64,000 bases of DNA from Siderastrea siderea (lineage: Eukaryota; Cnidaria; Anthozoa; Scleractinia; Rhizangiidae), in NCBI GenBank assembly GCA_964030785.1, contig OZ034973.1, positions 2,358,632 to 2,422,631 of the forward strand, in the 5' to 3' direction. The notes beneath the pieces are model-generated. The model was given only the letters and a program-made list of their open reading frames with translations. It made no database searches and was not told the origin of the DNA. The position numbers and the translations under genes were made by a program. Below are positions 1 through 64,000 of this stretch, one piece after another (within the stretch, counting starts at the first letter, position 1; every line of letters starts with the position of its first letter).

Positions 1-800
1 GACAAAATCAATATGGAGATAAAAAAAAAGTCTTACCACGTTACTCTAAGAGTTACCAGTCTTAGCCAATCAAATCAGTTTATTTTGAGATGCGGTTTCT
101 CACAGTAACATTACCGTCAACAAACCAATCACAGGAGAAAAATTTGTAATGTTACTAATGAGGCGCCAACAGATGTTACTTAGATCTCGTTAAAGCAAGC
201 AAGAAAACAAGTGATAATTAAAAAGAGCACTCAAGAAAGTTACAGTTAACATTAGAGACTCTTTTCCTGGCAACGCATGGAAAATAAATCTAAACTCCAG
301 TGAATTTTGTCGCGGATCACCAGCGTTGTTTATCTTCGACCCTAAATTAGTCTTAAGGTCACCACTTAAGATCAAACGCTTATCTTTCCTGACAACATGC
401 ATAATAGCTACATATCAGCCATAGTAACATTACTGAGAACTAACCAATCGATATAGAGAACGGGACAGCAATTCAGTAAAGACTGAGATGGAAGCGCCGT
501 GTCTAAGTTGTGCCTAAATCTTGTCGAAGCAAGAAAATTCTCCAACAAGGAAAGCTAAGGAATAGTTAAAATTAAAGTCTTCGCTGTAGAAAAACAATAA
601 TAGTTCAAGTTACAGCAATCTCTGTGTACTGAAGTATCGGCTCAAAAGCTGCTTATTACTATCCTTTGTATGTTCACTAGGCCACTGAAGTGTTGTGTTT
701 AATTTCTCACGCGCTGTGGTCAGATCAGCAGCAAGAATAGTCATTGCTAGCCTTTTCTCTTCGCTAAAGCTAAAATATCGGCGGCAATTAAAATCAACAA
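1..800. other. AT-rich DNA, no gene seen
   Basis: Only short open frames without family resemblance, splice structure or codon bias. I see no RNA gene and no clear element ends. Confidence 0.5.
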
Positions 801-1715
801 CATTAGAAAAGTGAATAACTGTTTTGAATGTTTTGGGAGTTTTCCCGGTCACAAATGACACGACATGTTAAACTACTTTGGTTGAATATTCCATCTCTCG
901 ATGTCTCAGTTCCGTCTCTCCTTAAGTGGTTGCCAGGCTTGTTACGTAATGCAACATTAGAAATTGAATAACTATCTTTTGGTCCTTTTCCTGGTAACAA
1001 ATGACACATCCTGTTTAACTACTTTGACTCAGTATTCCATCTTTTGATGTCTCAGTTTCGTCTAAAGTTACCTTTTTTTATGGTAATATGCTCTGACCTT
1101 CCCATACATTTCCTTAGGTGGCCGCCATCTTGTCATGTAATGCAACTTTTGAAAGTGAATAACTATTTTTTGGGAGATTTTCCGGTGGCAAATGGCACAT
1201 CCTGTTAACCTACTTTGGTTCAGTATTCCGTCTCTTGATGTCTCAGTTTAGTCTCTTTACCTTTTCTTATGATAACATGCTCCGAACTTTAGATGGATTT
1301 CCCTAAGTGGCCGCCATCTTGTCACGTAATACAACATTAGAAATTGAATAACTATTTTGGGGAGTTTTCCCGGTAACAAATAACACATCCTGTTAAACTA
1401 CTTTGGCTCAGTATTCCATCTCTCGATGTCTCGGTTCCGTCTCTTTACCTTTTCTTATGATAACATGCCCCGAACTTTATATGGATTTCCTTAAGTGGCC
1501 GCCATCTTGTCACGTAATACAACATTAGAAATTGAATAACTATTTTGGGGAGTTTTCCCGGTAACAAATAACACATCCTGTTAAACTACTTTGGTTCAGT
1601 ATTCCATCTGTCGATGTCTCGGTTCCGTCTCTTTACCTTTTCTTGTGATGACATGCTCCGAACTCCACACAGATTTCCTTAAGTGGCCGCCATCTTGTAA
1701 CGTAATACAACATTA
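800..1715 (+). repeat. ~188-bp tandem repeat, about five copies
   Basis: The phrase AAGTGGCCGCCATCTTGT recurs, with variants, near 922, 1112, 1302, 1490 and 1678. Each copy is followed by CAACATTAGAAATTGAATAA, then a GTAACAAATRACACATCCTG stretch, then TATTCCATCTCTCGATGTCTC. The period is about 184-190 bp. A degenerate partial copy precedes the array from about 800. Copies 3 to 5 are the most alike, as expected if the array grew recently at that end. No open frame persists through the copies. Inverted relatives lie at 6.05-7.11 kb. Confidence 0.85.
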
Positions 1716-3610
1716 GAACTATTATAGATATATGAGCAACTTTAGAGCTTTAGAAGTTTTAGAAGGTTTTGAAAGTTGATAACAATCACCATAAATTCTT
1801 GAGCTTTAGAGGTTTCAGAACGATAACAACAGACATGAGCAATTCTAGAACTTTAGAAGGCGGAATTTTAGACGTCTCAAAAGACCGATCTTACACTCAT
1901 ATTCTCAATGACCTTTTCTATCTAGAACAATTCTAGAATGCTATAGAACCTTCTAATGCCAATACCTGCCCCTTTATGGATTGTATGGTGTGCTTAAGCT
2001 CGGAAAATTCGTCAACTACAAAAACAAATTGAAGTTTTGAATCGCGTAGTACTTCCAAACAAACATCGAATACTCCAGGGAGGTTTATTTTGAATAAGAG
2101 TTAATTTCCGCACATATTCTGTTTGTTTCTCACCACTGTCGAGGACATAGCAACTTTTGTAGTATGCGCAAACTTTTTTCTGAATCGCTTTACAATACTA
2201 AACAAATAACGAACGTTTCCAGGGCGTTTAAACAAACTTTCCGTTGAAATTCTTGGAAAATTTCAGCCACGGTATAATTTGTTATCATTCCGTATAAATT
2301 TGATTCTTTAGTCACAATTTTGGGCCATTCAGCAAATCATTCCACAATGCCATTGTCCGCAAACTCGTCAGTTGCCCCTCTTACCCTCACCGGTCTGTAC
2401 AGGCCTTGTCAAAGTGCCTTCGATAACAATTAGTATGCCTTCGAGATATTTTTAGATGTTGGCGCCTAACTGTCTGCCACATATAAAAGGCTTCCTTTAC
2501 TGAGAACGTCTTAAATTAAAAATTTCTGACCCACAACGGAATCACTGAACTGCCCATGTAGCCAATTATCCAGCTGACGACGGGTTACCATTCACACCCA
2601 CAAAACTAAATTGTTTTTTGAACAACTATTTTTATCGCACTTGTATCTTTGAAAGTAGAAGGTTTAGTTACCACGCCGAATTATTTTTTATTCGCCTTTG
2701 CTGGATAGTCACACTTAAACTTCCATCCACTTTCATCCAAAACTTTAAAGATAGTCCTGTTGGTAACCTTTCAAAGACAGAAGAACCTGCTCACAAAACG
2801 GGTATATGCTCTGGTACGCATTCAATGTCTTCTAACCCAATTATAGACATGCATAAGAATGATAAAGAAAAATTTAGGGACCTAATAAACAATGCCATCT
2901 TCTTTTTGTTATCACGAAAATTAGGGCATGTCAATGAAGCACCCAACATATGTTCACTTAAGTGCAGTTAGTCATCAGACGTCAGTCGGTTCAGGACTAA
3001 TCTGTGATCGAAGCAAAGGTGAGTTTTCAATTCTGATGCCTTTTAGCTTTGAATATGCGCAAGATTTCTTACTCAGAAAAAGAAAATCTTTCTGGGCTCA
3101 AACTTTGAACTGATTACTCCCAAAGTGAGGCGTTCTTATTACTTTATCTCATATTTTGGCATGTGAGTTTACAAATAAAATCCTAGAGGGACCATTTCTG
3201 TGAAAGGTTTTGTACGATCTTTTACTGTGGTGTTGTTATCAAAATAATCTGATACATGCCTTATTTTCCCCTCCAAAACGTCCTACGAATTCCTCACTTT
3301 TTTGACATATAAACAAATTCACGCAGTCACCAAAGAGGACGAGAATATGTATAATTTTCCCCTACTGGAATAAATTATCAGCATGAAGTTTTGCCGCCAA
3401 GACAATCAACAGAACAAAGACCTGCGCATGCGTTAAGGCAGAATATTGTCTCAATAACAGATTAAGAGCTAGTGATTTTACTTACCCGTAAAATAGACAG
3501 TTAAGTAGTACGGTCCGAGTACGCAGATGCCACAGTTTTATTAGCCAAACCAAATTCAACGAATTACGCAGTTCGAAGGTTCGAAAGTTGTCCCAGCTAA
3601 GTTTGGCTCA
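1716..3610. other. no gene seen
   Basis: Short open frames at 2618-2971 and 2928-3113 have no recognisable domain, signal peptide or splice partners. The first stretch (1716-1950) is rich in TTTAGAAG-like short repeats. Confidence 0.4.
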
Positions 3611-3614
3611 GTGA

Positions 3615-4065
3615 TTCAGTGCACAACTACAGACGCTAGCATGCTCCTCACTATAAGAGTAGTCGTGAAAAACCGGCTGAACTGCTATAAACCAGTTCGT
3701 TCGCTTCGCTCCTCTGATCGTCTACTAGACTTCCTAACGTCTCAACAGCCATCTATGGCCAAAGGACTTTCTCTTTCTGCGCCCCAAACTTTGGAACACT
3801 CTACCTCAAACTATAAAACAAGCTGAAACTGCAGCCATTTTCAAAAAGAAACTTAAAACATTTCTTTTTTGTGACCATTTCAAACTTTAGGTTTATATCT
3901 TAGTCAGTGAGTCACATAGTTTGCTTATAGTTACATCCAAGTTAGGCTAGTTATGTTACGTTTTTATTCTTTACTTAGTTTATACTGTAAGCGCGTTACA
4001 AATCTTAAATGCGCTTATAAGAACCTTATTCTTCTTCTTCTTCTTCTTCTTCTTCTTCTTCTCCA
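3615..4065 (+). mobile_element. 3' end of a CR1/L2/RTE-type LINE with (TTC)n tail
   Basis: The frame around 3611-3826 reads VRSLRSSD, then a G-L-S-L-S-A-P segment. It shifts frame into a stretch resembling the F-K-K-x-L-K-T-F-L-F end of non-LTR retrotransposon ORF2. This C-terminal signature (RSLRSS ... FS..AP..WNSLP ... FK..LK..LF) is well known from animal LINEs. The frame is broken at the WNSLP position, so it is a dead 5'-truncated copy. It ends in a (TTC)n microsatellite at about 4029-4062, typical of LINE tails. Confidence 0.6.
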
Positions 4066-4870
4066 ATGAAGCCAGTGAATTTGTCCAGAACATAAAGGTG
4101 CCAAAATTGGAATTTTTTCAGTTGGTAACGAGTTTTTTTGTGGCTGCCTTCTAAGAGCTATTCTTTGTTATTTTTACGTACCAGTTGAGGTAATGGAGTG
4201 CTTTAATTTTTAAACTGATATTTTTTCTTTGTTTGGGCAGCCACACTACAGGGCCTCTCAAGAAACCAGCCTGGTCGATAAATGGGTCACTATTAGTCCA
4301 ATACCGACCAGTTTCTAAATTCTCCTTACAATATCACTACTTGATCAAACATGCAGGACATGATGACGAAAGAGGTGATCACCAAAAATAAAATGAATTG
4401 ATGCTGGAATAAATTCCCCCATCTTGTACCATAAGAAATGCATGGAGTCCAATGTGAAGAATAAGCATGCTGATATTGGAACTTAGAGCAAGTTGATCTA
4501 TGGCTCACAACCGGCTCTGTCTAAATAAAGCTCTGTCGCTAATGAATTTTCATTCAGGAATCTCAGAACCCTAAAAGTTTAAGAACTGAAAAACAATAAA
4601 CAGTAGTTTCAATCTACCCCAGAAAGGTTGTTTATTTGTCGCTCTCTTTTGTGCCAAAAATAGTGAAGAAATACCCCCTAGAACTTTCGGCTTTCATTCG
4701 GGAACAATTTTCAATTAAGGCAGCCACTGAACCACAACGATCTGCACTGTTCACAGCCGAACTATATTAATTACTGTTGTTGATGTATATGGGTTGGCTT
4801 TATCAGCCGTCAAACTAGTGGCAGAAGAATATATTACAGTTTATCGCGATCCAGTGGTCTGTTTTGATTG
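4066..4870. other. no gene seen
   Basis: No convincing coding sequence, RNA gene or element boundary. Confidence 0.4.
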
Positions 4871-5514
4871 CATTTGAGACGACGTTATTTTGCGATAATG
4901 TCGTCTCAAAATACTGGTTTGTGATTGGTTTAAAAACTGTCATGACAACGCGGCCAAGGTCAAACTTCAAAACTTTTCTTCACAAAACCGCCGGCAAAAT
5001 TTTAGTTTTTGCTCAGTAATATAGTTGGAAAAACCTATATTACAATGTGATTCATCCCTGCCAGCAACTTACTTTGACAGATTGCCCAAAATGTGAGTAC
5101 TGAAACTTTAAAACTGTGTATTTTTCTTTCAAACAGTTTGTTTTTCAGTTTTTATTTCGCGATGCGCGGGCTGTATTACGTTATCATTTGTGTTCCACTT
5201 TTAGCCTAGAAAACAGGCTGCAAGTTGATTTTCACGTTATTCTATTGTTTTGTCGATCCACGTCATTGGAAAAAAAATTGTGCATGTTGATGCCCTGAAA
5301 AAGCGGCGAATTCAAACATGTTGCTGCAAAAGCAAAATCGTTTTCGTGAGCAAGAATCGCGCGTGCAAATCTTCATGGCGAGTAAGAATTTCTATTTTGA
5401 TCAACAAAAATTATTTTTCGGGCTTATTGTTTTTTTCGGAAAAAACTCCACCCAGTACCGAATATATTTTCTCCCGACTAGCCGTCATTATAAAGCCGTA
5501 ATGTCGTCTCAAAA
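4871..5514. mobile_element. candidate small inverted-repeat element (TTTGAGACGAC ends)
   Basis: TTTGAGACGACGTTA at the left is matched in inverse by TAATGTCGTCTCAAA at the right. A second inverse copy of the motif lies just inside the left end (about 4898-4912), making a hairpin. I could not find a convincing target duplication, so the limits are provisional. Overlapping short open frames inside (5116-5524) look like chance. Confidence 0.4.
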
Positions 5515-6050
5515 TCGAATTTAGTTTATATAATTTGTTTATAAATGAAAAACAAAGGATGAGATAAGCATAGACAGGCAAAAATAAACGATAAAAAGCG
5601 ACGTTTTGGAGTCATCATGACATCGTCACGTTTGCCTGCTATATAATAATAAACGGTCCGTATGCAGGCGGACATGGGATGAGCGCGACTAGTTACCTCA
5701 TGTAGCAAAGTGTCAAAACAAAATCTTAGGCAAAATACTTGGGGCTTCAGGCTGTACGTCCTGATGTTGTCCTTCCATCACATGAACGATAAATCTTGCG
5801 TTAGCACTGGTAGATAGTTTCGCTGTGGTTTCTTCACTTTTATTACATTTTGGAACATTTGTAGCACGTTTTTTGAGAAAACGTGACCAGAAAACCGCTT
5901 TCTAATTATAATGGTGCCTTAGAAAACCCGTGCTGGGTGACAAAAAATCTAATTAATACCTGATCCGATCATGCAAGAAGAATGTCACGAAACGTTAAGG
6001 TTGTTACATGTGACTACACATTTCTGCACGTCTTGTGGCTACTTACGTCA
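5515..6050. other. no gene seen
   Basis: Nothing beyond short chance frames. Confidence 0.4.
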
Positions 6051-7110
6051 TTCATGACGAATGTGGCAAATCTGAGATATCGAGTGATGGAATAGTACAA
6101 TAAAGTAGTTTCAGAGAATGTGTCCTTTTTTATGGTGAACTTAGTGAAAAAAGTTTTATTCAATTTCAAAAGCTGTATTATGTGACAAGATGGGGGTAAC
6201 CGCAACTTACTTGTCCAATTTTCAGGGGCATACAGCCGTGTAAAAAGTTAATGTGTCGGCATTGAGATATCAAGAGATGGAATACTGAGCCAAATTAGTT
6301 TAACAGGATGTGTCATTTGCTACCGGTAGAAAAAAAGCAAAGAAAAAACAAGCAAACAAAAACAACAATAGTTATAAACTTTCAAAAGTGGTATTAAGAT
6401 GGCGGCCACTTAACCCTTTCACTCCCAAGCTTTTACCAAAAAGTCGCCATTTTTAACTGTTAAATCCGTTTTTAGGCTGCCATGAGGCGAAACGGGCCTT
6501 AGTTTTGCTGAAAAACCTATTTTTTTGCCAAATAGGTAGATTTCCCCAAGATTAGGTACAAAAATGTAGAAGATTTTAATTTGGTGCATGCGCATAAGCC
6601 AAAATTTGGACTTCCTTTTTTTTTTTTTTTGCCATTACCCTTTTTGAACCTTTTTATTGTCCTTTTCCTTTCGTTTCTCTCGGCCCTTTTACTCTCACTA
6701 CCTTTTGCCTTTCATATTCTTTCTGGCTGCCTTAAAAAGTTGGGTGTTGATTTATGGGCAAAGCCTGGAAATAGGCTTGATCAATTATAGGTATAATGGG
6801 CCATTTTACCACCATTTTTGCACCAAAACTGACAACGTTGTTTTTCCATTTGCTATGTCAGAATGTGGTCGATATCCAAAACCGACTATTGTGCGAATAG
6901 ATCTATCCTAGCTCTACCATTTGCTTATCAAGAATATCTGCTGACATTTAAATTGATGACGTCACAAGTGGTACAATGAGCACGTCCATTAAGTGGCCTT
7001 ATATGGCTACTTGGGCGTGAAAAGGTTAAGGAAATCTATGTGAAGTTCAGAGCATGTTATCATAAGAAAAGGTAAAGAGACGATACTCAGACATCGAGAG
7101 TAAAGTATCA
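6050..7110 (-). repeat. inverted, diverged copies of the ~188-bp repeat, one split by an insertion
   Basis: 6060-6200 and 6250-6413 plus 7030-7110 read, in reverse complement, like the tandem repeat at 0.8-1.7 kb: GAGATATCAAGAGATGGAAT, then AACAGGATGTGTCATTTG, then AAGATGGCGGCCACTTAA. The second copy is interrupted at its TTAA and resumes with GGAAATCTATGTGAAGTTC. Confidence 0.7.
6414..7025. mobile_element. piggyBac-like MITE, TTAA target duplication
   Basis: A 612-bp insertion is bounded by TTAA on both sides (6410-6413 and 7026-7029). The ends are CCCTTTCACTCCCAAG at the left and CTTGGGCGTGAAAAGG at the right, imperfect inverted repeats. TTAA targets and CCC-type ends fit the piggyBac superfamily. 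The host repeat reads through cleanly if the insertion and one TTAA are removed. There is no transposase; the open frame at 6581-6790 is pyrimidine-driven. Confidence 0.75.
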
Positions 7111-9400
7111 AGAGATGAGATCCCTTTCACAACATCATTAAATCTAAAGAAAATTGATATTCAGTGATTGCCGCGTTCAGCAGTTATTTGGTCACGCATT
7201 CCACTTAGTTGCCTCTCCTGATACTAAGTCCCAAGCCTAAACTAAATCAACAGCGCTTTGCACATTTGCTCCGTGACATTGCGCATGCGCGCAATTCACA
7301 GTTTTAGCAATGTTGAGTGGTAAGCTTTGAAATGGCTGAAAGAAATTTGTCCATTTCTTACAAGAAACGAATTGGCAGTATACTTCTGAGGAGTGAATTG
7401 GCAGCCGGTGAATTGACAGACAACTTCAGCATAGTTGTATTCAAAACGGGTAGTGATACGAGAAACCCTGTAAAATGGCGGGAGGGCGCCATTATCCAAA
7501 CCCAGCCATGATTTTTGAGTTATTTTTCAAACCGCATGCACGACAAAGAAAAATTCAGGTAATCTAATGAAATGTTTTTTCCTTCGTCGCTTTATGACAG
7601 AAAAAGGTTTAGCGGTATGAGTTTCATTCAGAATTTCATCTGTTAATTGTCTGTATTTCGAAAAGCACTCTTCAAATCGGCAACGCCATGCACATGAATC
7701 ACCGGGGATTCAGTGAACTGTTCGATTTTCTGACAAAATAGGTCGAGAAGTAAAAAACACTCTGCAAATAAACTGCTTAAGTCCTTCAGAGAAAGAAATA
7801 TTTCCAAGATCGATAATCCCCTGACTACGTACATGACCTTTAATTACAGATAAGACATATGCCAAACTCACTCTGCACTTGCCAATACCTTTTAGAAGCC
7901 ATGAATTCCGGACAAAAAGATAGTTTAGAAAATATTATTTTTCTCGAAAGATACAATCGGACTGTTTCCGGCCCTGTCGTTTGAAATTGTTTTTACCACA
8001 CTGAATTAATTACAGATTTGTCACATCAGCACTAGCTAGTCGAGGACTATAATGAAGCTATTGTTGTAAGCTACAATTGCAGGTATAAATGCTTGTAAGC
8101 CAACACAGATCGGCTAGAGGTCACTATGATTTACAATGTTTAATTTATTTTATTTAGAGAAAAGGCAGGAGGCATCTCAGTATAACTTTTTCCGCTTTTT
8201 TGCTCCCATTATTTACCACCAATGTTTTTGCTCGCAGTTTTAGCATCAGGGGCGGAAGCGGAATAACTGTGCCTCACTTATTCATTATTCCTTTCGCTTT
8301 TGTCTTACTTATTCATTATTCATTTAACATTTTTACGGATATTGCTTATTTATTATTGCGTCCTGCTGCTATTCAGATTTTGTTGGACAACTTCAGATAC
8401 AATCTGTACAATGCCTGTGCATGAGATAGGAGATAAATACTGAGACCGTTTACAAAGTTTGAAATGGCTGCAAATTGTTTAATTCCATATCAAATGTGGA
8501 TAGTGAGCATGAATTACTGGAATTAACAGAAAAGTGCAGTTATAAACGGAAAAGGAAACAAAAGTGTTCAATACACATTGTCTCTTTTCAAGGAACTCTA
8601 AAATATCTCTGAATCAGGACCCGGTTTACGATTTTTTAAATAAGGAACCTATGAAAGAGATGGGCCCCACAACCCTGGTTCAGATCTAGGATTTAGAGAA
8701 ACTTAATACAATTTCCAGCATTTTGAGGAGCATATGGAAGTGTTTTAGTTGCTGTAAATTCAACTCACTTTTTGCGCTAACTATATTTATGCTAATTTCT
8801 ATATTAGTCTGTAACAAATAACGTTGCTTGTGTCAGCCTGGGAATGTCTCACAGTAGGAATTTTTTTTTCGGCCCACTGTCTGTGGCAAGAATTTTTTTT
8901 CGACATTGGTGTTGCACATGAATCTTTTCATTTGATAAATTTGCTAGCAGGATATTTTTTGACGAAATCACTCAACTCTCTTCCTCGCAGAAGTCAAGTG
9001 GTCCGTCCCTTAAAACAATCGAATACTGATAAAAGACGCACCAATCATGAGAAAGTCGCCAGGAAAGACTTCTTGCACCCAGGAGCCCTAACTGAATACA
9101 GATCCTTCATAGTAACCACATATGATTGATTACAGACTACTGTTTTAGCTGGCCTTCACACGTAGCCGCAAGCACCGACAAAGATTTTACAGGGTCAAGT
9201 GCATACACTGCAACATTTCAATATCCATTATTCCTTTAAAGGCACCGAATTATTCATTATTCCGAATCTTCAAGCTCTAAATATTCCTTATTCATTTACT
9301 GTTTTAACTCGTTATTCATCATTCATTATTCCCCGACGACAGGATTCATGCGACTCTGAAATTCGCAGCAGGGTATGGGTCCCAATTTCCGGTAACGTAT
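7111..9400. other. no gene seen; clusters of ATTCATTATTC-type short repeats
   Basis: Two stretches (about 8265-8350 and 9215-9345) are crowded with direct copies of TTATTCATTATTCC-like words, as in the subterminal parts of some DNA transposons. I could not define ends. The 101-codon frame at 8824-9129 has no recognisable features. Confidence 0.35.
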
Positions 9401-9589
9401 GTTAGGAAGGTTCAAACGTCTGTCAAAGTGTACTTTGCGGTTATTGAGTTATCGTCGTGGTTTACTTTGCGGTCAGTTGATATGTCATGCATGTCACAGC
9501 ATTACTTATTAGCAATACCAGACTCCTGTACATATACGGAAAGCATGCAGTTAAAAAAGTTAATATTTTGGAGATTATATAAGGTAAAC

Positions 9590-10430
9590 ATTGGTTGTAT
9601 CGCGCGAAATTCAAAGATTAGCGAGATCGTCAGAATGTGGCCTCCATATTCTCTTCGGCTCAATCGAGTTTTCGGGCCTTCCCTTTGTCGGGACAAGATT
9701 TGGTACGCTGTTTCGACTGAATGGTGCAGCCGACCTAGGCACTTCAGTGCAGAAACACCATTCCGAGATGATTTCGCCGAAGTTTCGATCTACGATCTCA
9801 CCGATCAAAATGGCGCGCGTGTTTATAATCCATCGTGGCTTGGATCGACTCGAAAGAAGGATATGGTCCTTGTGTCGACTGGGGGACGCTTTTCGGGATA
9901 ATGGCTCGTCGATTCGGGCAAAGAATCCCAGTCAAAAGAAAGTGATGTTCCCCGTGGAGTTCAAGGCCATCAAGCAGATCATAAATTCCCTCCCGATCAC
10001 TGAAGAAACTGATGGCGGGAAGAAGTCAATTTCCCGCCTCCTTTCCTGAGACACCTCCATCGACTCCATCTCCACGATCATCGCCAGCAGTAACTGAAAT
10101 TGGCGTCCAGCAAAGCTGTATACTCTGTTCAAAGAAGCATCGAAACTGGAAATTTTTACCACTGGTCCGCGAATACACATGAAACAAGCGAGTGCCGTCG
10201 CCACTGACAGTTTACATGACTTGAAAGATCAATGCCTTTGATCTCGGGAAGATGTTTAGTTATGGCCTTCTATATTGCCCACGAGAACACAAGGATTTCG
10301 TTAAAGACGTGTTTTCCACTGATATCGACACCTTAGCCGAGAAGCAAGGAATAGACAACAGCCAGCTCAACGATGTTGAGCGATGACCTCAATCAGAAGT
10401 ATGTGGACTGTGCCAGAATGGATCCAGTTG
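9590..10430 (+). pseudogene. degenerate coding region, family not recognised
   Basis: GC content is higher than in the surroundings, and a frame from ATG at about 9810 runs 80 codons to a stop at 10049 (part of a 152-codon open frame from 9591). Just downstream other frames look protein-like: one has a CILCSKKHRNWKF segment (C-x2-C plus basic residues), followed near 10250-10380 by one reading GLLYCPREHKDFVKDVF. Stops and frame changes separate the pieces. This looks like a decayed gene or retrogene, but I cannot name it. A chance GC-rich island is the alternative. Confidence 0.3.
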
Positions 10431-12200
10431 TATGTAAAGTTAAGCACAAAAATGCCCAACACATCTGAATATTGGTCGCAGTGGGGTAAGTTTTTCTTTA
10501 CGTGCATTTATTGTCATTATATTTGACTGAGAAGCTGGCCTAGGAATGATGATGGAGATGCATATACTGAGCCTTTTTATACACTGAAGCTTAAGCTTAA
10601 ATTTTATCCCAATGTGAAATTTTGGAAGTTTTGACAATGCAAGAATTCCTTACCAGCTGTTTAAAAGTAGTTTCATCTCAGCTGATTTTTTTATTGTTAG
10701 TAAATTTTTACTTCTTAATTCTCAGAGTTAAATTACCCTTGCTATCAAGGCAAGGGGTGGAGCTAGTGGTATGGGGGCTATAGTTAGCTGTTACTGATCA
10801 TCGACCTGTTCTATGAATTAACCAATTAAAGGTATTAATAAATGATAAAAAAATAATCTCTTCCATTGTAGATTTAAAAATTTTTTTAACAGCTCAAATA
10901 AATGATCATTGAGTAGTTCCAGAAAATGTCCATACTGACCCCCATGTAAAGTTTTTTTTTTGTTTTGCATCCTCCCCCAGAAAGTTTTAATTTAGCTTCA
11001 TACTTCAAAGTTTTCCTCCAAACATTTGGATTTTAAGACTTCCCTCCCCGTAGGAATTTCTAGTGATTTGGCATGACCTTCCAAGGGGGAGGGGGGAGGG
11101 GTGGATACTTTCTGGAACCACCCATTCTGATTTTTTTCATTACCTTTTTGAAAGAAATCAACTGGGACTGTTGCTAACCACAAACGAGATATGAGCTCAG
11201 AAAGATCTGGTATTTTCTGTGATAAGAAGAATCTACAAACTAAAGCCCCTTGCTGATGAACTCCGTGGCTTAACGGAATAAGTTTGAAGGCAGCCGTGAT
11301 CTGGCAAATGCGCAACAGGGGTTCTACAATTCAACCTTAAACAAGATGGAAGACCCTTGCAGGTATTTCTGTATTTTCTATTTGCTATGCTGTATGCATG
11401 CAAACATTGAGCTTTAAATTTAGTTACTTTACGAAAAATTATGTTAAATTGAAAGCAGTTTTGGGAGATTCGCAAACACCCTTTCTGAAGACAATCCCAA
11501 TATTTTAAATACATGATTATATTTTTCAGTCATTTTTTTATCACTCTGCCATACTTAAGCCATTTAAATGGTTTTGACTATACTTTTTCCAGGGGTTATC
11601 ATGACACAATAGTTGGACTATTAGTGTTCAAACAGTTTCAATTCTACAGACCTCTTCAAGTGAATCCAATGCTGAGGAATGATGGAATGTCAAGTAAGTT
11701 AAAACCATCATTTAAACAGCTCTTATTAATAAATTTCTCATCAACAGGGAGGGAGCAAGTATCTGCTGGTGTTGTGCCAATGAAGGAAGCAGCAGGGAAG
11801 GGCCTCGGTGGTGCCCAGAGTGCACTTGCTGTCATTCCTATTGCCATTGCTAACTGTGCAGAAAAAAAAGGTTTTGCTTTTCAGTGATCTCCCACCTTTT
11901 TGTGCTGTGCTTCCTCTCTTAATTTGTGCTTATTCAAAATACAACCCCTTACACATTCTTATTCTGAAACCTTAATTGTTATGTTGTTATGGTTATTTTA
12001 CTCGCACAGAACTCATAAACACATTTGTATGCTAGCTGTTACAATGTAATTCCGCGCGCATAAAGAGACTTCAGGTATATCCTGTACATGTACTATTTAC
12101 ATGAGAAAACTGCCATCTGATTTGGTTTTTGATTGGTTCCATGATATTTTGTTTCATCATAAGTGCAACTGAATCAGAATTAAAAGTTAATTACTTGCAT
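10431..12200. other. no confident gene; weak exon-like segment near 11.6-11.9 kb
   Basis: Within 11513-11887 a segment ending TGTCAA before GTAAGTT and another after TTTCTCATCAACAG look like exon edges. The second encodes an A/G-rich stretch (GVVPMKEAAGKGLGG). Neither matches a family I know. Confidence 0.2.
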
Positions 12201-12206
12201 CCCATT

Positions 12207-14082
12207 AATTCAAACTGGCCCCCGTACGAAATTTTTGAACCAGACAGAGACGGAATCCAGCCTGACTCTGGCGGGAATACCGTTCTTCGAGTCAAACATC
12301 AGCCAGACATGAACCTGACAAAAAATGTCTCGCTCTGTGTTGCAGAGCCGGGCAAGTGTCTGGCTTGTATCCTGCCGAAGTTTGGCCGGACGGGACACCA
12401 ACACGAGCGTGACAAGAGCCGAAAATATCATGCATGGTCTGGCCTGAAAACGAAACTGCCTGAAAACGAACCAGACAAGCCAGCCTGACTAACAACACTA
12501 CAACAGAGTTAAGACTTGGTTTTTAGAAACATCAATAAGGCCACACTTAAATTATAGTGACACCATTCATCAGCAAAATATTCTTTTTTCCTCGAAGACA
12601 CACTGTACTACTGTACTCACCACAGGTATACACAGCTGTCCATAGAGCTAGGAAAAGCATGCCGAGAGCTTCAGTTTGAACACAGTAAATAAAGAGCCAT
12701 TTGAAAAACGCTTCGTAAAATTAATTACCGGCAAAATTAGTACTTTACATAAAGGGAATATTTCTCCCATACAATTACGTTTTCGTGAGCCGAAGTTTTG
12801 GTCTTTTAAAAAGTGCCTCAGTTGAAAACGTGATGGCATGCAATCTTTTGTCCCTTGAGATCTCCCATGGGACACAAGCTGAAACATAATTGGTCAGCTG
12901 TGTTTATTCTTCCGAGTTCTGCCTGCCCATGTTACAAACTGACCTCAACGGTTCAATTTTCAATCAAAAGCGGGAAAATTTCTGGCGGAGTGACAAACTT
13001 TCGTGGATGCACAGTTCTGGAAGCTATTCCCGTACGGTGATGTACAATTCTAGTGAGTTGTTGGAACCGATGTTTATCCCCGATTCAAGTTACGGTTGTC
13101 ACGTTTGATATTGTGGAAGCATGCATACGCGTAGCCTCCCACGCAGTCGCCTGTTTGATTCATCTGTTGGCCAAATGTTCATTCACGCTCAATGTTCTCA
13201 GCTCCAGTCTGTTGTAGCAATGAATTGGTTGCCTTCAGGACAGTTGAGTTATAAAATGTAATCTTCGGAATAAAAGGAAGCCGTAGGCAGAGCAAGGTGA
13301 GCCATTGTTGGTGGAAACATAGCCAAAGATGACTCGATCCCTGAAACAAACCGTTGCCTGCTAAAAGTACTTCATTTAGCTTACTCTGTTAATCAGACAT
13401 GTGCAACTTTATTTAAGTTTGTATGTGAACGCTAATCGCCAAAAGGACAATTAGAAATTGTAGGCTTGCTTTATTTCCAACTGATTTTCAATTATCTCAA
13501 AGGCGTACAATTTTTATCGAACATTCAATCTCATCGGACTACGGCATCAGAAACATCTTGCCGTACTTTCTGTAATTTCATAAACATTGACTGCACATAT
13601 CAAAGTAAAGAACAAATGGTTTTATCAAGGCATGTAGTGAAGTGTTTCATTGCAGTAGTTATGTCTTGAGCGAGTGCAGACTGTACTAGCAGTTAAAATA
13701 CTTTATAGACTTCACAATGTTACATCTGTTATTATAGTTTCAGATTTTGAACGGTTAACAGTTTTATTCAGCGTGATTCAGGCTGGACTAGGGCGGGCCA
13801 TTTTTGCGTTTCCTAGTATTTACATGTCAGGCTAATGTCACGCCCTTCTCCCGTTCTTGTTACGTTCTTGTGAGCCCTAATGAGGAGATTTAAATGTCAG
13901 GCTCTTGTCTTGCTAGTTCCCACTAACTTTCAGGCCCCATGACCTACTCGTGTCACGTTCTCTCCCGCTCTCTCTGGTTCGCGTATTTTCTGCTCTTGTC
14001 CGGCTAGTGTCTGGCTAGAACGTCAGGCCGAGTCAGGCTCTTATCAGGCTTGGATATTTTCGTACCGGGGGCAGCTTTAATT
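12207..14082. mobile_element. 1.9-kb inverted-repeat DNA element with GCCTGAC/CCAGAC subterminal repeats
   Basis: The left end reads GGCCCCCGTACGAAATTTTT. The right end is its imperfect inverse, ATATTTTCGTACCGGGGGC. Many short words (CCAGACA, GCCTGAC at the left; GTCAGGC, GTCTGGC at the right) are scattered over about 280 bp inside each end in mirror orientation, giving arms that resemble each other only in their repeats. Possible target duplication TTAATT (about 12205-12210 and 14078-14083), not certain. The interior (12.5-13.78 kb) has no recognisable transposase. Confidence 0.6.
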
Positions 14083-14380
14083 GTGGGATCGATGCATAAA
14101 GGGGCTGTTTGGTCCTGGGGACTATATAGTTTCCTCTTATGTGCTGACTTTGTTTTTTTCATGATTACCAGTGTTTCTCACAGTTGTAAATCATAGAAAT
14201 AAATATGGATTTTTTTTCAGGAGTGAGGTGAAAAAGTCGATCATTAGGCTGAAGACTGAAGGCCTAATTGTTGATGGCAAACATTACAGAGTTGAATTTA
14301 AAGATAACTGTAAACAGTATGGTTAAGATAAAAAACTGAAAAATTGAAGGGTCACTTCTAGTGAAATGTGGAGCTTCAGA

Positions 14381-14919
14381 GACTGTTTGGGCATCCTGAA
14401 GCAGCAGAGGAGCTTGGCCTATTTCAGGCTGCACTCTGTGAGAAATAATTCTCTCCATGAGGTGCTTCTCGGGACAGAAATTTGACACAGGAATGAAAGT
14501 TTATGTTATATGTATTACATGTATATGCGTTTTGACACATGGAACTTATTACCCAGTTGAGGACTGTTTGGGCATCCTGAAGCAGCAGAGGAGCTTGGCC
14601 TATTTCAGGCTGCACTCTGTGAGAAACAATTCTCTCCAGGTGCTTCTCGGGACAGAAATTTGACACAGGAATGAAAGTTTATTTTATATGTATTACATGT
14701 ATATACGTTTTGACACATGGAACTTATTACCCAGTTGGAGACTGTTTGGGCATCCAGAAACAGCAGAGGAGCTTGGCCTATTTCAGGCTGCACTCTGTGA
14801 GAAACAATTTTCTCCAGGTGCTTCTCGGGACAGAAATTTGATACAGGAATGTAAGTTTATTTTATATGTGTTACATGTATATATATGTTTTGACACACAG
14901 CACTTCTTGCCCAGTCAGA
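14381..14919 (+). repeat. ~180-bp tandem triplication, exon-like
   Basis: GACTGTTTGGGCATCC starts at 14381, 14562 and 14740. Each copy runs through GGAGCTTGGCCTATTTCAGG, GTGCTTCTCGGGACAGAAAT and TTACATGTATAT. One frame of all three copies reads L-F-G-H-P-E-x-A-E-E-L-G-L-F, then Q-A-A-L-C-E-K, without a stop across about 35 codons. A weaker relative (CCTGAAGCAGCAGAGATGCTTGGCC) occurs near 15257. This could be a duplicated exon or a non-coding minisatellite. Confidence 0.8.
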
Positions 14920-14999
14920 AAATGAATTTGAGTCCTTAGATGTATAACAATGAGTTCATTGGTTCCTAGTTATTTTATCAAGGTATTGCACAAAGTTAA

Positions 15000-16195
15000 G
15001 ACAAGAAGATTTGAAATAATTTACAATTTGTGAATTTTTAAACGCTTAAAATGAAAGAGTAGCATGGCCTTTTAGCCTTGACTATTATTTTTTCTCCAGG
15101 TATCTAATTCTAAAAGGAGCTTTTAACAGGTGATTCAGAAGTCTATCTCATTTAAAAAAAATAACAAATACTTCTAACTAGTTAGTCTTGGAATTTTTGA
15201 ATCGTTTATTAAAAGGGCAATTAATAGATTACATTAATACTGTTTTGGCTTGATCCCTGAAGCAGCAGAGATGCTTGGCCTTTTTCGGGGGTGTGACTCT
15301 CTGCGAATTTCTGTAATGCTCAGCTTGCTGAGATCCAGAGATTGTGGGAAATCAGCTGTTGACACCGAATTTCATTTGCTATTATGAAAAAAAGTACTAC
15401 ACACAATTTTTAATGTAACCTTGGTTGAAGTATTCACACTGGTGACTCCAAAGACTACAACCTTAGAGAATATCAGCAGTAAATTGTATAAACAGTATCT
15501 GCAGCTGTACACTGTACATTATGATTTGTTAATTATCCGTAAATTTTTAAATTTGTACCTCACGTCACACAATGGATTTTAGGAATGAAAATGATATTGA
15601 TTGAGGCCAGGACAAAAAGGGGCTAATTACATTATTGTACATTATAATGATCAGTGTGAATTTGCATTTCATTTTAAGAAGTAAATTATAAAACTACCAA
15701 CAATTCTAAAGCGAGTGATGTTTTTGTTTCGGGATCACCCTTTTACCAGAAAATGAAGACGAAAAATAAAATAAATCAGAAAACTGAGAATTAGTCACTG
15801 CAGTGAATATTCCACACTATTTTCACCAAAATATGGCATGCACTCTACAACTCAGAAGCATTTTAATACTCCCCTCATCCCTGTTTTCCTTTTATAACTG
15901 TGCATCTGCTAAGTAAACTCGCACAGTCAAAATGCCACTGGAGGAAGTGTCAACCAGGGATCCATATAAATTCACATTCTATTGTCACACATAAGTGTTT
16001 ATTTCTGATTTGTGAACATCATCAATATCGTAGGTCTTGAATGACATACACATTGCTTTCTCTTTACGCATAATGGTTTCAGGTGATTGTGTAACTTTAC
16101 ACTATTCAGTTTAGCACTACCAAGCCTTTTCAGTAGATGGCCGAAGAGGTCAAGCTGTTCATTGGTGAATATAACGTGGCACCAGAAAAGAAAAA
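15000..16195. other. no gene seen
   Basis: AT-rich, with only short chance frames. Confidence 0.4.
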
Positions 16196-16198
16196 CAG

Positions 16199-16261
<63 letters not shown>

Positions 16262-16285
16262 TACTATTATTATTTCTATTATTAT
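16199..16285 (+). repeat. (TTA)n microsatellite
   Basis: A near-perfect ATT/TTA trinucleotide run, slightly interrupted (TACTATTACTA) at its 3' side. It creates artificial poly-Leu and poly-Ile frames. Confidence 0.95.
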
Positions 16286-16289
16286 TTTA

Positions 16290-17797
16290 ATTTTTAATCA
16301 TTTGACTAAATTAAGATTAGCAGGCATGCCCAGAGAAACTACTCCACCAGTTTAACCCCACCCCCACTTGAACAAATAAATACAACCCTTGTTGGGTTAG
16401 ACCCGACTGGGTGGCAAAAATCGAGCCTATAACCCTCCAATATGACCTTAATCAACAACAACCCTCCCACACTTCTGTATTCTAATTACACTCAAAGTTG
16501 GCCATTTTTCTTTATGTTTTGCTGAAATACCAGACCTTTCAATTCAAGCATTGTTAGGGGTGTAACACCTGGGCACCTCCAGCAGTGAAATCCAAAGGTT
16601 GATATGGCAATTAAATTTTTCACAATACTGCCCTGATTAACCATGATGCACTCTTAACTGCGAAGGAGTCTATTAAGTCCAGAATACAGTAAATTTGCAA
16701 ATAAAAGCCCCTCCCAAAATGAGTCCCTCCCAAGAGTGTACCCTATCGAGGTCGCGTGCCTCGTTTCTCTCAAGTATATTCGTGTCCGTCGTCAATTTCC
16801 ACTTGCATTGCGAAGTACCCCTCCTTAGAGAGTTCAAAACCTACTTACCAGGAACCCAAGGATTGTGTGCAGAGTTCATGCACTCCACTACTTCTGCTAC
16901 ACTCCAAATACTGAACACGCTTTCTCAGAAGTCGGGAATACACTTTTGCAGCTTGCTTATCTCCAAGAAAAAAGTCTGCTTTCCGGTACGTCATTCCCAG
17001 GGTGTTTTTTTGTTAAAATGTTTTTCCAAAGCATTTCGCATTTTAAATAGCTTTCTGCACAGGGTGCAAAACGTCTCGTAGATTTCAGCCATGTTCAGGA
17101 GTGAGCTGTGAAAAGCCAAGTTTTCTCGGTTGTCTTCTAACTTTGTCACTGATTACTAAGAACTCAAAGCAAAGAAGCATTTTTTACCAATTTAGTATTC
17201 GCAGAGTCGAAATTTCATAGCTCTCCGTATAAGTCAGCCGAGTTATCACCTTGAGCCGCTTCCGAGTAAGAATGATAGTGGTAAACGAATAACTGAAAAG
17301 AAATTTTATCTTAATAAGAAGTACTCGCGAACGTTAATATGGCTGACTGAAGTGAATTACCGGAAATCCCGGAGTAACTTTTAGGTGTCTCTCGATGATC
17401 AGGGAAATGCTATAAGTTTTCGCAAGCTGTTATCGTTCGGTTGTTTATCGAAAGTTACCAGCGATCGCCGCTATTTGTCGCATAGACTGCGAGTTGTCCC
17501 TGCCTTCGGGTGATAATTTCCGGCGAAATACACGCGCGCGCGAAAATCGCCTCTCACAAGAAGCCCCGAAAATTTACAGACTACTGACTTAGTTTTCGCT
17601 TGGAATTTGAGCGCTTGATTCAAACTCCTTGGCTAAATTTTCTGCGTTAGCTCCCTTCGCTTCGCCTCTGTTCCGTCTCCAAATTTGTCGCGTGGTATTG
17701 GTCGTCCGCCTTACGGCCATCGCCATCGCCAAAATTAGAGATTGATTGCAGTCTATTTCTCACATGAAATTTTAAGAAAAGGCCAGTACAGAAGAGC
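16290..17797. other. no confident gene
   Basis: The 128-codon frame at 16695-17081 has no recognisable domain or splice partner. 17.4-17.75 kb is locally GC-richer and could be a promoter region, but no gene is attached. Confidence 0.35.
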
Positions 17798-17806
17798 CTT
17801 TTTAGC

Positions 17807-18671
17807 TAGCCTGCGAGCAGGCTCTCTATTCGGGGGGGCAACGTGAATTATTTTCTTTGAGAGCGCCGAAGGCGCGAGTTTCGGCGAACGAAGTGAAGGC
17901 GAGCGAAGCGAGCCCGCGGTGAAAAACGAGAGCCTGCACGTGAGTCATTGAATTTCAATTCCGGCCCCTCGAAATGTGACAACTTGTTGACAACTCGCCA
18001 CGCTTCCGGTGTCAAATAACTAGCCAATAGGGAACGAGAAAAATATAAACAAACATGACAGAAAGATGCACGTGGAAGTTTTCCCGGGATTTCGTCTAGA
18101 TCTTTGTGGCTCTTCATGGAAGGATCGGAAGAACGCGTTTTAACTCCGAAAAAAGTTGTCAACAAAGCAAGTGGACATTGCCGTATCTGCAGTTGTAGTT
18201 TTTTGGTGAAATATGGAACTGGAAAATCGGGTCGAATGTCCACGGAAAATCTATTTGAAGTTTCAAAGCGCGATGGAAGTCGCGGACAAGTATTGGCGAC
18301 GATGTGCGAAAACATTGGTATTTATTTCGTAAAATTGTCTTCTTTGTCGAGCCGTGTGTGTAATTCTTGCGCCCGAAAAATTAGGAACTTATGCATATTA
18401 ATTGAGCCATAGGCATATTAATTACTCATATTAATTGAGCCTGTCATTTTTGACCAATCAGAGTGCTGCGTTCGTGGACGAACGCGCCGGATTCAAAATT
18501 CAATGGGATACGTGCAGGCTCTCAATTTTCACCGCGGGCTCGCTTCGCTCGCCCAGCGGCTCGCTTCGCTCGCCGAAACTCGCGCCTTCGGCGCTCTCGA
18601 AGAAAATAATTCACGTAAGAAAATAATTCACGTTGCGTTGCCCCCCGAATAGAGAGCCTGCTCGCAGGCTA
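17807..18671. mobile_element. Mutator-like non-autonomous element (9-bp TSD) carrying a coding fragment
   Basis: The element begins TAGCCTGCGAGCAGGCTC and ends with the imperfect inverse GAGCCTGCTCGCAGGCTA. It is flanked by a 9-bp direct repeat CTTTTTAGC (17798-17806 and 18672-18680). The inverted similarity continues inward for well over 100 bp (GCGAGTTTCGGCGA... against TCGCCGAAACTCGCGCC, CCCGCGGTGAAAA against TTTTCACCGCGGG). A 9-bp duplication with long inverted arms fits Mutator-like elements. The interior holds an open frame unlike the arms. Confidence 0.75.
18116..18412 (+). CDS. zinc-binding N-terminal fragment inside the element
   Basis: An ATG at 18116 opens a 98-codon frame. It contains G-H-C-R-I-C-S-C early and R-V-C-N-S-C-A-R-K-I late, two C-x2-C pairs about 65 residues apart. 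This could form one zinc site, as in zf-AD-like or other treble-clef modules at protein N-termini. Between them lies M-S-T-E-N-L-F-E. The frame ends in AT-rich tandem CATATTAATT repeats shortly before the right arm, so it is probably a 5' gene fragment picked up by the element rather than a full gene. The segment GAAAACATTGGTATTT may hold an unused splice donor. Function unknown; the family link is an impression from the cysteine pattern. Confidence 0.4.
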   Translation: MEGSEERVLTPKKVVNKASGHCRICSCSFLVKYGTGKSGRMSTENLFEVSKRDGSRGQVLATMCENIGIYFVKLSSLSSRVCNSCARKIRNLCILIEP

Positions 18672-18727
18672 CTTTTTAGCTGTAGTCATTTGCGAGCGAC
18701 AGAGTTAACAACAGGCTTCCGTGATAA

Positions 18728-19408
18728 CCCGGCGTAACTAATCGATAAATCGATAGCCCAATAAAATCGATATTAATCGATTCTAATTAATCAATTTTTA
18801 TCGGAAATCGATAAAAATCGATACCATTTTCTGTTGTGACTATCGATTTCATCGATTATTATCGATTTTTATTAATTAATATCTATTTCATTGGTTTTCA
18901 TCTCCACTCGTGTATATCGTAATTATCTGCTTTTTTTTTTCTGTTGTCAACAAGATGTTACCAAAGGACATCGTGATGAAATTAATTATTTCAGCTATTG
19001 CAAACTTTCAATGCTTGTCCTTGATCCGATTTTTTTAGATATAGCTCAAAATGCTCTCCGACCTCTACATCAAACAAAACATTCATGGTATCCTTTCACA
19101 ACACAACGAATTTATTTTCATTTTCGCTGTCTTTACACGACGGTGCACTACCGATCGAGACATGCTGACAATTGATTACAACTCTGTAATTCGAACCGAG
19201 TCTATAGTGCTATTGTTGTGTTATTGGGCCCACACTCTTCTCCTTAAAAATCGATAAAAATCGATACCGTTTGTAGTGGACAAGTTGTGACTATCGATTT
19301 TTATCGATTACCGATATTAATCGATAGTAATCGACCGATCTGATCAATTAATATCGATTTATCGATCTGCTTTCCGATGATCGATTTTGATCGATTAGTT
19401 ACGCCGGG
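18728..19408. mobile_element. 681-bp MITE packed with ATCGAT repeats, 7-bp TSD
   Basis: The ends are CCCGGCGTAACTAATCGAT and ATCGATTAGTTACGCCGGG, perfect 19-bp inverses. The flanking direct repeat is GTGATAA (18721-18727 and 19409-19415). Both arms are filled with TCGATAAAAATCGAT-like words on alternating strands. A similar segment (AATCGATAAAAATCGATACC, then TGTGACTATCGATTT) occurs in both. The inner frame at 18891-19175 shows nothing recognisable. Confidence 0.8.
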
Positions 19409-19415
19409 GTGATAA

Positions 19416-19905
19416 ATTTCTACGAAATAAGTTTGGGAACTGTAAAACAAAGCCGTCATGCAAGCGATATTTCTTAGACACGCGAAAAAGGCTCGCTCGA
19501 TACAGAAAGGAATTTCAAAAATTTGATTTTTAACGCCTTTCATACCGCAGAGCTCGGCCCTGTGGTGAGGATACGTGTCAGGAAATATCAGACCTCCTAC
19601 CGATGTTTTGCCATTGAATGGCAAAACAGCGGCAGGGGTCCGGGATTTCAGAGTCGCATGAATCTTGTCAGTTCCACCCCCGATTTAGCAAGGTGTAACA
19701 AGAAAAAAATGCCGCAATTATAAAGCCTCGCTAACTGAAAACTAATGCATACTGAATGTAATCACGGACGTTATTTCAAAAACGCCGTCATAACTTATGG
19801 AATACGATAGCTTGTGTGAGAGAAATCTAAAAGAAACTCGCCCTGTCATTGCATTTGCAAAGCGCGTATGATTAGTCCTGTGGTTTAAAAGGTGGTGAAC
19901 GTGTA
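19416..19905. other. no gene seen
   Basis: The 107-codon minus frame at 19301-19624 straddles the element edge and looks accidental. Confidence 0.4.
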
Positions 19906-19909
19906 ATAA

Positions 19910-20643
19910 CTATAGTGAGCTCCTCGCAAGCCGACACATGGATCTTAAGACAAAGTTTAAAAGGTCGGCAATTTGTGTAGGTGTAAGGTTTGTACAGTCG
20001 GCAAGACCGGGATCGTTTTCTAGTTTGCATAGTGCGGCCTTTACGGCACCCTCGATCGGCACGTTCGTAAATAACGATTCTACGTCAAAAGATACCATGA
20101 CTTCATTTTCTTGTATTCGCTCATGGCTGATGGTAGACACAAAATGAGAAGAGTTGGTAACTGTGTAGTCTGATTTGCCTGTCAACGGGGACAGGATGTC
20201 AGCTAAGTGAGCCGACAAATCGTAAGCGAAGGTGTTTACACACGACAGCAACAAGGCGTACCTTGAACCTCTGATACACCTTTTATGTAGGGTAGAACCG
20301 CAGTAGATTTAAATTCCTGCGTAGGTTCTTTGTTGGCTGTTGGTCTTGTTGTCTTTGTGAGCTTTCGTACAAATGAAGAAGGATATCCGTTCGAAACAAG
20401 TACCGGCGATAAATGTTTCTTTTCTTCAGAGATAGCTGATGGTTTTGATGTGAGGTGTTTGGCTCGGTCGTATAGACACTTAACAATACCACGTTTCACT
20501 GACTGAGGATGGTGTGAATCATAGGCTAGGTATTGGTCAGTGTGGGTGGGCTTTCTGTAAACAGTGGTGGTGAGAGGACCAGGTCGTAGGTATCCAGAAG
20601 CTTGGATACCTACGATTAGAAAGCACAACAGCCGACCAACCAC
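19910..20643 (-). mobile_element. Penelope-like retroelement, reverse transcriptase pieces in permuted order
   Basis: Two minus-strand frames match different parts of Penelope-like reverse transcriptases. Frame 19910-20254 has A-D-I-L-S-P-L, then V-S-F-D-V-E-S-L-F-T-N-V-P, the catalytic-aspartate motif, and stops soon after at L-L-N-F-V-L-R-S. Frame 20236-20643 has V-Y-R-K-P-T-H-T-D-Q-Y-L, then S-H-H-P-Q-S-V-K-R-G and N-G-Y-P-S-S-F, which in intact elements lie downstream of the YxDD palm. On the minus strand the C-terminal piece comes first and runs directly into the N-terminal piece. The YxDD region is absent, so the copy is dead. Confidence 0.75.
20586..20616. repeat. short perfect hairpin
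   Basis: CGTAGGTATCCA, a six-base spacer GAAGCT, then the inverse TGGATACCTACG, next to the Penelope piece at its upstream side. It could mark the inversion point of the fragment. Confidence 0.7.
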
Positions 20644-20659
20644 AAAGCGGACCTGTGAG

Positions 20660-21580
20660 GGAACAACATCTAATAGTCGGAATAATAATGAGGATCGAAA
20701 TGCACACTGTATACAGCATTGACATTAACAATTATTTTTATAACGCATTTACAACCATTTACTATAAAGAAGCGTAAAAGAAAATCACAATCTGAGGAAA
20801 TACGTGCACAGAGGCCAAAGCAGCGACAGCTTTCGAGTTGGCCACTGTCATGTTAGCTGTAGAATTAGAGCCCAAATTAGGACTAGCACATGTATAGAAA
20901 GCAAACACACACATAACATAACATAATTATATATGTTGAAATAGCACTCAGTTCATGAATATTTACATCATCAGCTATATCTGACCATTTAAGAGATGAA
21001 GCATGTATTGCTGCGGCGTCGCCGAGTGTGCGATCCGAAGAGAGATCAACTGGTCAAGTGCTAGTAGCTGTTCCACTGCTCGAATCCAAAGCCAGAGCAG
21101 TTTTATTTATTTATTTATTTTTTACTTTTTTTCTCGTGACACGGTCATGATACATTCTTTCTAAACCTCCCTTATTGAATTTCCGTGACAAGAATTCATA
21201 CTGGAAGCAGGATTCCATGCACCCTATATAGCTTATTTCTCGTAGGGCCTAGGATTTTCTCTCCCCCAACACAGCTGATTAGTTCGACTCAACTGGCTGA
21301 GAGGTTGAACTGACCAGAAATGAATGGCTTTCAGCAGCTATCTGAATGAATTCCTGTGGCTGACCATGGAAAATTTTCACAGAAGAAAGAAAGAAAAAAG
21401 TTCAGTCAACGAGTTAAGGGTAAGAACGTTGTTTTCGTCATTTCGTGTATTTTCTCTTTTTATGTAAACTATAGAGTCTGCCTATCTCGGCTTAAAACAT
21501 TGTAACTAATTAACACGTATGTCACCCAGCTGGCCGGGCCCGCTGCATTTTCGAATAAATTATTCTCTGTTGCTACTTAA
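20660..21580. other. no gene seen
   Basis: Single-copy-looking AT-rich DNA up to the start of the first segmental duplication. Confidence 0.4.
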
Positions 21581-23211
21581 TACTTGAAAATACCTACAGA
21601 TCTGGGGAAGCTACTGCCCTGTTATCAAAAATAAATTAAAGAGGATATGTGTATAAAGCCAAGGCATGCGCCCGCATACGAAGCAATCGCCCTAGCTTAT
21701 AAGGTAAACTCGTGTTGACATCAGTTATCATTCAGGGTACCCCGTGGGGACTTCAGTCATAAATGGGGTAGGAAGCGCAACTGTATCATAAAATAATCCG
21801 GTAAAATTTTTCAGTCACCACCGACCACTGATTCATGAACCCGGGGGGAATCCCCCCTCCCACCTTCTCTTCCCCTCCGGCCCAATGCATCTTTAAAGGT
21901 TTTGTTTCTGACACTCGACTGATGTATTTTGAAGAGAGTCCTAAGATAAAATTTGCTTTTCTTCGCACTTCAGGTCATTTCGAATCGTTTTCGATGAGGG
22001 AGTACGACAACACTTTTGCAGTTTTCTAACGTTTAACAAAAATTTGATTAAGATTATTCAGAATGGCCAAGTAATTTGGTTTCATTAAAAAATGGTCAAA
22101 ACTATTAGCTACTACTGTAATCTAGGACCCACCAATTGGCACAGAAAACGTGCTGGTCAATTCTTATACAACTCCATCTTCTTCCACTAGGCTGAACTTG
22201 AGTTCTTCATCCTCAAAGATGGTTTTCTGCTTGAATTACTATCTCTCTATCAACAGAAGAACTTAGGAAAAGGTTCAAACCTCCCTGTGCTTGTTTTACT
22301 AGCCATGCAAGCTCCCTGCTAACAGAATATTAACTGCCTCACCTTGAATTTTAGGCCTTTGTCCGTTAGGTTCATCAGTTAGTTGGTGTCTTATTTCATC
22401 TTCGCACTTAGGCTCTTGCCCCTGGACAAGGTAGGTCCCACCTAAATACACTTGTTATGAGTATATTCGTTGTCAAAAAAAAAGCTATTGATCGCACCTG
22501 AAACATTTACTGAGTACTTGGCAAATACTACCCCATTGCCAACAGAAAAAATAAGGTGTCGTGGGACTAGTTTAATAAAACTATGCTTAAGCATAAGTGA
22601 AGGACGTTTTTATTCAACAGGTCCCTGCGTTACGGAGGACGTTTTTTAATACACTCTTTTATCGGCCTTCGACCGTGTTCTCCAAAATGTCTGGTTAGTT
22701 GCAGAAAACGGTCACTTGAGGGAGATTGTGGCTACGACCTTTTTTAGCTATTATATTTATCTTATCTATCTGATCTTACGATCAGGTCCTCAAGTCCTGC
22801 ACGCAATTTTAATTTTAACTAAAGAACCTTTGGTTCTTAATATTTTTTAAATTCATTAGTACCCCTTCCCCTTTTTCTTCTTTACGTAACTTTAAAAAAT
22901 AGCAAAAAATTTTTACCCCTTTAAATGTTACGGCTGTTTCAAAGAACCTGACCCTCCAGTCCTATATGCCATTTTTATTTTAACTCACCTTTACGTACCA
23001 TTTTAAAATCGCAAAAAAAATTCTTACCCCCTTAAATCTTACGGCTATTTTAAACTGGTCCTCAAGTCCTAACCGTAACGGAAACACTTCCGGTACAACT
23101 TGAGTTCCGGAAACGGAAATTAAGCAAAACAAGAGAACATTTCCGTTTCTCTGTAGAAATTCATAGTTCTAGCTGTAGTGTCATCCTTTTATATTTAGAG
23201 TCGGTTGTGTC

Positions 23212-23218
23212 TATAAAA
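23212..23218 (+). promoter_or_regulatory. TATA box of gene A
   Basis: TATAAAA in GTGTCTATAAAAACGTC, about 60 bases before the start codon and conserved at the same distance in copy B. The spacing allows a short 5' UTR. Confidence 0.5.
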
Positions 23219-23274
23219 ACGTCTCCACAAGTTCAACATGTTATCTTTGTTACAGTTTGTTTTTTTACAGAGTA

Positions 23275-24542
23275 ATGGCGCCCTTTTTCATCATCGCTGT
23301 ATTGGTGAGTGCTACATTTTGGCTTTACCTCGGTGTAAGAACCTGTGAAACTCACGGATGACGTAAAACAAAGGAAACAAAAACATTTTAAACAATACCG
23401 TACAGCAAAACAAAAGCTAACAAACAAAGAAAATCTTGTCAGGTTCTTACACCGAGGTAAACCCTACATTTTAGATACAAATATCCACCTAACACAAAGC
23501 AAACCAAAGCCGGCAAATTGTACTGAAGTCCCTTAAAATTTTCGTAGCAAATCAGTAGTGAAAACTATTATTTATTTTATTTATTCAATTTGTTTAATGT
23601 AGCCAAATAAGCTACATTAAAACTTTCCGGTTGTTGTATCTTTTATGATAGTCATGAATCAGTTCTGTTTACGGTCAATTTACCCTGTTACGGTCTAGTG
23701 AATTCGTCAGTGTATAAAACTGCTCGACCAAGCAAGTATCTTATTATTTAATTGTCACTTTTGATGCTAGTTTACTACTTCCTTTCTACAGTCCACAGAG
23801 ACCTCCAGGCCATAGTTATGTTAATACTTAGTCGGAGTTAATGCAAATCAGTTAAATGGAAATATTGAAAACTCAATTGCGGTTTCATCCCACTTATCAC
23901 TAGACATGTCCTTTTTTTATCTCCTCACATATTCAGGTTTCTGTTCTAACAGAAGCGACTTCGCTGACACTTGAGGGTTCTCACAGAATGCGTGAAGACA
24001 AATCCCCGTTGATGCAGACAAGAAAAATAACAAAAGGGGATGATTTAATGGGGAATGCAAGAAACATCCTTGAAGTGAACACTTCAACAGCATCAGCTGC
24101 AGTCGAAAAGCAGATGGCTAGGATAAACACCACCACAAGGAGGACAAAACGACACGATTTGCAAACTGGTGCAAAGAGAAACACAACCAGCTCATTCCTT
24201 GCCAGCCAGTTCGTGATGGAAAGAAGTGTGTCAAATGCTACGAAGACAGCACCAAAGAACGAAAATGCGTCCCTCAACACGCTTGACAACAGAAATACTA
24301 ACTCCTCGAGAGGCAGCTACATACCAACGACGAAGAGATGGCGAAGAGGAATGAACCCTTGTGTAAGGAAGATCGTTAAAACCTACTACAGTAACCTGAA
24401 GACAGTGCTGACCGAGTACAAATGCCGGCGAGCCACATTCTACTGTAGTCCCACGGGAATTGGCCTGGGAAGATGTGAGTCTGTCAAGACATATTATCCT
24501 GGTATCAATAAGGTTCTGACTACTTCTTGTAGATGCAGCTGA
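23275..24542 (+). CDS. secreted furin-processed six-cysteine protein, copy A
   Basis: Two exons: 23275-23304 (10 codons, beginning MAPFFIIAVL, donor GTGAGT) and 23937-24542 (201 codons plus stop, acceptor after a T-rich tract ending ATATTCAG). Both junctions are phase 0. The 211-residue product starts with a signal peptide whose hydrophobic core spans the junction (FFIIAVL + VSVL). A basic, Asn/Thr/Ser-rich prodomain follows, with R-R-T-K-R midway, several N-x-S/T sites and R-W-R-R directly before the last 64 residues. These hold six cysteines ending C-R-C-S, in two similar halves sharing V-K-T-Y-Y. This is the architecture of a processed cystine-knot-type ligand; a Spatzle/neurotrophin-like fold is possible (C-x6-C, final C-x-C) but the domain is shorter. 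A differs from C and D at a few residues, including G-I-N-K-V near the end. ATG context is good (G at -3, G at +4). Confidence 0.75.
23321..23463. mobile_element. 143-bp MITE in intron 1 of copy A
   Basis: Absent from copy B, which gives the empty site. The ends GGCTTTACCTCGGTGTAAG and CTTACACCGAGGTAAACC are inverses with a one-base indel. The flanking direct repeat is CTACATTTT (23312-23320 and 23464-23472). The 9-bp duplication suggests a Mutator-like MITE. It sits 16 bases after the splice donor of gene A. Confidence 0.85.
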
Positions 24543-24650
24543 AAATTTAGAAAAACAGATTCCACCTTGAATTAGAATTAAAAAGCGATAAAAATTGTCC
24601 AGCCACGCTTTACTGAACCGTTATCTACATCATGATTTAAAGTGAACAAG

Positions 24651-24892
24651 AAAAGCCCCAGGGGCATTACCCCGCCGTTCCCCCCTCCCCTCGGGGTGTA
24701 AAAGATATTATGGTCACTCAAGATACACGCTCTAGCCTGTGTAGCAAAAGACGCGACGACAGCCTGTGTAGCAAAAGACGCGACGAGTATGTTTGGCCGA
24801 GCAAAAACCGGAGGTCTGGGGCAAGTGACCACCAAAAAAATGGAAAATAAAAAAAACGGGTATTACTAGACCCCGTCCTGACGGCGGGGTAA
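24651..24892. mobile_element. 242-bp foldback-type insertion after gene A
   Basis: Absent from copies B, C and D. Flanked by TGAACAAG (24643-24650 and 24893-24900). It contains the inverted pair CATTACCCCGCCGT and ACGGCGGGGTAATG near its ends and a 27-bp unit (AGCCTGTGTAGCAAAAGACG...) duplicated in tandem. The 8-bp duplication could mean hAT type. Confidence 0.6.
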
Positions 24893-25238
24893 TGAACAAG
24901 ATCTTCAATGAAGCAAAAGGAGGAGAGTGAGGCATGCTGGCCCAAAAACCCAATCCATTCCCGTTCCCATGGGAGCAAGCCGCCAAACGCCTACTTTACT
25001 CCCCATCTACAATTGTAAGAAGGTCTTAATGGTGCAGAGGGGAGAGGAACCTTGAGGATAAAAAAAAAATTCATTAAAGACGGCTGACTGTCAAATTTGT
25101 GGCCAATAAGCGATTGACGATCAATAAAAAAAATTCCTTTGGCAACTGGTTTGTTTAACGGTTCAGTATCGGTGTTTTGGAGGCTTTTGCAGCTTATCCG
25201 GCATTCAAATTCTAAATGTAGTCTACAATTCAAGCGCT

Positions 25239-25244
25239 AATAAA
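25239..25244 (+). terminator. candidate poly(A) signal, gene A
   Basis: AATAAA within GCGCTAATAAATTTT, about 700 bases after the stop and kept in all four copies. A second AATAAA follows about 110 bases on. Confidence 0.35.
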
Positions 25245-26141
25245 TTTTACAGAGTGTCAAGTTTTTCTAAGTTTTATTACCATATTAAGATTGTTAGTAA
25301 TAATTCCGCATTGTAAGCATGTTCTGAAAAACCCTTCAGGGTTGAACTAATAAACTGTATTCTATTGTATTTAACATTGTATTCTTGTTGATATACGGCA
25401 GTAGTTTTTAGAAAAAATCCCATGGAAGTAGCCCGCAGTCAGACCGAATTCTAGCATCGATCTCATATCTTCTTACGGCATTTTCGTTTTGCCTTTCCTG
25501 ATTAAATGTTTCACCGAGCGAGACGAAAACAAAGCCTGATCGCAGTAGAGCAAAACTGACAACAAGGCGCACTGATAAGAAACGCACAGCAGTGTTTTGA
25601 GAAAGGAGTTGAATAACCAGTTTTATTGATTTATTTGTAGTTAAATCAACGTTTGAGAATTAACGGCAGGGATATAAACTGCTATCAGTGACAGTAAAAG
25701 TCGCACGATTTTTTTACCTCAAGTGAAATTTCATTGCTCGCGTTTCTGATCAGGGGAGATAAACGATGTTTCTACGCTAATGAAATTTCACCGTTCGCTA
25801 TCCACCTGGATATATTGCTTTTAAAATGATGAATATATGAATATCATACAATAGAACTGCGGGGTGAAGAATTAAATGTAAGGAAGATCGTCGCAGTTAT
25901 AGGCGCAACTTTTGCAGTAGCAAAAATAAAGCCTGGAAAAAAACGCAGGCTTGTGCGCTTTTAATCAGTCACGACATCACTTTTAATCCATAACATTTTC
26001 AGAAAATGTCATTCCATTAGAATCAAATTAAAAAATTCAGCTTGGAAAGGCTTTTGTGTGATGTTTATTTACTCACTGATACCCTACAAGAATCACTGGC
26101 TCACTGTGGTTACTCATTTGTTGTCGTTGTTGTTTTGTACT

Positions 26142-26616
26142 TTTTTTTTAATGAAACTTTACAACACCGACACACTACGTACAATACTAAAGCAAGTCTA
26201 CTACAAAAAACAAAAAACGAAAACAAAAACAAAACAAAAAATTATACTACATACAATACTATTGCTTGCGCCACTACTTATAATGCGAAAACTAACACTA
26301 CACATAATACTTACACTACAACTGTAAGACTACACACACACAGAACACACGCACTCATACTCGGACAAGGAATCGTGTTCTCTAGGCTTAGACTATTGTT
26401 ATTACAATACTACTGGCACTACATGTCACAATCTTGTTATAGAAATGGCAATAATTTAAAGTAATAAATAGCTATAGAAGAGTAGGTTGGTTGAAAAATC
26501 AGGTCTGTTAAGATTAAAATGGAAATTGGATGTGATGTTCTTGGGAAAGGAGCTTGTTCCATTTCTTATAATGGATAGAGAGTTTATTCCTCTCTTTGGC
26601 GATCCGATGCTCCACT
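26142..26616 (-). mobile_element. retroelement 3'-end insertion specific to alpha
   Basis: Copies B, C and D read GTTTTGTACTACTGAACTC without interruption. Here 475 bp intervene, beginning with a T-run (a poly(A) tail on the minus strand) and flanked by TACT on both sides. The inside is rich in ACTACA-type words. This is consistent with a short reverse-oriented LINE or SINE. Confidence 0.55.
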
Positions 26617-26692
26617 TACTACTGAACTCGTGAACAGTAAACAGAAATCATGACATGTGCACCAGCCTGTGCGTAGATGTCTGTTTTTTTCC

Positions 26693-27152
26693 TCTGTCAG
26701 TATTCAGGAAGGAAAGAGGAGGTGTATTTAATTACCGCAAAATTTTACCTGCACTACACAACTGAACGCACTCAAAAGGTTGAGGTGTGGGCGTTATTGT
26801 CAAGTGTCAACCTCGCCCACGTTACAGTTTATTGAACACAATCGGTTACCAGCACTGAAAAAACTGCAGCAAAAGGATAAAATGGAAGAATGCCTAACGT
26901 ACCAAAGCCGGACACGAAAACTCCAAAAAATGTTACAAGTTTCTCCACCGTGCCGTCAATGTTTCAATTGTACGAACAGTGAGCCATTGCTCACATCCAG
27001 GTTTTTGTTTCCGTTTCGGCAAAATGCTAATTTATTGGTTTGTCGTCGTGGCTGTACTATACTGTTCGTTATTTTCAACTGCTAATTTTTTATTATCACA
27101 AATAACATCTGCCGAGAGTAACGACATCCTAATAACAACAACGATTAAAATC
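26693..27152 (+). pseudogene. broken copy of the unit's second open frame
   Basis: This matches the 167-codon frames at 52857 and 59488, but a 7-base insertion (TTGTCAAGTGTCAACC) and a 2-base insertion (GCCTAACGTACC) shift the frame. A stop (TAG) also ends the amino-terminal part. Either the open frames in C and D are not real genes or this copy is dead. Confidence 0.4.
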
Positions 27153-27424
27153 TGATGGTTGTTCAAAGAAATTCTAAAAGTGGCGACTATCGGAAAAGGA
27201 AACATCAGAAAATTGATTTGTCCTTCTCTACCTCTAGAATTTGTGTTTCAGTTGTGGCTGAATACTCAAGCTACACAATTTTGTCGATCATTTTGCAGTT
27301 TGTTGAAATAGTAGCTGGGAATTAAATTGTTCTGTGAATTTCAGTCAGTACTCACATCCTTCACTCCAATACAATTTTGTTTTGCCACACCACAGACAAC
27401 AATACAAAAGTGGCGAGGAGGCCT

Positions 27425-27704
27425 AAAGGAAACTATGAAGCTTATGTTAATTAGGCTTCCTCAATTTAATGATTACAGTTTAAATTGAAATTACAGCGAC
27501 GGATGCTAACATTTTTTATCAAAATACAGTTCATTACAAAATTTAAAGGAAAAGGTACTGAATATTTTACAAGAACAATTTGGGCAAAAGTAGACACATA
27601 TCTAAGAATTACTAATAGTCATTACAAATAAATGCCTTAAGTGATTTCTTAAAGGAAGCTGGAGAGGTCGAATTGACAATATCCGCCTTAAGAGAGTTGT
27701 AAAA
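27425..27704 (-). mobile_element. LINE 3' end (minus strand), split by a Penelope-like insertion
   Basis: Same fragment as at 47015-47440, whose minus-strand frame ends with a LINE ORF2-like F-Y-Q-G-P-K-F-Y-N-S-L and S-F-K-K-S-L-K. Here the frame is interrupted at 27705; the remainder resumes at 28318. Confidence 0.6.
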
Positions 27705-28317
27705 TAAAGACTTTTGTTCCTGGGCCATCGTAGCTTGATCAAAAATAAAACACAAACAGCGGTAATAAACATTGTAAACTTAAGCATTTTTATATGAACT
27801 TGACGTTTCGTATGCTAGTCAACATACAATTTCAAAAGTTACCGTTACAATTTTGACAAACCTTTTATACAATGACGACTTCATGATAGAAAAACTGAAC
27901 ACTTCAAGGCCCTCGTTCAAAATTGACCACACGTCTGCCATTGCAGACCATGTCAAAACCACCGGACACAACATCAAGTGGGATCATTTTGACATTTTAG
28001 CATCGGGCAAAACTGATTACCACTGCAAAATCAAAGAAACATTGTTAATCCAAGAACTGAAGCCAGCTTTTAATGTCAACGTCAGCAGTGAGAAGCTGAT
28101 ACTTTATTAATTAGCTGTAGCTTTTTATAGATTCACTGTTAAGATTGTTTTCTTAATCTTGGTTCCAGACCCCTTATCACTATTGTATAAAAGGTTTGTC
28201 AAAATTGTAACGGTCACTTTTGAAAATGTATGTTGACTAGCATACAAAACGTCAAGTTTATATAAAAATGCGTAAGTTTATAATGTTTATTACCGCTGTT
28301 TGTGTTTTATTTTTGAT
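27705..28317 (+). mobile_element. 5'-truncated Penelope-like element flanked by inverted repeats
   Basis: The insertion splits a sequence intact at 47274, with a 12-bp target duplication AGAGTTGTAAAA (27693-27704 and 28318-28329). The frame 27853-28110 (about 85 codons) resembles the C-terminal endonuclease end of Penelope-like elements: S-A-I-A-D-H, then T-G-H-N-I-K-W, then I-K-E-T-L-L-I-Q and K-P-A-F-N. About 130 bp at the left (27735-27875) are repeated in inverse at the right (28186-28315), for example AACATACAATTTCAAAAGTT against ACTTTTGAAAATGTATGTT. Inverted flanking repeats of this sort are known from Penelope-type insertions. Confidence 0.75.
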
Positions 28318-28781
28318 AGAGTTGTAAAATTTAGGTCCTTGGTAAACAATAGAAAATTTTTTGATGTTAGTCCCACAGTTTTCCAAAGTTTCACTTGGAA
28401 AACGTAAAGAGCCCAATAAGCCCCCTCGCTAAGGTTAATCCCCCATCTAATAAAGCCCCCTCCATCACTGCCATTTGTAAGAACTAAACGTTGTATTCCC
28501 CCCTCCCCCAGGGGCGTAATAGGGAAAATACGGTGTGATAAAATTCACATGAAATTACCCACACAGTATAAGGTTTCTGGTGTTAATACTGACTCAGTCG
28601 AGTGAGTATGAAGGCAAAGACTTCCTGTTGCCCAGGTACACTAGAAATTCTAGGAACGTAATAAATCAATTATGGCGACTCTTATCAAACGAGTGCAACA
28701 AAAACTTTCCAGTTAGAGTGCGAATTTAGCTTTTATTTAAGTGTGTTTAAAAAAAAAAAGAATGAGCAGTAAAACAGTAAA

Positions 28782-30450
28782 ACGTTATCACCTGCAGTCA
28801 TATACTAAGTGTTTACGCTGATTTACTCGTTTTATTGCCATAATTTTCAATTTTCTGTGGTGATTCCTCATATAGCTTACACCGCTCAGTTGCTTCCGAG
28901 GATCCGACGAGGAGCCCCCCACCCCCCCAACCCCACTCTATCGAGTCCTAACTACCAAAATGCAGCACATTTATGAGAGATGTCATTTATGGGGCTCCTG
29001 ATAGCTGACTGCAGATGCTGCTTTTCCAGTGCTTCAAGTTTTGCTGACACAAAGGCCTACTATACACATCTGAAGAATCAAAACCTTTAAGTAATGGTCC
29101 TAGTAAGAACTAGGCAACCCAACGGCAAGGAATGCAGAAAGGTGTTAATTGTGATATTGTTGAAACGGTCCACCTCATTGGCTAAAACATGAAAATCTAC
29201 GATCACTTCATCAGGTAGCGCATTTATTTCTCTCTAGTTTACTTATTGATTCCCTTTTGGTGAAAACTATTCTGAGTTTTAACGCAGCAAAATTTCTATG
29301 TGGGAAACATGGAAAATTAGAAGCCTTTCTTGGCCATTGTTTTGGAGTCTCATGATTGGATAAAATCTTGTAACACAAAAGAAATATCGCTTTAAAATAA
29401 AGTTTCAGTACATTTTATTTCAAAAACGTGTTGTCCAGAGGTTGATGTATTCTCAGTAAGAAAATCTAAACAATCTTATGTGGGGAAAGCGAAATGCCCC
29501 AGAACAATAGAGGATTGCCTAGTTCTTACACGCATTGTTACTTAAATCTTAAGGCGACCCTATTTACATACATAATCTTCAGATGAAAGAAAAAAATTGA
29601 AAGCCGGTCAAGTTAATATTAAAACGTCTGTCCTAAATTAAAACAAACACTGTCTATTTTTATCAGCTATGAGTATTATGAATTTATTTAGTATTATGAG
29701 TAAATTAAATATAAGTATTATGAATAAATAAAGACCGTCTGGAAAGTAATATTGCTCTCAGTTGTCTTTGTGCATCTTATAAATTCATACACCGCGTTTT
29801 GTGTGAGTAAAGGTATGAGTTTGTGGTTAACCAACAATTTATATGGAGAGATAAGTTTGGATTTCCTAGTTCACGATACCACGTACGAAAGAATTTAAGA
29901 TCCTGCTACTTATTTTGCATTCTGAAACAGCCATGCGTAACTCCGGAGTCACGTCTAACACTTGAATAGACACATGTAATATTAACGCTGCGCTTTTTTA
30001 TTTCTTTTTTTCCACCGAGAACGCCAAACAAAACTTGGAATACACAGGTGCATTTTTCTCCATGCAGAACGTCCGACAAAACTCAGAATGTAATAATTAA
30101 TTTTAGAAATTGAATAAACAAAACTTCTTCCACTAAATGAATAGCATTCACGTAATAGCGCGCTAATGGAGCTCAGGGGCTATTATAAGTTCAGCCATTA
30201 TCAACTGTATCAGCCAAGCTTCACGAAGAGAACTTTTGAACTTTGCATCTCATAGAAGCATTTTAAAATTTAGCCGATTAAACATAATGCAGAAGAACGT
30301 TGTACTGGAGCCTTTTCTCCCATTTCATGGCGCACAAAAACATTTCAGTTTTAAATTTCTGCTACTTTAAGTGCGTAAAGTGTTAGACGAGTGTCAAAAC
30401 TATTAATGTTTACTAATCTGACCTGAGTTGTTATTTCAAATTAAATTAAA
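28782..30450. other. no gene seen
   Basis: Between segments alpha and beta; AT-rich with only short frames. Confidence 0.4.
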
Positions 30451-30451
30451 C

Positions 30452-30993
30452 CACAGGTAGCCCAAGCTTCAAAGGGAGCCGTCAACATGACATTGCGTAA
30501 CAGCGTTATGTGTATAAGAGTTTTTATGGGAATACAACGATCGTACAAAATAGCTCAAAATAGGGGGAAGAGATTTAATAAAATCAACTTACCTGTCCTC
30601 TTCTGTGTATAACTTGTGTTTCCATGGCATTCGGAGGCGTTTCAAAGCAAATCCAGTGGGTTTTAGGTTCTCGTAACAGCGTTATATTTATAAGAGTTTG
30701 TATGGGAATATAACGATCGAACAAAATAGTTCAAAATAAGGCAAAGAGATTTCATAAAATCGACTTACCTGTCCTCTTCTGTGTATAACTTGTGTTTCCA
30801 TGGCATTCAGAGGCGTTTCAAAGCGATTCCAGTCGGTTTTTAATTTGGTTCTCTGTCTTCCTCTCTATAATTATCGATTTTATTAATCTCTTTTCCCTAT
30901 TTTGAATTTATACTTTGTACGATCGTTATATAAACATAACGCTGTTACTCAATGTCATGTTGACGGCTCCCTTTGGAGCTTGGGCCACCTGTG
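30452..30993. mobile_element. MITE with internally duplicated arm
   Basis: The ends CACAGGTAGCCCAAGC and GCTTGGGCCACCTGTG are inverses with one mismatch, and similarity continues inward (GGGAGCCGTCAACATGACAT and its inverse). The left arm is doubled: a ~185-bp block with GTAACAGCGTTAT, ACTTACCTGTCCTCTTCTG and TTTCCATGGCATTC occurs twice in direct orientation. No clear target duplication. Confidence 0.65.
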
Positions 30994-32806
30994 CTATACC
31001 CAAAAAATGATTGGGAGAATTTAGTTTTTGGCCTTGCAGAGCAAAGTAAAAAGTTAGAGATAAAATAATCGTCGTTTTGATACTTTGGCATGAAATGCTT
31101 TCTGCACACAAAAATTCAAGGGATTCTATTTTGCGAACCAGGACCGACCGGACCGCTTTTACAGAGACAGGCTCTTCATACTTGAAAATACCTACAGATC
31201 TGGGGAAGCTACTGCCCTGTTATCAAAACTAAATTAAAGAGGATATGTGTATAAAGCCAAGGCACGCGCCCGCATACGAAGCAATCGCCCTAGCTTACAA
31301 GATAAACTCGTGTTGACATCAGTTATCATTCAGGGTACCCCGTGGAAACTTCAGTCATAAATGGGGTAGGAAGCGCAACTGTATCATAAAGTAATCCGGT
31401 AAAAATTTTCAGTCACCACCGACCACTGTTTCATGAACCCGGCGGCAAGCTTGCCTGCCCCCCCCCCCCCCCCCACCTTCTCCTCCCCTCCAGCCCAATG
31501 TCTCTTACAAGGTTTTGTTTCTGGCACTCGATGTGTTTTGAAGAGAGTCCTAAGATAAAATTTGCTTTTCTTCGCACTTCAGGCCATTTCGAATCGTTTC
31601 CGATGAGGGAGTACGACGGCACTTTTGCAGTTTTCTAATGTTTAACAAATATTTGATTAAGATTATTCAAAATAGCCAATTAATATTAGCTAACTATTAG
31701 CTACTACTGTACTCTAGGACCCATCATGGCACAAAAAACGTGCTGGTCACTTCTTGTACAACTCCATCTTCTTCCACTAGGCTGAACTTGAGTTCTTCAT
31801 CCTCAAAGGTGGTTTTCTGCTTGAATTACTATCTCTCTATCAACAGAAGAACTTAGGAAAAGGTTCAAACCTCCCTGTGCTTGTTTTACTAGCCATGCAA
31901 GCTCCCTGCTAACAAAATATTAACTGCCTCACCTTGAATTTTAGGCCTTTCTCCGTTAGGTTCATCGGTTAGATGGTGTCTTATTCATCTTCGCACTTAA
32001 GCTCTTCCCCCTGGACAACGTAGGTCCCACCTAAATAGACATGTTATGAGTATATTCGTTGTCAAAAAAGAGCTATTGATCGCACCTGAAACATTAATTT
32101 ATTGAGTCCTTGCCAAATACTACCCTATTGGCAAAAGAAAAAATAAGGTGCCGTGGGACTAGCCTAATGAAAGTATGCTTAAGCATAAGTGAAGGACGTT
32201 TTTATTCAACAGGTCCCTGCGTTATGGAGAACGTTTTTTAATACACTCTTTTATCGGCCTTCAACCGAGTTCTCCAAAATGTCTGGCTAGTTGCACAAAA
32301 CGGTCACTTGACGGAGATTGTGTGTGACTACGACCTTTTTCAGCTATTGTATTTATCTTATCTATCTGGTCTTACGATCAGGTCCTCAAGTCCTGCACGC
32401 AATTTTAATTTTAACTAAAGAACCTTTGGTTCTTAATATTTTTTAAATTCATTAGTACCCCTTCCCCTTTTTCTTCTTTACGTAACTTTCAAAAATAGCA
32501 AAAAATATTTACCCCTTTAAATGTTATGGCGTTTTAAAAAACCTGACCTTCCAGTCCTAAATGCCATTTTTATTTTAACTCACCTTAACGTAGCATTTTA
32601 AAATCGCGAAAAAAATTCTTACCCCCTTAAATATTACGGCTATTTTAAACTGGTCCTCAAGTCCTAACCGTAACGGAAACACTTCCGGTACAACTTGAGT
32701 TCCGGAAACGGAAATTAAGCAAAACAAGAGAACATTTCCGTTTCTCTGTAGAAATTCATAGTTCTAGCTGTAGTGTCATCCTTTTATATTTAGAGTCGGT
32801 TGTGTC

Positions 32807-32813
32807 TATAAAA
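32807..32813 (+). promoter_or_regulatory. TATA box of gene B
   Basis: TATAAAA, same context and distance to the start codon as in copy A. Confidence 0.5.
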
Positions 32814-32869
32814 ACGTCTCCACAAGTTCAACATGTTATCTTTGTTACAGTTTGTTTTTTTACAGAGTA

Positions 32870-33985
32870 ATGGCGCCCTTTTTCATCTTCGCTGTATTGG
32901 TGAGTGCTACATTTTAGATACAAATATCCACCTAACACAAAGCAAACCAAAGCCGGCAAATTTTACTGAAGTCCCTTAAAATTTTCGTAGCAAATCAGTA
33001 GTGAAAACTATTATTTATTTTATTTATTCATTTTGTTTAATGTAGCCAAATAAGCTACATTAAAACTTTCCGGTTGTTGTATCTTTTATGATAGTCATGA
33101 ATCAGTTCTGTTTACGGTCAATTTACCCTGTTACGGTCTAGTGAATTCGTCAGTGTATAAAACTGCTCAACCAAGCAAGTATCTTATTATTTAACTGTCA
33201 GTTTTGATGCTGGTTTACTCTAACTTTCTACAGCCTACAGAGAACTCCAGGCCATAGTTGTGTTAATGCTTAGTCGGAGTTAATGCAAATCAGTTAAGTG
33301 CAAATATTGAAAACTCAATTGCGATTTCATGCCACTTATCACTAGACATGTCCTTTTTTTTATCTCCTCGCATATTCAGGTTTCTGTTCTAACAGAAGCG
33401 ACTTCGCTGACACTTGAGGGTTCTCACAGAATGCGTGAAGACAAATCCCCGTTGATGCAGACAAGAAAAATAACAAAAGGGGATGATTTAATGGGGAATG
33501 CAAGAAACATCCGTGAAGTGGACACTTCAACAGCATCAGCTGCAGTCGAAAAGCAGATGGCTAGGATAAACACCACCACAAGGAGGACAAAACGACACGA
33601 TTTGCAAACTGGTGCAAAGAGAAACACAACCAGCTCATTCCTTGCCAGCCAGTTCGTGATGGAAAGAAGTGTGTCAAATGCTACGAAGACAGCACCAAAG
33701 AACGAAAATGCGTCCCTCAATACGCTTGACAACAGAAATACTAACTCCTCGAGAGGCAGCTACATACCAACGACGAAGAGATGGCGAAGAGGAATGAACC
33801 CTTGTGTAAGGAAGATCGTTAAAACCTACTACAGTAACCTGAAGACAGTGCTGACCGAGTACAAATGCCGGCGAGCCACATTCTACTGTAGTCCCACCGG
33901 AAGTGGCCTGGGACGATGTGAGTCTGTCAAGACATATTATCCTAGTATCAATAAGATTCTGACTACTTCTTGTAGATGCAGCTGA
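32870..33985 (+). CDS. secreted furin-processed six-cysteine protein, copy B
   Basis: Exons 32870-32899 (MAPFFIFAVL, donor GTGAGT) and 33380-33985, phase-0 junction, 211 residues. The intron is 480 bases and lacks the MITE found in A. The signal peptide, prodomain with R-R-T-K-R, and R-W-R-R before the six-cysteine domain are as in A. Changes from A include D for N at N-T-S-T-A-S (an N-glycosylation site lost) and T-G-S-G for T-G-I-G between the third and fourth cysteines. The frame is intact over 201 codons, so the copy is probably functional or recent. It has the older first exon, like A. Confidence 0.75.
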
Positions 33986-34431
33986 AAATTTAGAAAAACA
34001 GTTTCCACGTTGAATTAGAATTAAGAAGCGATAAAAATTGTCCAGCCACGCTTTACTGAACCGTTATCTATATCATGATTTAAAGTGAATGAACAAGATC
34101 TTCAATGAAGCAGAAAGGGGAGAGTGAGGCATGCTGGCCCAAAAACCCAATCCATTCCCGTTCCCATGGGAGCAAGCCGCCAAACGCCTACTTTACTCCC
34201 CATCTACAATTGTAAGGAGGTCTTAATGGTACAGAGGGGAGAGGGACCTTGAGGGTACAAAAAATAAATTCATTAAAGACGGCTGACCGTCAAATTTGTG
34301 GCCAATAAGAGATTTGGGGGTCAATAAAAAAATCCCTTTGATGTTAACTGTTTAACGGTTCAGTATCGGTGTTTTGTATGTCTTCGCAGCTTATCATTCA
34401 AATTCTAAATAAAGTGTACAATTCAAGCGCT

Positions 34432-34437
34432 AATAAA
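34432..34437 (+). terminator. candidate poly(A) signal, gene B
   Basis: AATAAA in the same context as in A; another AATAAA lies about 25 bases earlier in this copy only. Confidence 0.35.
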
Positions 34438-34694
34438 TTTTACAGAGTGTCAAGTTTTTCTAAGTTTTATTACCAATATTAAGATTGTTAGTAATAATTC
34501 CCCATTGTAAGCATGTTCTGAAAAACCCTTCAGGGTTGAGCTAATAAACTGTATTCTATTGTATTACATTGTATTCTTGTTTATATACGGCAGTAGTTTT
34601 CAGAAAATGCTCCCATGGAAGTAGCCTGCAATCAGGCCGAATTTTATCATCGATCTCATATTTTCTTACATTTTCGTTTTGCCTTTCCTGATTA

Positions 34695-35480
34695 CACTCA
34701 AATTAAGAAAACCGTGAACACTGAAAATATTCCTGGAATGTGTGTTTTGACCAATCACATGCGAAATCTTGTAACCGCAGAAAACGAATGGGTTCTCAGT
34801 CACGGAATCGAGTTGTTTCGAAAGACGACAGAAATTGGAAGTGCTATTCCTTTCTATCTGAGAGCCCCACGCACTACGCAGGCGAAAATAGATTTGAGCG
34901 CTTTTGCCTTATAAAATTTTTCGACAAACCGACGCAACGATGAGTGTTTCCGACGTTTCAAATAAAACCAACTCAAGTGGCAGTTCTTTCACTTTGAAGT
35001 AAAAACTACAATATTCTCTCTTCAAATTTGCCCATTGACAGCACAGCTGACTCTATTTATTTAGGCCGAGTCATCCGTGCCTTCGAGCCGGGGTTGCATC
35101 ATATTTTATAACGTGTAGTTGCACATTTTGAAAATGACATGTTTTCTAATTTAGCAACGGTACACCAGGCTGTTGAAGAATAACGAACGCCGCTTTTGAC
35201 AGTCCGCGGTCGTTGCTACAATGCAGCCGCAACAAGCCAAAGACCACTCACACATTTTTCGCTCCCGTAGCGCATGTGGCTCTCAGATAAAGAGAAATAA
35301 CAATTTAAACTCTTGTAAGTTAAGATGAAGGTCTTTCAAAACAAATGGAGAACCAACTCGATTCCGTGACTGAGAAACCCACTTGTTTTCTGCGGTTACA
35401 AGGTCTCGCATGTGATTGGTCAAAACACAATAAACATTCCAGAAATATTTTCAGTGTTCACGGTTTTCTTCGTTTGAGTG
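34695..35480. mobile_element. 786-bp MITE with TA target duplication
   Basis: Copies C and D read CTGATTAAATG with no insertion. Here 786 bp lie between duplicated TA dinucleotides. The ends are CACTCAAATTAAGAAAACC and GGTTTTCTTCGTTTGAGTG, with inverted arms of about 140-200 bp. TA targets fit the Tc1/mariner group. The 99-codon frame at 34615-34914 crosses the boundary and is not a gene. Confidence 0.85.
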
Positions 35481-36179
35481 TAAATGTTTCACCGAGCGAA
35501 ACGAAAACCAAACCTTGATCGCAGTAGAGCAAAACAACAAGGCGCACTGATCAGAAACGAACAGCAGTGTTTTGAGAAAGGAGTTGAAAAACCAGTTTTA
35601 TTGATTTATTTGTAGTTAAATCAACATTTGAGAATTAATGGCAGGGATATAAACTGCTAACAGTGACAGTAAAAGTCGCACGATTTTTTTACCTCAAGTG
35701 AAATTTCACTGCTCGCGTTTCTGATTAGGGGAGACAAACGACGTTTCTACGCTAATGAAATTTCACCGTTCGCTATCCACCTGGATTGCTTTTAAAATGA
35801 TGAATATGTGAATATCATGTAATAGAACTGTGGGGTGAAGAATTAAATGTAAGGAAGATAGGCGCACCTTTTGCAGTTGCAAAAATAAAGCCTGGAAAAA
35901 AAACAAGGCTTGTACGTTTTTAATTAGTCACGACATCACTTTTAATCCACAACATTTTCAGAAAATGTCATTGCATTAGAATCAAATAAAAAAATACAGC
36001 GTGAAAAGGCTTTTGTGTGATGTTTATTTAATCACTGATACCCACTACAAGAGTCACTGGCTCATTGTGGTTACTCATTTGTACTTGTTGTTGTTTTGTA
36101 CTACTGAACTCGTGAACAGTAAACAGAAATCATGACATGTGCACTAGCCTGTGCGTAGATGTCTGTTTTTTTCCTCTGT

Positions 36180-36632
36180 CAGTATTCAGGAAGGAAAGAG
36201 GAGGTGTATTTAATTATCGTAAAATTTTACCTCCACTGAACGCACTCAAAAGGTTGAGGTGTGGGCGTTATTGTCAACCTCGCCGACGTTACAGTTTATT
36301 GAACACAATCGGTTACCAGCACTGAAAAAACTGCAGCAAAAGGATAAAATGGAAGAATGCTTAATGTACCAAAGCCGGACACGAAAACTCTAAAAAATGT
36401 TACAACTTTCTCAACCGTGCCGTCAATGTTTCAATTGTACCAACAGTGAGCCATTGCTCACATCCAGATTTTTGTTTCCGTTTCGGCAAAAGGCTAGTTT
36501 ATTGGTTTGTCGTCGTGGCTGTACTATACTGTTCGTTATTTTCGACTGTATTAATTGATGGTAATTTTTTATTATCACAAATAACATCTGCCGAGAGTAA
36601 CGACATCCTAATAACAACAACGATTAAAATCT
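36180..36632 (+). pseudogene. broken copy of the unit's second open frame
   Basis: Relative to 52857-53360, an 8-base deletion (TTTTACCTCCACTGAACGC) and a one-base insertion (GCTTAATGTACC) destroy the frame, and TAG replaces a sense codon early on. Confidence 0.4.
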
Positions 36633-36982
36633 GATGATTGTTCAAAGAAATTCTAAAAGTAGCGACTATCGGAAAAGTAAACATCAGAACATTGATTTGT
36701 CCTTCTCTTCCTCTAGAATTTGTGCTTGTTGTGGCTGAATACTCAAGCTACACAATTTTGTCGATCAATTTGCAGTTTGTTGAAATAGTAGCTGGAATTA
36801 AATTGTTCTCTGAATTTCAGTCAGTACTCACATCCTTCACTCAAATACAATGAAGTGTTTTTTTTTTTTTTTTTTTGCCACACCACAGACAACAATACAA
36901 AGATATTAATTAAAGAACAAGGAAAGAAGAAAAGTGGCGAGGAGTATGGCGCGCCTTTCCAGTCAATATTCAAACAATTTAA

Positions 36983-39900
36983 GAGCGCCTGTCTGTAAAA
37001 ATCAGACAAAATCAAAATTCCGCGGCAAGGGTGGAAAATTCGATTTCTTTCACATTTTAATGTTAGATAGGTCAGGGTATAGCTAAAATCACTGGATACT
37101 TTTTTTGGCAAAATATCCTTTTATTTCAAAGAAAAATGGAAATAACGAACTTCCGTTAAAATCGCCATTTGAAGCAGTAAATTATGACATCAATTTGAGG
37201 CGTTCGCGTGCAAAAACAAATCCCTCTGTCGTCTTTTAAACACTCAATTTTACTTTTGCAATCTCTCAAGAGCTTCAAAACTGATTTTGGTAGAAACTGC
37301 GTTGTTCTTTGTGTTTGAAATAATTTAATTTTGAAAGTATGCATTTCTCATCAGGAAAAGTACTTCGTGAATTAAATTATTTTTCACCATGTGCTAAACC
37401 TTCAAATCGATTCAGCTTCTGGCTGTTGAATTAAGAAAAGATGTTCTCAGGATTGCTGCAAAAATTTCTTTGGGCAAACGATTGAGAGCGACGCGAGAGC
37501 TTTTCAAAGTTCGTTAAAATGCAGGTTGTTTGACACTTCTTGGCAACATTCCATTCGCGAGTCACGCACATATTTTAATGTGTTTCGACCCATATGAGAT
37601 CGAAAACGTCAAACAGAAAAACAGTTCGAAATGCTTTTACCTCATTTGCTGTAGAGGACAGGTCCAGAGGCCATTTCCGAGTGATTCTCTTGCCGTTCGA
37701 CGTATTTTGGTCCTGTTGATGCCATCCAATGAACACTGCCAACTGGGTCAGTGTATTGTAAACGGTCGAACAGCTCAGCAACAACCTTTCTTCCAAAACG
37801 TTCGACATCTTTCTACACTGTGACATCTTACTCATCGGTTCAGTTGATTTAATACGAGTGTTGCTCAGTTTTCAGTGCACAAAAGCATTATCAGATTTGA
37901 CTGCTAAATTGGGACCAAACGTGGATGGCGCCGGGTGCGTATTTGGTTTGTCACGCAATGCGTATCAAAGGCATTTTAGGGGGTATTGGAAGGGCAAAAC
38001 CTTTGAGGTGAAGTAAAATAACATACAGTGTTAATTGCAGGATTATTCGTGGTTTTAATGGCGTTGTGTGTCTTTCTTACTTATTACCAGTGTTGTTACA
38101 TCCATTAAAAATTGTATTTGTTACCCTAGCCTAGTAGTCTGAAAAGCAATTCCAACCGTTGTACAAGCTTACAGACATAGTTACAGGTGAGTGGTGCAAC
38201 AGAAGTGGCGCTATTATTAACTAGACCCGACTTTAATACGGGGAAACCTATAACTACGAGGGGCTCCCTTTTGTTAATTGACGAGCGGGTATTCCACCTA
38301 TGATCATTGGTGTCAGTCTGCTGGTTCTCAGCTGGCACAGGATCAGTACAAGGCACAGTTATATCAGGAGTGAAAGTCAGCTCGCTGTTAAAGGGTTGGA
38401 TGGAGTTTTGGACAGGAAGGGTTCTCTCTTCATAACAAATGGGTGCAATCGAAGTTTTTAACTGTGCTCTCTTGTCAGCTGTTTGACTTAGTCTACATTA
38501 GTGTGTCCTGACTAATGAGTGGAGCTTCTAACAGCACGCCAGTGCTGTTTGAAGACTGTGAAATATGGCACGTAACCATGGTAACAAAAAATGAGGTTCT
38601 GTTCCTGAATTTCTGTTTACGAATCTTACTGAGATAGGTTCCCAGTGAGCGAGATCTCTCACAGCAGCCAGCATACTTATCATAATGGATATGAGGATAT
38701 CATAACAGAAATACGTCAAGCATCTTGCCCTTAAACGTCTGTTACCTCTTTCACGTTCTACATACACCTTAATGAGGACGAAGAGAAGAGTGAGGCTTCC
38801 ATCGATAACCTGGCTAATATTCGAATAGACCACAAGCGAATATAAAACTCACCTGATCCAACTTTTACAAGCGAACCAGTCCCGCGTAAGATAATTTCAG
38901 ATCCTTTTTCCCCAGTCCTCTTTCACTTTTTGGCCACTCTCCTTTTCCTTACCGTGATCCGGCCCCTTGTGCTGCAGCTTCTGCTAGACACTATTCCAAG
39001 TTTTGCACGATGGCTGGGACATATCGTCATTGTATTCAAGCGTTCGTTGTAAAAACTGACTTGTAACTTGTGGTATCAGGCCCGCACCAAGGCTGAAATA
39101 AATGCCGCGAGCAAATTGGCCTAGTCAAAGCCTTCCACCCCCCCGCCCCCCCTTCAAAATACACACTCATGCACATAGATACTAACTCTGTTCACAATGC
39201 CACAGTTTGTGTTGATTTCGTCAAACACGACACCTTTTTGGGGACATCCTTCGTTGACAATTTGCCAAAAAGCTGCTTCCTGTTTGCTTTTTCGCCGGCA
39301 AAGTTGTTGGCAACATCCACCAGATTTATAGCATCAGTTTTAAAAAAGTACCCTTAAAGATACAAGGTTTGTTAAAATTGAAACATTTCGACAGCCAAGC
39401 TACGAATTCCTGACCTGTTTTACCTAACTCTCGTAAACGTTTACGTAACTTTTATCACTCGATTGGTGAGATAAAAATAGTTTTGTTCCTTAGACTTGTT
39501 TTAAAACAACATGATGAGCTTAAAGCTTGCAGCAAATACACAGCAGTCGCTTAGCTATTAAAGGCATTAGGGTCCTTCACAGTAAAGCTATACTGCCAGG
39601 GTCAAGGTGATATGGGTGAAGAAAAACATTGGTAAGGAACCTGGGCGACTGAAATGTGCGGTGGGCTAGTAGATTTTTGAAGCCCACTTGCCCGGTGGCT
39701 AGTTACTCAACAGATGTCAAACCCTCTTAAAGATTGTAAAATAATAAAAGGAACTTTTGGCATCAGCATTTAAGACTATTCGTTGCACATTAATTCGTTT
39801 TAATTATATATTCTTTGGCTCATTTATTGTAATGTTTTTTCAACTTCCAAAACGTCTGGGGACTCGAGCCCCCCCCCCCCCCCCCCCTTCTACGGGCCTG

Positions 39901-41406
39901 GGTATTCTTGGTGCATGAAAGTAAGGGAACAATTGTTTTCAAGCTTTTGATTCTTCTGGTGTTGTAACCGCAAACTCCGACAACAAGAAAATGGAACCAA
40001 CAACAACCGTCTTCTGTGTAACGAAGCAATTCATGTATGTAAATATGTATGATTTGTGAAAAAAAAAGTCCGAGGTCGCCCCTCTAAGCCAAAACAATAA
40101 GCACAAACTAGTTAGTCACATCGCAATTTCCTGATAAAAACGATTTTAATGTTCTGGACTCGACGTTTTCAAGAGGTTTTTAACTTAAGCTAGTACACGT
40201 ACCCTTTTTAGCTAATTTTCGTGTTCGAACATTATTATTTGCATGCCTACAACTCACGCCGAGGGGTGACTACTTTTTCTGCATTCTGGCACGGGAGGTT
40301 GAGGTGCCTAAATGTAGCACTAATTTTGTTTCGTATTTTTGGTTCATTACTAGTTCCTCCCATTTCTCGAACCCTGAGCCGTTTAAAAAGAATCAGAGCA
40401 GATTTTGCCCTTCCCCTACCCTCTAGTAAAATGTCCATTCCGATGATTTGCATTGCGTGACGCGGCTCTAGATAGAACTCTGGCCACGTTAGCGGCGACA
40501 TGTGGTGATAAATACCTTTTTGTGTATTGCCAACTAAGCAACACTGACCAGCAACTGAACCGTTGAGTAAGATGTCACAGTGTAGAAAGATGTCGAACGT
40601 TTTGGAAGAAAGGTTGTTGTTGAGCTGTTCGACCGTTTACAATACACTGACCCAGTTGGCGGTGTTCAATGGATGGCATCAACAGGACTAAAATACGTCG
40701 AACGGCAAGAGAATCACTCGGAAATGGCCTCTGGACCTGTCCTCTACAGCAAATGAGGTAAAAGCATTTCGAACTGTTTTTCTGTTTGACGTTTTCGATC
40801 TCAGATGGGTCGAAACACATTAAAATATGTGCGTGACTCGCGAATGGAATGTTGCCAAGAAGTGTCAAACAACCTGCATTTTAACGAACTTTGAAAAGCT
40901 CTCGCGTCGCTCTCAATCATTTGCCCAAAGAATTTTTGCAGCAATCCTGAGAACATCTTTTCTTAATTCAACAGCCAGAAGCTGAATCGATTTGAAGGTT
41001 TAGCACATGGTGAAAAATAATTTAATTCACGAAGTACTTTTCCTGATGAGAAATGCATACTTTCAAAATTAAATTATTTCAAACACAAAGAACAACGCAG
41101 TTTTTACCAAAATCAGTTTTGAAGCTCTTGAGAGATTGCAAAAGTAAAATTGAGTGTTTAAAAGACGACAGAGGGATTTGTTTTTGCACGCGAACGCCTT
41201 AAATTGATGTCATAATTTACTGCTTCAAATGGCGATTTTAACGGAACTTCGTTATTTGCATTTTTCTTTCAAATAAAAGGATATTTTGCCAAAAAAAAGT
41301 ATCCAGTGATTTTAGTTATACCCTAACCTATCTAACATTAAAATATGAAAGAAATCGAATTTTCCACCCTTGCCGCGTTATGTTTGATTTTTACAGACAA
41401 GCGCTC
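36983..41406. mobile_element. nested 4.4-kb element with ~860-bp inverted arms, TTAA target
   Basis: Inserted in the left inverted arm of the 10-kb transposon. TTAA flanks it (36979-36982 and 41407-41410). The left arm, 36983 to about 37846, begins GAGCGCCTGTCTGTAAAAAT. The right arm, about 40552-41406, ends with the inverse TTTTTACAGACAAGCGCTC. The arms are near-identical inverses, each holding the same ~97-codon frame in opposite orientation. The 2.7-kb middle has only short frames, none resembling a transposase, so it is non-autonomous. TTAA targeting fits piggyBac or Kolobok-like enzymes. A poly(C) tract lies near 39870. Confidence 0.85.
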
Positions 41407-41715
41407 TTAATATGTAATGCAACTATTTAATTTCTGTGCCACATTTTTTATTTCCTTTCTGTATGTTTTTATATTGCTGTTATATTTTTTACATATCTTC
41501 CTATTATTTTATATATAAATGCTAAGCCCATTGTGTGTTTTCCTTTATCTTTATTTTATATATGCGTTGTATATTTTTTATATTTGTTCCATATATATAT
41601 ATTTTTTTGCGTTCCAAGTTCGATTTTATATTTTTATTCTAATTAGTATGCAAACACGTGATCACATTACCGTGATTCATGAGGGTCACTATCCGCCATT
41701 TTGGATTCCGGTCAC

Positions 41716-44358
41716 ATGGAGCAAGAACTTTCTTCTGCATGTCGTGCGGCCGCGGATGCCTTGGAAGTTTTAAGTCATTTGAGACCTGGTTTTACAAGAA
41801 ACGTTGTCCCTCGGTTGAATTCAACGTCAGTCTCTCCCAGACAGGCGAACAACGGGGAACGTCTAACTGTTAACAGCGAGGAACCTGGACAACGCACGCC
41901 AGACTATCAACGAGGAAAGTGCCGTTCAATCTACGTCTTCGCCAGTGTTTACAAACAGTTCTATTCAAACGCGGCTAACAACATTATTTCCAACACTTGG
42001 CTCGAACCGAGCTAGCAGGAAGAGTGGTATTAGTAGGAGAACAGCAAGGCCAAAGCAGCCCATAAAGTCCACCAGAGGTCGGCCATCCAAGACAGTCGTT
42101 TACAAGGATCTTGTTATCATTCCAAGTCCCAAGATAAACAAAGTGCCTACTCACAACACCCGTCTAAATTTAGAAGAAAGAGATCTTGTCTGCCACGAGT
42201 TTCCTTTTGACAAATGCTGGGATGCAAATTCCCTTAAAAGTGCCATTTTAAATCGCTTCCCAAAGCTTTTGCTTTTTGAATATGTCAAGGTATGTAGCTT
42301 GTCAAGTCAACTCATGTTAGCATCTTCTATTGTGATCATTTTAATACAAAAAATACATAAGCTTTTATTGTTGTTATTTCATTCGTGCACTTGCAATTTT
42401 CAAGAAGCCTTCAATTAATATCAGTGTTTTTCTCAACCTAGCCATGTTATGGAAAGCTGGTAACTCCTAAGTTGGCAGATGGTATAACTCTGGATGCAGA
42501 AAGATGCAGAAAGATGTTAGGTCACTGACCCCTTTGGAATCTGAGGACGAGTGTGAAACCGACGAGGAACTAGAGAACCCAGTGTTAGATAGAAGTCCAA
42601 GGTATTTTTTCTTTTAAATTTTGCACTGGACGGCAAAAAATAAGACCTGTGGAGATTTCTGTGAGTGTTTTTGTATTCTTCTCTTGTCACAAAACCTCAG
42701 TATAAATAGATATGAAAGTTAATTTGACAGCATCCCAATGCTGTGGAATTAGTTCTTGTATATAGACTGACATCTCAGTTTGTGCTACTATTCTTGACAA
42801 TGTCTTTTTGTTGTAAATATTCTCCAGTTTGTCTCAAAAGGGATCCATGCATCTATTGACTGACTGATTGATTGATTGATTGATTGATTGATTATTTATT
42901 GATTGATTGAAACCTTATGCGGCAGGATATTGTTTGTTATTGGTATACTGCTTCTTGTTCATATGATAATAAAATGAACACTTCAAAGTATTTTACATCA
43001 ATTTTTCACTTGGTTTACTTTGTGTTTTAAGTTTTCTGTCAACTTTATTTCTTTTCAGTGTTAATGGAACACAAAGGAACCCTGTGTTGCTTGCATGTGA
43101 GGAGAGCGAGGAAAAGCAAGCCACAGCTGTGGATGAGTTTTTGCACCACCCCTTCCAGGCAGAGGCAGAGTTAAATAATGTAGAGAGCAGTAACTCTGAT
43201 AGTGTTTTGGTAACACCTGAGTCACCTGTATCAGTAATTTCGCCTGTTTTTAGCAATAACTCTACATCATCTGATGTTTTAGGCAATAACTATGTAACAT
43301 CTGAGTTGCCTGTACCAATAATTGAACCTGTACCTGAACCTCAACAAAAACGTACCATCTATGTCCATAGGTTAAACATTAAGAGAGATATGATTGACTT
43401 ATTCCGAGATCCTTTAATCATGGGTCAAGACATAGAGATAATTGTTATTGATGCTAGGGGAGTCGAAGAAGTAGGCAGAGGTGTTGGGGTACTTAGAGAT
43501 GTTTTCTCTCTTTTTTGGAAAGAAACATATGATTCCCTGTTTATAGGAGAAAATGAGCGTGTACCATGTGTTAGGCATGACTACCAAAGAGAAGAATGGG
43601 TTGCTGTTGGTAGAATTTTGGTAAAGGGATATTTAACTTGTCAATACCTACCAGTCCTTTTGTCTCAAATGTTCCTTGCCTGTCTTTTTTGGGGGGAATC
43701 TGCTGTAAGTAGCTACATGCTAACCCAATCCTTTAGAAATTACATTTCAGCTGATGAAAAACGTGTGATTGACCAGTGCCTAGCTGGTGATATGCAGTGG
43801 GATGATAAAGATGAAATGGACCAGCTTTTAGAAGTGCTGAGTAATTATGATTGTCGAAGTAAGGTTAATTCTGAAAATATTGTTCACATCATTGAAGAAA
43901 TAGCCCATAAGGAGCTTCTGCAGAAGCCGCAATATATTGCGGACTGCTGGAAGGATATAGTTTGCACCCTGCTTCCTAGTTTACCTGATTTGACAGCACT
44001 TTCCACAAGGTACGAATTGTTAATTCCATCCACCAGTAAGCTTCTTAGTTGTCTACAGGCAAACCCTGAGAGTGATGGGGAAAGGGATAGCCTTAAGTTT
44101 CTCAAAAGATATATTAAAGGCCTTGATACTCCTCAGAAATTATCAAAATTTGTAAGGTTTATCAGTGGGTCTGAGTTAATGCTTTTTGATGCAATTCAAG
44201 TACATTTTACAAATGTAGCTGGCTTGGGACGCCGACCAATTGCCCACACTTGTAATACTTTGTTGGAGCTATCATCTACATATCAATCATATCCCGAACT
44301 TAGGGAGGAGTTTAGTGCAATACTGACATCCGATTACTGGGAAATGGACATCGTGTGA
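41716..44358 (+). CDS. HECT-like E3 ubiquitin-ligase protein of the transposon (frame-damaged 5' part)
   Basis: Exons as read: 41716-42289 (donor GTATGT), 42442-42601 (acceptor CAACCTAG) and 43059-44358 (acceptor TTTCTTTTCAG). The last exon is intact for over 420 codons. It resembles a HECT domain: V-I-D-A-R-G-V...G-R-G-V-G-V-L-R-D-V at the N-lobe start, G-R-I-L-V-K-G-Y-L further on, and A-H-T-C-N-T-L-L-E-L near the C-terminus with the cysteine where the catalytic one sits, 34 residues from the end. The first exon has an N-terminal frame from ATG 41716 (MEQELSSACRAAADALE), which must shift near 41865 to reach the basic G-R-P-S-K and L-F-E-Y-V-K part. Exon 2 needs another shift near 42512. So this copy probably makes no full protein unless these are sequence errors. 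The role in transposition is unknown. Confidence 0.6.
42866..42909 (+). repeat. (TGAT)n microsatellite in intron 2
   Basis: TGATTGATTGATTGATTGAT run, slightly interrupted, within the intron between the second and third HECT-gene exons. Confidence 0.9.
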
Positions 44359-44730
44359 TAAACCTTTTAACCAAAATTGAAGACGACTGTTTTATGTGTC
44401 AGTTCTGTAGCACATTGTTTATAAACATACCAGTGATCTCCTTTTATTATAAATTGTGTTAACTGGCTTTGATGTTTATTTACAGTTTTTAAAACGTTAA
44501 CCAATGCACACATTATTTGTGCACCGATTCCTGTACATTATACTGGGAAATCATTAGGGAAAAGTTCTATTGTTATAGCAGGCTTGTTATCTATATTTGT
44601 AGTTGAGATTTGAGCAAACAGCTCTTTTGAGTTGTATTGTTGAGGTTTTAATGTTTTAATGTTGACTGTTGTTAACATTAGGTTGCATCTGTTGTGTTTT
44701 ATTCTGATTGATGTAATTTGAAAGGATAAT

Positions 44731-44736
44731 AATAAA
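44731..44736 (+). terminator. candidate poly(A) signal of the HECT-like gene
   Basis: AATAAA about 370 bases after the stop. The opposing integrase gene has its own AATAAA on the minus strand at 44984-44989, about 16 bases past its stop. A poly(C) run (about 44819-44835) separates the two. Confidence 0.4.
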
Positions 44737-45004
44737 TTTCACACTGTTGACATTTCCAATCTGTCACTGACTTTGCTAGTCACCAATCGAGCGGCAGTGG
44801 GAAGCAAAAGGAAATAACACCCCCCCCCCCCCCCCAGTCGCGCTTTTAGTGTAAACTCTGCTGCCCAACCAATCCAATCCTCATAAAAACCATGACGTAA
44901 TAAAACGAATATTTCTAGAACTAGTTTCCCACTAAACAACGAATTTCAACTTTAAAGCTGGGTACTTGGAATTTCTGTTCAAATTTATTTACCACCAAAC
45001 GGGC

Positions 45005-46678
45005 TTAATTCAAGAAAGTTTCTTGATTGATAAGGATGTCCATGCATCTCAAATATTGAATTCTACCATGTTCACCATCCTCATTCAAAGGATGACATGA
45101 GTCATTCAAAATTTGCAGTTGTTGTGCTGTGAGCTGAACATCAACTGCTGGTATTGAAACCTGGTAATCGTTGTCATCTAACGGAAAAGGGCCATCTGGA
45201 TCAAACCCATATAATGGAATTTCATTTGGGTTTAAAAAACTGTCAACTCCAGAGTATCCAGAGTGTATGTTCTCCAAAATCCCAGAAGTGAAAATTTGAA
45301 GTGGAGACAACTGGTGCTCACCAGAAACAGGGTGATTGTTCCACTGACCTGTAAAGTGTTGCAATGCCCTCTTTATCCTTGGTATGTAAACAAAGTGCAA
45401 TGCAAATAAGTGTGCCTCATTTAACGGGTCCAGAATACCCATGTCTTCCATTCCACTAAAGATATTGGCAAAGTGACAAAGTACACCAGCGTAAATATCG
45501 CGATGAGCGCGCTCAACGCGGCAGTTGTGTACAGAGCTTCCCGTTATCATACTTCCCCTGTCCAGTCCTCGATTCTCTAGCATGTACTGTGCCACCCCGA
45601 CATTTTCCAATCCATGATCACTTCTTACTCTTGAAGGTAAACCAAATTCTTGCACGCCTTTCATGAACAGTTCCAACACCGTGTCTGCTCGGTTATTGTC
45701 CTTTAAGGCGGCATACACAATAAGCCTTGAATAACCATCAACACAGCAGTGCACAACAAAGCGGTACCTGATGAGCTTGTGATTGCCATCTATGTGCCAC
45801 AAAGAGTTCGGCGTTGGTACTGAGTACTTTCTACGGTAAACCGGAGTAGTCCAGCGAAGTGCAGTCCCAAGCGGGTCTTGTCTACGAAGACAGTTGCGAA
45901 CCCTCCATCGTTGGATTCGAAATCCTCCTGCCCTGAGAGCTCCAAGCAATCTTCGTTGTCCAATGTTTGGAGTAATACTTCTAATTTCTTTGACAGCGTC
46001 TTCAAGCTGGGAATCTGAAGAAACATTTATACATTTATATAAAGACTAGAACTGTCACCCATGTAGACTATATACCTTTAATAGAACTTATGCACCTCCA
46101 CTTCCTTTCGACTTAATACCGATAAGCTACTGGTATAAATAACAGTGCTACGCACCTGACAGTGCTGTCCAGTTCTCGTTGTCATCACTTAAATTTAATT
46201 CCCGTCTTCTTCGACGTAACGTACTTTCACTGATTCCTAACAAACTGGCGATTTTTGCCCAGGAGAAGTGCAGTTCACGTAAGAATTCGATCTGCTCTCT
46301 TTCGACAACGATGACTGGTCTTCCACTACCGGTTAGTTTAGAAATAGGACAAGCGAACGAATTCGACGTTGTTGATTCAACGGAGTCTCTCTGCTCATAC
46401 ATTGTCATTACTTGAAAAACAAAGCGTACTTTTGTCAAAACAGCTTCAATAATTGTCTTAAAATCTCGAAGCACAGGGTCATCACTTTGCCACACACTTT
46501 GTAGCAGCAACTGTAAAGTTGAAATTGCATCTTCTAGGCGCAAGTTAGCTTCCTCAAAGTATTCAACTGACAAATCTTGAGCGTTCATATTCTGAATACC
46601 AATCAATAGGCTACGAAGAGACTCTACGAAGTTGTAGAGGCCTCTCTCATTCGCATCTCTTAAAGTCTCGTCCGCCAT
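45005..46678 (-). CDS. DDE integrase/transposase of the 10-kb element
   Basis: Two exons on the minus strand: 46678-46156 (starts MADETLRDAN) and 46014-45005. The donor is GTGCGT, the acceptor follows ATGTTTCTTCAG, and the split codon G|AT restores an uninterrupted 510-residue frame. Residues about 128-162 form a helix-turn-helix (F-S-W-A-K-I-A-S-L-L-G-I-S-E-S-T-L then R-R-R-R-R-E-L), preceded by a G-S-G-R-P AT-hook-like stretch. Residues about 245-400 are an rve-type integrase core with W-H-I-D-G-N-H (D~250), R-S-D-H-G-L-E-N (D~307) and R-V-E-R-A-H-R-D (E~342), a DD(34)E spacing. L-R-x-x-D-P-L-G just before the core is typical of a eukaryotic integrase-like family common in fish and cnidarians. 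All catalytic residues are present, so this gene may be active. It is convergent with the HECT-like gene. Confidence 0.9.
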
Positions 46679-46989
46679 TTTGTTTGAAGTTCGCGGGAAA
46701 GTGTACGATCTCAGTTTTGATCACGTGTTGCATACTAATTAGAATAAAAAAATGCTCACTTGGAACGCCAAAAAAATATGGAATAAGTATAAAAAATATG
46801 CAACGCATATAAAATAAAGAGAACGAAAAAAAAAACAATAGCCTTAGCATTTATATTAATATTAATAGGAAGAGATATAAAAAATATAAAAGCAATATAA
46901 AAACATACAGAAAGGAAATAAAAAATATGGCACAGAAATTAAATAGTTGCATTACATATTAACTTATTTGAATATTGACTGGAAAGGCG

Positions 46990-47046
46990 CGCCATAGAGG
47001 AGGCCTAAAGGAAACTATGAAGCTTATGTTAATTAGGCCTCCTCAA
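46990..47046. repeat. palindromic target region of the transposon
   Basis: GAGGAGGCCTAA, about 23 bases, then TTAGGCCTCCTC. The hairpin also occurs near 27417, 53660 and 60290 and is the exact place where the 10-kb element entered beta. Confidence 0.7.
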
Positions 47047-50000
47047 TTTAATGATTACAGTTTAAATTGAAATTACAGCGACGGATGCTAACATTTTTTT
47101 TTTACCAAATACAGTTTATTACAAAATTAAAAGGAAAAGCTACTGAATATTTTACAAGAACAATTTGAGGCAAAAGTAGACACCTATCTAAGAATTACTA
47201 ACAGTTATTACAAATAAATGCCTTAAGTGATTTCTTAAAGGAAGCTGGAGAGGTCGAATTGACGATATCCGCGTTAAGAGAGTTGTAAAACTTAGGTCCT
47301 TGGTAAAAAACAGTAAATTTTTGGATGTTAGTCCGACAGTTTTCCAAAGTTTCACTTGGAAAACGTAAAGACCCCTGAGTAAGCCCCCTCGCTAAGGTTA
47401 ATCCCCCATCTAATAAAGTTCCGTCCACCACTTCCATTTGTAAGAACTAAAAGTTGTATTCCCCCCTCCCCCAGGGGCGTGATAGGGAAAATACGGTGTG
47501 ATAAAATTCACACGAAATTACTCGCACAGTATAAGGTTTCCGGTGTTAAGTGAGTATGAAGGCAAAGACTTCCTTTTGCCCAGGTACACTAGAAATTCTA
47601 GGAACGTAATACATTAATTATGGCGACTCTTATCAAAACGAGTACAACAAAAACTTTCGAGTTAGAGTGCGAATTTAGCTTTTATTTAAGTGTGTTTTAA
47701 AAGAAAAGAATGAGCAGTAAAACAGTAAATTATGGCAAACGGGTGTTACTAAAACGAGTAATGCAGTTAAACGGGTAACGAGTAACGCAGTAACGAGAAA
47801 ACGAGTAACGGGAAAAATTTTCCAAGGGTAAAAAATAGAAAAAGAGTAACGGTAAAAGATGAAAAGGGTGAAAATTACACTGAATAATAATATTTACTTA
47901 GGCAGTGTAGAACTGTAATAAAACGAATAATGTGACCTGAAAGCCTTTGATGTGTGTTGGTGAAAAATGTTGTATTTAATGTCATTCTCGAGAATGGCTC
48001 CATGAAAACGCTATGAAGAAGTTTTTCTCCGAATTTAATGAATTAATCGATATATATTTCAAGTCCCCGTTCTCACTGCAGTGTGCAGCGATATGGTGCA
48101 TACGCTAGACTTTGAATAGTAATAGGCAGTGTCTTAGATATAGCCGGCAGGCGGGTACGGATGTTTGAAGACTATTAAATGCCCGGCAGTCCGAAATTTT
48201 CGGTGAGTTTTGACCGAAAAGCTTATTCTAACGTTCTGAAAGTATTCGATATTTGTTTAGAATTGCCAAGCGATTGAGAAAAGTATTTTAGTTTGGTAGT
48301 TGACGAGTTTTCTGATCATGAGCTTGTGCATACTAGAAAATTACGATGTTGGCGACACTTAAAATTATTAGTGGCTAGACCCACCAGTCAGAAACACACA
48401 GAATTTCTCACTCAAACGTTCTGAAAGAACTGGAAGATTGTTTGCAATTACTAAGCGATTAAAAGACCAATTTGGTTTTGTAGTTGGCGAACTTTCAGAG
48501 CTTTAGCAAGCTATAGAATAGCTGTAGCTTTCTTGATCCCTGTCTGACCCGAGCCGTCACGCCACCATACTGTGACATGTCACGGACGCTGTAGAATTGT
48601 AAATCTGGCCCAAAAAAACGACGACAGTTTCGAATCACCACTATACAAAGTTTAATAGGAAGCCCTTAATAATAGGGTTGCCTCAGTAACTACTGTATAA
48701 TTCTCCGAAACCAGAGTGCCGAGTATTTAGCTGACCTTAATAACCGTGTCTACATGCCCGGCAGTCCCCACAGAGGTTTTAATTACATTTTCCAAATTAT
48801 TGAACTAATATTTCAGTGATATTGATACAAAAACGAATAATCAGTGTTTCTGTTGATGAATCTATTTATACATAAAAGCGATTGCAGAAATGAGGCGAAA
48901 ATCAAACTTGGCGGTTCTGGCTAAAAGTTAATGATAAAAAACTTGCATCACGAAACAAAACGAGCAATAAAATACATTTTAAGATCTAGTTGTCTTTGCT
49001 GATAAGCTTTGGTATTCGCATCTTAGGGAGGGCTGATGAGTACACGTTATTAGGTGATAAGCCTGATATCGTGTAATATTGGTGGGAATTTCGTGTATTT
49101 TTCGTGAGCTGTCGATGTAAATCGCATTATATTAATCTACATTAAGATTTCGAGGGTACACTTGGCTCAAGATTTTAGCTTGCACTTGTAGCTTGCACTT
49201 GTAAATTAGCCATCCTGAGCAGATACAGAAACTGACTTTTTGAACCTTATCCCTAGAACTTCAGAGCAAATCAAGCGATTATTGGTTGTGTGGTATATTT
49301 AACAAAAACTTGTTTTAGTACATACCAAACCAGTGGATAGCCAGCACCAAAAAGTTTCTTTTTTCTGAGAAATGAGGGAAAACTCGCGCACGAAATCCAG
49401 AAAAATGCCGAAAGTGAATATCAGATACTATCCCGAGTTTGAGTAGCCAATCAGAGCGCGCGAAAAACACTATACATGGAAGGAAGAGGCTACACTATTT
49501 GTGGAGATATGGTAGCGAAAAAAATGAGTAAATTAGGTGAATCAAAATGGTGTTCTCTGATTCCTTGGAAGTCAAAGGGTGGCGATTTTTCTTTTTCACT
49601 ATTTTTGCAGCTTTCCGTGTTGTAGTGATCCAGGGAAAGGTCACAAACTCTCATGTGTTGCCGGGTGGGAGCATGAGATGAGAGGCCCTGGAAACAAGGA
49701 TTTGAGTATTCCACCCGCTGCGGGGATTGGAATTTCGTGTTGTTTTCTAAACGTGGAAGACGGAAGATTTTTCAGGTTAAAATAGAAACAAATCCCAAGA
49801 AAGAAAAAAAAAAGGAATAATCGCTGGCGCCAGTTCGTCTTATTGTCATAGCCAGCCCGGCAGCTCAACGGCCACCTGTGGCCACCTGAACTACTCATGA
49901 TGAGAATAACACTTTTCTGGGAAACTCCCCACCTACCCCTCCCCTAACCCAATATTGTTTACGTCTCATCCCTTATAGGAAAATGTTAGGTTAGGAGAGG

Positions 50001-50373
50001 GGTAGGGTTGGGGGGGGGGGGGGGTCCCCAGAAACGTGGAATGATCCGAGAAGTTCTAAACTGAAATAAGATGAAACGTAGGCGACTGTACTAGTCATAA
50101 CACTAATCTAATTAAGGCAAAATAGTAACATCATAAAGTAAACTGAAAAAAAAAACAGGAACACGTTGGGAAGAAGCAACTGAAATGTGTTTCATCTTTT
50201 ACATAGGACGTGGGAGTATATATTATCACAACGTGACGTATAACCGAGATGACCTCAAACAATTAAGCTTAACTGTGGAAAGCACAATGTTACTCAAACT
50301 AAATAAATGTAAGGGATCAGCGCGAACCATTTAGAGTGTGTTGGTTCTTGAGTTTGCAACAGCTTTTTCAGCA
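47003..50373. other. right part of beta: LINE remnant, AACGAG short repeats, no intact gene
   Basis: About 47735-47820 is crowded with ACGAGTAACG words. At 48181-48510 lies a degenerate internal duplication (AACGTTCTGAAAG ... AGCGATT... twice). 49,150-50,373 is nearly identical to 55,780-57,004 and 62,410-63,633 and includes a poly(G) tract of about 15 (14 and 13 in the next copies). The short opposing frames at 49490-49898 look like shadows without coding signs. Confidence 0.5.
47015..47440 (-). mobile_element. LINE ORF2 3' end (minus strand) in beta
   Basis: The minus frame 47437-47198 reads F-Y-Q-G-P-K-F-Y-N-S-L-N, then I-V-N-S-T-S-P-A-S-F-K-K-S-L-K and stops. This is the characteristic C-terminus of a CR1/jockey-like reverse transcriptase protein. 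Equivalent fragments lie in every segment copy. No intact reverse transcriptase domain. Confidence 0.65.
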
Positions 50374-51498
50374 ATGACAAACAGGAAAATTTTATTGCTT
50401 TTCCTATGCGTAAGTTGTTTTACTTTATCTTTTGAATCTGTTCTAATTGCTTTAATACCGAAATCTTTACCTTAAAGCTGAAGTCCCTTAAAATTTTCGT
50501 AGCAAATCAGTAGTGAAAACTATTATTTATTTTATTTATTCAATTTGTTTAATGTAGCCAAATAAGCTACATTAAAACTTTCCGGTTGTTGTATCTTTTA
50601 TGATAGTCATGAATCAGTTCTGTTTACGGTCAATTTACCCTGTTACGGTCTAGTGAATTCGTCAGTGTATAAAACTGCTCGACCAAGCAAGTATCTTATT
50701 ATTTAATTGTCACTTTTGATGCTAGTTTACTACTTCCTTTCTACAGTCCACAGAGAACTCCAGGCCATAGTTATGTTAATACTTAGTCGGAGTTAATGCA
50801 AATCAGTTAAATGGAAATATTGAAAACTCAATTGCGATTTCATGCCACTTATCACTAGACATGTCATTTTTTTTATCTCCTCGCATATTCAGGTTTCTGT
50901 TCTAACAGAAGCGACTTCGCTGACACTTGAAGGTTCTCACAGAATGCGTGAAGACAAATCCCGGTTGATGCAGACAAGAAAAATAACAAAAGGGGATGAT
51001 TTAATGGGGAATGCAAGAAACATCCGTGAAGTGAACACTTCAACAGCATCAGCTGCAGTCGAAAAGCAGATGGCTAGGATAAACACCACCACAAGGAGGA
51101 CAAAACGACACGATTTGCAAACTGGTGCAAAGAGAAACGCAACCAGCTCATTCCTTGCCAGCCAGTTCGTGATGGAAAGAAGTGTGTCAAATGCTTCGAA
51201 GACAGCACCAAAGAACGAAAATGCGTCCCTCAACACGCTTGACAACAGAAATACTAACTCCTCGAGAGGCAGCTACATACCAACGACGAACAGATGGCGA
51301 AGAGGAATGAACCCTTGTGTAAGGAAGATCGTTAAAACCTACTACAGTAACCTGAAGACAGTGCTGACCGAGTACAAATGCCGGCGAGCCACATTCTACT
51401 GTAGTCCCACGGGAATTGGCTTGGGACGATGTGAATCTGTCAAGACATATTATCCTAGTATCAATAAGATTCTGACTACTTCTTGTAGATGCAGCTGA
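50374..51498 (+). CDS. secreted furin-processed six-cysteine protein, copy C (new first exon)
   Basis: Exons 50374-50409 (12 codons, MTNRKILLLFLC, donor GTAAGT) and 50893-51498 (acceptor ATATTCAG), phase 0, 213 residues. The signal peptide now has a T-N-R-K start and a stronger hydrophobic core (ILLLFLC + VSVL); the rest follows A and B. The prodomain has R-R-T-K-R and N-R-W-R-R before the six-cysteine domain, with S for P at D-K-S-R and A for T at R-N-A-T-S-S. The upstream sequence, and so presumably the promoter, is unrelated to that of A and B; no TATA box at the matching distance, but TGACGTA (CRE-like) lies about 140 bases upstream. The first exon and the second exon belong to different duplication units, joined inside the intron at 50478. 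Prediction needs transcript support. Confidence 0.7.
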
Positions 51499-51949
51499 AA
51501 ATTTAGAAAAACAGTTTCCACGTTGAATTAGAATTAAGAAGCGATAAAAATTGTCCAGCCACGCTTTACTGAACCGTTATCTATATCATGATTTAAAGTG
51601 AATGAACAGGATCTTCAATGAAGCAGAAGGGGGAGAGTGAGGCATGCTGGCCCAAAAACCCAATCCATTCCCGTTCCCATGGGAACAAGCCGCCAAACGC
51701 CTACTTTACTCCCCATCTACAATTGTAAGGAGGTCTTAATGGTGCAGAGGGGAGAGGGACCTTGAGGGTACAAAAAATAAATTCATTAAAGACGGCTGAC
51801 GGTCAAATTTGTGGCCAATAAGAGATTTGGGGGTCAATAAAAAAATTCCTTTGATGTTAACTGGTTTGTTTAACGGTTCAGTATCGGTGTTTTGGATGTC
51901 TTCGCAGCTTATCATTCAAATTCTAACTAAAGTGTACAATTCAAGCGCT

Positions 51950-51955
51950 AATAAA
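51950..51955 (+). terminator. candidate poly(A) signal, gene C
   Basis: AATAAA in GCGCTAATAAATTTTG, conserved with A, B and D. Confidence 0.35.
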
Positions 51956-52856
51956 TTTTGTAGTGTCAAGTTTTTCTAAGTTTTATTACCATATTAAGAT
52001 TGTTAGTAATAATTCCGCATTATAAGCATGTTCTGAAAAACCCTTCAGGGTTGAGCTAATAAACTGTATTCTATTGTATTACATTGTATTCTTGTTCATA
52101 TACGGCAGTAGTTTTCAGAAAATGCTCCCATGGAAGTAGCCTGCAATCAGGCCAAATTTTAGCATCGATCTCATATCTTCTTACATTTTCGTTTTGCTTT
52201 TCCTGATTAAATGTTTCACCGAGCGAAACGAAAACCAAACCTTGATCGCAGTAGAGCAAAACAACAAGCGCACTGATCAGAAACGAACAACAGTGTTTTG
52301 AGAAAGGAGTTGAAAAACCAGTTTTATTGATTTATTTGTAGTTAAATCAACATTTGAGAATTAATGGCAGGGATATAAACTGCTAACAGTGACAGAAAAA
52401 GTCGCACGATTTTTTTACCTCAAGTAAAAAATCATTGCTCGCGTTTCTGATCAGGGGAGACAAACGATGTTTCTACGCTTATGAAATTTCACCGTTCGCT
52501 ATCCACCTGGATTGCTTTTAAAATGATGAATATATGAATATCATATAACAGAACTGCGGGGTGAAGAATTAAATGTAAGGAAGATAGGTGCACCTTTTGC
52601 AGTTGCAAAAATAAAACCTGGAAAAAAAACCAGGCTTGTACGCTTTTAATTAGTCACGACATCACTTTTAATCCATAACATTTTCAGAAAATGTCATTGC
52701 ATTACAATCAAATTAAACAATACAGCGTGAAAGGGTTTTGTGTGATGTTTATTTACTCACTGATACCCACTACAAGAGTCACTGGCTCACTGTGGTTACT
52801 CATTTGTTGTCGTTGTTGTTTTGTACTACTGAACTCGTGAACAGTAAACAGAAATC

Positions 52857-53360
52857 ATGACATGTGCCTGTGCGCAGATGTCTGTTTTTTTCCTCTGTCA
52901 GTATTCAGGAAGGAAAGAGGAGGTGTATTTAATTACCGCAAAATTTTACCTGCACTACACAACTGAACGCACTCAAAAAGTTGAGGTGTGGGCGTTATTG
53001 TCAACCTCGCCCACGTTACAGTTTATTGAACACAATCGGTTACCAGCACTGAAAAAACTGCAGCAAAAGGATAAAATGGAAGAATGCTTATGTACCAAAG
53101 CCGGACACGAAAACTCTAAAAAATGTTACAAGTTTCTCAACCGTGCCGTCAATGTTTCAATTGTGCCAACAGTGAGCCATTGCTCACATCCAGATTTTTG
53201 TTTCCGTTTCGGCAAAAGGCTAATTTATTGGTTTGTCGTCGTGGCTGTACCATACTGTTCGTTATTTTCGACTGTATTAATTGATGCTAGTTTTTTATTA
53301 TCACAAATAACATCTGCCGAGAGTAACGACATCCTAATAACAACAACGATTAAAATCTGA
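52857..53360 (+). CDS. 167-codon open frame, doubtful hypothetical protein
   Basis: The frame may begin as an exon after TTTTTCCTCTGTCAG (52887-52901) rather than at its ATG. It encodes an amphipathic basic stretch (R-L-P-A-L-K-K-L-Q-Q-K-D-K), a cysteine-containing middle and a hydrophobic segment (L-I-Y-W-F-V-V-V-A-V-P-Y-C-S-L-F) that could span a membrane. It is intact in gamma-1 and gamma-2, but indels break it in alpha and beta, so constraint is not shown. It could be an untranslated region or an old element remnant. No family recognised. Confidence 0.25.
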   Translation: MTCACAQMSVFFLCQYSGRKEEVYLITAKFYLHYTTERTQKVEVWALLSTSPTLQFIEHNRLPALKKLQQKDKMEECLCTKAGHENSKKCYKFLNRAVNVSIVPTVSHCSHPDFCFRFGKRLIYWFVVVAVPYCSLFSTVLIDASFLLSQITSAESNDILITTTIKI

Positions 53361-53669
53361 TGATTGTTCTAAGAAATTCTAAAAGTAGCGACTACGGAAA
53401 AGTAAACATTAGAACATTGATTTGTCCTTCTCTTCCTCTAGAATTTGTGCTTGTTGTGGCTGAATACTCAAGCTACACAATTTTGTCGATCATTTTGCAG
53501 TTTGTTGAAATAGTACCTGGGAATTAAATTGTTCTGTGAATTTCAGTCAGTACTCACATCCTTCACTCAAATACAATGAAGTATTTTTTTTTTTTGCCGC
53601 ACCACAGACAACAATACAAAGATGATAATTAAAGAACAAGGAAAGAAGAAAAGTGGCGAGGAGGCCTAA

Positions 53670-54100
53670 AGGAAACTATGAAGCTTATGTTAATTAGGCC
53701 TCCTCAATTTAATGATTACAGTTTAAATTGAATTTACAGCGACGGATGTTAACATTTTTTTTACCAAAATACAGTTCATTACAAATTAAAAGGAAAAGGT
53801 ACTGAATATTTTACAAGAACAATTTGAGGCAAAAGTAGACACATCTAAGAATTACTAATAGTTATTACAAATAAATGCCTTAAGTGATCTCTTAAAGGAA
53901 GCTGGAGAGGTCGAATTGACGATATCCGCGTTAAGAGAGTTGTAGAACTTAGGTCCTTGGTAAACGACAGAAAATTTTTTGATTTTAGTCCGACAGTTTT
54001 CCAAAGTCTCACTTGGAAAACGTAAAGAGCCCAATAAGCCCCCTCGCTAAGGTTAATCCCCCATCTAATAAAGCCCCGTCCACCACTTCCATTTGTAAGA
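53670..54100 (-). mobile_element. LINE 3' end remnant in gamma-1
   Basis: Same fragment as in beta, with a few more changes. The empty site of the 10-kb transposon (GCGAGGAGGCC) lies just before it. Confidence 0.6.
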
Positions 54101-54810
54101 ACTAAAAGTTGTATTCCCCCCCTCCCCCAGGGGCGTAATAGGGAAAATACGGTGTGATAAAATTTACACGAAATTACTCACACAGTATAAGGTTTCCGGT
54201 GTTAATACTCAGTCGAGTGAGTATGAAGGCAAAGAATTCCTGTTGCCCAGGTACACTAGAAATTCTAGGAACGTAATAAATTAATTATGGCGACTCTTAT
54301 CAAACGAGTACAACAAAAACTTTCGAGTTAGAGTGCGAATTTAGCTTTTATTTAAGTGTGTTTTAAAAGAAAAGAATGAGCAGTAAAACAGTAAATTATG
54401 GCAAACGAGTAATGCAGTAACGAGAAAACGAGTAACGGGAAAAAATTTGAAAGGCAAAAATTAAAAAAAAAAAAGGTAACGTACGGTAAAAGATGAAAAG
54501 GGTGAAAATTACACTGAATAATAATATTTACTTAGGCAGTGTAGAACTGTAATAAAACGAATAATGTGACCTGAAAGCCTTTGATGTGTGTTGGTGAAAA
54601 ATGTTGTATTTAATGTAATTCTCGGGAATGGCTCCATGAAAAAGCTATGAAGAAGTTTTTGTCCGAATTTAATGAATTAATCGATATATATTTCAAGTCC
54701 CCGTTCTCACTGCAGTGTGCAGCGATATGGTGCATTCGCTAGACTGAATGGTAATAGGCAGTGTCTTAGATATACCCGGCAGGCGGGTACGGATGTTTGA
54801 AGACTATTAA

Positions 54811-55140
54811 ATGCCCGGCAGTCCGAAATTTTCGGTGAGTTTTCACCGAAAAGCTTATTCTAACGTTCTGAAAGTATTCGATATTTGTTTAGAATTGCCA
54901 AGCGATTCAGAAAAGTATTTTAGTTTGGTAGTTGACGAGTTTTCTGAGCTCGTGCATACTAGAAAATTACGATGTTGGCGACACTTAAAATTATTAGTGG
55001 CTAGACCCACCAGTCAGAAACACACAGAATTTCTCACTCAAACGTTCTGAAAGAACTGGAAGATTGTTTGCAATTACTAAGCGATTAAAAGACCAATTTG
55101 GTTTTGTAGTTGGCGAACTTTCAGAGCTTTAGCAAGCTAT
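54811..55140 (+). repeat. degenerate internal duplication with a 79-codon frame
   Basis: Two related ~160-bp blocks: AACGTTCTGAAAGTATTCGA...AGCGATTCAGAAAAG and AACGTTCTGAAAGAACTGGA...AGCGATTAAAAGACC, both leading to GTTGRCGARYTTTC. The first lies in an open frame (54811-55050). In beta the same frame is cut by a C-to-G change to TGA. No function inferred. Confidence 0.5.
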
Positions 55141-57004
55141 ACAATAGCTGTAGCTTTCTTGATCCCTGTCTGACCCGAGCCGTCACGCCACCATACTGTG
55201 ACATGTCACGGACGCTGTAGAGTTGTAAATCTGGCTCAAAAAAACCACGATAGTTTCGAATCACTTACCACCACTATACAAAGTTTAAAAGGAAGCCCTT
55301 AATAATAGGGTTGCCTCAGTAATTACTGTATAATTTTCCGAAACCAGAGTGCCGGGTATTTAGCTGACCTTAATAACCGTGTCTACATGCCCGGCAGTTC
55401 CCACAGAGGTTTTAAATACATTTTTCAAATTATTGAACTAATATTTCAGTGATATTGATACAAAACGAATAATCAGTGTTTCTGTTGATGAATCTATTTA
55501 TGCATAAAAGCGATTGCAGGAATGAAGCGAAAATCAAACTTGGCGGCTCTGGCTAAAAGTTAATGATAAAAAACTTGCATCACGAAACATAACGAGCAAT
55601 AAAATACATTTTAAGATCTAGTTGTCTTTGCTGATAAGCTTTGGTATTGGCATCTTAGGGAGGGCTGATGAGTACACGTTATTAGGTGATAAGCCTGATA
55701 TCGTGTAATATTGGTGGGAATTTCGTGTATTTTTCGTGAGCTGTCGATGTAAATGGCATTATATTAATCTACATTAAGATTTCGAGGGTACACTTGGCTC
55801 AAGATTTTAGCTTGCACTTGTAGCTTGCACTTGTAAATTAGCCATCCTGAGCAGATACAGAAACTGACTTTTTGAACCTTATCCCTAGAACTTCAGAGCA
55901 AATCAAGCGATTATTGGTTGTGTGGTATATTTAACAAAAACTTGTTTTAGTACATACCAAACCAGTGGATAGCCAGCACCAAAAAGTTTCTTTTTTCTGA
56001 GAAATGAGGGAAAACTCGCGCACGAAATCCAGAAAAATGCCGAAAGTGAATATCAGATACTATCCCGAGTTTGAGTAGCCAATCAGAGCGCGCGAAAAAC
56101 ACTATACATGGAAGGAAGAGGCTACACTATTTGTGGAGATATGGTAGCGAAAAAAATGAGTAAATTAGGTGAATCAAAATGGTGTTCTCTGATTCCTTGG
56201 AAGTCAAAGGGTGGCGATTTTTCTTTTTCACTATTTTTGCAGCTTTCCGTGTTGTAGTGATCAAGGGAAAGGTCACAAACTCTCATGTGTTGCCGGGTGG
56301 GAGCATGAGATGAGAGGCCCTGGAAACAAGGATTTGCGTATTCCACCCGCTGCGGGGATTGGAATTTCGTGTTGTTTTCTAAACGTGGAAGACGGAAGAT
56401 TTTTCAGGTTAAAATAGAAACAAATCCCAAGAAAGAAAAAAAAAAGGAATAATCGCTGGCGCCAGTTCGTCTTATTGTCATAGCCAGCCCGGCAGCTCAA
56501 CGGCCACCTGTGGCCACCTGAACTACTCATGATGAGAATAACACTTTTCTGGGAAACTCCCCACCTACCCCTCCCCTAACCCAATATTGTTTACGTCTCA
56601 TCCCTTATAGGAAAATGTTAGGTTAGGAGAGGGGTAGGGTTGGGGGGGGGGGGGGTCCCCAGAAACGTGGAATGATCCGAGAAGTTCTAAACTGAAATAA
56701 GATGAAACGTAGGCGACTGTACTAGTCATAACACTAATCTAATTAAGGCAAAATAGTAACATCATAAAGTAAACTGAAAAAAAAAACAGGAACACGTTGG
56801 GAAGAAGCAACTGAAATGTGTTTCATCTTTTACATAGGACGTGGGAGTATATATTATCACAACGTGACGTATAACCGAGATGACCTCAAACAATTAAGCT
56901 TAACTGTGGAAAGCACAATGTTACTCAAACTAAATAAATGTAAGGGATCAGCGCGAACCATTTAGAGTGTGTTGGTTCTTGAGTTTGCAACAGCTTTTTC
57001 AGCA

Positions 57005-58129
57005 ATGACAAACAGGAAAATTTTATTGCTTTTCCTATGCGTAAGTTGTTTTACTTTATCTTTTGAATCTGTTCTAATTGCTTTAATACCGAAATCTTTA
57101 CCTTAAAGCTGAAGTCCCTTAAAATTTTCGTAGCAAATCAGTAGTGAAAACTATTATTTATTTTATTTATTCAATTTGTTTAATGTAGCCAAATAAGCTA
57201 CATTAAAACTTTCCGGTTGTTGTATCTTTTATGATAGTCATGAATCAGTTCTGTTTACGGTCAATTTACCCTGTTACGGTCTAGTGAATTCGTCAGTGTA
57301 TAAAACTGCTCGACCAAGCAAGTATCTTATTATTTAATTGTCACTTTTGATGCTAGTTTACTACTTCCTTTCTACAGTCCACAGAGAACTCCAGGCCATA
57401 GTTATGTTAATACTTAGTCGGAGTTAATGCAAATCAGTTAAATGGAAATATTGAAAACTCAATTGCGATTTCATGCCACTTATCACTAGACATGTCATTT
57501 TTTTTATCTCCTCGCATATTCAGGTTTCTGTTCTAACAGAAGCGACTTCGCTGACACTTGAAGGTTCTCACAGAATGCGTGAAGACAAATCCCGGTTGAT
57601 GCAGACAAGAAAAATAACAAAAGGGGATGATTTAATGGGGAATGCAAGAAACATCCGTGAAGTGAACACTTCAACAGCATCAGCTGCAGTCGAAAAGCAG
57701 ATGGCTAGGATAAACACCACCACAAGGAGGACAAAACGACACGATTTGCAAACTGGTGCAAAGAGAAACGCAACCAGCTCATTCCTTGCCAGCCAGTTCG
57801 TGATGGAAAGAAGTGTGTCAAATGCTTCGAAGACAGCACCAAAGAACGAAAATGCGTCCCTCAACACGCTTGACAACAGAAATACTAACTCCTCGAGAGG
57901 CAGCTACATACCAACGACGAACAGATGGCGAAGAGGAATGAACCCTTGTGTAAGGAAGATCGTTAAAACCTACTACAGTAACCTGAAGACAGTGCTGACC
58001 GAGTACAAATGCCGGCGAGCCACATTCTACTGTAGTCCCACGGGAATTGGCTTGGGACGATGTGAATCTGTCAAGACATATTATCCTAGTATCAATAAGA
58101 TTCTGACTACTTCTTGTAGATGCAGCTGA
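57005..58129 (+). CDS. secreted furin-processed six-cysteine protein, copy D (new first exon)
   Basis: Exons 57005-57040 (MTNRKILLLFLC, donor GTAAGT) and 57524-58129. The intron is 483 bases, the same as in C. The predicted 213-residue protein is identical to that of C. The first exon comes from the end of gamma-1 and the second from the start of gamma-2, so the tandem arrangement itself creates the gene. Identity to C implies a very recent duplication, gene conversion or an assembly duplicate. Confidence 0.7.
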
Positions 58130-58580
58130 AAATTTAGAAAAACAGTTTCCACGTTGAATTAGAATTAAGAAGCGATAAAAATTGTCCAGCCACGCTTTAC
58201 TGAACCGTTATCTATATCATGATTTAAAGTGAATGAACAGGATCTTCAATGAAGCAGAAGGGGGAGAGTGAGGCATGCTGGCCCAAAAACCCAATCCATT
58301 CCCGTTCCCATGGGAACAAGCCGCCAAACGCCTACTTTACTCCCCATCTACAATTGTAAGGAGGTCTTAATGGTGCAGAGGGGAGAGGGACCTTGAGGGT
58401 ACAAAAAATAAATTCATTAAAGACGGCTGACGGTCAAATTTGTGGCCAATAAGAGATTTGGGGGTCAATAAAAAAATTCCTTTGATGTTAACTGGTTTGT
58501 TTAACGGTTCAGTATCGGTGTTTTGGATGTCTTCGCAGCTTATCATTCAAATTCTAACTAAAGTGTACAATTCAAGCGCT

Positions 58581-58586
58581 AATAAA
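58581..58586 (+). terminator. candidate poly(A) signal, gene D
   Basis: AATAAA, same context as in C. Confidence 0.35.
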
Positions 58587-59487
58587 TTTTGTAGTGTCAA
58601 GTTTTTCTAAGTTTTATTACCATATTAAGATTGTTAGTAATAATTCCGCATTATAAGCATGTTCTGAAAAACCCTTCAGGGTTGAGCTAATAAACTGTAT
58701 TCTATTGTATTACATTGTATTCTTGTTCATATACGGCAGTAGTTTTCAGAAAATGCTCCCATGGAAGTAGCCTGCAATCAGGCCAAATTTTAGCATCGAT
58801 CTCATATCTTCTTACATTTTCGTTTTGCTTTTCCTGATTAAATGTTTCACCGAGCGAAACGAAAACCAAACCTTGATCGCAGTAGAGCAAAACAACAAGC
58901 GCACTGATCAGAAACGAACAACAGTGTTTTGAGAAAGGAGTTGAAAAACCAGTTTTATTGATTTATTTGTAGTTAAATCAACATTTGAGAATTAATGGCA
59001 GGGATATAAACTGCTAACAGTGACAGAAAAAGTCGCACGATTTTTTTACCTCAAGTAAAAAATCATTGCTCGCGTTTCTGATCAGGGGAGACAAACGATG
59101 TTTCTACGCTTATGAAATTTCACCGTTCGCTATCCACCTGGATTGCTTTTAAAATGATGAATATATGAATATCATATAACAGAACTGCGGGGTGAAGAAT
59201 TAAATGTAAGGAAGATAGGTGCACCTTTTGCAGTTGCAAAAATAAAACCTGGAAAAAAAACCAGGCTTGTACGCTTTTAATTAGTCACGACATCACTTTT
59301 AATCCATAACATTTTCAGAAAATGTCATTGCATTACAATCAAATTAAACAATACAGCGTGAAAGGGTTTTGTGTGATGTTTATTTACTCACTGATACCCA
59401 CTACAAGAGTCACTGGCTCACTGTGGTTACTCATTTGTTGTCGTTGTTGTTTTGTACTACTGAACTCGTGAACAGTAAACAGAAATC

Positions 59488-59991
59488 ATGACATGTGCCT
59501 GTGCGCAGATGTCTGTTTTTTTCCTCTGTCAGTATTCAGGAAGGAAAGAGGAGGTGTATTTAATTACCGCAAAATTTTACCTGCACTACACAACTGAACG
59601 CACTCAAAAAGTTGAGGTGTGGGCGTTATTGTCAACCTCGCCCACGTTACAGTTTATTGAACACAATCGGTTACCAGCACTGAAAAAACTGCAGCAAAAG
59701 GATAAAATGGAAGAATGCTTATGTACCAAAGCCGGACACGAAAACTCTAAAAAATGTTACAAGTTTCTCAACCGTGCCGTCAATGTTTCAATTGTGCCAA
59801 CAGTGAGCCATTGCTCACATCCAGATTTTTGTTTCCGTTTCGGCAAAAGGCTAATTTATTGGTTTGTCGTCGTGGCTGTACCATACTGTTCGTTATTTTC
59901 GACTGTATTAATTGATGCTAATTTTTTATTATCACAAATAACATCTGCCGAGAGTAACGACATCCTAATAACAACAACGATTAAAATCTGA
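59488..59991 (+). CDS. 167-codon open frame, second copy
   Basis: Same as the frame in gamma-1 with one residue changed (N for S in I-D-A-N-F). The same doubts apply. Confidence 0.25.
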   Translation: MTCACAQMSVFFLCQYSGRKEEVYLITAKFYLHYTTERTQKVEVWALLSTSPTLQFIEHNRLPALKKLQQKDKMEECLCTKAGHENSKKCYKFLNRAVNVSIVPTVSHCSHPDFCFRFGKRLIYWFVVVAVPYCSLFSTVLIDANFLLSQITSAESNDILITTTIKI

Positions 59992-60299
59992 TGATTGTTC
60001 TAAGAAATTCTAAAAGTAGCGACTACGGAAAAGTAAACATTAGAACATTGATTTGTCCTTCTCTTCCTCTAGAATTTGTGCTTGTTGTGGCTGAATACTC
60101 AAGCTACACAATTTTGTCGATCATTTTGCAGTTTGTTGAAATAGTACCTGGGAATTAAATTGTTCTGTGAATTTCAGTCAGTACTCACATCCTTCACTCA
60201 AATACAATGAAGTTTTTTTTTTTTTGCCGCACCACAGACAACAATACAAAGATGATAATTAAAGAACAAGGAAAGAAGAAAAGTGGCGAGGAGGCCTAA

Positions 60300-60730
60300 A
60301 GGAAACTATGAAGCTTATGTTAATTAGGCCTCCTCAATTTAATGATTACAGTTTAAATTGAATTTACAGCGACGGATGTTAACATTTTTTTTACCAAAAT
60401 ACAGTTCATTACAAATTAAAAGGAAAAGGTACTGAATATTTTACAAGAACAATTTGAGGCAAAAGTAGACACATCTAAGAATTACTAATAGTTATTACAA
60501 ATAAATGCCTTAAGTGATCTCTTAAAGGAAGCTGGAGAGGTCGAATTGACGATATCCGCGTTAAGAGAGTTGTAGAACTTAGGTCCTTGGTAAACGACAG
60601 AAAATTTTTTGATTTTAGTCCGACAGTTTTCCAAAGTCTCACTTGGAAAACGTAAAGAGCCCAATAAGCCCCCTCGCTAAGGTTAATCCCCCATCTAATA
60701 AAGCCCCGTCCACCACTTCCATTTGTAAGA
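60300..60730 (-). mobile_element. LINE 3' end remnant in gamma-2
   Basis: Copy of the fragment in gamma-1. Confidence 0.6.
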
Positions 60731-61440
60731 ACTAAAAGTTGTATTCCCCCCCTCCCCCAGGGGCGTAATAGGGAAAATACGGTGTGATAAAATTTACACG
60801 AAATTACTCACACAGTATAAGGTTTCCGGTGTTAATACTCAGTCGAGTGAGTATGAAGGCAAAGAATTCCTGTTGCCCAGGTACACTAGAAATTCTAGGA
60901 ACGTAATAAATTAATTATGGCGACTCTTATCAAACGAGTACAACAAAAACTTTCGAGTTAGAGTGCGAATTTAGCTTTTATTTAAGTGTGTTTTAAAAGA
61001 AAAGAATGAGCAGTAAAACAGTAAATTATGGCAAACGAGTAATGCAGTAACGAGAAAACGAGTAACGGGAAAAAATTTGAAAGGCAAAAATTAAAAAAAA
61101 AAAAGGTAACGTACGGTAAAAGATGAAAAGGGTGAAAATTACACTGAATAATAATATTTACTTAGGCAGTGTAGAACTGTAATAAAACGAATAATGTGAC
61201 CTGAAAGCCTTTGATGTGTGTTGGTGAAAAATGTTGTATTTAATGTAATTCTCGGGAATGGCTCCATGAAAAAGCTATGAAGAAGTTTTTGTCCGAATTT
61301 AATGAATTAATCGATATATATTTCAAGTCCCCGTTCTCACTGCAGTGTGCAGCGATATGGTGCATTCGCTAGACTGAATGGTAATAGGCAGTGTCTTAGA
61401 TATACCCGGCAGGCGGGTACGGATGTTTGAAGACTATTAA

Positions 61441-61770
61441 ATGCCCGGCAGTCCGAAATTTTCGGTGAGTTTTCACCGAAAAGCTTATTCTAACGTTCTG
61501 AAAGTATTCGATATTTGTTTAGAATTGCCAAGCGATTCAGAAAAGTATTTTAGTTTGGTAGTTGACGAGTTTTCTGAGCTCGTGCATACTAGAAAATTAC
61601 GATGTTGGCGACACTTAAAATTATTAGTGGCTAGACCCACCAGTCAGAAACACACAGAATTTCTCACTCAAACGTTCTGAAAGAACTGGAAGATTGTTTG
61701 CAATTACTAAGCGATTAAAAGACCAATTTGGTTTTGTAGTTGGCGAACTTTCAGAGCTTTAGCAAGCTAT
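61441..61770 (+). repeat. degenerate internal duplication, gamma-2 copy
   Basis: Same two-block structure as in gamma-1, with the 79-codon frame intact. Confidence 0.5.
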
Positions 61771-63633
61771 ACAATAGCTGTAGCTTTCTTGATCCCTGTC
61801 TGACCCGAGCCGTCACGCCACCATACTGTGACATGTCACGGACGCTGTAGAGTTGTAAATCTGGCTCAAAAAAACCACGATAGTTTCGAATCACTTACCA
61901 CCACTATACAAAGTTTAAAAGGAAGCCCTTAATAATAGGGTTGCCTCAGTAATTACTGTATAATTTTCCGAAACCAGAGTGCCGGGTATTTAGCTGACCT
62001 TAATAACCGTGTCTACATGCCCGGCAGTTCCCACAGAGGTTTTAAATACATTTTTCAAATTATTGAACTAATATTTCAGTGATATTGATACAAAACGAAT
62101 AATCAGTGTTTCTGTTGATGAATCTATTTATGCATAAAAGCGATTGCAGGAATGAAGCGAAAATCAAACTTGGCGGCTCTGGCTAAAAGTTAATGATAAA
62201 AAACTTGCATCACGAAACATAACGAGCAATAAAATACATTTTAAGATCTAGTTGTCTTTGCTGATAAGCTTTGGTATTGGCATCTTAGGGAGGGCTGATG
62301 AGTACACGTTATTAGGTGATAAGCCTGATATCGTGTAATATTGGTGGGAATTTCGTGTATTTTTCGTGAGCTGTCGATGTAAATGGCATTATATTAATCT
62401 ACATTAAGATTTCGAGGGTACACTTGGCTCAAGATTTTAGCTTGCACTTGTAGCTTGCACTTGTAAATTAGCCATCCTGAGCAGATACAGAAACTGACTT
62501 TTTGAACCTTATCCCTAGAACTTCAGAGCAAATCAAGCGATTATTGGTTGTGTGGTATATTTAACAAAAACTTGTTTTAGTACATACCAAACCAGTGGAT
62601 AGCCAGCACCAAAAAGTTTCTTTTTTCTGAGAAATGAGGGAAAACTCGCGCACGAAATCCAGAAAAATGCCGAAAGTGAATATCAGATACTATCCCGAGT
62701 TTGAGTAGCCAATCAGAGCGCGCGAAAAACACTATACATGGAAGGAAGAGGCTACACTATTTGTGGAGATATGGTAGCGAAAAAAATGAGTAAATTAGGT
62801 GAATCAAAATGGTGTTCTCTGATTCCTTGGAAGTCAAAGGGTGGCGATTTTTCTTTTTCACTATTTTTGCAGCTTTCCGTGTTGTAGTGATCAAGGGAAA
62901 GGTCACAAACTCTCATGTGTTGCCGGGTGGGAGCATGAGATGAGAGGCCCTGGAAACAAGGATTTGCGTATTCCACCCGCTGCGGGGATTGGAATTTCGT
63001 GTTGTTTTCTAAACGTGGAAGACGGAAGATTTTTCAGGTTAAAATAGAAACAAATCCCAAGAAAGAAAAAAAAAAGGAATAATCGCTGGCGCCAGTTCGT
63101 CTTATTGTCATAGCCAGCCCGGCAGCTCAACGGCCACCTGTGGCCACCTGAACTACTCATGATGAGAATAACACTTTTCTGGGAAACTCTCCACCTACCC
63201 CTCCCCTAACCCAATATTGTTTACGTCTCATCCCTTATAGGAAAATGTTAGGTTAGGAGAGGGGTAGGGTTGGGGGGGGGGGGGTCCCCAGAAACGTGGA
63301 ATGATCCGAGAAGTTCTAAACTGAAATAAGATGAAACGTAGGCGACTGTACTAGTCATAACACTAATCTAATTAAGGCAAAATAGTAACATCATAAAGTA
63401 AACTGAAAAAAAAAACAGGAACACGTTGGGAAGAAGCAACTGAAATGTGTTTCATCTTTTACATAGGACGTGGGAGTATATATTATCACAACGTGACGTA
63501 TAACCGAGATGACCTCAAACAATTAAGCTTAACTGTGGAAAGCACAATGTTACTCAAACTAAATAAATGTAAGGGATCAGCGCGAACCATTTAGAGTGTG
63601 TTGGTTCTTGAGTTTGCAACAGCTTTTTCAGCA

Positions 63634-63669
63634 ATGACAAACAGGAAAATTTTATTGCTTTTCCTATGC
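63634..63669 (+). CDS. third copy of the new first exon; rest of gene beyond window
   Basis: ATG at 63634, 12 codons (MTNRKILLLFLC), donor GTAAGT at 63670, identical to the first exons of C and D. After 63739 the intron sequence is unlike that of C and D, so its second exon must lie to the right of the window. This is the best candidate for the original gene that donated the exon; whether it is another family member cannot be seen. Confidence 0.5.
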
Positions 63670-63739
63670 GTAAGTTGTTTTACTTTATCTTTTGAATCTG
63701 TTCTAATTGCTTTAATACCGAAATCTTTACCTTAAAGCT

Positions 63740-64000
63740 TACCATGTAGAATACGCTATTTAGGCTGATGGTGTTCAGAATTTTATTTTTCTGTAAGTTA
63801 GAACTACTCTTTGGTGTAGCAAAGTAGAAGCAGCAGATAGTTGATCGATAGTTTCCAAACGTTATGAAAAATGTGTTCAGAGCTTCCGGTGTCTTTCCTT
63901 CTTGTTATTGAGACGGTTATTTTTATTTTACGAGGTTAACACATTTAACTTTACAAACAATTGTAACTTTACTTTTGTTTTTCCCAGTAAACCCTTCCAG
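63740..64000. other. single-copy intron or flank, nothing further seen
   Basis: AT-rich. It ends in ...TTTTGTTTTTCCCAGTAAACCC, where TTTTTCCCAG could be a splice acceptor just before the window ends. Confidence 0.3.

What the first reader, a model, noticed from the sequence alone, without database searches (positions are those of the whole stretch)
50374..57523. New chimeric genes made by tandem duplication through introns: signal-peptide exon swap
Copies A and B of the six-cysteine gene start with exon MAPFF(I); copies C and D start with exon MTNRKILLLFLC. The joint of the 6.63-kb tandem unit (ACCTTAAAG|CT|GAAGTCCC at 50478 and 57109) lies in intron 1. To its right is the intron of A/B (GTACTGAAGTCCC at 23521 and 32964). 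To its left is the intron of the downstream exon seen unrearranged at 63739 (AAAGCTTACC). The parents share CT at the joint, a 2-bp microhomology. Both exons end in phase 0, so the product keeps its frame and gains a new signal peptide and probably a new promoter. Every added unit adds one such gene.
Basis: partly seen in the sequence, partly recalled or inferred. Interest (0 to 1): 0.88.

Follow-up and report, generated by a model that had tools for sequence, protein, structure and literature searches.

The report
Tandem duplication swapped secretion-signal exons
In a genome that is likely a coral's, two near-identical copies of a gene for a small cysteine-rich protein begin with the first exon of a different subfamily of the same gene cluster; a tandem duplication with its ends in two introns likely built them, and they would then make the old protein from a new start, which is a clear base-level example of a known way to make new genes, with expression still untested.

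Summary
Genes A and B open with MAPFF...; C and D open with MTNRKILLLFLC and share A/B's second exon. The joint (50478 and 57109) lies in intron 1: left of it is the intron seen at 63670-63739, right of it the intron of A/B; the parents share only CT. Frames and GT-AG sites are intact, and the array reads B - C - D - X in one orientation with period 6631/6630, as a tandem duplication predicts.

MTNRKILLLFLC is a first exon of another subfamily in the cluster (eight-cysteine genes P1-P3; P2 starts MRHRTKLLLFLC), so the chimera pairs an eight-cysteine gene's 5' end with a six-cysteine gene's body. The downstream parent X has no recognisable second exon of its own kind over the next 58 kb. C and D differ by 2 substitutions in 6.63 kb; divergence from unit 1 falls from 68/2021 to 3/1460 near the joint, so the event is young, with a recombination or conversion edge beside it.

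The mechanism is known (D. yakuba chimeras, Sdic). Expression, promoter function and copy number are untested. New member of a known kind.

The parts
23275..23304 (+). Gene A exon 1 (MAPFFIIAVL), parental type
   Evidence: splice sites read from sequence, not from RNA
23937..24542 (+). Gene A exon 2 (six-cysteine body, stop included)
32870..32899 (+). Gene B exon 1 (MAPFFIFAVL): left parent, kept at the left edge of the array
33380..33985 (+). Gene B exon 2
32966..50477 (+). Unit 1 of the tandem array, interrupted by insertions at 34695-35480 and 36945-46996
48926..49907 (+). Part of unit 1 homologous to the 3' flank of the eight-cysteine gene P3 (84.8% and 93.7%); shows the upstream of C is subfamily-P territory
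   Evidence: Cflank 27-406 and 406-1008, query from 48900
50374..50409 (+). Gene C exon 1 (MTNRKILLLFLC), homologous to exon 1 of P1-P3
50410..50892 (+). Gene C chimeric intron 1 (483 nt, GT-AG): left part from X, right part from A/B
50478..50479 (+). Joint 1 (shared CT)
50893..51498 (+). Gene C exon 2 (six-cysteine body)
50478..57108 (+). Unit 2 (6631 bp)
57005..57040 (+). Gene D exon 1
57109..57110 (+). Joint 2 (same CT)
57524..58129 (+). Gene D exon 2, identical to C
57109..63738 (+). Unit 3 (6630 bp); 2 substitutions and 3 gap columns from unit 2
63634..63669 (+). Exon 1 of X, the right parent, with its unrearranged intron from 63670 on; no second exon of its kind recognised downstream

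Best explanation
Genes C and D join the first exon of an eight-cysteine subfamily (X type) to the second exon of a six-cysteine subfamily (A/B type), and they were likely made by a tandem duplication whose two ends fell in the first introns of B and X. Shown by sequence: order B - C - D - X in one orientation; unrearranged introns at both outer edges; the same new joint at both inner edges; open frames and GT-AG sites. Inferred: a break near CT in each intron was rejoined with little or no homology, giving B - C - X; the 6.63-kb unit was later repeated once more, probably by exchange between units, giving D. Predicted, untested: C and D are transcribed from the X-type 5' end, spliced 50409^50893 and 57040^57524, and make a precursor that would be cut to nearly the same six-cysteine product as A/B, in a different place, time or amount.
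For: Edges and joints agree to the base. In 223 kb there are three MTNRK exons (C, D, X) and four MAPFF exons (A, B and, outside the window, E, F), plus a MASFF version at the broken copy G; only C and D combine MTNRK with the six-cysteine exon. X's exon 1 matches those of P1, P2 and P3 at 25, 25 and 30 of 36 bases, reached by 0 of 10,000 shuffles each; with P3 the match runs on through about 75 bp of intron and about 100 bp before the ATG. The 1.73-kb 5' flank of A has copies at B, E, F and, in two pieces, before G, and no hit of 50 columns or more upstream of C or D; C's 5' flank instead matches the surroundings of P genes. Downstream of exon 2, C is closest to B (1971 of 2070 columns, 95.2%) against E 91.9%, A 91.4%, F 91.0%, G 84.1%, as expected if unit 1 is B's. 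Precedent: D. yakuba tandem duplications unite the 5' end of one gene with the 3' end of a near neighbour (PMC5460883, passages).
Against: No RNA evidence of any kind. X has no recognisable second exon of its own kind, so the right parent may be a dead remnant whose 5' end no longer works. The TATA-like stretch is altered in X, C and D. In the 1.1 kb from the joint to past the stop, C is slightly closer to A (20 differences) than to B (25), so the copies are mosaic and B as sole source of exon 2 is not certain. Divergence between units 1 and 2 is uneven. In introns, P1 and P2 give no BLAST match to X; only P3 does. Intact frames prove little: C and D are too young to have decayed.
Confidence: 0.86

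Rival explanations
1. The chimeric structure is real DNA but silent or unspliced: a by-product of duplication with no transcript, since it took its 5' end from an already broken gene X. (This rivals the predicted function, not the origin by tandem duplication.)
For: No second exon of its kind for X within 58 kb; TATA-like stretch changed from P2 TATAAATAG and P3 AAATATAAGAG to AAATGTAAGGG; no exon-1-joined relative among the 17 database sequences read; too few changes since origin to show selection (changes in exon 2 seen only in C/D among six copies: 2 amino-acid, 2 silent, read).
Against: Exon 1, donor and about 100 bp before the ATG of X stay alignable with P3; donor GTAAGT, acceptor and frame are all intact.
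Confidence: 0.4
2. Assembly error: haplotypes or repeats were joined in tandem, so C, D or both do not exist as drawn.
For: C and D are almost identical over 6.63 kb, the kind of repeat whose copy number assemblers can get wrong; two coral assemblies held allelic duplications before cleaning (PMC10236652, passages).
Against: The joint is between two sequences that share only CT, without N, inside introns, and appears twice; an allelic join would be expected in homologous sequence. Unit 1 differs from unit 2 by 2.1-3.3% in its three pieces and by a 10-kb insertion. Copy number of the young unit remains open.
Confidence: 0.08
3. The chimera is ancestral and A/B acquired MAPFF later.
For: Only that chimera and A-type share exon 2.
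Against: It would need two independent later breaks at the same base, one at B's edge and one at X's edge. MAPFF-type exon 1 is also found at E, F and (as MASFF) at broken copy G, whose 5' flank is 17-20% diverged, so MAPFF looks like the older state.
Confidence: 0.03
4. Exon 1 is irrelevant: the six-cysteine exon is expressed from within intron 1, from an in-frame ATG 51 bases before the exon (MPLITRHV[L/I]FFISSHIQ).
For: The reading frame is open there in B, C and D, and database frames P0001-P0004 start at that ATG.
Against: In A the ATG is ATC; the more distant P0008-P0010 do not keep it; MAPFF exon 1 with its GTGAGT donor is kept in A, B, E and F.
Confidence: 0.07

Closest known systems
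Chimeric genes from tandem duplications in Drosophila yakuba (PMC5460883; passages read)
   [quoted passage not shown] parents remain at the edges.
   Different: There RNA data exist (76 chimeras in 15 lines, 24 with raised expression over half or more of the exonic segment, as quoted). Here both ends lie in introns, exchange is between two subfamilies of one cluster, the unit was repeated again, and no RNA was available.
Sdic of Drosophila melanogaster (PMC7475035; passages read)
   Same: A chimera of two adjacent genes that was then amplified in tandem, with gene conversion among copies.
   [quoted passage not shown] here the duplication joint itself is the fusion and needs no deletion.
Tandemly duplicated gene clusters of corals (PMC10236652; abstract start and passages read)
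   Same: Likely the same kind of genome; tandem duplicates are almost a third of predicted genes in the two corals studied.
   Different: The only mention of chimeric genes there is as a gene-prediction error across tandem copies, which their workflow splits at introns over 5 kb; fusion at a duplication joint does not appear under the words chimeric, fusion or exon shuffling. I did not read the whole text.
Cystine-knot growth factors (Spaetzle, IL-17, NGF; trunk/PTTH as a lead)
   Same: Pro-part, basic cleavage-like sites before the body, six cysteines ending in CxC, two predicted beta hairpins.
   Different: No Pfam match better than E 0.058, no PDB relative by sequence, only weak fold matches.

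Membership tests
Chimeric gene made by tandem duplication across gene boundaries | Joint unites 5' part of the right gene with 3' part of the left gene, same orientation | tested here: met
Chimeric gene made by tandem duplication across gene boundaries | Both parental junctions still present at the outer edges of the array | tested here: met
   B at 32870-32966 and X at 63634-63739
Chimeric gene made by tandem duplication across gene boundaries | Right parent is a complete gene | tested here: inconclusive
   Between X and C8:2480218 tblastn with P-type exon 2 found only the six-cysteine exons of F and E and hits with E above 1; a diverged, unrelated or more distant exon 2 is not excluded
Chimeric gene made by tandem duplication across gene boundaries | Chimera is transcribed and spliced | not testable with these tools
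   No RNA data; none of the 17 database sequences read joins an exon 1 to exon 2 (an 18th, P0018, not read)
Sdic-like amplified chimera | Chimera itself repeated in tandem | tested here: met
   C and D, 2 substitutions in 6.63 kb
Sdic-like amplified chimera | Fusion by deletions after duplication | tested here: not met
   The joint connects the two parental introns directly
Origin of the first joint by recombination between homologous sequences | Long shared sequence at the parental breakpoints | tested here: not met
   Shared CT only; up to CTGA if X once read as P3 does
Cystine-knot growth factor superfamily | Fold of two beta hairpins tied by a cystine knot | tested here: inconclusive
trunk/PTTH/noggin-like | Sequence match to a known member | tested here: inconclusive
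   No Pfam match better than E 0.058 and no PDB sequence match for either subfamily; coral trunk proteins named in PMC6660194 (passages) were not compared

The most novel reading that the evidence does not exclude
A working gene mint: an orphaned promoter-plus-signal exon of one secreted-ligand subfamily, stranded without its own second exon, was put back to use when a tandem duplication placed it in front of another subfamily's ligand exon, and each further unit now adds a ligand gene under the stranded exon's control, with copy number still varying among individuals.
Probability: 0.25. Interest if true: 0.72.

Novelty: new member of a known kind. Interest (0 to 1): 0.46.

Why it matters
Chimeric genes are often recognised only after their parents or joints have blurred (general knowledge). 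Here both parental junctions and two copies of the new joint sit within 31 kb, at one-base resolution, and the event is young (units 2 and 3 differ by 0.03%; the joint is bracketed between about 0.2% and 3.4% divergence). It is a clean case for asking whether a swapped 5' exon changes where a secreted protein is made before selection has had time to act, in a likely non-bilaterian animal.

Full report
WHERE IT IS. The window is G000:C8:2358632-2422631 of an 831-Mb, 402-contig assembly. No call names the species. I take it for a stony coral or another cnidarian by inference only (from recall of coral transposons and gene families), and no result below depends on it.

OBSERVATION. A and B start MAPFFI[I/F]AVL, C and D start MTNRKILLLFLC; exon 2 (606 bp with stop) is shared. 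C and D encode the same protein; A-B, A-C and B-C differ at 8, 11 and 11 sites of exon 2 (5, 7 and 6 change the residue). MTNRKILLLFLC stands a third time at 63634, followed by other DNA from 63740 on.

GEOMETRY. Self-comparison shows three units: unit 1 = 32966-50477, interrupted by insertions at 34695-35480 and 36945-46996; unit 2 = 50478-57108; unit 3 = 57109-63738. Unit 1 begins inside B's intron 1 and unit 3 ends inside X's intron 1. A tandem duplication predicts exactly this: old junctions at the two outer edges, one new junction at each inner edge. All four agree to the base. The parents share CT; P3, a relative of X, reads CTGA at that place, so the overlap at the time could have been four bases. 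Two bases is within chance.

WHERE EXON 1 CAME FROM. I fetched the flanks. The 223 kb hold six six-cysteine genes with open frames (A-D in the window, F and E at C8:2458677 and 2472058, E with an in-frame 27-bp deletion in exon 2) and one broken copy, G, at 2309-2319 kb. They also hold eight-cysteine genes P1, P2, P3 (exon 2 at 2290915, 2297306, 2302156) and a broken fourth at 2298202. Their first exons, at 2288638, 2294969 and 2300208, read MRHRTKLLLFPY, MRHRTKLLLFLC and MSNGKNLLFFLW, each 36 bp with a GTAAGTT donor. They match X's exon at 25, 25 and 30 of 36 bases, and none of 10,000 shuffles reached that in any of the three. With P3 the match extends about 100 bp before the ATG and about 75 bp into the intron; P1 and P2 give no BLAST match to X in the intron and align there only loosely. 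So MTNRKILLLFLC is a P-type exon 1. C's upstream kilobase also matches the sequence that follows P3's exon 2, as in an old tandem pair of P genes. C and D therefore combine the 5' end of one subfamily with the body of the other.

THE RIGHT PARENT. X's own second exon is missing as far as I can see. From X to C8:2480218, about 58 kb away, where distant relatives begin, P-type exon 2 probes find only the six-cysteine exons of F and E and hits with E above 1. P introns are 1.9-2.3 kb long. X may be a remnant, or its exon 2 may be unrecognisable. This weakens the claim that the duplication brought a working promoter. In A, B, E and F a TATAAAA lies about 60 bp before the ATG (4 of 5 six-cysteine 5' ends of MAPFF type checked; G differs). 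In the P type P2 reads TATAAATAG and P3 AAATATAAGAG, P1 has only CATAAATTC, and X, C and D read AAATGTAAGGG. These are motif readings, not tests.

AGE AND TRAFFIC AMONG COPIES. Units 2 and 3: 2 substitutions in about 6.63 kb. Unit 1 against unit 2: 2.4%, 3.3% and 2.1% in its three pieces, but the third piece has 68 differences in 2021 bp up to 49017 and 3 in 1460 bp from there to the joint; 0 of 500 uniform scatters reached this contrast. Either an ordinary crossover with another haplotype replaced what lies left of about 49.0 kb, or conversion levelled the right part. In the 1.1 kb right of the joint C is nearer A (1.78%) than B (2.22%), and B carries a divergent tract at the columns of C 50681-50844. 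Beyond exon 2, C is nearest B: 95.2% against 91.9% (E), 91.4% (A), 91.0% (F) and 84.1% (G). The copies appear to exchange sequence.

LITERATURE. PMC5460883 (passages) describes the same geometry in Drosophila yakuba and reports raised expression for 24 of 76 chimeras; PMC7475035 (passages) describes Sdic, a two-gene chimera amplified in tandem with conversion; PMC10236652 (abstract start and passages) reports pervasive tandem gene clusters in two corals and treats chimeric gene models there as prediction errors; PMC6660194 (passages) reports trunk-like ligands in corals, a lead for the family that I did not test. PMC3449122 and PMC4503668 were seen in search listings only.

VERDICT. Real, well explained, ordinary in mechanism, unusually clear in its traces. 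What would make it important, expression of C/D from the X-type start, is untested.

Noticed in passing
36945-46996: About 10 kb of transposon inside unit 1, absent from units 2 and 3. Ends TATGGCGCGCC.../...GGCGCGCCATA with a 6-bp GAGGAG repeat on either side; carries a rva_4 integrase-like frame (45005-46045, minus strand; E 1.5e-79) and a weak HECT-like frame (42973-44358; below Pfam's cut-off). Seems to contain a nested element at 36979-41410 with about 900-bp inverted ends, which has a 95% inverted copy at C8:2441086-2445524.
   Followed up: partly
34695-35480: Second insertion in unit 1, with inverted ends ACACTCAAA.../...TTTGAGTGT.
   Followed up: no
23321-23463: About 143-bp insertion with inverted ends in A's intron 1, absent from B, about 60 bp before the intronic place where the joint falls. 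F's intron 1 is also interrupted, 14-25 bp beyond that place.
   Followed up: no
46997-50477: Sharp edge at about 49017: 3.4% divergence from units 2/3 to its left, 0.2% to its right; crossover or conversion edge.
   Followed up: partly
33169-33332 (columns of C 50681-50844; B coordinates estimated): B carries a divergent tract shared in part with E, as if converted from another copy.
   Followed up: no
33329-33379, 50842-50892 and 57473-57523: In-frame ATG in the intron 51 bases before exon 2 (MPLITRHV[L/I]FFISSHIQ) in B, C and D; lost in A. A possible alternative start.
   Followed up: partly
L014 at C8:2480218 and L015 at C8:2485948: Distant cysteine-rich relatives of the eight-cysteine type downstream of the cluster.
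   Followed up: no
19910-20724: Reverse-transcriptase-like fragment, minus strand (RVT_1 E 0.09 only for 19910-20308; no Pfam match for 20236-20724).
   Followed up: no
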